The notes under the pieces were generated by a model. The model was given only the letters and a program-made list of their open reading frames with translations, had not been told where the DNA came from and did no database searches. A program made the translations under genes and the position numbers. From Apostichopus japonicus (Eukaryota > Echinodermata > Holothuroidea > Aspidochirotida > Stichopodidae), in assembly GCF_037975245.1 (NCBI RefSeq), contig NC_092579.1:15896178-15960177 (forward strand): DNA of 64,000 bases, given 5' to 3'. Below, in pieces: positions 1 through 64,000 of this stretch (positions within the stretch are counted from its first letter, which is position 1; every line of letters begins with the position of its first letter).

Positions 1-3000
1 AAATATGAGCGCAGATTATATCGTGACAACTAAACAAACACATATCACATTTCAAGGATAAAATCAACAATTAATATTATTAAAGGGAAGTAAAGCTTTT
101 GGAAAACATCTGTCATCATGATTCATCACATGACATGACATCACATGACATCATAAACCATCTACTAATGTGTTTTGTTTACATTCAAAGAACCATATCA
201 AGAGTCAGGTATTCAACTACTCTAGGCCTAACATTGTAGAATATTTTTGCTCAGGATTCAATTTACATCAAGTGTTAAATTGTCTGCTACCTGAATATTC
301 AGTAGGTCATGTGTCCAACAGTAAACAGTATTCTATTTCAATAGAACAGGGACAGTTTACTCATTAATCAAAGAGCTCCGTGGGAATTTATTTTCAAATT
401 GTGGTAAAAGAAGTACATATACAGTAGGCAATACATTTTAAGTGACCACAACATTTCTGTGCCATCAATGTGTTGTGTTTAATACGAGAAATAAATCCTG
501 AAATTTTTGAAAATGTATACAAAATCTTTGTATGTTTGTGCGATTGTGCATAAAAGATGAAAGCCTCATTGTACAGTAACTAGGTCTACAGATATTTCAA
601 TTCAAAACCTCAGTATTTTGCATCAGTTGTTCCATTACATAATTCATACCAAACTGTACTTTATTTGCAGCTTTGCTCATAATTTAAACAAGAAACCCTT
701 CAACCAAAATATTTCGAAGCAGATCAGACAGAGGGGAGTGGGGGGGGGGGATATGTGACCTTCCCAGATGCCACTGTAATTAATCCTTTTTGTAGATGTG
801 CAATATGCTGATTTTCTGCTGGAAATGCTGCAACTGGTACGTAGTGGTGTCAGTATTATAACCTATTTACATCATGACATATATCAGTCGATTATTAACA
901 GGAAGAAAATTATTGTGTGTTACATTACATTGCAAAAGTCTTAGATGTTTACATTTTTGTTGCACCAATTTTATATGCTCAGCTTTGCATCATCGATGCG
1001 CAACAGTACTTCATAGCAGATTTTATGACTGTTGCACAATGTTTGTTGGCAACGTACCAAGAATACAGTATGTTGTTTATTTGAACTACTGTATACCTCC
1101 ATATAAGGAAGTAACTGCAACAGGTTAAAATAGCTGTCAGTTGTGAGGTACTGATTTTACTAAATTCATATGTATAAATTAATTAAATGATGGTGTAATT
1201 GAATATCTAGCTGCACAACTCACTACAGATTGCTACAGGGTGTTTGAAGATCAATAGTGTATGAGGGGGCAATGTACCGTAGCAGTACTATTGATAGTGT
1301 TGTGTGGTATTACTGTGCCATAGTTCAACACTGGCAGTGCAGTAGAAATTACAATTATATACCAATTTATCGTTGCTTTTCAAATACTGCTTTTGAGTCT
1401 GGAGTTGGGGTGATCCTTCAAATGTTCTGAATATTGAGCATTTATATGATTCCAAACATTTTCGTGGAGAATAAACCTGACACTCAGTAACTTCTCCTCT
1501 CACCTCTCTCCTCTCCTCATCTCTCCTCTCTTACCTCCAGTCTTCTTATACATACTTTCATCTTATCATTTCTTCTCAACTCAACTCAGGAGTTGGGGTA
1601 TTTCTTTGAAGTTTCTGAACACTGAGCGTTTACTGTAGATGATTCCAAATGTTTTTTTGGAGAATAATCAGACATTTGATATGTTATGCAGCTTTAAATG
1701 TGTTAAAATCAGTGGCTTTGTAAAGTCAACTTTTAAACGATAGTTAACATCTGAAGACAAACTGAACATACAGTATTACTAAAATGTCATAAAAATGGAC
1801 TGGATTGCAACAAATGTGTTGATAATTTAAACAGATACATCTAACTTTTTGAAAGGTTGTTAAAAATTGTCCCTCAAGGGTAATAATGATAATAATAATA
1901 ATAATAAATATATATATATATATATATACAGCACTTTACATTTAAAAAGAATACCTCAAAGCACTTTACATGGAACTAGAGCAAAAGGTACAAATAAAAG
2001 ATGCATAATAAAAAAAAATCAATTATTTGATTAAAAAACAATATAACTAATGGTACTGTATGTTACATATATGCTACGGTACATATTGTTTTATCATTCT
2101 CTGCCTTAAGCTTGATAGTTGTAAACATGTATCATTTACGTTCATGAAATTGGTAAATTATACGTTACTTGAAAGATAATATTGCATTGTACAGTATTTC
2201 TTGGAACCCACATTTTGGTCATCTTTTCTGTTCTCTGTATATATACAGTACTATTGTAGCCCACAGTCAACAATATTGTCCTTAATTCTGCCTGTTGCCA
2301 TGGCACCTGTGGAAGACATCAATCTCCTTGTCAGTGTTTGCACCAATATTTCACCTGTCACTACATTATTGATTATTGCGCACTGGAAAACCTGAAAATC
2401 ATATTTAGTCAGAATACTGTTAAGCTCTCACGTTTGAAAATGCACATGAATAATCTTACAGTAGGTCTGTTCTTGAAGCATCTCAGTTGAGGATAACTCC
2501 TGTACCGTAGTGAAGTTCTCCAAAACATTAGTGTTCAGTACTGCAAGGCAGCATTCAATTACAGCTCTTTGATAAATGTTTGGATGCTATACTCTTGACT
2601 ACACATCTGATTGAACAGTAGCTGTCGTATGTGTAGTTTGGCTAGTCACAGTACTGTAAGCTGCAATAATTAATAAGTTTATGTCAAACAACTTTCCATT
2701 TACCGTAGCTTCCCACGTCTGTGGTTTATAACTTCAGTACTAAGTTTATGAAAAAAGTGTCTGGGCGACAAAATGTTGATGGTCAAATTGAATTCATTGG
2801 ATAACTGATGGATTGTCTTTCTTTTTGTGGCAGAAATCAAGGATTACTCATAGTTTGTTCAATTAGAATGTTTAACTTTATAGTTTGGTGGTAAAAAATC
2901 TCTACCTCAAACAAAACTTACTACATTAATATTCATACTGTACATGAACATAACATCTTGATCCTAGTCTGGTTCAGCCAGTGTATTGTACTCTACAGAG

Positions 3001-3605
3001 TAAAAGTGTTTACTGCAATGTTATGGTAAACTCTGTGTTAAACAACTGAAGGCACCGGTCAGTTATCTCCCCCCCCCCCACCTCCACATCTCATTTTCGT
3101 TAAAGGCTTGATTCCAGATAGTTTGAGGGGCAAAATATTGATTGATCCTTGGCATTAGTCCATGAATTTTCTAAATTAAGCAGTTGTGGCCTAATGGCAG
3201 TACAGTGTTACAGAACAGACACTTTGGTCAAGTGTTTATTAACTTACGATGCACTGCGCAAGTATATACTGTACAGTAAGCAATGCAGGGAATATGAGTG
3301 AAAGTATAAACATTGAGATTCTGCAGGAAATTGTCAATTGATTCAAACTTATGTAAGCTAGAAAATAATTTGTAATATCCATGTTTATTAGTAACTGTAG
3401 AGTACCATACCTGTGTTAAATAGAACAGAACATGCTAGTAGCTACATGCAGTACTGTATGTACTGTAATGTACTGTAGTAATTATAAAATGCTGTAAATA
3501 TGTTCTTTATAAGGCAATAGATATACCGTACTGTAATATAGCCCTAATCAGCCCCTGCTGTAATGTATGCAGTATATTTTGTAATGTATATTCATGACTA
3601 ATATA
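1..3605. other. Non-coding stretch, no gene recognised
   Basis: I see no exon-like ORF, tRNA or conserved coding segment here. The DNA is AT-rich, with a poly-G run near 735-750, a poly-C run near 3070, a short (AT)n tract near 1910-1928, and many scattered TACTGTA/TACAGTA words (for example 3440-3480). A degenerate SINE tail lies at about 1915-1978. The stretch could be intergenic or part of a long intron of a gene outside the window. Confidence 0.6.
1915..1978 (-). repeat. SINE 3'-tail fragment (GCGCTTTACA type)
   Basis: The sequence holds two degenerate copies of an AGCRCTTTACA word (about 1928-1940 and 1958-1970) spaced as in the better preserved minus-strand SINE at 24069-24362, where the same two words appear as AGCGCTTTA and AAGCGCTTTACA. 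Only the tail is recognisable, with no tRNA-like head, so this is a truncated copy. Assignment rests on this within-window similarity. Confidence 0.45.
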
Positions 3606-3632
3606 TGGGCCATTCCACACTAATGGGGTACT
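3606..3632 (+). repeat. Left terminal inverted repeat
   Basis: This 27-bp segment is the exact reverse complement of 9481-9507. Similarity drops immediately inside this length, which is what a discrete TIR would show. The bases just outside are TAATATA. Confidence 0.75.
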
Positions 3633-4003
3633 TATGTATGTTACTGCAAAGCCTTGTTGGAAATCGGTCTACAAAGCTTCCTGGCAGTAACAAACTGCAT
3701 GGTTTAAAGTATTTGATGCCATACTTTAATATTGCAAAATAGTGTTAACAGTTGAAAGTCTTTATGTCAATTCATTGGTAATTATTTAAAAAAAACTCTT
3801 TGCATGTCTCACCAATTTGTGCAAGGAATATGTGACAGAGCATTAATGGAGATTTTTAATCCACTTGTTTTATGTTTTAGTTACAAAAATGACCAATGTA
3901 ATGTATCATAATGATTAAAGAATTCAATCATCTGAATGCTGTTGTTGTCTTCTTTCTTGTCCAACACGTGAAAATTGAGAAAATGACCACACAAAAATAT
4001 ATA

Positions 4004-5082
4004 AACGTTCGTAATTGACATCTGTCCTAACAGTTACGAGCGTAACTTGCCCCATGAGTAAAGTAATCTGAAAACATTTGGCGGAGATAAAATGTTGTGC
4101 CTTGTTACAACATCGTATCTCAGTAATGAACATGGTTTTGAGGGAGTTGAGTCTTCCAATCCCCCGGAAAACGACGGCCAAATTAGCTTTAAAAAAATCT
4201 GTCCAAGAGAGCTTACGTTCGAACGTACTTTTAAATCACTTTTCACGGAAATCGCGCATTCGATCCTGTGAGTGTTTAGTATGATAAACATCCTTGGGCG
4301 CATGCGTATTTCAGAGAAAACAACAACCCTGGTCACCCACCGACTTTTAAAACCATGGAGGGAAGTTTGTGATCTGTCTTCTGAATCTCGGTAAGTTACG
4401 AGCGCAAGTCAAATTACGAGCGTTCGAAATCACTACCAATTTTACCGAAAATAAAGCACTTTGCAATGTGATCAAGGTATGGTTCAATTTAGAGACTTCT
4501 CACTCAGTAAGTGAAAGTTCTTACACCGCTAGGTGAGCGGACTCGTAGATGCAGTTGCCGCCTTTGGTATAATTGCACTGAGTGAGACAGAAAACACTAC
4601 TAATGCACGTAACTGCAGACAGATTGAGTCAATCTGTCTGAAGTTACGAACGTTGGCAAAAGACCTCCATTATTCATTTAGTTCGATGTAAAGGTGCATG
4701 ATAATACCATGAAACTTGCTAAATGTTTACTGGGCACGAATGTTCATCTCGCATTGGCATTGAAGTGCAATTCAATAGCAGTTTCATTAAAATGAACTAG
4801 CCTAGGCCTACGTTCAAACGTAATTGTTGGTAGACAGATTTCAGATTCGGTCACTCGTGTGAACGTTAGCATGATTTCGGTATTTTGATGTATAATCTAA
4901 TGTCGACGTACCGATGTAAATGAACTGAGTGCATACGATGATTCCGTAAATATAACGTTAACAATATTTCATTAAGCAAAGGTTAGGTTAGACCTGCATG
5001 CTAGGCTTCAATTGAAAAAGCTCACGTTCGAATCTAAGTGTGGTGAGACATATTTGCCCAGTCGGTCTGTTTTACGAACGTT
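4004..5082. repeat. Dispersed TTACGAACGTT motif cluster
   Basis: Exact TTACGAACGTT occurs at 4644-4654 and 5072-5082 and, in reverse complement, at 4004-4014. Close variants lie at 4034-4045 (TTACGAGCGTAA), 4213-4227 (TTACGTTCGAACGTA), 4396-4404, 4414-4426, 4808-4823, 4861-4868 and 5023-5031. The CpG-rich words contrast with the CpG-poor surroundings and sit in the 5' third of the putative transposon. Subterminal transposase-binding sites are one possible explanation; a regulatory region is another. Confidence 0.5.
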
Positions 5083-6024
5083 AGTATCTTCCCTGGTTGA
5101 GTACTAACTTAGGCCTACTAGCCTAACGTTAAGGGTAGCGTTATATTTTCGTGCAGATCTAGCCTAGGTTTTAAACAAATGCAGTACAGACAATTGACGA
5201 TGCTTCATGTTTTATTACGTATTTTAATTTGCAACTAGGCCGACACGTAGGCGAAGCCTAACACTGGGTTTTCTCATTACTGATGCATATAATGTGTAGG
5301 CTAGGCCTGCCTAGGTCTAATTTAAAAAAAATATATATATTTTTGTTTATTCAACTCTCATTTTTATTACAAACAAAAAACAACAATCAACATGTATCGT
5401 CTTGCTTTCTAATTAAAACTTACCATTGAGTTTGATCCGCGAGGACTGAAAATGGGCATGTTCATCGTAATTGCTTTAATGAGAAGAACCATCTATGGCC
5501 TAAAGAACCCACAGTGTATTTATTGTTCTCAGGGACAGGCTGGCCTTATTTGGGAGTTAGCCACCAAATGTCAGTATCTTGGGACCTCTGATTAAAAATT
5601 CTGGTGGTAGATTCTTTATCTCCAAACAGCCTAATTCCATACACAACATTCTTCCATATAAGGCAGCTTACAATATAATATATGCATGAGGTGCATCTGT
5701 CTTTACACGTAATTACCTACAGGCTGCTTTTAATTATCATGTAAGCTCTAACTGTTATCAAACACAAATAACATCATTGGCAAATTCCAGTGGATGACAA
5801 ATCTCTTTAATTTAAAAGCTTATGGAGGCAACAATTTCACCATTGAAATTGACACTCCTGTATTGAAGGTTTGAAACTTTCTTCTACCATACCATGGATT
5901 ACAACTTTCTCCTGTATTTTGAAACAAACCAAGTTTTGTCTTTTCCTTAACTTCCATATTAAAATGGAAAATGTTACCTTATTTGCTCCAGGATATAATG
6001 TTTTACAAATTATTCTCTTTTCAG

Positions 6025-7892
6025 GTAATATGAGCCTGAAAATTCGCCTTCGTTCCTTAAACAGGAAGGTACCTCAACTAGAGGATATTGAAGGACAACG
6101 AACAACTGGTTTTAGCAATGCAGCAATGTATATGCGCAGGTATCGAGGCCGCATAAAAGCTGATCAGGAATGTTATGTTCAGTATCAAGCTAAAGAGACT
6201 GAGCGAGTGAAAGAATATCGTCAAACCATGTCTCAGGAAGCGAGGATATCATACATGAACATATGCAGTTACCCACTGCTGTAAACTGGCCTGCACACAT
6301 CTGAAGGTGGAGAGGAAAGTGGAGTTTAACAGACTGATCCAGTTCACTGATGGGTGTGGCGCACAATACAAATCTCGCACAGGATTTGCTGACATCTCAT
6401 TTGGAAACATAGATTTTGGCGTGCAAGTTGAGCGGCATTTCTTTGGCTCATGCCATGGAAAAAATCCATGTGATGGAGAGGGTGGGGGTGGTTAAAAATG
6501 CAGTCACAAGGTCAGTGAAGTCTGATGTCAACATCACCATTGATGGACCCTGGGAGTTCTATGACTTCTGCTCCAAAAATCTTGCTAAGGCACCAATGAA
6601 ACCAGATGGATCGTGCAACCACTCTCGTCGTACTTTTAACTTAGTGAAGGAAGGTGATATACAGAGGGAAAGGCCAACCAGAACAAATGTTGACATTGTG
6701 GCTGGAACGCGAAAGTTGCATGCTGTAGCTGGGATCTCTCCATACTAATTGCACAAAAGGCGTCTTTCATGCTTCTGTTCACCCTGTCAGGATCTGAACT
6801 CAGTAGCACCGTGCATCAATCTGGAGTTTGTGAAGTCTTGGAGTGAATGCAAGATGTCTGCTAAAGGGATTTCATTTGAAGCAACTACTAGCAGTGATAT
6901 GGAAGCTGCAGATGTAGGTCATGCTGAGATGAATGAGATTCCGGTCTGTACACTTGAGAGTGCAACTGATAATGCAACTGGAGCAACTGTGGGTAAATCA
7001 TCATCTGAAAGATCTGAGACAGGGGACTTATCTGAAGTGGGTATGCAGGTGGCATACTAACTTCCAACAAAGTGGGTCAGTCCCTTTTTACTTAAATTTT
7101 AAGTGCTAAGCAACATGACATTGAAAGAGATTTCCTTCTATTTGCAGAATCAAAAACAAAATGCATCAACAGAAGTGTTATGTTTGATGTTGCATATTCC
7201 AGTGTTTCTTTTCATGGGAAATGTCACTCAACTTTATTAAGGGCCTTGATTTCATTAATTAGATTGAAACTCCTTATCAGTGAACTCTAATCAAACGTGA
7301 GGGTGGGGTGAGTCGTCAACTTTCAGTTCACTTCTTCGTGAAAAATGCTGGAATAGTTGTTATGGATTGCCCATACCATTTGGTTGGTCATTGCAGTCAT
7401 CAAGATTGAAGACAGCCAGTGAATATTTCCTATTTAATTTTTTTTTTGCTCTTTTCATAAATTACAGATTATGATGAATCTGAAGTTGTCCAGACACAGT
7501 TGGATGTGTTGAATGAAAAGGTCTTAAAAGATCTCTTCTGTGATGTCTGCCTACCAGAGAACAAGCATGAGGCATTACTAAAACTACAGCAAAGAGGGAT
7601 TGAAATTCGCCTTGAAGAGTATTATGCTGTCTTCTATGACAACGAATTCTATATTGGACGATTGCTTGAGAAAGATGGGGAGGAATATCTGTTTAAGTTT
7701 CTCCATAGAGTTTGCAGTGCATCTAAGATGTATGATTAGCCTATAAGGTCAGATTCTGAGAAGGTTTTAGGCAAATTCGTTATCGATGGACCCCTTACAT
7801 TGGTGGGCAGTGGACCATTTTCTGTGCAAGAAATTGAAAATGTGGAGAAAACATATGCTGAAATGAAAGCAATAACACAAGCTGAGCTGTAA
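6025..7892 (+). pseudogene. Decayed transposase-like gene with internal deletion, stops and frameshift
   Basis: Recognisable pieces in order: a basic segment (about 6055-6240, containing MRRYRGRIKAD); a segment with FTDGCGAQYKSR and ERHFFGSCHGKNPCDG (6337-6480); and NAVTRSVKS to AVAGISPY in another frame (6500-6745), separated by a one-base shift in the G-run near 6480. An in-frame TAA at 6746-6748 is followed in the same frame by HKRRLSCFCSPC. A phase-matched intron runs 7041-7467 (donor GTATGC, acceptor ATTACAG), leading to an exon with YYAVFYDNEFYIGRLLE. A TAG at 7737-7739 sits where Trp would fit, and the frame then continues open to TAA at 7890-7892. Between about 6284 and 6307 much of the middle appears missing. 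The TDG and HGKNPCDG motifs recall dispersed invertebrate transposon-encoded proteins, but family naming is uncertain. Confidence 0.65.
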
Positions 7893-9480
7893 AGTGGTAA
7901 AGCATAAATAATGCATATTTTGTATATATTTCAAAGTTTTAACAAGTACACTCTGGCTTTCCATCTAGCTAATTGTACTGTGAACAGTTTCAGTTGACTG
8001 CATCTATTCTGCAGGAATCTTAGATGTTTTAGGTTCTTGCTTGATTGCTTGTCTTCAATATACTGCATGCTTGACTATATGGGAAAGAGCAAGAAAAAAA
8101 CAGTCAGATATGCTTGTGATAGTGTGTGCTTCCTTTTTAGCATTTTTTTCTGAAAACATCTTCAAATTTATGTTTATTCAATTCCATGACATGTGAGGCT
8201 ATCCCACTTCATCTGATACATTTTCAGAAAGTTTGAAAAGTGAACATTTAATCATTAGCCAGTTTGATAAAAAAGTAAAAGCAATTTATGGGTTTTCGTC
8301 TGTCCATGTTTCAAACATGATATAAGTGTATATATTGGTACATTTTAGTGTTGCATTGGTGCTAATATTGTTGGTATCTAATACCCTCTTGTAATTTGAT
8401 ATCTTTCCAATGGTATGCAAGTTTACAATTATGAATTCAACTATTTACTCTTTTAAAATTTCTGACATACTGTATTCAAGTCTACAGTTTAACAATCCTT
8501 CCATTATATGAAATTTTAGGATTTTCACTATTCATATGCAATTTTGAAATTATTGAATTTTATAAATATTCAATTGTTAACTATTCAATTTTCAGTTCAA
8601 CAATGCATTCAATGACCTACACTAGAGGTGTCAGTATTAGTAGTATCTTTTTAACTTTGCTAGATATATGCAATTAATCACATGCAAGCCTACAACTATT
8701 CATTCAACTATTTAATTTTTCTTTAATTAAAGTCTGACATTTACAATCTTAAACAGACCACTCTGGATAAGTTGTTGTTTCCCACATGATATGATGTATC
8801 ATCACAATTTCATGATAATTCCAAAGTACAGCAGCAAAGAAACAGCTACAAATGAGTGCCCAAATGTACATTCAATTGAAAATAATCATTTGTAATCCAT
8901 AGAATTTCTGATGACAAATTAATGTGGAGATTGAAAAATATTCTGTCCTTGTTACGTACGTAAGACCCTGAACATGGTAACCATACATCCTACCTTTATG
9001 CAAGTCCATATCATTTTCTGCACTATAGCTTCTAGCAGTGGTTTTCATTAAGATGTGAGATATATTGTAACAAATACTCAGGGAAAAAAGGTACTTGTGG
9101 CACTAAAATTTGTTCTGTGCATAGGGAATGTTGAAATGCCCTCTCGTTGTATTATCAAAGATTCATGTTTTTTCCAGTTTTTCACCCTTGGATCCATTTT
9201 GTCTTTGTTAATTGTTATAATTACAAAGTTTGCAATAAACAAAAACTGTTAAAACTCATGTACAATTGTTGTTTGTGGCCTGTTTATGATCAGATATCTG
9301 TCCTTGTTACGTACGTAATACACGCCATATATTATACTTTGCTTGGCTGTCATTGCCAACCTTATCCAAAACTTATCTCATTTAGGGTATATACAGTTGC
9401 TATACACTCTAGGTCATTACTCAAACCAAGTTTCATGCTTTCCCTATGACTTTTAATTTTCACCCACTATGTCACAAATT

Positions 9481-9507
9481 AGTACCCCATTAGTGTGGAA
9501 TGGCCCA
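9481..9507 (-). repeat. Right terminal inverted repeat
   Basis: All 27 positions match the reverse complement of 3606-3632. The outer flank is GATATATATCACC, AT-rich like the left flank but without a clean matching duplication. Confidence 0.75.
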
Positions 9508-12500
9508 GATATATATCACCAGTATACAAAGAACAGTTACACACAGTTGGCCTAGTTCCACGGTACAAGCTCTATTGAGTTCCCATACTGTACATGTTAT
9601 AACACAGAGACAGCTATATCCTGTGGAGGGAGATATTATGATCTGATGAACTTCACTTCACCTGTACCAACCATTACTGTAGGTCAGTGTTGTTGGTTCA
9701 GTGATGAAACGCTGATATAATTGAAAGGCAGTAAGAAACCCTACTGACCTGTAATGGTAATGCATAGGAGTTACTGTAATAAAGCATCCCTCCTTATCAA
9801 TAGAGGCCAGTGGTGTAATATTGTGAGTTAATCTTGGTGAGACTTAAACAGGCTATTTACATACTGATATTGTTTGTTTGTGCAGGTGTTTAATCAACCG
9901 TAATCCTATAAAGCAGTTTCTTATTATTTTTTTACATGAATTCTTTTTTCGTAACTTTTTGACACCATTTTGTGAAATAATTTCATAGACTTACAGTCAA
10001 GTGATCATTTACACATTTAATGCAGTCAACAATGCTTGCATTATAAATCAACTTGCAAATCACTGTACAATTCAATATTAACTGCAGTGACATGCACATG
10101 TTTTACAAAGTGGGCCAGGGGTAGGGAGGAGGAGAGAGGGTGGGGTAGTGTGAGAACAATTTGTAAATCTGTCCTATATGCGTCCTATATTTTACCATGT
10201 GTGTATTAAAGTTGTCACAGAGATACTGTGTACTACATAATGCATGTACTGCACATGTCCCTTACTGACTTGCCCCTTTCAAACTTCCTTTCGTTCCTCA
10301 TCCAACTCTGATTGGAAGTGTCTACCAAGATGCAAGCTGACATGCTCTTAACATACTTGATTCCTATTTAGCCTGTTTGCATATTAGAGTGTTCTATTAG
10401 TGTGTACTGCACAGTATACACAGTAAGCTCTAAAGAGCTTGCATGCAGCTGTATTTATAATTGTCTGCTGATTGAATTTATGGTGGTGCATTTGGAGCCA
10501 TTTGATGCCTTACTGTACAGTTCATAGTCTTTCATCTCTCTCGAGACTCTAACTCACTCTATCTGAACGAACACTGCGGTTCAGGCTGACAACATCTGAC
10601 TTCCAGTTAACAAGCTGAACTTCACCATGTGGGCGTTGTATAATTGGCATTTCTTTCTTTCAGTGAAAGAAGAGGGTTAACTTGAGAAGGAAGAACTACA
10701 CTGGAACTACATATTAATGTAATGGTAATAATGTACTGTATGACCATATCAAGTACTTGCCAGGGATAATAATATACCCTTGATTGCTTACTGTAATCAG
10801 GGTTAGAGTAGCAGCTCCCTGCTGTAATATCAGGCCCTATATACACCCTCATAGTTTTACCACATACTGCACTGCACTGAAAAGTTCAAGATGACCAAAT
10901 GGAATTATTTGGCATGCAGCCAACTATTCCTTTTGGGAAAGTGGGAAGTTAGGTCTATGTTCAGCACTGTACATGTATGTTGCATGGTTTAGTTTACACA
11001 TACAGCACTACAGTACAGTAGTTAACTGTAGAAAAACGATAAGTACAAAAGTAGAGAAACTTACCATTAAAAGCCCAAAAGGCTAAATTGATGTAACAAT
11101 ATTAACTAAGAGATCATTAATACAGCTTTACAGACCTCCCAGGGAAACCTTGAAAACTTTAAAAAAAAACTTTATTTCAAAAACAGCTCTTTGTTTTTCA
11201 AAAATACTCTTGAAAACCTTTATTTTTATTCATAAAATTTTTGAGTAGAAATATTATATTCAGTCATGCTCACCATTGGCTATTAGGTTTTTGTGGACAG
11301 CCAGGCGTGATTCATGCAGTGATACGAAACAGACTCACAAACAACCGTTAATGTAAGTCAGGTATTTAGTATTTTAAATAAGGGCCACAGATGATCATGT
11401 AAAAATGGGCATAGATGGTGAGTATGTTTCAATTAACTTCATTTTGGACATTTAAAAAAACTTTATTTTCATGTTTGAAGCCTTTAAAAACTTTTGTTTC
11501 TTCATTTACAACAGGTCTTTAAAAAAACTTTATTTGCTGGGAGGTCTGGCATGAGAATAACTTTGTAATGAAACAGGAAATGTTGGATTTGCAGCTATAA
11601 AGAAAGCAATGAATTGTCAAATGTGTTAAATACATTGTGCACATGCTACTACATATGTAGACTGTGTAATAAGTATAGTGTAGGAAATTGTGTGGAGCCA
11701 AAATCCTAGACTCTCAGTGTCTTGCCACTCCTATGATTCTACCGCTAAGCTTCTGGGAAAGTTTGATCCAAGAACTTCTCATTCATGAAATCCAAAACTA
11801 AGTAGCTTAATCTTCTGACTTACTGGTGGAGCAATGCTCTACTTAAGACATTTGACATATGTCTCTCACCAAGGTTACTTAAAAGAGAAAAGAATCACCT
11901 GCTTTCCTTTATTCCTTTTATGATGTCGGGATATTTACAGATTGACACCCAACCAGAACAGAGATACAGTATATGTGTGTGTGGGGGGGGGGGGGGCTGG
12001 GGGGTTTTAACAGTTAATTTATCATTCCTGCTTTGAACAACTTTGTTGGAGTCTGCTCTATATATTGACTAGTTATCATTATTTTTATTATTTGACACTT
12101 TTGTCTTTGTCAAAAAGCGACAACTCATACCCGAGAAATCTATCAAGAACTTAAACCAAACTGTCCAAGAAATGTGATTTATTTTTAAGTACTGTAAGCA
12201 AGTCTCCTGTGCAAAGTTGGCATTGTGGTGGGTAAGATCTCATACTGTAGTACTATATACAGACTGCAGCATTTGGTGATACACGTATCCATCCAGCTGT
12301 CTTTGTACAAGATTTACAGTAAATTCACAATTTTTTTCATACCAGCAAGTACTGTAGCTGTACCGTGCTTGTACTGCAGCACTGATTCTTCTGTTTGACA
12401 AAACTGTAATATGTATGTACAATTTTCATGCAAAACTAAATTCATTTTGAGTTTAGGGCAACTGATAGTACTTAGCTTTACATAACATATATTAATATAT

Positions 12501-12667
12501 ATCATATAATATATAATTATATATATAATAATTATATATATATTATATGATATAATTACATAATATGATATAACTACTCTTAAACTATGTGCATATGTAT
12601 TGTGTCTGAACTATTTGCCGGGGAATCTCCAGTAGTGTCGTCATCATCTTTTCTTTTATCTTTCCAG
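9508..12667. other. Non-coding stretch upstream of eEF2K
   Basis: No coding segment was recognised. It holds a poly-G run near 11980-11995, poly-A/AAACTTTATTT runs near 11160-11230 and 11455-11535, and an AT-only near-palindrome at about 12490-12555. The eEF2K promoter and any non-coding first exon would be expected here or further left, but I could not place them. Confidence 0.5.
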
Positions 12668-12829
12668 TAGATCACCGTGCATTGCCTACTCTTCATCTAA
12701 CATCATCTGTGAAGGGGTTGCCATCCATTACTGCGTCCTAGCAGGCTGTTTCGTCAAGGAGCCAGCCTACCGTTTCCATGCCTAAGATAAGCTCTGTGTT
12801 TGGATCTTACTGCTCAGCCAAGCACAACC
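12668..12829 (+). other. eEF2K 5' UTR (internal exon part)
   Basis: A plausible acceptor (TTTTATCTTTCCAG) ends at 12667, so this exon probably begins at 12668 and at least one non-coding exon lies upstream. An in-frame TAA at 12788-12790 precedes the chosen ATG. The sequence becomes less AT-rich here, as exons in this locus do. Confidence 0.5.
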
Positions 12830-15800
12830 ATGGCCCAGGTCGACATCCGGATTCAAGACGTCCGCAAGAGTGAGACTGAGACCGAAGACGATGACGACAT
12901 CATCATGGAACCGTTGTTCGACGACGTCCCGGACGTACAAAAGCTGAATCTGAATGAAGCCTTTGAGAACATCAAGAAGAGCAAGACGCCTCCGACCAAG
13001 AAGAAGTGGAAGAAGGCGGTCAAGAAGTCCCAGAAGGTAGCTGACCCTTGGGCCATCTATCACTTTGACAGCGTTCCTGTCGAGATGTGCACTAGACACC
13101 GATATAATGCTGTCACTGAAAAATGGACCACCGATAAAGTGAAGGTGAAATTGGCAACAGAGGTAAGATTTATTCTCACTAACACAAGCTCCTAGAAAGC
13201 TAAAAAAGCTATAAGGTACTGTACATGTATGGAAATCTTCGTATTTGTTCATTTCGGGGAATCATGCCGCAATGCATTGTAATTTTTTTTAATGTAATTT
13301 TCTAACTTAAGTTTGATGTGAAAACTATGAATAAATTATCTTTCTTGTTCTGTTTAATGTATGATGGCAGCAGATAGAAGATTAAGAACAGTTGGTTCTG
13401 TTTTTGCTCACTTTCTTCATTCTTTGACCTCCTCCTTTTCATGCTAGTATCAAAAAATAAAAAAATAAATAAAACACTGAACATGGTTTTCAAACATCTG
13501 TATCCCTGTTTGGCTTTCACTGCCCAACCAATACCTTAAATTGTAAAGGCACTGTGTCAAAAACGAAAAGCTGCAGCAGGCTGAATCAATATCATACAAT
13601 GGAACTTATCTCATACTATGCAGACCCAGCAGTGCCAATTGCAGGGAAACTGCAGCACATTTTACAAAGTCCTACTGTACAGTATGCAACAGCCATGCTG
13701 CAGTATTCTGCAAACCCCCTCAACACCCTACTCTTCACACTGCATTACCAAATATCAGTTGCATTCTTGATCAAGATTGCCAGGACAGAGAAGGAATGTC
13801 TGAGATTCCCCAGAGGACTGAACAGTAGAATATAAGCAAACTGACTGACAGATACAAACATGTAGACACAGTACTGTATGTATTGAACTGTATGTACAGT
13901 ACTGATTACTGTACTGTACAGTACTGTATGTAGTATTTACTTCACTCCTCTCTTACCTGTCTCCTACAACACTAACGCACATTTCCTAGTCTACCTAGAT
14001 GTCACTGGATATGTAGTATGTCATGGATTATGTCATGGACATATGTAGTATATGGACATATGTAGTATGGACATATGGACATATATATGTAGTATGGACA
14101 TGGACATATGTAGTATGTCATGGATCTCAATGTCATGGACATATGTAGTATGGAATTACGTAGTATGGACATATGTAGTATGGACATATGTAGTATGGAC
14201 ATATGTAGTATGGACATATGTAGTATGGACATATGTAGTATGGACATGGACATATGTAGTATGTCATGGGTTTCAATCAAAGTAGTTACAGCAATATACA
14301 CACATTTGATCTGACATGAAGAAACTGGTTAATATTGTGAAATGCCATTCAAGATAACTAAAGAATGGAAACAATTTTTCCTTGTTGAAGTAGTACATGT
14401 ACAGTACCCTTTTGTACAGTACATTACTGAGTTATATTTATGACAGGATTAACTCATGCAACCATAAACATCTATAGATTCTAAATCATAACAGAGGTCA
14501 GTCAGTAGTACAAAAAAATGTACTGTACCATCTTGAAGGGTAATAAAATATCATCCAGGTACCCTGTGAATGCTAGTTTTCTCAGATCAGTGTCACCTCA
14601 ATATTTTTCGTACGGTAAAACATTACCAGAATGAATCTGAGCATGATGCTATATAGATTGGTAATTTTATTGCTACAGTATCAAGCAAGTATACAAAGAC
14701 TGATGATACTGCACATAGACATGTATGTACAGTATTCATTCATACCACAAGAAAGCAAGCTTCTCAGCATATAAACTAGAAGCTAATTCATAATGTATTG
14801 GAATACTAAATAACATAAAATCCAACACAAATGCTGTAACATTGTTGTTGTTCAGTATTAAATTGACACAGTCATATTTCATGGTTATTGTACTGTTACG
14901 TACTCTAGTAGCTATCTAATGTATAAATACATGTAATAGAAGTTTCTCTGTTTAACAGATTCTCTACGAACAAGATGTATGTGTATTGTTTAACAGTGTG
15001 ATTTATTTCTCCCAAAAGTAATACATTAACTACAGTAAAAGTGAAACTGACTGCACTCTGTTAATACAGACAGGACTTTATTTGAATTGTTCACCCAATA
15101 AAGAATATTCAGGATTGATAAATTGTAAGTAAGCTGTTCTATATCAAACTGCAATGTAGATGTCTTAAAGGGGCATCCATGGCTCGATTGCGATAATATG
15201 CAAGATTGTCTTTTCATGCTTTATATTCATAAATTTTGAGGTGTTTTGTGTATATATAACAATGTTGGTAGCTTTTTTACTTTTTTAGCTGAATGTAAAA
15301 TTTGTTCAGGTAAATTGCAACCCATGGCTTCATTATTTTGCCAGTTACATTTATGTTATTCTTGAAATTAATAATTTAATGGTATTACCGTGGCTTAATA
15401 GGGAAAATTAAAAAAATAAGTGTCCCCAAATCTCAGAATACTGACTTTCTATCTCAAAATTTGACTTTTAATGTCAAAATTTTGCCATTTTTTTTTTTTT
15501 ACCCCATCAGTCCAAAGTTTGCCTTGTTATCTCAAAGTTTTGACTTTTTATGTCAAATTTTCCCCCTGTGAGTCCCTATTAAGCCACTTATGGTATACAT
15601 GTATGACAGTATGTTTTTATTCTATTCCTTTTCTACAGCCATTTGCCAATGGAGCTATGCGTGAATGTTACCGCATGTGAGTAATACAGTATATGTTGGT
15701 GGTGTGATGTATCATAGACAATCAAACTGTGATTAATGAATTGTGCCTAAGATCTACAAATTCATAATATTGTCATCCCTTCCTCACTTACCTGTCTCCT

Positions 15801-18800
15801 CACAACATCTACACACTTGCTGTACGAGTGACACAGTAGCCATTGACGCTGACCTCCCCAAAGGTCGACGACTGCTGACACCATCTAGGTCTTTCATATT
15901 TGTCACAGAGCTAGACTATACTGACAAATTCATGTATTTTGATAGTATTTTTTTTACCATTCTTAGAGCCTGTCTTCAAGGATTGATGGATATCTATAGT
16001 TGTATATTACATTACTATTAAAAGGGAATGCATAAATGTACTCGTTTTAGAACTAGTGTACGATAAAGTAATTTATTAAAGGCATTTCTGTGATAATTGT
16101 GAAACAACACTAACTTGAACGTAGCCTTCTATTTCGTTCATATGCCCAAAGAAAGTCAGGGATGTACACTTCTGCCCACATTCCTGCACCCACTATCAGC
16201 CATTTCTGTTCCAGTTTGACTGAAAATATGGTACTTGTGGTTTTTTCAGTGTCTTAACTCTTTCTCATATGAGAAAGGGAAAGGGCACCATTTCATCATT
16301 GTTATCTGTAGTTTGGTGCAGCTGTAGCAAAGGTGTAAGCCTCATATACAGTAGAATATGTATCTGAATTCTAATATATTGTTTATCAGGTTTCAGGATT
16401 CAAGCCAATTGAGTATTTCAGTCATTGACAGATTTTTTACATATATATATACAAAGAGAAGAAAAGGCATAGAAGGGTCAAATATGAGACTGTCACAATA
16501 ATTCCTGAGGAATTATTAACAGTTAGATACAAAAGCTTGAGAGAATTAACAAAGAAGTTGTTAAAGAAATTGTGGGGGGGGAGGGGGGTGCAGATACCTA
16601 CAGTAATGTCATTAGATCACTGGATACTAAGTAGAGGTGACAGCAGTGTAACTTTATTTGAATTCTGTGTTTTAACAAACAGGAAGAAGTTGTCCAACTT
16701 CAGCAAGTCCTCGGATTGGATTCATGCTGGTAACTTTGTGGCTAAGCTGTACATGGAGGAGGTTGATAGGGATATTTACTTCCAGGACGTGAAGCTACAG
16801 ATGGATGCCAAGGTGTGGGGTGAAGAGTACAATAGACACAACCCACCAAAGAAGGTACAGTATGAGATCAGAAACATAGCCAGGAGTGAAAAAAGGATGA
16901 GGGGGGTGGGGGTGGGGGTTGGAAGGAAAACTTTGGGTATCTTAGGAAGTAAGGATGCCATAGGCTAGGGTGAAGAGTACAATAGACACAACCCACCAAG
17001 GAAGGTACAGAGTGAGATCAGAAAAGTAGCCAGGAGGGAGAAAGAATGGATGAGGTGGATGGGGGGTGGGGGTTAGAAGGAAAAAAGTTGGTATCTTAGG
17101 AAGTATGATGCCATAGTCTGCGGTGAAGAATGCAGTAGATACCCCTGCACCAAAGAAGGTACAAGTTTTAGGAGTGTTGAGGAGGAGGGAATTAGAGGGT
17201 GGGGGGGCAGGGAGTAGGAATGGAAGTGAGGGTATTTTGATGGTAGATTGATGCCATAGGCTAGAATGAAGAATATGGGCAGACAAACAACCCACCAAAG
17301 TAGTTAGGAAATCAAAAACACAGCTAAGATGATGTTTCTTAGGTATATTTTTGAAGTATGGATGCCATAGGCTGAGGTCAAGAGTGCAAGAAATATAGTT
17401 CATGTGAGAAGATTATTGGTGGGAGACTGGAATGGAGGTCCGGGTTGAAACTCATGGCTTTTGCATGTCATAGGCTGGGTAGAGCAAGCACATTCTGCCG
17501 AAAACACTAGGAGTTTGTTGGTGAGAGATGGGAGTATATATAAGTCAGGCTTTCTCATGATTAATGAATATCATTGGCTGGGGTGAAGAGTAGAATAGGT
17601 GCATCCCTCAAAGTAGGTAGGTACAGTAGGTAGGCAGGTCAGAAATATGGCTATTGTGGCATAAAAGTATACTGAAGGGTTACAGACTAGGAAACATTAC
17701 TCAAATAAAGAATTACATTTTGCTGAGGTACGTTACTTTCTGTTTTGCTTCTGTCCCTGATTTAGATCGATATCTGTCAGATGTCGATCTTGGAGTTTAC
17801 CGACAGACCGAACAAACCTCTCTTTCACCTCGAGAACTTCATGGAGGGCCACTACGTCAAGTATAACTCAAACTCAGGGTTCGTGGACGAGGATGACGTC
17901 AGGTGCACCCCACAGGTGAGAGGAAATTCTTCTATTTATCAATTTTCTGTTAGAAATTTAAACTTGCTGAAATGCAGCTCTGTTGGAACAAACATCTTAA
18001 ACCATTTGACGATATTTTGATGAGAATGCACAAAATACTTCTACACTTGGATGAAGTCTCAAAGAAATTGAAACAGCTGTTATCTTGGCTCACTGCTAAC
18101 CTGTATTCTGCCCGATGTTGCCAGAATCATGGTCACCTAAGTGAAGTCATCAATTTGATAAATTCTTTTGTTCAGTACATTTGTGTGTGTTTGCAAAGAC
18201 AACTTGCATTTAACTTTCGGTAAATTGATAAATTTACTGTTGATAACTAGATGATATGTGTATTTTTTTTTTATTTTTTTTTTTACCGTTTCTAATTTCA
18301 GGCATTCAGTCACTTTTCATTTGAAAGATCTGGTCACAAACTCATTGTTGTAGATGTTCAAGGTAAGTTGTTGCACACTTAATATCAGCATTGGTTTACC
18401 ACCATAGTTCCCCACCCACTTTCAGTTAGTTTTGTAAACAATAAAAACATACAATAACAGTAAAAGTCTGATTATCCAAACCCATCTTATCTGAACCCCC
18501 TATTTCCCAAACCGGTCATCTGTTCATTAAAAAAAGGTCTGCAGGCCTAGTGTTATTGATTCTAAGTACTCATATCCTGAACAACGTAAATTTGTTAACT
18601 TTACATAATGATCAGCTATCAAGTTTGTTTGACAAATCATGTCTATGTTTATTCATTCTTCCATTGCCCATTCTACATAAATGTCTGATTGGTATTTGTA
18701 TCAAGATGTTTACCGCTTTACAAACGATTGCATGGTTATGATCCGATCAAACATTCACACATTAAATGTTAATGAGGCTAGCACTTTTGTGCCCAGCATG

Positions 18801-21800
18801 CAGGCTATGGCCTTTTATTATACCATTGAATTGCTTCTGAGACTATTACGTAATCTTTGAAACACTGCACTGCACACAATTGTTATTAGTTGAGACAATT
18901 AATGAATTTTAAGGAAGATAACATCGCTGATACTTTAAAAGTATTTCTCTTCTCACAGTATTTTTGATCTCTCCACGCATTGACAGTTGCTAGTGAAACG
19001 TACATTCGTACCAAAGGAATTTCTTCATTGCAAACTAAAGAACATTTTCACAGTCACTTTGACTTCAGTTATAATATTTTATACAACGTTCAACTGGAAA
19101 GTACTTCATACAGTACATCACCGTCCTATTGTTGGGACAGTACCTTTACCAGATTAGCTCTATGGGGCAGTGGAACGCAATAGTCATCAACTTATCTTAT
19201 TTGCAGAAATTCTCATATCTGTTTTTTTTTTAAACTATTCCAGGTGTCGGAGATCTGTACACTGACCCTCAAATCCACACTGCGACTGGTACAGAGTACA
19301 ATGAGGGGAACCTCGGTACTAAAGGCATGGCCTTGTTCTTTGCTACTCATGCTTGTAATGAGATCTGCCACAGCTTGGGTCTGACGGAATTTGACCTCCA
19401 CCCCACCGAGCTGGAAGAACACGCCAAATATGTGCAATTGTCGGTGAGTTGGTGAGGAGGGGGGATGGGCATCTATGGCAATTTTGACGAGAGCATCAGC
19501 TCTTTTTCTCCATTGTAAACATAAGTCCATAGTTTTATAAATTCAACATATCTTAATCACATGATTCTTTCAATATCATAAATAACTGAGCTCATATTGA
19601 GGATATCCAACCCTAGTTGTCCTTGTAAATCTCGTTATGGATTTTAAAGGTCTTATTTTTCAAGAAGATGTTTCACACTGAGATGTATGTCACTTCTTAG
19701 TATCTAAAAGGGGGGGGGGGTCTGTATGCTAATCTATATATTTCTAGCAATTAGATAGATGCAAGTTTGATGTTACGGTAATAATTTTGACATAATTTGA
19801 CAGCACTTTATCTGTTTTGTGTCGCTTCAAGGTAGATATATAGAAAAGATACCCTAAAATATGAGCCTAATCTTGACCAAAGTGTAATTTTTCAAATCTT
19901 TTGCAGAATAATTCTGACACACACGTTGCTCCCTCTGAGAAGGTGAAGACTGTGTTCCGACCTCGGTATTCCATCTCACCTCTGGAGGTCACACGTTACC
20001 TGATCACTGAGAGACAATCAGAGAGTGAGGACAGTCAGCCATCGTTGGGTACCCTAGGGGAGGAGGATGAAGACGAGGATGTAACATCCGAGAGTGACAT
20101 CAGCATGCCCTCCACCCCTACCACACCCTCCTGCATCCCCATGAAGGTGACCCCGATCAGCGGGAGCAGTCGCAAAAGATACGTCAGTGAGAACTCGGAT
20201 GATTCCATGACCAGGGTATGCTTTACATCATAGCCCCATTACCTTGGTGACCAAAGACATACCATGGCTGGCCCATTAAGTGCAGATTAACTCAGAATAT
20301 GTGTAGGCTAGTATCTCTGATGATTCAATGACCAGGGTATGCTTTACATCATAGCCCCATTACCTTGGTGACCAAAAGACATGCCATGGCTGGCCATTAA
20401 GTGCAGATTAACTTGGAATGTATGTTAATGACCTGGTCAAAGTCGTAGAAAGTTAAACCATAAAGTAGAGACTCAACACAAGCAAGCAACTTGAAGTAAT
20501 TAAGATCAATTTTTGAGTATAGCTCCAATGTTAGTATTATTAAGATCAGTTTTTGACCTTCCAAAATATGATATGGTTTCCTTCATCTCGGCCCTCTCTT
20601 GTTCTTGCAGGAGGAGGAACAAAAACTATTCCAGAAGCGTAACGTGATCCACCGACCCTCATGTGTCACTATGGAGAAAGACTTTCACAGGACCTCTGTG
20701 GACACTCAGGTCCCATCGTCCTCGGGTAGATCAATTCTCGGACAGGTAATTCATTATTTTGTATGTATGTATGTATTTAAGATTCTCCTGCAAGCAGGAA
20801 CTCGCGAAGAAGCCTCATTGGCTTATCAAAGCCGCAAGCTGACCGAAGTCAGTCTCTTACATTCATTATTTAGCGTCCATGATTATAAATTGTTAATTGT
20901 CAACAACTCTGTAACTGGACAACATACATTAATCTGGGAGTGACTCGAACCGGGGACCTTATGATTAAAAGGCACCGGCATTAACCACTGAGCTAACACT
21001 CCTTAAATTTTGACAGAGTGAAAAGTTTTGCGCTAATATTGAAAACCACAGTTCTATTTTGAGGATAAACATTCTCAGAATCGCATCAGATGCAGGACAT
21101 GGACCCATAAATTAGATCATTTCAGTGGTTCTGTTTTGTTATCTCACACTTTTCAGAGTTTTCATTACTATTCTGGCTTTGCTCATTGACTCCCAAACTA
21201 ATGCAACAAAGTACCAAAAATAAAGGCAAGAATTCCATTTCCTGGTTAATATATTTGTTGGATTTTCCTTGGACAATGTTGCATATTACAGAATCTGAGT
21301 TGGAAAAGTTATTGAATGAAAAGGATTAAACGTGAATGTGTTATTCTTCTATTTCCTTCATTGACTTATTCAATCTTCATTCCTATTGGTTCTTTATAAA
21401 GATAAGTTAAGTTTTCACCCAATCACATGCAAGTTTATGAAAGTAAAGTGTCGGTTTGACTTTTGTTGCAGATGTGCTGTAAATCGCTCTTGTATCTGAA
21501 AGCAGTTCAGAGGGAAACATTTGCTATACTATGATGTGTCTTTTATGACAACATATATTATATTTGTCGTTCCAGATCCACTTAGAACTGGCCAAATATC
21601 ACGAGTTGGGCCGTTTCGCCGTTTCGGAAGATACAAGGAACCTGAAGGCTGCACTATATCACCTTGAACAGTCAGCTCAGTGTGGTATTCTGGAATCCAT
21701 CCTGGCTTCAGCTCGGATATATCTGAATATTCCCAATGACATCCTGACGGACCTGCACGTTGATGTAAGTTTCTGATAAAGTGGACATCGAAACAAAATA

Positions 21801-24800
21801 CGTAACCATTAAATCTGCTTCGTACTGCGTAATGGAATGAGACGTGACTCAACTTGACAATGTGGTAATTGTGTGTAGTCGGGCAGTGCGCTGTTTAACA
21901 TTCAGTCAGTTTTAAGGCAACTCTGCTTCTATGGAGGGAGGGGGGTGATATTCCAGCTGATACTCGGCAGCATACTCTGGTTCGTTTCAACAAAATGTGA
22001 CTGATCACAGGGTAATAAATTTTACATGTGATCTAGGCAAGCACCACTCGTTTACAGAAACTAGTTGTTCATTGTGCACTCATCCCTTGTTCTGTGGATA
22101 GGATGTTACTCATCCTGGTACTGATAGCAAGAGGTATTCTGCTTGTCATCTTGACCCCCCTACCTCCCCCCCCAACACTACCGAATCAATTCAATTTCGT
22201 AGGACAAGGTTTGATCTTGGAATATGTATGTACGGTTCAATCTGGGTTAATTGTAGCTTAATTTTTCTATTGACAGGAATCTGAGACAAATCACAACGAG
22301 GGTATTCGGTACATGGAGATGGCGGCAGAGGCTGGGGACCGCTCTTCTATGATTCACATGGCCAAGGCGTACGATACAGGCAACGGCTTAGGAACAGAGA
22401 GGTAAGTTATCTAAGATGGTTAACCATCTGAAACATGTTTTCCAGACGGATGTGTACGGCCAAGCAAGTCTTTTGTCGTGACAAGGCCTTATGACACATT
22501 TGTTTTCACTGGATAGTCACTTTACTGGTATAAACATGACTTTTACAAAGAGGTCTCTGCAAACAGGAATCGAGTACATAATTTCAGACGTGTATTAGCA
22601 TCAAGAGGAGATGCACATTATCTTGAACAGATCCTTCTCGGTATTTCACTCACTTTGAAGCAGATATGGCAAAAAATGTAATATGACGTCGTATAGCCAA
22701 ATGTCCAAAATACTCAAACAGCTATTAATATGGAACAATGTGTAAGAGATATTGTATCATATTGTATCACATTAATTCAGTTTTAATATTTCAATGGTTA
22801 ACAAAATTCAAATAGAGCCCTGCATTCATAACACACTACGACAGGGGTTTTCAATGAGTGGCCAGCGGCCAAATGCATCCCACGAAGAACTTGATTCCAG
22901 TCTAAACAAACATTGGACTTCAAAGTAAGCAGAGGTTTCTCTCTTAAAAGGTCAATGGTCTACCCTGCACACTGTTCAATCTAGATATATCAAGATTTTG
23001 ATGGTCTGCATAGCTCTTTGCCGAAAGCTATGTTTTCTTTGGACCTCATAGAAAACGCTTGACTTGCTCTGTGTCATCTGTGTGGTGTTTTAAGGGTGCA
23101 GTGATGATGAAGACTGCAGTTATGTCAATCTTAACTGAAAATGTGCACCGTGGAATATTTTTGAAATGTAAATGTAAATGACTTTTCACAACAAGGGGGT
23201 AGAAATAAGTGTTATTGTTTAAACCATACAAATAATTATGATTTTTTTTGTCTACCACTAGAAATGTTTTACAGTGCTATTTTCTGTATGATTTGGAACT
23301 CTGTCTATAAATCCATGATTGGATTTATCTTGTCTTAGCACATGTTTCTTGTACCTCAGTGGACGAAAAATGAAGTATAGGAGAAATAATTAGTCGCAAT
23401 GGGATCGGAAGCTCACAATTACGAGAGATGTCTTGTGCTCCACCAACTTGTTTATTATATATTTCGAAATTCGTATTAATCTAATATACTTTGTTAATCG
23501 ATCAATTTAATTTTCACAATTATGGTCGCTATTTAAGAAATACCTATTGTTTATTTACGAAAATGAGAAAAAAAAAATGTACATTGAGTTCAAAGTTTGA
23601 ATAAAAGATGGCCCAAAAAAAAAAAAAAAATTGGCAGATTGTCAGATCACTTTTTTCGAGTCCTATTCTAACCAAAATATTTCTTTGCTTTTGTCAAAAG
23701 TCGGTCTGTTTTTCGCAGTCAGTTCTCCACTGTTGATTTGCTGACATAAAATCATAACTTGATAGGTCAGGCAGAATGTCCACCTCTAATAGGGTCTCAC
23801 GTCCAATTACAGGAGCAGATCGTGGACAGACGCTATGAATTGGTACGAGCAGGCGGTGGACATGGTCAGCGAGGACGATAACGGTGAATACGACTGCACC
23901 ATGTCGGATCCCAACTACCTGTTGATTGCTCGGCAAGCGGAAATGTACCGCGAAGGAGGCCAGGGACTCTGCAAGGACCCATCTCAGGCTGGTAGGTTGT
24001 AATCCATCTTACCATCTATAGATATTTAAAAATAAATGGATATTCTGTGTTGAATTTACTAATAAATAATGATATTTGATTTTTATATAGCGCTTTATAC
24101 CAGCGATAGGTCTCAAAGCGCTTTACAGACGGTATATTACCCCTGGTCAATGATACTTTGTCCCAGAGACAATCCTTCCAGTCGGCAGCAGTTATTTACT
24201 GCACCCAATGACAAGTTACCTCACAGGTACCCATTTAACCCCTGGGTGAAGGGAGGCAAGTGAGATAAAGCATCTTGCCCAAGGAGTAATGAACTAGGCA
24301 TGAATCAAACCAGCAATCCTTGGATCAAGAGTTCGACGCCTTAACCAATTGGCCACCAAGCTCTCAAATCTACAATCTGTTGGTAGAGTTTCATGACCAT
24401 ATATGGACTGTGCAGGTTCCTGGAAACATGATCCATGTCAGGAAAAACAACCAGAAATGGTGAAATTATGAAACATGGCTCGCATATGAAGTTGAAACAA
24501 TTCATTAAACCACATAATCGCCTACAGAACCTTATCTGACTCTCGATTCCCCAACTTGCCAGCGTGAACCAGATTTTGATTTTTTTTTCAGCAATTTCCC
24601 TGAGTCTTGATTTTATGTTTCATAGGCAGTGTTAGATGATGTTGTTTGTTTGTTTGTTTTTTTGCGGTCAGGTATTTTGTGATTTAAGTAGAGACTTTTA
24701 TCAACCGTCCTACTCAAATATCATATTCAGCCTTAAAAATGATCAAAATTCAATCCATCCACACTGAATATTGTTTTTTTTCCTTCTCATCTTCAGGGGA

Positions 24801-24927
24801 TCTTTACAACGAGGCAGCTGAAGCAGCCATGGCTGGTATGAAGGGTCGGTTGGCCAACAAGTACTACATGTTAGCCGAGGAATGCTACGGAGAGGTGGAA
24901 GAAGAGGAGGAGGATAGCAATGAATAA
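12830..24927 (+). CDS. EEF2K: Eukaryotic elongation factor 2 kinase, complete, 12 coding exons
   Basis: Calcium/calmodulin-dependent alpha-kinase that phosphorylates eEF2 and slows cytosolic translation elongation. Exons: 12830-13162, 15639-15676, 16683-16854, 17766-17915, 18302-18362, 19244-19443, 19907-20215, 20611-20745, 21576-21764, 22277-22401, 23813-23991, 24797-24927; all introns are GT-AG and phases agree, giving 673 aa (human 725). The start ATG has an ACAACCATGG context and an upstream in-frame stop. Residues 72-79 (DPWAIYHF) match the calmodulin-binding region. The alpha-kinase domain (about 100-318) keeps Lys145, Asp249, Gln251 and Asp259, and the zinc ligands His235, His287, Cys289 and Cys293, all offset 25 from human numbering. 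An acidic Ser-rich linker (about 319-450) follows; the human RGTEE autophosphorylation motif is not evident. Sel1-like helical repeats fill 467-673, ending in an acidic tail. Exons 3 and 7 have tandem tail copies in their introns. Confidence 0.96.
14011..14268. repeat. Minisatellite, 15-bp unit, in eEF2K intron 1
   Basis: A 15-bp unit (GTAGTATGGACATAT) is repeated head to tail, most regular at 14158-14250, with interrupted variants (TATGTCATGG insertions) on both sides. Because the unit is a multiple of three and lacks stops in several frames, it creates spurious ORFs on both strands (repeats of TYVVW or ILHMS). It lies in the intron between coding exons 1 and 2. Confidence 0.9.
16803..17640 (+). 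repeat. Decaying tandem copies of eEF2K exon 3 tail and donor
   Basis: The real exon 3 end (about 16803-16860, encoding GEEYNRHNPPKK and followed by GTACAG) is followed in the intron by copies starting near 16951, 17107, 17248, 17354, 17466 and 17566. The first copy keeps nearly all of the exon sequence and the donor; later copies lose the reading frame, the donor and length progressively. Intervening G-rich intron sequence (AGGAAGTAAGGATGCC-type) is copied too. The array extends to within about 130 bp of exon 4. Confidence 0.8.
20198..20425 (+). repeat. Tandem duplication of eEF2K exon 7 end and donor
   Basis: Unit 1 (20198-20318) begins 18 bases before the exon 7 donor at 20216; unit 2 begins at 20319, a 121-bp period, and repeats those exon bases with one change (CCATG to CAATG) plus the GTATGC donor at 20337 and about 90 bases of intron. 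Reading through the first donor meets a TAG within about 15 bases, so use of the second donor would truncate the protein. Confidence 0.9.
20761..21002 (-). mobile_element. tRNA-derived SINE (family A), reverse copy
   Basis: On the minus strand it starts GGAGTGTTAGCTCAGTGGTT (A-box-like) and continues to a B-box-like GGTTCGAGTCAC, then a body matching the copies at 37285-37502 and 38317-38553, with a tail of ATAC repeats. It begins 15 bases after the exon 8 donor of eEF2K, in opposite orientation to the gene. Confidence 0.85.
24069..24362 (-). mobile_element. tRNA-Ser/Leu-like SINE (family B), reverse copy
   Basis: The minus strand begins near 24362 with GAGCTTGGTGGCCAATTGGT, resembling the A box of a Ser/Leu tRNA, and a B-box-like GGTTTGATTC follows. 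The 3' part carries TGTAAAGCGCTTTGAGACC and ends TAAAGCGCTATATAAAAATC. The head differs from family A, so two SINE families coexist in this window. The GCGCTTT/GCGCTATATAA tail recalls the broadly distributed MetaSINE group, but I could not verify this. It lies in the last intron of eEF2K. Confidence 0.75.
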
Positions 24928-27900
24928 ACAAAAGGAGAGTTATGAATAAACATGATAACAGTATGTATAAACATGTCTTTGTGTTATCCATATAAAATGT
25001 GTTTTCTTACTTTACCCTTTTTTAATTATGTTCAGTGTTGCTGCTCACAAATGTGGTCAAAGTTATTCACTTTCTGGTGGAGTTACCTACTTGCCATTCT
25101 TCCCAAAGCTTTACTGACAAAATTTGTTTTAAATTAAACATGAAAAGGTTAAAAAAAGTTGTATTTGACAAAAAAAAAATTCATATGAAGGGGGGCGAAT
25201 GGAAGGAGAAGTTTGGGGAGGGGAGGAGCTGGCACCAGATGTGTGGAGAGGGAAAGAGCGTGGAGCAAATGTTGAATTGACATTTACAGTAACTTGCTTG
25301 AGACTGTCGTTATAAAAGCAATAGTAAAAATAAGAAAACGTTGACTTATTTCACTATCTGAGTAACAGTTTAAAAGAAGACTTCAATTTTTTTAAGCAAC
25401 CAGAAGAGGCAAAGCCTACAATCAGCAAAACTATGGCCTATGTTTTTAGTTTAATCTTCATTTTCTGTTCCATTTTCTATATCTGTTTCTCTTCATAGAA
25501 AAAGATAAAAGAAGAAGTAATGAAGTATATATATATAGGCAGTTTTCCTGTTTCTGTTTTTTCTTTTGAAAATTTAAGTAATCATATATATTACTTTCGA
25601 TATTTCATGTTAGTACCCTAAATGTTTTATCAATCTTGTAAATATGATCTGTGTTTGCATGTTGTCTTCCATTTGGAAAAGCGAGGAAAACACACAAAAA
25701 AAGTCAAAGTCTGTTGTAATATATTTTCATTTAGTAATGAAGGGGAAAAAAAGAAGAACAAAAAAAAAATAATAATAAAAAAAAAGTTGCCTGAGAGGAT
25801 AACCCCATGATTTAATGAAGTCTTAAGACCTGAAATAAAAATTGCACTTCTTTACATTTTCCAAGTGCATGATAGGTACCACCTTTTCTTTGAACCTGTA
25901 GCAACTTTACTTTGCCCTTAGGATTTGTCATTTGTTATATTTTCATATTAATTAGTAAAAAAGATTTTTTTTTTTTTTTTGTGCTAATGACCACTTGAAA
26001 TATAGAATTAAACAAATTCAGGGTAACCATTCAAGGTTTGTGTATCTTTGGCTATCTGTTGCTAGTTTTCATGCAGAATTTTTGGATTGGATTGAAAGCC
26101 AAACTTTGTTGAAATTGTTGCACAAGTAGAAATTAGACTTTTCCTTTTTAAGCTTTGATTAGCACATTTTTCTTCCAGTTTCTGCATATCATTATTTGAA
26201 TTTTCAAGATAGCTAGTTTGTCGCTTATTTAAGAAATGACCCTACAATAGTTTGACATTGACATATTTGGTCATTCTAATGCACATTTAAATGCTTTGAT
26301 CATCACAGAAGGTTTATTATTTATTGTGATTTTAGAATTTTTAATAGTCAGCAGTTGTTGTTTGTTTGTGTTTTGTTTTGGTTTAAACAAATCAGATTTC
26401 TTTGGAACTTTGAAATTCGGGACATTAGACAATTTTCAAGTTATATATGAAGATAAAGAACCCATATTAGCTTTAATTAAAAAAATAGTACAAGCTACCA
26501 TTTAAATGAAACATATTCAAAGTTTTCTTTAAGGCAGAGACACTCTTTTCTTGCAAGGTGACACAGGTAGTCTACCTAACGTCACAACTGCAATGATATT
26601 TCCGTGTATGAAAGAAATGGGACAAAATGTCATTTTGTGTCATTACCACAGTAGGAAAGTTTTACCATTGTGAGAACGTTCTGAATGGAAGGGATAGATA
26701 ATTATGTCAAATGATGCATACTAAAGTGCTGGTTTCGTCTCTCAGCTTTGGAATGTGCACATTTCAATGAAAACAGCTGAGAAGGCTCCTTTAATTTGGG
26801 GTTTTGAGTTGAACAATTCTCTTATATATATATGTGTTTTTCAATGTCATTCAGTCTTAGATATAAATGAAATATGAAATCAGCACTCTACATAATGACT
26901 TTATGAAGTCTTATTGTTTTACTCATTATGAACTACTTCATAAAAAATTGTTTGAAGTTTGATATTGATCTCATCCTTTTTTTTGTTTTAAATACTTGAT
27001 TTTATTTATTAACGTTAATCTACCTGTAGGAGAGGAAAGTCCCCAATAGTTGTCAGCAAACAGTTGCTATTGTTAGCTTATGAGAATAAACAACAATAGA
27101 CGAGAATAACGATAAGAATTTTAATTTTCCACCAATAACATTGTATTTGGTTATTAGACATCGTTATGTTGATTACTTATCTCACATTTCAATACAGATG
27201 GGATTGTATTTATGTTTGTTTGTTTATCGATTAGTTGACTACAACTCTCATTTTTACCAAGTCAGTCTTTATGCTGAAACCCTTTCTTCTTCTTCTTTGT
27301 TTCTGCCAATTTTCTTTTGCCTTTATAAAGATTTCAAAGTTCCTTTTCTCGTTGTTGTAGTTATTGAATAGACTACAAGTATATCTATATATATGGTATA
27401 TGTATTTGCCTTCAACCAACTTACCTCATATGACACCTCTCAATTGGGTACTGTTTATGAACGTTTGGCATTAATTTTATTGACAAAATTGGATTACTTT
27501 CCTGAATTTGTTGTTGGATTTGACTCTTCTTATTTTAGTGTTTCGTGTTCAGCTTAAAGTTAACATTATCCAGTTTTTCTTCTCAAGTTGAGTATGTGTG
27601 GTGACCTTAGAAGACCTTAGGAATTACAGTAATAATATAATGCATTGTTTTAAACAATTGATAATATCACCCTTTTAAAGGTAAAACCCATTTTTAGTTG
27701 GATAATTGTGCCAAAATGATTACTAAAGTACTGGTTTCATATCTCTCTATTTAGATGTGTACATCTTACAATTAAAAATGGAAGGCTCCTTTATTAAGTC
27801 TGGATGTTGAATTAACAAATTCTGATATTTTTCTCTCACATTTCTTCCATATTAGGGAACTTACTGAGAATGGCTTCATGGCAGTTTCTGATTCCAATAT

Positions 27901-29290
27901 TGTAATGAAAGTAAAGCTGAAAAATTTGAAGTATCCTAATGCCATCAAAAGTGAACTAGAAGCAACAGGTGTATTGCAGCATTGTGCACTGGAACAAAAA
28001 GCTACAACAAGAAAAAGCACTTGCTTAATATCAATACTTCACTTTTTGCACAAAATGTATAAAAATTCCAATGTTGTTATCTCAAACGACTTAATATGAG
28101 TTGGTTGTGAGCTTCAACAGGATGCCTTAGATTATATCCCGCTTTCATCAGTCAAAATAAATTCACCACCTGTGTTGTCCTTTCAGATAAATACATTTGG
28201 AACTTGTATGTGATGATAAGTACTATAGCTGACAAAGGGTGTTCATCAAATTGTATGTTACTGTCGGAAGTTTGTGTTTTGTCGGTTGAATGAAATGTAA
28301 AATATGATCTCAAATATATGATCACCCAACTTCAGTAAAATGCCATAAAGTAAAATCTCAGTCGAGTGTAAAAGGTGTTTGGGTTTTGGCCATTCTTTAA
28401 TTGAATAAAATCATTTATTTTCACTCTTATGTATTAAGTAAGATCAGTTCTCACTATTCTTGAATGTAGGCTGCATCATCGAGATTCCATGCCAAGTTAA
28501 TATAGTGAGATTTATACTCACTATACAGAGACAAATCATATACAGTACCTTTTAAGAACCATCTCATTCAGAGAATTCACAACTCACTGAGCTTACACTG
28601 TAAATTTTAATGAGTTCCGAGTCAATTCAACTATCCTACAGTGGATAGTCGTGCAGTGTGCGTATCCTTACAACTAAGACTGATCAAGATTTAGCTAGCT
28701 CTAAGTCACATCAGCCTTGACTATATCCGCCCAGTCTTGTCCCAACAATTACAATCAGTGGGAAATAAGTTTGCATGTGACCTTAACATAGGGTTTGTCA
28801 TTAACAGAAAGCAGTCTTTCGTTGGTCGCTCATCAGTCACTCGGTGTGTAGGATTCAGTTGTACAATTGTGTGTATTCATAATCACTGAAGAAGCTAGGT
28901 TACAAGAAAACCCACTTTGCATGACCGGCTTATGAGAGGGTTGGACTGATTTTGAGTGAAAAGAAAATCATCATAGCATCTGCATCGAAGCCATTGCATG
29001 AGTGAGAATTGAATTATTCTGGTGAAAAGTGGTCAGGGGGCTTTATTATGTCAGTAATAGTCCAAATTGCTTTAACATCTCTTAATGTTTTCCCTTTCAT
29101 TCAACCTTGAGATATCGACTTTTAAACAAATGCCAATGGATCTGCAGATTTGTTTGTAGAGTTCTCCAAAATTTATTTGAACGAAATAAGCTGAAGTTAA
29201 TTACAACCGTCATACCATGTAGCATCCCTGTGTCAATGGTTGTGTCATCTTTCATACTTATCGTTTCTTTAATAATAGTAATAAGCCTCT

Positions 29291-29828
29291 CTTCCAATCT
29301 ATTGTGTTGGATTATTAAAGTGACATTCAAATTTATAATTTTACATTCATCAATTAAATGCTAATATGCTGTGCTGTTATGGTCTTCAATGCAAGTAGTT
29401 TCAACTTTTTTTGGTGCCAAAAAGTAGTGTGATAAAATCAAGCTATTTAAAGAATATTCTTTCCATTTTCTTGTTCATCTCCTTTTGTTTTTAGAAAATT
29501 TAATTAGTAATTATCAAATGTTTTTGGTTTTTTGTGGCTAAAAGCCTAAAACAGAAAATTTCCAGTCTATTTTGTTGGATTATTAAAGTGACATTCAAAT
29601 TTAAAATGTTACATACATCAATTAAATGCTGATATGTGGTTCTGTTATGGTCTTCAATGCAAATAGATTCAATTTTTTTTGTGCCAAAAAGTAGTGCGAT
29701 AAAATCAAGCTATTTAATGAACATTCTTTCCATTTTCTCCTTTTGTTTTTTAGAAAATTGAATTTGAAATGAACAAAAATGTTTTTGTTTTTTTGTGGCT
29801 AAAGCAGAAAATTCCAAACCAGTGAGCT
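29291..29828. repeat. Tandem duplication, period about 268 bp
   Basis: The segment starting TTCCAATCTATTGTGTTGG at 29291 is repeated from about 29559 (TTCCAGTCTATTTTGTTGG) with the same order of landmarks: GGATTATTAAAGTGACATTC, TATGGTCTTCAATGCAA, GTGCCAAAAAGTAGTG and a TTTTTGTGGCTAAA end. Copies differ by substitutions and small indels, so the event is not recent. No coding content was recognised. Confidence 0.85.
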
Positions 29829-32045
29829 TAGGATTACTGCTGAACTCGTTTTGATTTTCTTTCGTTTAACAAATGTAGGTTTTTGAAATTACTTCTTTTT
29901 TTATGATTTTAATTTTTAATTTAAATGTTTAAAATTTCCGGCTCGCATTCTTCTCATGCTGTCATACAGTGTAAATACTGAACTCATCTATGTCATGCCG
30001 ATACACTCCTTGTGTATATTAAACACTTTTGCATTATTTTTGGTTGTTTAAAGTAAATTTATTCTGCACAAATTTAAAGAAAGCTAAAACTCTCTGCTCT
30101 CCTTTTGTATGCATTCCTATTATTAACTGTACATTAAATTTTTCACCACTAAGCTGTATTTTTTTTTGGCACAAATGGACATTTTGCTGGATTTCGATAA
30201 GATAAAAACATTAAAAAAAATTACAGTATACTTTACACATAATTACATCTTAACGAGTTAAGCCATTAGCATTCTCCAGGCATATTTCACTAACCAATTT
30301 TTAAGTTTTATTTGGGTAAATAAACGGGGAAGAAGTTTAAAGTGTTAATTCATCCTCAAGTTTCAAAATCAACATGTTCTTATGTGAACAAGTTTACACC
30401 TGTTTGAGAAATCCCTGATGATTGATAACCTATCCTGTTCCAGATGTGTTTAGATCCAGTATTCATATTTGAAAACTAAGTGTCTCTTGCATTGATACAA
30501 CACTTAAATGTGTTTACTGTTCTACCTTTTGGATAAATGTCTTTGTATTGCATCTAAAAACGCAGAAGTGCAGTTAATTACCAACAAGAGAGCTAGTCCC
30601 TCAATATCCTCTGCCTCCCCACCTACCCCCCTCCATCCCCACACCACCATCCCCTCCACAAAACGTGTGTGTTAGAAAACCCCCAGACTTCCTTAATCCC
30701 ACAATAATTAACGTTTCCATTTTGCCCTTGTGTTTAATTCTGCACAGTAGATTATCGATGTGAAGCGATATGGTTGTGACTATGAGATGACACCTTGGCA
30801 ATACCTAATCACCTATAGGTGGGTGATGGCTGTACCTCTCTGGTTCCTCCAAGAACTCACTCCTGTGAAATTGTTCTGTGGTAGACGTAGGAAAACAGCT
30901 ATTTGTCAAGTATAAATAAGGTCACTCTGGATCGCAGATCAAGTCTGGGTTATTCCATTTTTGGGGTGGCTATTGCTATGACAACGAAAATTTCTCATGC
31001 ATGCTCCAATTTAAAGCCATTGTTTTTTTGTAACCATGAATAAATGTCATGATTTTTTTGTTTTTTTGAAGTAGCCCTTACTGGTTTTCACTTTGTAGCA
31101 TATATCCTCCCACATTGCACATTAATAAATGGATCAGACTTTATCGTAAATAACTTTAACTTTGGTTTCATCTCATAATATCATTAAGAACTGAATTATT
31201 TATTTTTCTAGGGAAAACAAAACAACAAACAAAATGAGTTTCATGTTTCTTGCAAGGTAAACAATATCACTAACAGATAAAAGTAATGAGTTAAGTACAA
31301 CAATTAATGATAAGTTAATGGTGAATTTCTGCTCTTATTGACTCTGTGATTTATGTGAGTTATTCGTGCATATACTCTTGTGTACTAAACTAGCGTTACA
31401 ATAAACATGAAAAATATTCACAATTTGTTGTTGGTTTGGTCCTTTATTCGCATCCTATCAGGTCATCGACTTCGACCTCTCAGTAAGCGAGAAGTAAGGT
31501 GTTGTCAAAGGTTAACCATCCCCCCCCCCCCCACACACACACACACTCGCCCCGTCATACCCCAACCCAAAGAAAATAGAAAAACGAAGAAAGCATGAAA
31601 TGAGTGTGATGAATCCTTAACAAACCTAACAAATTTATAAATATGGTAATTAGATATAATTACAAAATATTTGCTACTAACAGTTCTCAATACGGATGAC
31701 ATTGTCGCTCATTTCTGTTCAATGTAACTCCGATAATCTCACGACGTCCGAACACCATTGACAATAGTTAATCCGCTCGCATGTGCTGGGTACCTTTGGA
31801 CGTAGATTTACATGTCTGACAGTTTGAAACGGAAGTATTCAATTAACTTGGATTGAGAAGGGGAAGGATGGGTTACGACTTATAGATTATACTTCACGTG
31901 TTTAATCCTCATTCACTACATTCCTCTGTGAGATATGGCAGTCATATATACACGTGATCCGTTAATGTTACCGTAATGCTTGCATCCAGCCGAGACTTGA
32001 ACGAAAAACTGATCGTTGGTATGTATAGCATTTGTTAGATCAAAA

Positions 32046-32965
32046 GAAAACTAGCATTACTGCCTAGTCCTGACAATTGGTGAGAAACAGGCTCTTGAAG
32101 TGTAGTATCACTTTCAGACAGTCAGTAGTTGGGTCCACATGAACTTGAAGGTCTTCGGGATAGTTTGATCGAAGAATTGCTGGATAAAAAGAAAAAAAAT
32201 AGCATTTCTGCCCAGTCTGACAATTGGTGAGAAACGGGCTTTTGAAGTGTAGAATCCAAGGGCGGCGGAACCGGGGGGGCACAGGGGGCACGTGCCCCCC
32301 CACTTTTCCTCAGGTTAAAAATGTGCCCTTTTTCTACATAAAAACTGAGGTGTCTCAAGTTGTCAAGAGGCCGTCACTCGGGAAGGGCCGTTTCCGGCCA
32401 TCTTAGGGGTTTGTAAAACCAAAAATTTTCTTGTACGCTCCGCACCAACTTATGGTGGCGCTCCCCTCAGATAGTCGTACATACAACTTTGCCAATCCTG
32501 GCTGCGCCCTGACTTTTAATGAATTTCTGTGGGTCAAACTCAAAGCTATATCGAATGGAAAAAAATTGTTAAGATATTAACAAGAAATATACTCTAATTC
32601 GGAAGATTCCTACATTAGCAACTAGCATGTTTTCACCTCATTTTGTCTCAAAGGAAAACTTGTTCCTTGTTTCCCAATTTGCACATTGGATATTGCAGTG
32701 CTAGTATGCATAATTACCTTGACGGGGGGGGGGGGGGGGCGTTGGTGGAGTGATGTGTATACGCAAATAAGATCATACAATAAGAGTTAAAAAGGGTACT
32801 AAATATAAGGCTGCATCAGTCCAATCGAATTTCTGCAAAGTGCCCTTTGATGTCGGTGCCCCCCCAGATTTAAAGTGCTTCCGCCGCCCTTGGTAGAATC
32901 ACTTTTAGACAGTCAGTAGTTGAGTTCACATGAACATGAAGGTCTTCTGGATAGCGGTCGAAGTA
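32046..32965. repeat. Local tandem duplication, second unit split by a MITE
   Basis: Unit 1 (about 32046-32185) carries CTGACAATTGGTGAGAAAC, GAAGTGTAGTATCAC, GACAGTCAGTAGTTG and GAAGGTCTTCGGGATAG. Unit 2 repeats these landmarks at 32217-32256 and 32893-32957 but is interrupted at GTAGAATC by the 636-bp element at 32257-32892. Unit 1 thus serves as a natural empty site. Confidence 0.85.
32257..32892. mobile_element. hAT-type MITE, 636 bp, 8-bp TSD GTAGAATC
   Basis: Ends are 14-bp inverted repeats CAAGGGCGGCGGAA. The flanking octamer GTAGAATC is present at 32249-32256 and again at 32893-32900. The unoccupied version of the site is visible in the duplicated unit at about 32145 as GTAGTATC. It contains poly-G/C runs and no usable ORF. 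An 8-bp duplication and CA..GGCG ends fit the hAT superfamily. Confidence 0.88.
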
Positions 32966-33370
32966 AGGGTGGAAGTTGGAAAGGGAGAGGGGTCGATGGA
33001 ATTATGTGGTACCATTTCCCGCGTATGTGACCTTGACCCAAAATTCTTTTGTTTAAAGGAAGGGGCCCTCTAGCACACAAAGAGATGCTCGATCGTCTAT
33101 AGGACGTATTTTTTTACTCGTAAACATATTTCAAATAATATATGCTTTCATTGTTCTTTTCCAGATTTCTGCATGTGACTTGATGAAGCGTATACACATC
33201 ATACCGTCCAAATTTATTAGTTTCTCTCGCTCTTGTATTAAGTATCACATTTGTGAACATACATGTTTGATATATGAACGTATGTGTGAACATATATGCT
33301 TTGTATATGAACATATATGTAGTCATCCTTCTCCCGGAGTTTCTACAGTCCCTTTACCTATCCCTCCCAT

Positions 33371-33737
33371 CAGTGACGGAGCTAGGGGTATTGGTCAGGA
33401 GGGGCGAGAATGGCCTGTAGGGGCGCTTTCGACACTATATAAGCGGAGCGCCACCACAGGTTGGCGCGGAGCGTACAGATTTTTTTTGAGTAAAGATACT
33501 CCCTAGATCGCCGGAAATGACCCTTTCCGGGCCTTGCTAATTTGCAGATAAACGAACAATAAATAGGTGTCATCGCCAACAAAATGTGACAAATGTCAAT
33601 AGGTAGATGAGAGCACAATAAAAAAGGCAATAATCGCGAATAAGTAAAAAGTGGTAAAAAGCTGAAAAGGGCGCCAGCAGTCCATTTGAGTCCGTCAGGG
33701 GGCATCCTCCCCTGACTGTATGGACGCTCCGCCACTG
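33371..33737. mobile_element. hAT-type MITE, 367 bp, 8-bp TSD CCTCCCAT
   Basis: The left end CAGTGACGGAGC and the reverse complement of the right end CAGTGGCGGAGCG form the inverted repeats, with one mismatch over 12. The octamer CCTCCCAT occurs immediately outside both ends (33363-33370 and 33738-33745). No coding capacity is visible. Confidence 0.9.
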
Positions 33738-34108
33738 CCTCCCATCCTCTCCCGTCCCTTTGGTTTCCACCACTGAGTCACACTTCCCAATGAGAAGAAA
33801 GTTCAACCGCCATGTATATATGATAGAGACAAATCAATAGAACATTTAGTGTTGGGATAGCAATATGGTGATCGGTCAATATCGCAAACCATTGTATGTG
33901 CCCACTATACCATTTAATTTCCACGTCCCTTACAGAGCCCCCGAGTCCATATCCCTATACCACGAACAAGGAAAAGGTTACGTAATAATTATGTCATCGA
34001 TCATCGTGTAATTTACGACAGCTTAAAAGTGCACCCAAGATGAAAATATATCATTCCCCAATAAAGTTATAGTTTTTACAGAACAAATGCTCAGACGGCA
34101 GGATACTG

Positions 34109-34112
<4 letters not shown>

Positions 34113-34165
<53 letters not shown>

Positions 34166-34255
34166 CATTTATGAATTTTATGCAAAATGTTAAACTGTTC
34201 ACTTCTTTTCGAAGTATAATTTGAAATATTTCTGACAAATGTCAACTTATTAGGG

Positions 34256-34291
<36 letters not shown>
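34113..34291. repeat. Two (AT)n microsatellites
   Basis: Pure TA tracts at about 34113-34161 and 34256-34291 flank about 95 bases of unique sequence, 3' of the kinase gene on its transcribed strand. Confidence 0.95.
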
Positions 34292-34294
<3 letters not shown>

Positions 34295-34602
34295 TATTTT
34301 GTGGCATTGTTAAGCTGCCGTCGTAATCATCTGTAGGACGTGGTAAAAGCGGCTGTATATTAATTTTAGTGAAAGCATCTTTAACCCCTATTCCTTGAAA
34401 TGGAAGGGTGAAGTATCACTTCTCTCCCACTTTACCTTGAAATGGGTTGGAGTGGGGTAGGGGTGGGGTAAGAAAATGACTCTACTTTGGTGACAGATGG
34501 GCATAGGGTACGGAATGTTTTGTACATATTTTGTTAGGTTTTTGGTCATTCATTTGTTTGGAAAATAAGACAAAATCGCAGTCATTGCTAGTATCTCGTG
34601 AT

Positions 34603-34608
34603 TTTATT
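34603..34608 (-). terminator. Candidate polyadenylation signal of TSSK-like kinase
   Basis: AATAAA on the minus strand lies about 140 bases past the stop codon at 34749. It is the nearest such hexamer that I saw; use is inferred from position only. Confidence 0.45.
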
Positions 34609-34748
34609 TCATTTCATTTTTATTTTTACTATTCTGTCTTTCGTTCTATATCGCAATATAGTCGGTATTAACTGTTAAAATATCATTATTACACAGTAAA
34701 TGTTTCTCATTTAATTGTTTCATTTTGTTTTGTCATTTACACATTACA

Positions 34749-37700
34749 CTATGCCGCTAAATGTTTCAAATTTTCACACTGTGATCGGAATAAATTCACC
34801 AAAAACTGGTCGTCTGGATGGAGGGCGCCAGGCTGTTTCAATATTTGAAACTTCTCTGTGACGACTGAGTTCCGGCGGACTGATTCTTTATTTTTCTTCT
34901 TCCTTGACCCTGCTAGATTAGCGATCTTTGCCCCAGAAAAGTAATGTAAATGACTTAGTTCCGAAGTTCGCTTGACCTCGTTGATGCGTGTCGCCGAATT
35001 CAGAAGGTCCTCGTTGGCCATGTGAATCATGGAACCGCTAGCCATCAGCGCACCACGGTGGACACCGAGCGAACCACGACGCAGGGCGGCCTTTGCGTGT
35101 CCTGTACTCAACATAAGCAGGCTTCCCTTTCGTGCAGCAGGGAGTTCGGCGTGGCCGGCGAAAGGTGCTTGGAATTTCACGTGTCGGTCGTGGTGATCCC
35201 CTTTAGCTGACTGTGGAAACACTGAGAATAAGATACAGATCATTATAATAAACCTAACGAACTTAGAATGACTAACAGCAGCGGAAGGACAAGTAAAGGA
35301 AGGATGAAAAATGTAGGGGGGCAGGGGGGGGGAGGATGCAATGCTATTGAATATTAAGACTTTTACTTCTTTTAGTAACTGTACTCATATCGGGAGACTT
35401 GGTTCAACATTAACTGACGGTACAGGACCAAACCTCAATACATCTTCCTCCCCGAACGGTCGAGAACGAATCAATGGCGTGCGCAAATGGGTTCGGGGTG
35501 GGGTGGGGTGGGGCATGGCCACCCACCCCCATCGTCAGTCGGGTGTTTCTACATTTCTTCACGGGTAGCCGGAATCATCCATCCCGGGCCACACACCCAT
35601 TCTATATAAAAATCTTTCATCCGCGTATGGCTCTTCCATGGACGTTAATGCCCCTATCTGAAAAAGACGGTGGAATTCTGAATTTCCCTTTTGAAATCTT
35701 GAACACGCTACTGGAACGAAGATATTGATAAAGCATTTTCATTTGCATTATATATACTGGTATGCCATTTCATAACAGACTATATATTTCACAACTTCAG
35801 TCTCGACTCACATTGACAAGAACTTAGTTGCACACTGATTCGCCTGGCAGCTGGTCCCTTCAGGCCAATTGCTTCCGGAGTAAATTTGTGGGGTCCACGA
35901 CCAATGCTTAGATCGACTGCTTTTTGCTCTTCTTCTTTTTCTTGAAATCTGTAAACCATTAGTAAAGACGACTACTTTTATACTTTAGTGAATATCACTT
36001 AAAGTGGAATTCTTAAGTAGAATTAAGTAAAAAATATTAAAACGTCTTGCCATAGGGGATATATCCTTGGCGGGGAAAGATCATCATTGCATATCGTACA
36101 ATCCAGTTTTCGATATCTTTCAACAAATAAGCACATTTATCAATTTTTTCTTACTGTCTTTGAACAACATGTTACTTTTGTAATTAAAATTGCTAATATT
36201 TCAAATTAGGACATTTTTTTTAAGTAACGCAAAAAATGACCATATACTTTATAAAAGGTACAAAAGTGGGCCGGGCACGTTCCCCGGAGAGCTCCTTCAC
36301 TTCGCCACCCCTGGGTAGCATAACGTGGGTGCATGGGAAAGATCGGGTGGTTTTGGTTCGACCTTTTGAGTATCAAATCCTTTAGAACGTCGCTCACCGT
36401 TGTGATGAGAGAAACGTTTCGATGGGTCTTAAGTGCGCTAAACGTATATTCAATATATATAGATATATTTGTGGTTGTGCGGCAAAGAATGAAAAGGTGG
36501 AGGGGCCGGGTAGTTATGTTACATAAACTTCATTCGACTTACGCGCTTCTGAGAGCCAAGGCTTTAAGTACGTCAGACACCGTGGCGTTGGCGGAGGCGT
36601 CTTCTTTTGATTGATGATGTTCCGCAAATCCGTGCTCCACTGTCGGGTCGATAGCGACCGATTGCCGTCGATTCCTTGAATTCACTAAAGCAGCTGTAAT
36701 TGAAACAACACCAACGTCCAAAATTCAACGGAGTCTGCAAAAAATGTCATTAACTGGAGTATGTATGTACTGGATAGTGTCGAGCTTTCCAATGGGCAGC
36801 TGAAGTCATATACGGGGCATTTACGGGAAAGTATCGAGTTACCCAATAGGCATGCAGATGAAATAATTTCCTATATAGAAGCCCCCAAGATTAAGGGGCC
36901 TCCGTTGGCACCTCCGAGCACATTGAAGATATAGGTGAAACTATATACTTTATGTTTTTGGTTGTGTCTGTGAAATCTTAAAAAGGGAGGGGTGCGTCAA
37001 TCATAATTATGGTGCTTTAGGGCTCCAAGGGGTGTCAATCCTTCCATACGGCGAGGAGAAGGGCTCACGAGAGGGGCGAATCTGTCTCACGGTTAAAGTA
37101 CCTCTCACCTAGAAGAATAGTGGTGAAAAACAAAGGTCCCAGTATGGTTATGGGTGAGTGAGGGGGGGGAGTTACCTCCCTCACCCTCACTCTCACCCCT
37201 CATGTCAATCCGTTTACAAAATGTGCCATTTCAAGTAGTCGGGGTCTTTACTTCAAACGACAGAAAGAGAGAAGGAGATACCTATCAATCATACCTTTCA
37301 ATCATACCTTTCAATCATAAGGTCCCGAGTTCGAGTCACTCCAAGATTAATGTATGTCGTCCAGTTACAGAGTTGTTGACGTAATCATGGACGTTAAATA
37401 TGAATGTAAGAGACTGACTTCGGTCAGCTTGCGGATTTGATAAGCCAATGACGGCTTCTTCGCGAGTTCCTGCTTGCAGGAGGATCTTATATACATACAT
37501 ACCTATAAGCTATTCATCGGACATCATAACGAACATGAGACCGATATTATACATACTTACTGTATGAGTGCATGGATGCTGCCGGTGACGTGTAATCAGC
37601 GGTAGATGTGTCTATGGGTTTATTCAGCCAATCCATGGCCTTCAGTTCGTGTACCTCAATCCTCTCTAAAGAATCTGGATTCAACATTGATCGCACAAAA

Positions 37701-40700
37701 TGACGACAATCTGCATACGGTAAACAAAGATACCAGGATTGGATTCATGTATATAGCTAATCTAAATGGAAGGACATTTGTATGATCTCCACTTACGCTT
37801 ACGAGCAATGGCGCAAAAGTACAAATTTTGTTACTAATTGGGAGGGGTGTGGTGGGGATTGGGTGGAGTGGGGCTAAAATGTTATGCCCTTGTAAGTGCA
37901 ATGCAGTGTCTTTGAGAAATTGTGGTAAAATGGAGGGTGCTCAGATGAAAAATATCGTGTTGAAGAAGCTTTAACTGTTTAGTTTGTACCGCACATATAT
38001 TTATGTACATTACTGGATGGAGAAGATATACTCCTCTTCTCATTTGAGGAATCGTTATATGATAAAGGTTGCTTAGTAGCAAAAATAGTGTTATATTTTT
38101 TCAACTTTTGAAGTATAATTTATGTATAAAATTGTTTATCTTTCTATTCACGAAAATTGGCAATTTCTCTTTTCTGCCGCTTTGCTCGACCACGTGCAAT
38201 TTGAATAATTCATGTGGGCAAAGCGCAAGTTCTGCACCTAGCTTCAGGGTGAAGTAAATGTAATCTGTTTCCCAGAATAACCCATGCAGTATATGGCATG
38301 CTGATTGTTAGCCCAAGGAGTGTTAGCTCAGTGGTTAACGCCGGTGCCTTTCAATCATAAGGTCCCGAGTTCGAGTCACTCCAAGTTTAATGTAATGTCG
38401 TCCAGTTACAGAGTTGTTGACAATTGACAATTCATAATCATGGACGTTAAATATGAATCTAAGAGACTGAATTCGATCAGCCTGCGACTTTGATAAGCCA
38501 ATGATGGCTTCTTCGCGAGTCCTGCTTGCAGGAGGATCTAAAATACATACATACCTACATTGTCTCGTTCCACAGCGGTAATATTACACGTAAGGAAACA
38601 AATTTGTATGAAAGATATATAGTTAATTAGCGCAACCATGAAGATTAGATTGTGGGCAATATATTTATACCCTAAACAACGGATGGATTCGAGACCCTTG
38701 GTTATTGACACACATATTGACAACAATACTTGCAAACATATTGAAACAACACTATAATATGTGTATCCGCTTTCTATTTGCATTTTATGTATGGAGCACA
38801 TAAAACAAAGAGACGATGTCTCCGAATTAAGTATTTGATGAATAAAGCCTTAAAGCTAGCGTTATATACGGGAACGAATTAACCCAGTCGTCCTCTGCAC
38901 CCCCTCTCCTTCCCCCTCCCCTCCCCCTCGTTAACCACGTGTGGTTATCTGGATAAGTGATGAAGAAACTCACCTCTTGAAACTTTGGTGTGAAACCTTA
39001 GTTTCTCTCTTGGATTGTAAATGGAATCAAGCAGGATATCAAAGGTTGTGTCAAAGAATGGCAACCTACCACACAACATCGCATACAAAACGACGCCTAT
39101 ACACACCATGTAAGAAAGATAAGAACAAAAGAGAATCGTGTCTTCAAGAGATGATGTCACAAATTTCAGCAAGTACGGTACTTTACATGCATGGTGCGCT
39201 CTGCTTTGGTCGTTTAAACACAGTATTTGTTGTTATTATTTTTGTTATTATATAAGTTATAGAACAACAACAAAGTGAGGGTTTTTAAAGCAGAAATGAC
39301 GATACCTTTCACAAAAATACGGAAACCTTCTACCGGATGTCAAGGAGTAAAAAAACATAGATAGAAGTTTCTGGGTGGATTATTTTGCATTGCGTGGAAA
39401 AGGTCACAGTACAGATACACAAAATTTGATGAATATAATCAATAGGATCGCAACGTTTTGTTTACTGCGCGTTGTCACAGTCATTTGGTGTAGATGTTGT
39501 AGATGTTCACTCGTGCGATACGTTCGTCAACGCATCGTCGGAATTCGGATAGCGTGAGATTTGAAGATCATGCACCGACGTGAGACTTAGACATATACAT
39601 AGGCCTCAAACCGTGAGTCTCACTTGTATAGAACATATAGAAGTCTTAAATTTCAACAGAGATTCCAAGACACCGGCAATACATTATAGAACGATACGGT
39701 ATTAAACATTTCTACGAATGTTTCATTGATTTAAGTATCGGTTAACAATATTTTTACCCATGCTCCATAGATCCGATCGTTTCCCCAGATATGGTTCGCC
39801 CTCCATTATTTCAGGTGCTGCGTAACCGTAAGAACCACAGGCTTCAGTCAGTAGCTCGCAATCAGCACCTACACATGCCAAACCAAAATCTGATGGAGAC
39901 AAAAGAACAGTGTTTTTATGTGTTTCGTTATTATTTGAAATTATGCATTTGTAGCGACCAGTATACGTGAACTTGATCAGAGGGCACGGTTGCTGTTGCT
40001 GCCGTCAGTACTGGGTCCTTTTTCAAGGCACTGACGCAAGTTCTAAGGTCACTGGTAGCAAATTGTTGTCCGGTGCCGTCGGGTTCATTTCAGGCTGTTT
40101 ATACGGCATTATATACAATGCAAAATTCAACTTAGCGTATACACAAAAATTCTCCTTATTTCGTTCTTACCTCCTAATTTAATGTTGTAGTCCTCATCGA
40201 AGTAGATATTATCACATTTGATATCTCTGTGAACTATATCGATGGAGTGTATGTAAGTCACCGCGTCAAGTAACTGGTGGAAAATGCGGCGGGATTCCTC
40301 TTCCGATAGGTGGCCTGGAAAAAAAAGAAAGAAAGAAAAAAGAGATTAAAAAGTTACCCATAGGTAGAATAATAACTTGATCTCTTGACATGTTGTACTA
40401 TCAAAGTAATGTTACGTCATCAATATGATGGAAACTACTTTGCAAATTTGCAAAATGGTATTTTCCTCTAAGATAGGACATGTCACTTCAAGCTGTTATA
40501 CCCTTTATGTTACTTTCTTCAGAGAAAACGCAATCCATCCACCTGTTAAAATGGAAGGCTGCGTATAGTGGTTAACACTTGTGATAATTGAATGTTCATT
40601 TCCCCCACCGCCCCCCCCCCCAGTTCATTTGGTTATGTACGGTACCCTAGCGTGTTCCCTAAGTTCGCGCATTGTGTTAAACATATGTAGTTGCACTGGT

Positions 40701-43700
40701 AGTCAAATTAGTACCAATTTCATCAATCGCAATTTTAATCTACAAAGCCTAAACCGAAACGGCTAGAATTACCACGGTGAAACAAGAAAACACCATGTTG
40801 TATATTGAGACACTTTCGTGGATTATGTCACCGATTTAGAGGAATTATACGGTAGACTTCAACACATGCGCGAAGAGAAGGAAGTTTCCATACTTCGAAC
40901 ATTTGGCTCCCGGCGTTTATAAGTATAATTCTTTCCATTTCTGGTGGAATCTGATCAGCCCATCGATGAAATCACATGGCTGAATTGATAGAATTGATAA
41001 AATAACATTAATGCCCTTACTATCGCGAATTAACCATATACATATATGTGCATTTGACTTGAGTACCTTGAGTGCTAATGAACTGTTGCAAGTCGCCGTT
41101 AGGAAGGTATTCCGTAAGAAGAAATACGTGCTTGTTAGTGATGAGAGCGCCCTCCATGCTAACCTGCAAGAAAGTAAGCAATAACATCTTTATACTTGTT
41201 ATATACAACCAGGGGCGTAGCGAGCGGGGGGGGGGGGGGGTGTGGGGGGTGTCACACCCCCCGAATAATTTGGTCGCTGTCGGCAAATTTTGGGTCTGTC
41301 GGCAAAAGGAGAAAAGGTGAAGAGAGCGGAAGGGGAAGAAAGAAGGAAAGCTGAATAGAGAAAAGGAGAACGGGAGCTTCTTCCGTGCCAAATTTGACTT
41401 AAAATATGCACCAGATTGCATCTAAGGACGTTTCAAAACTAAAAATTTTCCAAAGGGGAGGGGTAGACCCCCTACCCTTAGACCCCTCCCCCATTTCAGT
41501 CACCACTTCCAGATCCGTCGGCAAATCAAATTTGACTTAAAATATGCACCAGATTGCATCTCAGGACGTTTCAAAACTAAAGAATTTCCAAAGGGGAGGG
41601 GGACACCCCCTCCCCTTAGACCCCTCCCCCATTTCAGTCACCACTTCCAGATCCGTCGGCAAATCAAATTTGACTTAAAATATGCACCAGATTGCATCTT
41701 AGGACGTTTCAAAACTAAAAATGTCCCAAAATGTCCCAAAAGGGACAGATCCGTCGGCAAATTAAATTCTCCACACCCCCCTAACAAAAACCCCTTCGCT
41801 ACGCCCCTGTATACAAACCATTATCTATCCGTTAAATATTACAAATTATACTAGAGCGTTAATGCAAATGTCATGTAAGTTAAAATTTAGATGTTAATTC
41901 TAAGATATTGGAATAATAATAATAATAATAATAATATCCTTGTTTGCAGAGTAGTTAGGTTTTTAAACTTACCAATCTCTCGTGGCCAATCTTCTGTAGA
42001 ATCGTTATCTCTCTCGGAAGAAATACTTCAAGATAATCCTTAGGCACATTTTGTTTAGAAATGATCTTTACTGCGAAATCTTTGTTTAATTTCTTACAGT
42101 GGACTCGTTTAACCTGGATCAGGAAAAAAAAACTCACTTTAGTAAGAGAATGGTTCCAAAGAAGATAGCTATATTATTGTACAAAAAACTGCAGAGACGT
42201 TAGCATAGCACGATTGGGGTGGGATGACCCCCTCCCCCCCCCCCTTTCTCTCTCTCCGTCACTCTCTGTCCATCATCCCTCCCGTGGATGGTTCTTAAAG
42301 AGTTCAAAGCGATATACCTGTATCCGGTACTAAAATACATTGTGGTATTTGTATACCAAGGCTGGCAACGCAAAACACGTTAAAATATATTAAAGACGTG
42401 CACTTTGTGGGACTGTGGTGATAATGTGTTATGCGTTATATGTGTTAGTGTTATTTTTGTTAAGTATGTGAACCCTCAAGAAATTTCGTTACACTGTTAC
42501 TCTTAATTCATATCTACTCTTGATGTCTAAGCGATGTGCGTTATACGTACTATAGCCTGCTGAGAAAGTTTCATGCCTGTAATTTCATGAGAATAAAGTT
42601 CTGTACAAAGTAGAGAGAAACTCAGTTGACAAAGTCGTTGCTAGCCAGTTAACCGCTACGACTCCAATGTCTCGCCAACAAAACTCACGACTTCTCATCT
42701 CTAAGCACGTATCAATATTTTATGGTTTACATATTATGTAGGCATAGCCTATACATGCCAGCAGAAGATGACAACACCTTGCCATACATACAACTTTTCG
42801 GTCTGTGTGTGTAACAAAAGTTATTGAAATGATTCTGATCGGCACGAATCAGGGGGTTTCCGACACTGTATGATCGGGAATTCGTCACTTACTCCCAGTC
42901 TGCGGCGTTAGATGTTTATCATTTTTTAATTGTTATCAACTTTTAGAAGGAAATGTCATTTTTAGCAGTGGCGTAGGAAGGTACTTTTGAGCGGGGGGGG
43001 GGGGGGCTGAAAACTGATGGCCGGCCTGGGGGAGGGGTTTAAGGGGAGGGGGTGTCCCCCTCCCCTTTGGAGTTTTTTGCATTTCCAGGTGGACTCAGAT
43101 GCAATTTGGTGCAATATAGCACACTTCCACACCCACTCCATTCTGTAAACTTAATTTTGTATTTTCACCTGGCCTTAGATGCAATTTGGTGCTTCAAATG
43201 AGATTTTTTTCTCATTTGGAAATGAAAAAGGGGTTTTCTGACTTGCGAAGCGGGGGGGGGGGGCGGAATGATACTTCCGCCCCTCCACATTTTCACTGGG
43301 GGGGGCTGGCGCCCCCAGCCCCCCAGTTCCTACGCCCTTGATTATTAGTCACAAACATTTGTACAAAATACACACCCTTAATGGTACATCGATATGTTGT
43401 CTGAAGGTCGCCGGAAACCTCTGCAGAAGCTTTCTCAGAATGTACAGGATTATTTTTTATGTATAATTTGTCAACATTTGTCTTTGTCTGCGTTACTTCT
43501 CAGTAACTGTAATATGATAATTATGTTATTGCAATAAATGGAGGGGAAAAACATCTTCCTATGTTTTGTTAAGGCACTACTACACAGTGACCATACATAT
43601 ATCCATGTATGATGTAGGCTAGCTTACTATGATTAGCGTTTAACGTTTACCTTTGAAAAGTGTCCTTTACCGAGATCTTCCACAACTTCAATTCCGATGC

Positions 43701-43806
43701 CTAAACAATCGAGAGGGTTCTGTTTCTTCCTCGGAATCCAACAACCATTTTCTTTTCTCTCTAAATCGACCGTTTCCTCTGTATAATGTACCCTTCCTAC
43801 GTCCAT
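34749..43806 (-). CDS. TSSK-like serine/threonine protein kinase with long basic tail, 10 exons
   Basis: Protein kinase resembling testis-specific Ser/Thr kinases. Exons in transcript order: 43806-43651, 42113-41973, 41163-41067, 40314-40171, 39889-39758, 39096-38974, 37710-37561, 36693-36543, 35948-35812, 35221-34749; all introns are GT-AG and phases agree, giving 567 aa. The kinase domain (about 38-290) shows the glycine loop G46-K-G48, Lys68 in FAVKII, Glu87 in FLPREI (typical of TSSKs), HRDIKCDN (160-167), DFG (180-182) and AAPE (203-206), so it looks catalytically competent. TSSKs are usually about 270-370 aa; this one adds a tail of some 270 residues with five R-R/K-x-S sites (Ser326, 403, 444, 461, 529). 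The final acceptor was chosen at 35222 rather than 35211 because only the former keeps frame with exon 9. Tail exons are less certain than the catalytic ones. The TSS and expression are unknown. Confidence 0.88.
36230..36313 (-). mobile_element. Single end of a hAT-like MITE
   Basis: The minus strand from 36313 reads CAGGGGTGGCGAAGTG, which has the CAGGGGYGGCG form of the hAT ends seen elsewhere in this window. I found no partner end or matching octamer, so it is probably a truncated copy in the intron between kinase exons 8 and 9. Confidence 0.4.
37285..37502 (+). mobile_element. tRNA-derived SINE (family A), 5'-truncated copy
   Basis: It matches the full copy at 38317 from the TTTCAATCATAAGGTCCC segment, through the B-box-like GTTCGAGTCACTCC, to the ATACATACATACC tail. 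The head is missing and is replaced by a triplicated CCTTTCAATCATA word, suggesting slippage or truncation at insertion. It lies in a kinase intron, about 60 bp from exon 7. Confidence 0.8.
38317..38553 (+). mobile_element. tRNA-derived SINE (family A), full-length copy
   Basis: A tRNA-like head starts GGAGTGTTAGCTCAGTGGTT (A box), followed by GAGTTCGAGTCACTCC (B box), a unique body with GTCGTCCAGTTACAGAG and CTTGCAGGAGGATCT, and an (ATAC)n tail. About 237 bp. It is the best reference copy in the window and lies in the intron between kinase exons 6 and 7. Confidence 0.85.
41210..41809. mobile_element. hAT-type MITE, 600 bp, with internal tandem repeat
   Basis: Terminal inverted repeats CAGGGGCGTAGCGA are identical over 14 bp. 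Flanking octamers TATACAAC (41202-41209) and TATACAAA (41810-41817) differ at one base. From about 41391 the interior holds roughly 2.5 copies of a 135-140-bp unit (AAATTTGACTTAAAATATGC at 41391, about 41529 and about 41668). It sits in the kinase intron between exons 2 and 3. Confidence 0.85.
42966..43340. mobile_element. hAT-type MITE, 375 bp
   Basis: Ends read CAGTGGCGTAGGAA and, in reverse complement on the right, CAAGGGCGTAGGAA (12 of 14 identical). Flanking octamers ATTTTTAG (42958-42965) and ATTATTAG (43341-43348) differ at one base. The interior is dominated by G- and C-runs. It lies in the first kinase intron. Confidence 0.8.
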
Positions 43807-46539
43807 TTTGATTGTAACACCACGTAAAACTCGACTAGTGTATTGTTTGAAAAAATATGTAAACTGTCCATGTACGCATTAATAGTGACGTCACAGCGAC
43901 ACCGTTTGGTATATTAACAGATCATGACGTATACAGCGCCCAAAGGCGTACAGACACGATGCATGAATCCTAAACCTATATAACACGCGTCATGAAGATC
44001 GGAGAAAACCAGTACACGCGCGCATGTTCATAGTTTCACTACGCACCTGCCGCATCATTTTTTGTTACACGGTTAATTGCGCGCGTTGACATGACGCAAC
44101 ATACAAAACATTTGAGCCCATCTGTGAAACCAATATACATGCGGCGCTGACAATTGCGCGTCGTACAGGCGCAAGCGTACTTACGGCGGGGTCAACCCCC
44201 ATCACTGTGACAGAGTCGTACACGGTTCTCTTTTCACAGCGATGTGTTATTGCGAAACAGTACAAGCATTGTCGAATATATAGTGCCTTGAGCATAATGC
44301 TATCACTATTCTTGTACGGTCGAAAGCCGTAATATTTGACCCAGGAAAAGAGAGGGTTGCTTGATTGTTCATTTTCGTGTAAACGAAATAACAAAATTAA
44401 GGGGAAATATGGAGTGGAGTGGTATTTATGGTGGCCAAGAACTTTAAAGCACATACGAACCAATCATAGAGCGCATACCTAGTAACGGTTCATATGGTAC
44501 CTTTGTAACATGATACAACCAATTCCAACACACAGGCGGGCTACAATGAAGGCAAAGAGTGAGGGGGTGTGCGGGGGGGGGGTGGGCGAGGGTGACGAAA
44601 TTGTATTGCTCCCCTCAGTTACTAATTTATGATGCACTCAATCGACTTCAGTTTACATGTTTTAAATGTTAAACGCAAAACATTACAACACAAATAGAGT
44701 TATATGTATCATAATGAATATAATTTATTAATCATATTGCTTACATAGTAGTTATTAGATATTAATACATCGTGTGATGAAAGCATGTTGGGACGGAGTT
44801 AAGTCTTTAAATTTGGTCCGTCAGTGGGAGAGGCAGAGTCTGTATGCTGACTGTATTTCGAAAATATCGATTCTAATATCTACCAAGTAAGCAGTTAAAT
44901 CTTACATTGTGTAATTAAGTGGTATGATGTGTTAAAGGAACCCCTTCCCCCCCCCCCCCCAACGCACACCCTCGGCTCCTTAAATATTCTACAAACTCAC
45001 TTAATGGTCCACTCGCACACTTTTTAAGTTTACAGATGCATTTGACTTCTACCGTCTAAGCATTTGATCACATTTCGTTATTTCATTGCCTTATTAAAGC
45101 ACTCCTTATAACCTGGTAACAATGAAGAGGATCATAACCTCCAATCCAATGCTGTTAAAGACATTTGGAAGTAATACTGATAGCATATAGCAATTAAAAG
45201 GTCAAATAATACCTTGATGCATACGGAATGAAAACTGATATTGAATTGTTGCATTATATTCATCACAATAATCAAATGATACCAGACAAATACCCTTTTC
45301 AGAAGAACCATTGATCATCCCTTAGAGTGTGGGCCCATAAGACATCTTTCACCTTGACAGGTATTACTGAATTGTAACTGCCACTAACTGGTTACGCTAA
45401 TTACAAGTCATCGGCTGTTATTGAAATTAACATATAGACAGGCATGACAAGAGAGAGGGGTGTTGGAGCTCCACGGTATGGTCAATATGGTGTAAACTAG
45501 GGTACCCTGGGGAAGTAAATATGCCCATGAATGTACTATGAATATATGAAGACTTCAAAGAAGGCAGCTGGTGACATAATTCTCCCCATGGCCAGATATG
45601 GCTCTCGAAACCCTTGTATATGGATCAGAACAACTTGAGAGTGTTCGTGTTGTGCAAATCAAGAAATCGATTGTAGTTTTGTAATGATGCAGTAGGAAAC
45701 ACACACATGCTATTACAATACCATCGTATATACTACTTCAGTACCTTACAGCTGCGATAGCAACAAATAGCGTTATTGTCTCATTTTGGTAAACAAATCG
45801 ATATGCTAAATAATCAACAAGGGCAAAGTGCACCAAACTAAGATAAGATCACTCTATAATGACAGTGTATTATCCTTCCCTTTACTGTTGTATAACAATG
45901 GGTATAGGGCAGTGTTTTATGGCATCAGTGCAAATATGAAGTGTTATTACCTGTATTTTTAAACAGCTTGTTCACAGTTACCTCTAACTGGTTGGAACTA
46001 GCAAATCTGTCTAGCAATGTTTCTTTTAAATGTCTGACACTGCACCTTTAACACAAGTTCTCAATTAATTTTCTTTAAGGGCCTGGGAGAAACATTGGTT
46101 GAGGCAAATGGCTAAACAGAATAAAAATATCACTATATCTACAGTACATTGAGAAATGTGTAACATATAGAATAGTACATATATCTGACAATGTGGTCAT
46201 AAATTTCACCATGGCCAGCTTGGAATGAGAGCTGAGAAATATTGATCTATCCATCTTTGATCCTTAAAACCTGCCATGTTTATGGACCTAAGGCATAAAT
46301 ATGAAGGAGAGAATATGATAGTAAATAGAAAAATAAAACAATTTCATGTGATGAAATTAATTAGTGTTGATTATGATGAAAGCTCAGTATGCCTAGATAG
46401 TTTTCTTTATAGCCATAACTCTTCATATACCTGTATATATAATTTACACCTTTACTGTTTAATATATTTATGCAAATATTGTTTTAAAAAACAAAATCAT
46501 TTTACTGCTCATTTAAGCAAACCCTTCACAAGGACAAGG

Positions 46540-46598
<59 letters not shown>
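43807..46598. other. Kinase 5' flank, CpG-richer, then non-coding DNA
   Basis: Immediately upstream of the kinase ATG (43807-44230) CpG dinucleotides are frequent (ACGCGCGC, GCGCGTTGACATGACGC), fitting a promoter, though no TATA or initiator could be fixed. A 132-codon minus-strand ORF at 44065-44463 shows no recognisable domain and I do not call it a gene. The remainder to 46.5 kb is AT-rich, with G-runs near 44575 and C-runs near 44950, ending in a (TA)n tract at about 46543-46598. Confidence 0.5.
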
Positions 46599-46601
<3 letters not shown>

Positions 46602-47641
46602 TGTTTACACGGGTCCAAAAAACGGGAACCGGGTACCCGAGGGCCGTTACCCGTCGGGTATCCGGGTACCCGGAAAAAAAATTGTTTACCCTCGTGTATC
46701 ACGATTTTCAAGAAATTACATATTAGATGCTGTCATAAATGCATTATATTCTCTACTGACAATGTTTTCATGTTCAAATACGTAGGTGTAAGATAAGGTG
46801 TAAAACCTCCCTCAATAATTTTTATTTGCTTCTGTTTCTTTCATTAACTTGTTAATAAATAAATAATTTAATTATAATTAGCATTACTACTAACATCGCA
46901 CTGCCGCCGCTGCTTATGCCAGCTCGTGCACGTCTATTGGATCAAACCATATAGATATCCAAGTCAGCTCTTAAACAGTTTTTAATACTACTACTATCTA
47001 TTATGCAGGCCCAGGGTTCTCATTAGCCGCGAGATTGCGCGATTCGCGCAATTTGATCGCATTTGGAATAATCGATTAGTAAAAAGCCACTTGCGATTAC
47101 TATTTTGTAGTTATCCCGTCTATAATCCATAAACATCGCGTAAAATTCCTTGTCAGCCTTTCCTTCTTTGAAATAAACGAATGAATAAATAATAATTTCT
47201 TCCACATGGTAGCCTAACACCACACTAAGTCAATGAGAAATCTAGCTAAGCCTAACCATCTGTTTATTTGCTGGAGATGTGACGCAGTTATAAGACATCC
47301 ATGGAATACTTTCGTAATTGCTGTTACGTTCGACCACATGGTTGCTTAACACCACACTAAGTCAACGGGGGCAGTCTAGCCTAGCCATCTGTTTATTAGC
47401 TGAAATTGTGACGCAGTTATAAGATATCTATGGAAAGCTTTCGTAATTGCTGTTATCTTCTACCACATTGTAGCCTAACACCACACTAAGTCAATAGGAA
47501 ATCTGCCTAACCGTCGGTTTGCCAATTTTTAATTTTTTTTTTTAAATCACACTTTGCTTAGGATTCGGGTAATAAATTAGGAACCGGGTAGTATCACGTC
47601 GGGCGGGTACCCGGGTACCCGGATAACCCGTGCAAACACTA
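46599..47641. mobile_element. hAT-like element, 1043 bp, TAGTGTTTRCACGGGT ends
   Basis: The left end TAGTGTTTACACGGGT and the right end in reverse complement TAGTGTTTGCACGGGT form the inverted repeats. Both sub-termini are packed with CGGGTACCCG-type words. The flanking octamer is ATATATAT on both sides, though on the left it is the end of a long TA tract, so the duplication is weak evidence. The interior holds 2.6 copies of a roughly 130-bp tandem unit (CCACAT.GTAGCCTAACACC near 47202, 47334 and 47463). No intact ORF was seen. Confidence 0.75.
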
Positions 47642-47740
47642 ATATATATCCATAGATAGATAAGCAGCAGTCAAATTTAACAAATTTTAAATATTGGATA
47701 TCGGATCCTGAATAGCTATGAATATTCATGTCAATAAAAG

Positions 47741-49057
47741 TTAAACAACATCATGTTCTGCTACCAGCGAGCTGTAAGAGGGAGGTGGTTCTTCAGTCCC
47801 TACCAAGTCCGATACTGTATTTACTACCGCCACAGAATCGTAAGATGGTGGCAGATCCCGACTCTCCTCATCCGTCTGGTATATCTCGTTCCTCACCAGA
47901 GGTGACCTCGGCGATGACGTTGGCGCTCTGCTGCTTCTCGTTCTGGTCTGGGAGCTTCCCCTCGGATCCCGGTTGGTCGCGGAGCGCTGTCTATCACCTT
48001 CCTCTGCCAAACGATTAACCTGCATCTGAAGGCCACAAAGTACTACCCCTATCAATGTGACAGAGAGAGTCACTCCCAACGGGATGATGGCAAAATATAA
48101 GCAATACTTCCAAAGGGATGCAACACAAGTACCTTGAAGTTTTGCATATGTGTCTGTATCTTCAGACAACTCAACCATTACAGATTCTGCTTCTTCCAAA
48201 TTCAAGGAACATTTGCCTGTGGCATTACAAGAATCAGTCGGTTGCTCTTCGTTCCAATGGTAATCATAGCGGTTTAGTACAGAGGTCACATTGAGATTTT
48301 CCAGACTGTCAGGGAGTTCTCGATATGGGTCGTTCATTAACACGAAAAACAAATCTCCATAGTAGCCACTGTCCGAAGAATACCTGCGAGAGTCTGGGGA
48401 ACTTCCGTCTTGGTTACACTTACGGAAGACAAAACTGTCCGAATAACGTCCGCAACATTTATGGGACTCCCAGTAACCAATTGATGAGGTGCTTCTGACT
48501 GTGTACAAATATATGGCTCTTTCCGGTGCGCAGGCCCACAACGTCACCGAGGCAGAGTCGCCTAGATAATGATACATGATGAACACGTCATCCGCAGGCA
48601 GTGACAAGCTTGGATTCGTCTGGTGGTATTCGCTGGGGTTTCTGTTCTCGTGAGGGGTTTCGGGGAATACATATGCCTTGAATAAAGCGGCGCCACCCAC
48701 TACCTGCAACTGGTAAGCTGAGCAGAGACCTGGCGACAGGTTGAAACTGTCATCACCCCGGTTTATCAATCTCTGGTCTTTATCTCCCAGGTAAAACTCT
48801 GTTTCAGAGTAAATGGAAAAACGGAACAGCAGAGCCAATGCTATATCAAACAATGCTAAGTAAAAGAAGACTAGCATTCCCTTCTGCCATTTTGGTCTTC
48901 TTTTGCCAGATGAATAGCAGCGCTGGCAACATGTTGGACATTTAGTGCAGTCGACAATCTCATCCAGTGGTACATTCCATTCATACCCACTCCAATTTGA
49001 CCTTTCGCCAGAGTTAGATCTGCTGAGGTTGCTGGTGGAGTTTCCAAAAGTGGACAT
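47741..49057 (-). CDS. Two-pass membrane protein with extracellular loop and two PPxY motifs, intronless
   Basis: An uninterrupted 438-codon ORF. The N-terminus (1-58) has a Cys cluster CTKCPTCCQRC at 37-47; a first membrane segment spans about 59-80. A roughly 235-residue loop follows, with N-glycosylation sequons at Asn256 and Asn278 and many cysteines. The second membrane segment is about 317-343. The C-terminal tail is Ser/Arg-rich and carries PPSY at 403-406 and 425-428, the usual docking motif for WW domains of NEDD4-family ubiquitin ligases. The loop segment with LQVVGGAALFKAYVFPE, YHYLGDSASVTLWAC recalls the APD1-4-type domains found between two helices in plant and animal membrane E3 ligases, but no RING finger is present here. 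Such a protein could be an adaptor; this is inference. Whether it arose by retroposition is not determinable here. Confidence 0.85.
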   Translation of the reverse strand: MSTFGNSTSNLSRSNSGERSNWSGYEWNVPLDEIVDCTKCPTCCQRCYSSGKRRPKWQKGMLVFFYLALFDIALALLFRFSIYSETEFYLGDKDQRLINRGDDSFNLSPGLCSAYQLQVVGGAALFKAYVFPETPHENRNPSEYHQTNPSLSLPADDVFIMYHYLGDSASVTLWACAPERAIYLYTVRSTSSIGYWESHKCCGRYSDSFVFRKCNQDGSSPDSRRYSSDSGYYGDLFFVLMNDPYRELPDSLENLNVTSVLNRYDYHWNEEQPTDSCNATGKCSLNLEEAESVMVELSEDTDTYAKLQGTCVASLWKYCLYFAIIPLGVTLSVTLIGVVLCGLQMQVNRLAEEGDRQRSATNRDPRGSSQTRTRSSRAPTSSPRSPLVRNEIYQTDEESRDLPPSYDSVAVVNTVSDLVGTEEPPPSYSSLVAEHDVV

Positions 49058-49844
49058 TTTAGGAGTGTTGTCGTATGCAAATTATTCAGACAAATTTCCC
49101 ATATATATCTGGTCACATGGCACTACTGGAAGACATCTTTATATAGGTTACCTGAAACAAATTGAAAATAGGGCGATTCTTTACAAAAAAAAAAAATAAC
49201 TTTAATATTAAATATCATACAACCATATGGCAGATTTGTCCTGGGGTAGAGCCCATTGTTGTATCACTAGACACTGCTGATGGTGGTGACAGCCAAGAGG
49301 ATGCATGGTTATTGTACTTTTGGTGTTTCCATCTCATGCCCCCAAAATCCTATCAACTTCTCTTGAAGGGAAGTGTCAGTGTTTTCTTTCACTAAATTGG
49401 TGTTTTCTTTCACTTTCAAACTGTAAGACCAGGGGACCATGGTCACAAAATTGTAGCCTAATATACACAAATATTGTATGATAATATCTATAATCTAGAT
49501 ATTAACAAACTCAGATTTGCTCCCAATCCTATACCAAACTTATTTGAAGGTTAAATGTCTGGTTGGTACAATACCTACAAAAATTCACACTATTCCGATC
49601 TACAGACCCATACATACAATAACAATTATTATACAACACCTAATTGTATTCTGGTCATTTGATTGGTCAATTGCTCGTTGATTGCATGCAAAATCCGCTC
49701 TATTCCACTCTATGAAATAGAACCATGGGTTATACTTTTTTGGTAGCACTTTTTTCAATGGTAAGAGAGCAGAGAAACCTGTCTGTTCAAAACAATTTGT
49801 TGCATGAGTGCATTTTACCCATCTAATATAATATGTTGTATAAA

Positions 49845-50008
49845 ACAAATAATGAATGGTTTCCATTCGTGCAATAGTGCAAATATTTCATTCGTTGAAA
49901 GATGTAATTTGTTCCATTCAACTCGGCTGCGCCTCGTTGAATGGAACATTCCATCTTTCAGCTCATGATATATTTCCACTATTGCACTCATAACCATTCA
50001 TTATTTGT
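49845..50008. mobile_element. Foldback element, arms about 80 bp
   Basis: The left arm from 49845 (ACAAATAATGAATGGT) and the right arm ending at 50008 are inverted copies, sharing in order GTGCAATAGTG, GAAAGATG and, at the centre, a TTCCATTCAAC / GTTGAATGGAA stem around CTCGGCTGCGCCTC. Arms differ by several substitutions. The whole could fold into one long imperfect hairpin. I saw no certain target duplication. Confidence 0.75.
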
Positions 50009-50811
50009 ATAATATTACTAATAGTAATACTATTCTACCATAACGTAGAATTTAACACAATAAATATAACTGGATAGGTTTTTCCAACAATGTCAAAGTA
50101 AAATATATGATGAGCAACACTGAAAACAAGTTGTGGGTATATATTCTTGGTATTATTATTAAAAGACACCTCTGAAAGTGGGGTATTGTATTGTAGAGAT
50201 CATAGTCTAGTTCTCTCTAGTTTCCACCATTCAACCCTTTCACATGTGTTGCATGCCAGTACATTCCAATCATAGTAATTAATTAGTGATATGTACAGTA
50301 CTTACCTGTAAACACATACCTTGCATATATATTCTAGTAGAGGGTCATTGTTACTTACCTGTAGGTAAATACCTTACAGTCCTGTATAAATGCCTGAGGT
50401 ATTGTTTTCTTTATAGTTGTTTCTAGGGTGGACCTTCCTGCATTCAAAGGACTCATATGTTTTGATTGGTAACTGTTTTTGTATTATCATTTTAATTGGT
50501 TGAAACACTGATGACCAGCCTCTGTCAGACTGGTCATCAGGTTCTTGTAAATAGTGTGATAGAAAATACAGCAGAGTAGCACAGAACCCCAGTGTGCAGT
50601 TGTCTCTTTTGTTCTTTGATTTTTTCCACTCAGTCTCTACAGTATAACTGTACCTCAGTTTATTTTGTCTCGGGTAATTTACATTATACAATCATAGAAG
50701 TAGGCTACGGTATTGTATGCATTGCCTTTGCCTAATGAAGGCTTACCGATGGTGGCATACTCCTATTAGAGTCTATATCCATCTGCTCGATTGTTCTCAT
50801 GTTTCAGGAAA

Positions 50812-51085
50812 CAAAGTGGCTATTCTTACGACTGTTCGTAAGAATAATTTCCGATTACGCATGCGCAGTTGCTATTTTTATAACAGGAGTACTATTTTTT
50901 ACGACCAGGAGTAACAATAATTTCCGGTTAGTGTTAGGGTTAAGATTGGGCTTTAGGGTTAAAGTTAGGGTTACCCCTACTACATGCGTAGTTGCTTTAT
51001 TTACTTTACTGCGCTTGAATTCGCCTTTGTCGTAAGAATAGTTTATAAATAATTGTTACGACTAGTCGTAAGAATAGCCACAGCC
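50812..51085. mobile_element. MITE, 274 bp, 9-bp TSD TTCAGGAAA, MULE-like
   Basis: Inverted repeats GTGGCTATTCTTACGACT (50816-50833 and 51064-51081) lie four bases inside a direct duplication TTCAGGAAA (50803-50811 and 51086-51094). A 9-bp duplication fits Mutator-like elements. The interior contains degenerate telomere-like TTAGGG words around 50930-50975 and additional TTCGTAAGAATA copies. No ORF of note. Confidence 0.85.
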
Positions 51086-52082
51086 TTCAGGAAAAGTGCC
51101 AAAAAGCAGCAGGAGAACATCTTTTGTGACCTAATTATTGATATATTTTTTTGTGGCTTGCATGTTGTAGAGCATGAATGGAAGTCTATGTGGTGAGAAA
51201 ATTGGGCCAATTGAGGCAATTTTAGTTTTAGACCCCTTTAGGCCTCCTAGGAGAAGCCTAGGAAAATTGTTTACCACTGAGTGAATAGGTTTGTTTACAA
51301 GTGACGAAAAATGCCAGCTCGGATAGCAAAAAATCTACATGGTCATGATACGAAAAACTGATTGTGCCAATAAAGGCTAACTTTTCAGCTATCCGGTGAT
51401 GGGTAGCGTTTAGCTAGTGAAAACGTCTATCTAGACTTAGAGACCACATTACTTTTGTGATTTAGTGTGTAAGTCTATGGGGCTTTTAATGGGCGTATTC
51501 TACCCTAATGCAGGCTTACCGATAGGCAGTATAGGCTGTTAGTGTTATGTAAGAACCAGCCTAGCCTGCTTAGGCTAGGCGCTACAATAAGCGGAAAAGA
51601 TGTCAACAAAGCAGCCTAACGCGCTACTTACTAAATAAGCAGAATTTTACAATTCGCGTCCACTCCCTTTGGTGATCGTAACGATAAGTGTTACTTGCGG
51701 CAATGCTCTACGGAAACGACGACTGAGCCTTGTACAATACTAGTATTACCAGATGAGTCGCAACAAATTTTATTCGTTATAAAATTGTGAGTAATTGGTT
51801 ATGGTTGACTTACTGTTTGATGCATGTATTGCTTGTTTTCATCTACCTGTGTAGAGTACATTGAACTGATTTATATATACGCCGATGAGTGAAAACTAGA
51901 CAGAGCAGTGTAAAGGCAAACTCAGTAACGCATGTACCAAACGTTTAATCAACCATGGATGTGTGCACGGTACCCGAATGTAGTTGGGTCATGACGTATA
52001 GCTAGTCAGGGGTGTATCTAGTGGTGCCGCTAGACACTTGGCTTCTGAGGCCCGCCACAGAATCCTAGGTAGGGGTCAAGGG

Positions 52083-53039
52083 CAGTGGCGTCGCCAAGGG
52101 GTGGCCTGGGGGTCGGGGGTCGGGGCACACACCCTCCCAAAAAAAATCGTGCCTCCCCCAGGTGCCCCCCCCCCATGCAATTTGTAGTGTTAAACAAATA
52201 CTCAAACAAAAACTATATTTACAATGGACTAAACGTATTATGTTCATCAGTAAAACTTCTTACCACCGACCATCACAATAACCAGTTGTTTTATCACAGT
52301 GGTTTTCAACCTTGGGCTCGCGGGCCCATTTGGGCCCGCGAAGCCGATTTTGTGGGCTCGCGAGCATTGCCCCAGTAATGATTAAAAATTGTGGCATTTT
52401 TGGGGGCTGGTGGCGAAGGCACATGATGATGTTTCTTAGGAAGCCTCTTCGATGAAACCTTGTACAACGGGTAAAATTTACTCAACCCTAACCCTATAAG
52501 ACTAGTATAAGAGAATTCGGTGACCCCCACCAACCACTGCACACTACGTATTTACCAAGGTTATGATGTGTGGAAGCCTTGCTTTGTACCATTGCCTTGT
52601 ACCATTGAGGGTTGCAAGAAATCTTTGAGATAGGCTCTAATTGGGCAGTACCTGTCATCTGATCACGGAGGAACATACATAGCTTTGATTGAGTCCCCGG
52701 GTCACTTGTGTCAAGAATACACTAATAAACGCTGTGAAATTGATTTTACGAAGTTGATAACTTTGCAGGGTAGGGTATGGGCTCGCGAGGACGGCTCGGA
52801 AGACAAATTGGGCTCGTGATCGAAAAAAGGTTGAAAACCAAGGTTATCACTAACAAGGTCACAGGGGCCCCGGCGTGAACCACTACTACCCTGCATGAAT
52901 TTAAATTTCATTTTCAATACAGATTGCTGTAAGGACCCTTAATTAATCAAAAATTTCTCAAAGGGGCGTTTTACCCCTCCCCTTATGCCCCTACCCCAGG
53001 GCGTGCCCCCAAAGATTGAAATGTCTGGCGACGCCACTG
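52083..53039. mobile_element. hAT-type element, 957 bp, 8-bp TSD GTCAAGGG
   Basis: Ends are 14-bp perfect inverted repeats CAGTGGCGTCGCCA. The octamer GTCAAGGG is exact on both sides (52075-52082 and 53040-53047). About 546 bp of its length is a second element inserted at 52298. Without the insert and one copied octamer it would be roughly 400 bp, like the other MITEs here. Confidence 0.92.
52298..52843. mobile_element. hAT-type MITE nested in another, about 546 bp
   Basis: The left end (C)AGTGGTTTTCAACCTT and the reverse complement of the right end CCTTGGTTTTCAACCTT are inverted repeats. The direct repeat TTATCAC lies at 52291-52297 and 52844-52850; overlap with the first C leaves one base of ambiguity in the boundaries. 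The sub-ends carry GGGCTCGCGGGCCC words. CAGTGGTTYTCAACC ends are common in hAT MITEs. Being wholly inside 52083-53039, it inserted later. Confidence 0.82.
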
Positions 53040-53422
53040 GTCAAGGGGATGGGGCTATAGAAGCCCCTTGAATCTATGCGGTTTCATCGTTCCCAGTGGT
53101 TAATTCAGCATCAAATCAGCAGAATTTTGGAAGTAGATGTGTTAGTCAAACATAGAAAATTAGTCTGTAGATGCCAAACAGTTTTGTAACTTCCTGCCTA
53201 TTTTTTTGGTGGATTTGGAAAACTTCATTTGTCAGTGGCGGAGAACCGAATATTGGGGGAAGGAGGGGTGAACAGATGCCCGCCCCATCGACGACAAGGG
53301 TAAAGCTTTTACGCCGATGGCAGTTTGAGGGAGTTATATGCAACCTTTAATATTTGATTGCGAGTTAAATTGCACTGAGCAGTTTTCACCAACGTGCCGA
53401 TTCTTATCAATGAAACGAATAC

Positions 53423-53468
53423 GTAGGCCTACCAGGGAGCTGTTAGAGAAGCAGCTCCCTGGGCCTAC
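53423..53468. other. Imperfect hairpin, 17-bp stem
   Basis: GTAGGCC, a three-base bulge, and CAGGGAGCTG pair with CAGCTCCCTGGGCCTAC across a nine-base loop (53443-53451). The stem is GC-rich in an AT-rich context. The function is unknown; it is short for a microRNA precursor. Confidence 0.5.
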
Positions 53469-54285
53469 ACCGACTTTCCAAGCTGTCTTCTGTATAGACC
53501 CCAACTATTTAGCACGCTATCATGGAAAAGTTTCTTGGGATTACGTAACAGACCTGCCTTGGTTGTAAAATGGCCCCTCTTTTTTACCAATTAGTCTGCA
53601 ACGCCTGCCACTTATTTTTGCTTGTATGGTACCTGGTCTTTGTGAGAACGCTGTACAATGTAAAGACATGAACATATTTCCACACAGTGTTTACACAAAG
53701 AGCCTAATGGTGTTAAGAAGCTATGCAGGCTAATTGTAGAGCCTGCGGGTCGTTTTACGACCGTGGCAGGTCGATGACGTAATCACAACATTGTCCTAGC
53801 TACATCGTGCTATAATTGGAGCCAATAAAGCAGATCTTTAACATTCGTTGATTAGTATTATAAAAATGACTTTAGACAGAAATTTAGTTTTTAAAACATA
53901 GTTTCAAGATAATGTAAGAAATTCAGTGCTATAGTTTTGCTTCTATAACATTCTCGTAACCTTCAGAATATGGTAAACCTCCGGAATGCTCCTTTAAAGG
54001 GAAATTGAAGATGACGATAGCTCCTCAGTGCACGCCTAATGTTAACTGACAGCAGTGGCATTTAGAGGTCTACTCTTTAACATATCAAAATTGATCACAT
54101 TATTATTGGAAATGAAAATATATATATATTTTTTTCATCCGATGAATCTATTTATAACAGCGTTTTCGGCAATTACTATAAATACAAAATTGTCGACACG
54201 GTATGTAACGCACGTAACTGGGCGAAAATATATATATATCGACAAAGAAACAAACAACAAGAGGTTGTGGTTTTTCTCATTTTTT

Positions 54286-54533
54286 ATTAGAGTCTTTATA
54301 AAGGTTATTTAAAGAAAAGATCAAACTTATCGTTTCAATTGCATGATAAATTCAACGTTTAGATCTTTATACAGTGAATCAGTGAATATGATTATTACAA
54401 TGAGGTTTTCTATTAGAGTCTTTTTTAAAGGTTTTTGAAAGACAATGTTACACTTATCGTTTCAATTGCATGAGATATTCTACGTATAGAACTATATACA
54501 GTGAATTAGTGAATATGATTATTACAATGAGGT
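54286..54533. repeat. Tandem duplication, period 126 bp
   Basis: Both units begin ATTAGAGTCTTT (54286 and 54412), share CTTATCGTTTCAATTGCATGA and ATATGATTATTACAATGAGG, and differ at scattered positions. No coding content. Confidence 0.9.
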
Positions 54534-55206
54534 CTAATAACTCCACGTTTTCCGCATGTTTATTGCAAGTCGACTGAGCTATACTTCCACGTGCAGGACT
54601 CACATTGTATCTTAACGAAAGTCACCCCGGCAGGACTGAACTGTAATACGATGTAGGCCTACGTCAAAAGCAGTATTTACATAGGCTTATATACTGTATA
54701 CATACATAGCATGTGACCAGGATATACTTATATATATATAAGGAAAATCGTCTCAAAATGGTCACGGACATAGAGGAAAATGAAATCAATGTTACCATTA
54801 CGCTTAATTCAACTGAAGTAGTAACATCTAATGATAACATGGGAGCCAGCATGCAGGCCGGGTATGGGGGTGGGAGGGGGTGGTGCAAGTTGTTGTAAAT
54901 TCTTGTATCCCTGACTTCCGTCGGTTATCTGATAATAATTAACTGAGATAAAGGGAAGAATAAAAGTAGTTGAAATTTTACGATCCCTTTCGTTTGATGT
55001 ACGTATGTTGATTGTTTGATTGACTTCTTTGTTTGAAACTCGAAACTTGTTTGTTTATTTATTGATTGATTAATTGATTATGTATATAACCCCTCCATTC
55101 ATCCTTGATTAATTAATTACTTCATGCATTTATGCATTCTTTCATTCATTTATTCATCCTTCCATCCATCCTCATTCATTCATCCTTCCATCCATTCTCA
55201 TTCGTT

Positions 55207-55350
55207 CAGCCAGTCAGTCAGTCAGTCAGTCAGTCAGTCAGTCAGTCAGTCAGTCAGTCAGTCAGTCAGTCAGTCAGTCAGTCAGTCAGTCAGTCAGTCA
55301 GTCAGTCAGTCAGTCAGTCAGTCAGCCAGTCGGCCAGTCGGTCAGTCAGT
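55207..55350. repeat. (GTCA)n microsatellite, about 144 bp
   Basis: Almost pure GTCA tetranucleotide repeat with variant units (GCCA, GTCG) at its ends, preceded by CATTCATCC-type imperfect repeats at 55130-55205. It generates Ser-Val-Gln repeat ORFs that I do not regard as genes. Confidence 0.97.
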
Positions 55351-55948
55351 TATTCATCCATTCCCTCATTTTGTTTAAGGGAACGTTTTCAATCAATGGT
55401 ATAGATACACACTATAAAGATGGTACATCACCTGTCCTCCCCCCCCCCCCACCACTTGCTACCGGCTTGTATGCGATGCCCTATCAACTATATGACAGTC
55501 ATTGTGGGCGTATTCCTAAACCATCTTATATCATATTGACTGCTAAAACGATGCCGATCAAGTTCAGGTTTAAGTCGTAAATATATTTGTCTGTATCTAT
55601 ATATGAGTATTTATATTTCACTTGTACAAACATATGTTTAGTATATCTATATCTATGCACGGTATATATAAACAAACAATTACATATCGGTCGAATGCAA
55701 CTGTCGGCTATGCGTTTTGGTGACATTAAACATCACGTGTCTTTATAATAACTGCCTATATCACCTTCAATAGATACCGAAAGGTTACAAGAGACACATA
55801 ACATTTCTAATAATATTGAATAAGAACATAGGAAAGAAATGTTTAACAACTATGCTTCATTTAGAGAATGGCTGGATCTGGATCTGGAGTAAGACAAAAA
55901 AAATAAGTTAGTGCGTGAATTGGATAAATATATATATATATACATACA

Positions 55949-55983
55949 TTTGATCTGCACAGAACTTGTAAACTGTCTTGTTA

Positions 55984-56053
<70 letters not shown>

Positions 56054-56088
56054 TAACAAGACAGTTTACAAGTTCTGTGCAGATCAAA
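55949..56088. repeat. Perfect 140-bp palindrome with (TA)n centre
   Basis: A 39-base arm at 55949-55987 (starting TTTGATCTGCACAGAACTTG) is exactly inverted at 56050-56088, with a 62-base TA tract between. Because the TA tract is self-complementary, the entire 140 bp is a perfect palindrome. Confidence 0.92.
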
Positions 56089-56596
56089 GCTTTGTATCCT
56101 CGGCTACAACAAGAGCGGGATTATGAAGGGCGTGGTCATTCGTTTCCATGGCATCATGCGCCTCAGAGTGACTGCAACTAGTAGAGTTGTTCGTATTGGA
56201 ATTCAACAATTGTTTAGCCGATTCATCTTCACCCTATTTGAGGAAAAAAATCAATCAATGAGCTGGTGTCGCAGATATAAACGTATGGCACTGATATCAT
56301 TAATAATACTTTGACTTTCTAGCATGTTTTCAAGCATAATGATGACCTATAGAAAAGAAAATACTTGACACTGCATTTTTAGTAATCTTTCATGATATTT
56401 CTCAACAAATCACGTGATACTTACGCACATAATTGGAACCACCTGATTTGATGTGGTTTAAAGCCTTTATTCCTCCTAGTGATTTACTTGTAAACTATTA
56501 CTGCAGAAAATTTTATTCTGATCCCAAAAGCATACTGCGAAGTCCTTTATTATCATGTGTACCACTCGTTGACGATTATGCGTTAATTTATCGTTC

Positions 56597-56762
56597 CATG
56601 CGCAATTTTGATAGAAATGCATGTGTTTGGTCGACGTACCCAATTTTGATAGACAAGCGCGTGTTTGGTAGACATGCGCAAATTTGATAGTCATTCGCGT
56701 ATTTTTATAGACCGTACGCGCAACTTTCATATAGACATATACGCGTGTTTCGTGGACTGGGT
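56597..56762. repeat. Degenerate CpG-rich tandem repeat, about 34-38 bp unit
   Basis: Units approximate ATGCGCAATTTTGATAG followed by ACATGCGCGTGTTTGGT, repeated about four to five times with much variation (for example 56599, 56640, 56675, 56720). A 174-codon minus-strand ORF crosses it but shows no domain. Confidence 0.6.
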
Positions 56763-59579
56763 GTAATTTTTCCTTGTAAATTTCGTGGAACTGATGTAAC
56801 ATGTTAACAGGCAAAATCAATCTTTCTTCACTGTCATCACGTAAGACATCGCGGGCTATAGAAGGGTTCATGAGAGTGCGGTAGATGGGACCATCCAATA
56901 TTAGATGATAAACGCTTACCCTTACGCTGAACTTTATTAAATATTGCAGTAACAACCCGAACATATAGACAATTGGTAAATATTGCCCAAAAGTGTTCAA
57001 GCAGGCCCCTGTTGAACCTTGAGGTCCTTGCCCTTTTCAGGGGCCAGCATATAGCCACTTTGTCTATCTGCCTATTAGATAATTCAGTATTCTTAGATAA
57101 CGGGTAAAAGCCAGTGCTTTGTTCCCCATCCCAAACATGTTGATACAATTCAATTCCACACAACTATATATGCATTTGATTCTCAACAACTCCATACGCA
57201 GATGAATTAAGGCAGCATGATATCATAATGCAAAGCTGATGACCACAAAAGCACTACAATAACCATTATATTGTTTTCGCCAAAAAAAAGAAGCGCGTTT
57301 TGTTATTTGCGTGAAGTTGTTAAAAAAGCAGGAAAATAGTAGAGATAAGAGAGAGAAAAAGTGAACGGAAGCAGATACAATACCTTGAAGCATTTAATTG
57401 GATAATGAACATGATTAACATATTCTCGCCAACAAGTCATCCCCTTCATATCTACCAGTATAAAAGTAAAAGTAAACAATAACGAGCCAAGAACCCCCTC
57501 TCCCCCTCACCACAACCCCCAGTAGATGCAAGAGTCTAAGTAATATACTTCAAGGTAACAATTTTGTATTATTAATTCAGTTAGAGGATCTCAAAGAAAC
57601 GACATCGAAACCTAAAAAATACCCTTTTTATAGTTTTTATCGTAACATAAATTTCTTCATTTTGAGTTAATAAATTGCCATTTTTATCAACATGCTGTGG
57701 TAATATCCGACTGCAGCATGCATACTATAATTACACATGGGAACCTCACCTTGAAAGACTTGATGTTACAAACAATAACTTGGTTTTTATTTTAACTGAT
57801 GAAGATTATGATGATTCTTCTTCTTATTATTATTATTTAAATAACATGGTTAATTTGTAAGCTTGCATTTTAAGTTTCATATCTACTCTCATGATTACAA
57901 ATTGAGCTTTATTTCATGATTAGCGGAAACTGCAGAGGTGAATGCCAACATTGAATAAATTTCGGCAGAAATTAGCCACAAAATATTGTTGTAGAAATGA
58001 GAATTTGTTTCAAGCATGGCCCTTATAGTCTTCCGTAAAGAATGGTCGATTGATGAAACATTCCTAGCATCCTTGCAAATAAACTTTACAAATACTCTTT
58101 CATAAAGTGTTTCGAGATACTGCAGTTGAAATTGTAATCCAAGCACAAGTGAACTTGAAGCAGGTGTGATGTCACAGTTCTCAACAAAATGCCTTGAAAT
58201 GTTTTTTTTTTTTATAACAATTTTTTTGTGCTGTATTGTTTCGACCATGGGATAGATATTGTTCAAACTTTACTTTGTACCAATGACAGGCTGCAGAGTG
58301 TTCGCATCTCAACTTTAAAGTGGACAGCTTGGAGTCAAATTTTTAGAAAAAAAAGTGCTTGACATCACACCTCCCATTTGCTTCAAGTTTAAGTTTGGTA
58401 CAAAACAAGTCAACTTTAGTTGTTGTGATCTCGAAAACGGCCATAGCAAATTGAATGGAAATTGTAATGTAAATGGATATATATATATATTTATTATTAG
58501 TCCTACTAATATTATCATTATTATTATTATTATTATTATTGCAATTTATATGAATACATACGTTTTATCAATAATCACAAATATTGATGATATAATCTAA
58601 CAGATAATACAAAGGAAAAATGCACATTTTCTTAATTGCAAATCAATGTTAATGAAGAGTTTGTTGAAAAGGTATATAACGTGACTAAAACGGGAACTCA
58701 TCTTTCATAAATAATTCCCTCGAATATGGATTCAGTTATGATGATGCAACTGCTGTACGTGTTCGTGATTACTAATCGAATATATAAATGTTATCTGGAA
58801 ATAGAGCCTTTATGTGAAGCATGTTGCACTATAAGTATTCCATCGAAGTATTTCTTCGCTGTCTAATTTCTTCGCCCACGAGGGGCGTAGGAATGGTGGT
58901 AAAGGGGGGGGGGAGTGTACATAACCCCAATAACTGGCAAATTCCAAACGAATTCGCCATACAAGTGCAAAATAGTGGAGCTTTCCAGGGACTTCGACTT
59001 CGGCTGTCCCCTTCTTTGGTGTCCCACTGTTACCTCCAACCATTCAGAAACAGTGTCACCGTCCCGAAACAGAAAAGCAAAACATCATAAGCCTCTGTTT
59101 GACTTTATAAACATGAAGTTCATTCTTATGTTATACATGGATGGCTGCAGCTTGGTAGTTTTTTTTTTAAACTAAACTTAAAATAGATTGGTGACTTTGG
59201 CGGATATTGAACTACATTTAAAAAGGTATACAAAGCCAACCATCATTTTGAGCTTATTTGACAGAAATGTTCGTGAATAGTTACCTCCATTATAGGTGAA
59301 CAATTCTAAAGGAACTTAGCTTCTACTTCATATTATTAATAGTAAAGCTTATACTATATATGCATAATAATACTCTGGTGGTTTCGTAAAATTATCACAA
59401 ATCCTTTTACTAAAGACACTGTGTTAACCTGTTTTAACCTTTGGAATCATTCCACTCACCTTATCCTGTTATCGGAGTAATAATGATAAAACTAGGTACT
59501 TCAAATGAACATTGTTCGTTATCGACTTAGCACGTACCAGTGCTAATTAGCGGCTAAAGCCGGCAACTCCTCTTCAAAC

Positions 59580-61125
59580 TCACTTCAACTATTTAAGTCA
59601 ACAACTGGTATATAGTTTGACATATATTATGAGCAGTTGAATTCGGTACATAAACAACGTCTAATAATCGACACAAAGCATCGCAGTTTGAAACAGTATA
59701 TAGGGTCATATAAATGTCAACAGAATTCGATATATACACCACTTTAGGTCGGTATTAGACGCTGATGCTTTCTATGTTAAACGCTATTTGTCATTTGAAA
59801 TGGACATGTCTACCAGGTTTAACTCGGTATATAATGTCAGCTGAAGTTGACATCAAACCAGATTAATACTGCATATGTCTGATGACGTCGACATCTACCA
59901 ATTGAAATCGGTAGATGTCAGCTGGAATTCACACTCTAGCAGCTTAAACCCGTAAGTCATCTAAGTCGACATATATCGCTTTAATTTGGTACATGTAGCT
60001 AAATGCGACATATGACAGTTAAATTGGTTCATGTCAGCTCAAGTCGACATATACTAGTTTAAATCGGTTCATGTCAGCTCAGGTCGACATATACTAGTTT
60101 AAATCGGTTCATGTCAGCTCAAGTCGACATATACTAGTTTAAATCGGTTTATATCAGCTCAGGTCGATATATACTAGTTTAAATCGGTTCATGTCAGCTC
60201 AAGTCGACATATACTAGTTTAAATTGGTTCATGTCAGCTCAAGTCGACAAATACTAGTTTAAATCGGTTCATGTCAGCTCAAGTCGACATATACTAGTTT
60301 AAATTGGTTCATGTCAGCTCAAGTCGACATACACTAGTTTAAATTGGTTTATATCAGCTCAAGTCGATATATACTAGTTTAAATTGGTTCATGTCAGCTC
60401 AAGTCGACATATACTAGTTTAAATTGGTTCATGTCAGCTCATGTCGACATACACTAGTTTAAATTGGTTTATATCAGCTCAAGTCGATATATACTAGTTT
60501 AAATTGGTTCATGTCAGCTCAAGTCGACATACACTAGTTTAAATTGGTTTATATCAGCTCAAGTCGATATATACTAGTTCAAATTGGTTCATGTCATCTC
60601 AAGTCGACAAATACTAGTTTAAATCGGTTCATGTCATCTCAATTAGTCGACATATACTAGTTTAAATCGGTTCATGTCAGCTCAGGTCGACATATACTAG
60701 TTTAAATCGGTTCATGTCAGCTCAAGTCGACATATACTAGTTTAAATCGGTTCATGTCAGCTCAAGTCGACATATACTAGTTTAAATCGGTTCATGTCAT
60801 CTCAATAAGTCGACATATACTAGTTTAAATCGGCTCATGTCAGCTCAAGTCGACATATACTAGTTTTAATCGGTTCATTTACAGCTCAAGTCGACATATA
60901 CTAGTTTAAATCGGTTCATTTACAGCTCAAGTCGACATATACTAGTTTTAATCGGTAAATGTCAGCTCAAGTCGACATATACTAGTTTAAATCGGTTCAT
61001 TTACAGCTCAAGTCGGCATATACTAGTTTAAATCGGTTCATGTCAGCTGAAGTCGACATATACTAGTTTAAATCGGTTCATGTCAGCTGAAGTCGACACT
61101 CACCATTACCAGTTAAATCGGCAGT
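59580..61125. repeat. Satellite array, 40-bp unit, degenerate at left edge
   Basis: From about 60000 to 61105 a 40-bp unit (TTTAAATCGGTTCATGTCAG then CTCAAGTCGACATATACTAG) repeats head to tail roughly 27 times with few changes; some units carry 1-3-base insertions (TTTACAGCTC, AATTAGTCGAC). From 59580 to 60000 strongly diverged, irregular units with the same GTCGACAT / GTCAGCT words precede it, and one or two diverged units end it near 61125. It lies just 3' of the OATP exons. Confidence 0.95.
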
Positions 61126-61273
61126 AGAAACGAAAGCAAAAGCGGTGACATGAAGTTAGATGAAAAGCTTTAGCATATTGCAACAAACTGAGAGTAAATG
61201 ATTAGCTACACCTATATGATTGTGATGGTATGTTAATGTGTTGCTATGGATAGGGGTCTCTTGAAGCTTCGGT

Positions 61274-61878
61274 TCAGATATTACTCACCCTTGATCTTTT
61301 ACTAAAACATACAAGACATAGCGTCAGTAGGGCTAACAAAAAAGAAGTGGTCGCGAAAATCGTCGACAATCCGAAAAGTAAAATTCTCAACTTCACTACG
61401 TCATAGACGAGACAGTTACCGGTTATACCGCACGAAGTTTGAAATAGCAGACAACTTTTATCAAATAGGATCCCGTAGATTACAGGGCCCGGTGCAGTTA
61501 CTAGGAGAAAAAAAGGAGAAGCAGAATAAACAATTATTAACAAAAAATATGAAATTTGTAAACTATTTTTGGTTCCATGGCTCGTAAAACTGTTAGATTC
61601 GTCGTTTTCTCAAGCACTCGGCGGATATCCAGTTTTACAAGAGACGATGAAGAGGACCCCAAAAAGGTCAGGTGGGAGGGTTGAGAAAATAGGATTTCGT
61701 CCTCCCACCCCCATCACCCTGCCCAAAGGAAAACACGTTCAAAGGTTAACAGCATATCTGAGACCACATGGTTAGAAGAGGTTGACCCTTTTTTAATGTT
61801 TCAAACAACTTACCTAAAAATCGCTTAACAAATTTATCGAAACCTTGAATCATTGCGCGGTCTCTTTCTTCAACGTAT
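61274..61878 (-). CDS. OATP/SLCO organic anion transporter, two exons near the C-terminus (partial)
   Basis: Exon 61878-61814 encodes YVEERDRAMIQGFDKFVKRFL, matching the VDE..R....G......R.L segment that precedes the last helices of OATPs. Exon 61500 to 61289 or 61274 follows in phase (the split codon becomes Val) and holds PGPVIYGILFDKSC, then CGITGNC and Y, the cysteine-bearing family signature, and a final hydrophobic helix (FGLSTIFATTSFLLALLTLCLVC). OATPs are 12-helix plasma-membrane importers of amphipathic anions. The second exon either continues through a good donor (GTGAGT at 61288-61283) or ends at an in-frame TGA at 61276-61274. Upstream exons, including the Kazal-type loop, were not found before the right edge. 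The member of the family cannot be decided. Confidence 0.85.
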
Positions 61879-64000
61879 CTGTGAAAAGATGAAAACAATT
61901 TGCTTGGTTCGTATAATACAACCCTTACTCGGAAGCGTTAAGCGGGGCGCAACCACGTACCGTATACTACCGTGTGTGGGTTTATCTCTCCCCCTCCCCC
62001 AGAATAATCAGCGATATAATAATCAGAGAGTTGGGGTATATTTTAACATAAACATATAACATATATATGCGCTACAACCTTAGCAGTCAAATATTCTTAA
62101 ACCATGTTTCAAAATGGCAGTTAACAATTTTGCCTCTGAGCATCATCCATTTTACCAAGATTTATAAATAGGGAAGGGGACACCCCTCCTTTAAGACCTC
62201 ACCCCCTAGACGATTTAACATCTTAGCCCTCAATGACCAAAACATAAAGGTGGTTGCGTCCCTAAAGATAGCAACGGGATAGTAACAGGAACGGAGAGAA
62301 TGTGACGATGAAGGGTCTCCATCATTCTCAGCCCAGATCCAAAGCAAGATGATAAATGAGGATAAATATGAGTCACTTTATCGCATGTGAAATAGAAAAC
62401 TTAAATGAATGGCAATGAAATCACCCAGGTAAATACTTTCGCAAGCAAAACGATATCGCCTTAAACTACAATGGAACACTGTTAGGGAGTAATGTCGTAC
62501 ACATGACGATGCAATGCTACAGTAAATAATCCGAGGCGCTGTTCTATACCAGGGATCCTTCGCAGCAAGACAGTTTAAAAAACAAAACAATAAAAACATT
62601 AAAAACAACAGACAGTGAAGTAGAAAAAAATCACTAATTCCTCTATGGAAGTAACAGTGCTGTCAGTAGGCTTCTCATTTCTTGAGTCATAAATTCTTCT
62701 CGGAAATTTTGAGTGGAGGTGTGGTGGAATCTTCAGGAGCAGCTACTTCTTACTTGGGCAGCTTGTTGAACTATAATAACCATTTTTTATTTAAATTTAG
62801 TATACTTAAAGAGGCCAAAGGGTGGTGAACGGTGAAAGAGCTAGGTTGGTTACAAATTGTGGTTGAGAGAGGTGATGAACGTTACTATCCGAGTGGGACT
62901 TTAATTTTGACCAGGTTTATGTCGTCTACAGAAGTAAGCACAGGTCTCGAGGAAGGAAAAGTCAAATGACTTAGTTCTTTGAGCAACCTGTTGGTAAACA
63001 TACGTGGGCGACAATCAAACATTAGTACCCTATACTTACTGTGCATGAGTGGTAAGGTAATGGCCATGCAGTCTGCACATAACGTCGTAGACTAATATAG
63101 GCTGCCGTCCCATGGCTTTCTGTGAGGTGACTTATTAGTGCTTAATCTAAATGGGCAAACGACCAGGACTGTAGGCCTAAGTATACCAATATATATACGG
63201 TAGGCCTATACCAGTATACGGTAAGCCTATACCAGTATACGGTATACCACCACTCGGTGGTAACTCAGCTTATAATTCCTGCACCAAAGGCCTTAACGTC
63301 TATGTGCAGTAACCATAGCAACCACACTATACGGTAGTTTCAATCATTGCACGATATTCAAAACTTGATTCACTTCTTTTTAAATCAAATTTTGTGTTTA
63401 TGCTTTCACATATTTTGCGCATAAACAAGCTATAAGTAAATACGAACAGCTTGCTTTAACTTATGCAATATAAACCGAACCAATGTTTCGCTCAGTTTAG
63501 CTATGTGATACGCAAATCCTATATAGGCTGAAGACTGTGGCATGGATAGCGTTCTAGAATTGGGCCTACAGAAGTGACATAATTGTTAAACCTAGGTTTA
63601 TGCACAATGTATCGGTGAATAAACCTACGTTCAAACCGTGTAGTCACAGATGAATAGGCGGGAATAAACATAATTTTAAAACAGCTATGCAAGGTAAAGT
63701 TATATATGGTATAAAGCTGTTGGATTTCTCCAGTTGTTTTCTTCCAGGTTCGTCGGCCCACTTTCATGTGTTGTTGTTGGAAAACTGTCGTATGATCTTT
63801 CAGATTGCTATAAAATACGACAAAAAAAGTGCAGAAAACGTAAGGAAGATAGCAACTATCTATATAGTATGGTGTATCCATGAATCAATTACTAAAGGAA
63901 TGGGCTTGCCCTACTCCCCCCCCCCCCCCCAAAAAAAAGCATACGTGTTCGTTTGCAGGTATTGTTAATGATATATCTAGTTTATAGAACTGTTTCAATG
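61879..64000. other. Probable OATP intron, no exon recognised
   Basis: The OATP gene must continue to the right because its first ten helices are missing, so this stretch is probably intronic. No Kazal-type cysteine pattern or helix-coding exon in the required phase was seen. It contains a short tandem repeat (GCCTATACCAGTATACGGTA, 63196-63250) and a C/A run at 63917-63938. Confidence 0.5.

Follow-up and report, generated by a model that had tools for sequence, protein, structure and literature searches.

Intronic minisatellites with polar growth are head-to-tail arrays of diverged copies that possibly grow from one end. Tandem duplication can also run across a splice junction. In the RdRp gene of potato, one tandem genomic duplication over an intron-exon boundary, on the acceptor side, is described as having produced a new intron with read support, together with a further 83-bp tandem duplication inside an intron (PMC4974935). 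The tandem duplication of exon segments containing AGGT, known as the Rogers model, is treated as a recognised route of intron gain (review PMC3443670). Junction-spanning tandem duplication is already described; in the locus presented here, copies of the donor side of a junction are absorbed into the intron. Our literature search, which covered titles and the starts of abstracts, met neither an exon-tail array nor an account of the introns of this gene, and we do not claim that they are absent from print.

The window, meaning the whole stretch of 64,000 nucleotides of Apostichopus japonicus DNA that was analysed, contains a complete gene for eEF2K, whose exons were predicted by combining the DNA with the protein match (Table 1). 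The predicted CDS of 2022 nt consists of 673 codons plus stop, with no stop inside the frame. Its product matches eEF2K chain 7shq_A (phmmer, E 4.1e-181) along two segments (residues 57-319 and 439-666) and the Pfam family Alpha_kinase (3.7e-57). Exon 3 encodes ...WGEEYNRHNPPKK, its 3' boundary reads ...GEEYNRHNPPKK/gtacag, and exon 4 begins at 17766 with the residues IDICQM. Intron 3 is 911 nt long, and the gene's ten remaining introns measure 386-2476 nt. Elsewhere in the window, an ORF at 39723-40004 of the minus strand encodes part of a protein kinase domain (Pfam Pkinase, E 4.6e-10) and is probably an exon of a minus-strand kinase gene. A second minus-strand ORF, at 38945-39232, looks kinase-like by eye with no Pfam match, and an uninterrupted one of 446 aa (47741-49081, minus strand), with hydrophobic stretches by eye, is perhaps a membrane protein gene.

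Table 1. Features of the eEF2K locus; positions are those of the window, and a slash marks the exon/intron boundary of a donor or donor copy.
Feature	Positions	Strand	Description
eEF2K gene	12830..24927	+	12 coding exons, 673 aa, complete; 11/11 introns GT-AG
Exon 3 of eEF2K, repeat source	16683..16854	+	real donor 16854/16855, AAG/gtacag
Unit U1	16803..16952	+	exon 3 tail 16803-16854 and first 98 nt of intron 3
Unit U2	16953..17105	+	129/149 identical to U1; exact donor copy 17004/17005
Unit U3	17106..17248	+	donor-like AAG/gtacaa at 17158; four-run G-quadruplex motif 17187-17212
Unit U4	17249..17359	+	partial exon-like core; without donor GT and without G-rich part
Unit U5	17360..17462	+	local alignment to exon 3 covers first ~30 nt
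Unit U6	17463..17565	+	vestige: ~15-nt motif and likeness to U5, not directly to exon 3
Unit U7	17566..17700 (3' limit uncertain)	+	most distal; nearer U1/U2 than U4-U6; strong donor-like TAG/gtaggt at 17616
Exon 7 tandem duplication	20195..20425	+	last 21 nt of exon 7, donor AGG/gtatgc and ~90 nt of intron 7, one extra copy; offset 121; copied donor 20336/20337

In intron 3, a segment made up of the exon 3 end, the donor and about 100 nt of the adjoining intron recurs head-to-tail, at about the positions given by a sequence-only reading. Seven in-register unit starts were found, U1 being the real exon tail with the start of the intron and U2-U7 being intronic; TRF calls part of the array (16819-17163, period 150, 2.3 copies). 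As a head-to-tail repeat of several copies, the array belongs with minisatellites or intronic tandem repeats. It is also a splice-junction-spanning tandem duplication, since U1 crosses 16854/16855 and recurs at offset 150, and so is the end of exon 7, which recurs at offset 121. The array strand is strongly G-rich, with a GC skew of up to 0.546, and the motif listed for U3 is of G-quadruplex type. A dispersed or transposon origin was rejected: blastn (E up to 1e-5) returned no other copy in the window, the sole hit touching 16780-17740 besides the self-match being the array against itself. No relative was found in two collections of viral and prokaryote contigs.

To assess homology to the exon, the tail together with the first base of the intron (53 nt, 16803-16855) served as query, and scores were set against 2000 dinucleotide shuffles of each unit and 1924 background segments of the window. 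Five of the six intronic units outscored all their own shuffles, with scores of 82 (U2), 55 (U3), 39 (U4), 32 (U5) and 45 (U7), the best background segment reaching 26. These results support a tandem array seeded at the exon 3/intron 3 junction of eEF2K and, for five of the six units, run counter to the refuting outcome named beforehand, a similarity to exon 3 no better than that to random G-rich sequence. U6 showed no homology to exon 3 with this query (score 14, equalled or bettered by 1304/2000 shuffles). When the whole unit U1 was the query, U5 was less well separated, 12/2000 shuffles reaching its score, and U6 failed again (1676/2000). What places U6 in the array is the shared ~15-nt motif CATGTCATAGGCTG and its similarity to U5, which 0/500 shuffles matched; in comparisons with U1, U2, U3, U4 and U7, 429, 29, 27, 135 and 133 of 500 shuffles did as well. 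The array thus consists of five supported copies and one vestige, and not clearly of the 'at least six' copies first proposed. Where the exon has CAAGGTG, each of the six intronic units reads CATAGGC or departs from that by one base, which points to one founder copy of that stretch common to all of them.

The same gene offers a second case. The duplicated end of exon 7 (20195-20215, SDDSMTR) differs between its two copies at 2/21 exon sites (TCG/TCT and TCC/TCA, which on direct reading are synonymous changes) and at 5/88 sites of the intron part. The JC divergence of the intron part is 0.059 for this pair versus 0.160 for U1/U2, and if both drift alike the exon 7 duplication would apparently be younger than the U1/U2 split. 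The copied donor is identical to its source, and splicing from it would extend the exon by 121 nt and bring in a stop after five codons. The search at the gene's 11 donors and 11 acceptors took in as much as 1000 nt of the neighbouring intron, and donors 3 and 7 alone beat all 200 shuffles; over the same range, exon-tail or exon-head duplication at donors 1, 2, 4-6 and 8-11 and at acceptors 2-12 never rose above all 200. Duplicated junctions in eEF2K therefore number 2/11 donors and 0/11 acceptors.

The graded decay described by the sequence-only reading applies to most of the array. In exon-like cores, the limits of which we set from the alignments, identity to U1 is 51/57 in U2, 45/57 in U3, 39/56 in U4, 33/52 in U5 and 25/47 in U6, a drop through 89, 79, 70, 63 and 53%, yet U7 rebounds to 39/56 (70%). 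Free local alignments put U3, U4 and U7 at about the same distance from U1 (72, 74 and 76% over 130, 80 and 89 aligned sites). The U2-U6 gradient could be read as an ordered ladder, in which the exon-proximal unit was the template for every new one and distance from exon 3 stands for age, as in a polar minisatellite. We regard this as possible but doubtful. Earlier units are indeed about equally like a given later one, with core identities of 79 and 79% to U3, of 70, 77 and 66% to U4, of 63, 67, 69 and 60% to U5, and of 53, 57, 53, 55 and 48% to U6, and the ladder tree survives the AU test (p 0.367 for the core, 0.345 for the whole unit). However, the distal U7 resembles U1 and U2 (70 and 75%) more than the intervening units (64% for U3, just 52-55% for U4-U6), which speaks against simple sequential growth from the exon. 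Nor is the ladder the top-ranked tree among those compared, in either alignment. The eight trees entered, which amount to six distinct unrooted topologies because two pairs are identical, were all retained by the AU test with both the core and the whole-unit alignment. The 95% set given by the cruder bootstrap proportion lacks tree 4 in the core alignment and trees 2 and 3 in the whole-unit alignment, and expected weight leaves out tree 2 in the whole-unit alignment; the ladder stays inside with both measures. A forward and a reverse ladder are one unrooted tree, so the comparison is blind to direction. In the whole-unit maximum-likelihood tree, U1 and U2 pair in 83% of 200 bootstraps, followed by U6 with U7 (66%) and U3 with U5 (63%), but in the core-only tree no split exceeds 50% and U1 is not joined to U2. 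The most recent duplication step probably made U1/U2. Since U7 breaks the gradient and the trees neither favour nor reject the ladder, an ordered record is supported only in part: aligning the units pairwise, the way suggested for dating them, brings out the gradient from U2 to U6, but the order of the older duplications is not readable from seven short, decayed units.

The copied donors bear on the remaining alternatives. The units had been taken for a series of dead splice donors, which is inexact: U4, U5 and U6 have lost the donor, but the copy in U2 equals the real donor, 150 nt away, over 9/9 bases and so is not dead by sequence, U3 keeps 8/9, and the site in U7 scores higher than the real exon 3 donor. 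Use of the donor at 17004 would lengthen the exon by 150 nt in frame and bring in a stop after 37 codons. An exact copy acting as an alternative donor could thereby lower eEF2K output by unproductive splicing, and the exon 7 copy, with its identical donor and early stop, would fit such a role as well. We consider it very unlikely that the copies act in this way: both duplicated donors are weak by the frequency score given below, 40/607 intronic GTs of the gene (copies included) match 17004 or better in U1 pairing (not unit U1), and drift accounts for the conservation of the copy. That conservation might instead reflect ongoing gene conversion between the exon and its intronic copies, keeping near units alike and creating the gradient, as U1 and U2 are closer in the exon core (1/36 differences) than in the intron part (14/97, plus gaps; Fisher p 0.068). 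With only the coding copy frozen, however, at most 1/36 core differences has a probability of 0.26, so the contrast is not significant under coding constraint and neutral drift of the U2 copy suffices; moreover, the CAAGGTG of the exon occurs in 0/6 intronic units. Gene conversion is accordingly an unlikely source of the gradient, while the raw Fisher p leaves room for weak selection or conversion on the U1-U2 exon core. Finally, falsely duplicated haplotypes or misjoined repeats in the assembly could be suspected from the near identity of the exon 7 pair in the intron, but the 14/97 intron sites and the gaps that separate U1 from U2, and the far greater divergence of the older units, make such an artefact highly improbable.

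Placed at random, a first copy would span one of the gene's donors with a probability of 0.109 if it is 121 nt long or 0.137 if it is 150 nt long; for two junction-spanning events the product is 0.015, chosen post hoc, and about 0.06 with acceptors allowed. Two donor-spanning events are therefore mildly unusual and provide no strong argument for a donor-specific process. In the whole window, blastn detected 12 near-tandem loci (offset below 600, at least 40 bp). Leaving out four short-period arrays (14009, 34109, 55198 and 59809), eight remain, at 1398, 16803, 20194, 29292, 32032, 41389, 47197 and 54280. Tandem duplications with offsets of 121-268 bp are thus common here, which suggests a general process, not one special to splice junctions. 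The short tandem duplications outside those of exons 3 and 7, with offsets of 126-268 bp, extend over 1398-1667, 29292-29803, 32032-32256, 41389-41730, 47197-47520 and 54280-54533. The array at 59809-61098 is a long one with a ~40-bp repeat, for which TRF reports 28.4 copies over 59956-61098.

Donor strength is another feature of the two duplicated junctions. A frequency score built on human values was applied to the gene's 11 donors, and donors 3 and 7 came out lowest on these values (0.11 and 2.04; next 4.06). Each of them matches the consensus at 5/9 positions, the other nine donors at 6 to 8. Two donors drawn at random from the 11 would be the two weakest with a chance of 1 in 55, a comparison again picked post hoc. 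This lead depends on the score used, as U1 pairing energy orders the donors differently: donor 7 is still the weakest (-5.1), followed by donor 9 (-5.4) and donor 2 (-7.2), and donor 3 is fourth (-7.9). We hypothesize, as an unlikely reading, that exon-tail duplicates survive only at weak donors, copies of strong ones capturing splicing and being purged. If so, a copy of a weak, context-dependent donor would be harmless and might back up or tune the original, and an intron could grow from its own 5' end. Two cases in one gene pose a question for the whole genome, namely which duplicated donors can be tolerated and whether this depends on donor strength.

The intron 3 array is very probably the product of tandem duplication across the exon-intron boundary, repeated several times and mostly neutral. 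A segment of ~150 bp across the exon 3/intron 3 junction would have been duplicated in tandem repeatedly, by replication slippage, template switching or unequal exchange, and the copies would have come to lie within the intron, 3' of the working donor. Spliced out with the intron, their own donors presumably unused, they would drift almost neutrally, the older units being eroded by substitutions and deletions. A similar but independent event, apparently more recent, would have copied the end of exon 7. The six unit steps from 16803 to 17566 sum to 763 nt, and growth by that amount in an intron of 911 nt implies an ancestral intron 3 of ~148 nt, which would have been shorter than any of the other ten eEF2K introns today. 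On this best explanation, about 763/911 nt of intron 3 (~84%) would have been produced by repeat duplication. It is ordinary tandem duplication in an unusual location.

Compared with polar intronic minisatellites, the eEF2K array has units of 103-153 bp, few copies and a source still recognisable as coding sequence. It shares with the potato RdRp gene, as described, a short tandem duplication over an exon/intron junction that carries splice signals along, but in eEF2K it is the donor side that was duplicated, more than once at exon 3, and the gene structure shows no visible change (PMC4974935). With the Rogers model, as reviewed, it has in common duplicated exon sequence with AGGT, present in eEF2K within AAGGTA, whereas no new intron is visible, all copies lying within the existing one (PMC3443670). 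In the predicted gene model, exon 3 joins exon 4 in phase across the array, and the product aligns there to eEF2K without gaps. The locus provides a clear natural example of an intron made mostly of copies of the end of its own upstream exon, with copied donors ranging from intact to erased.
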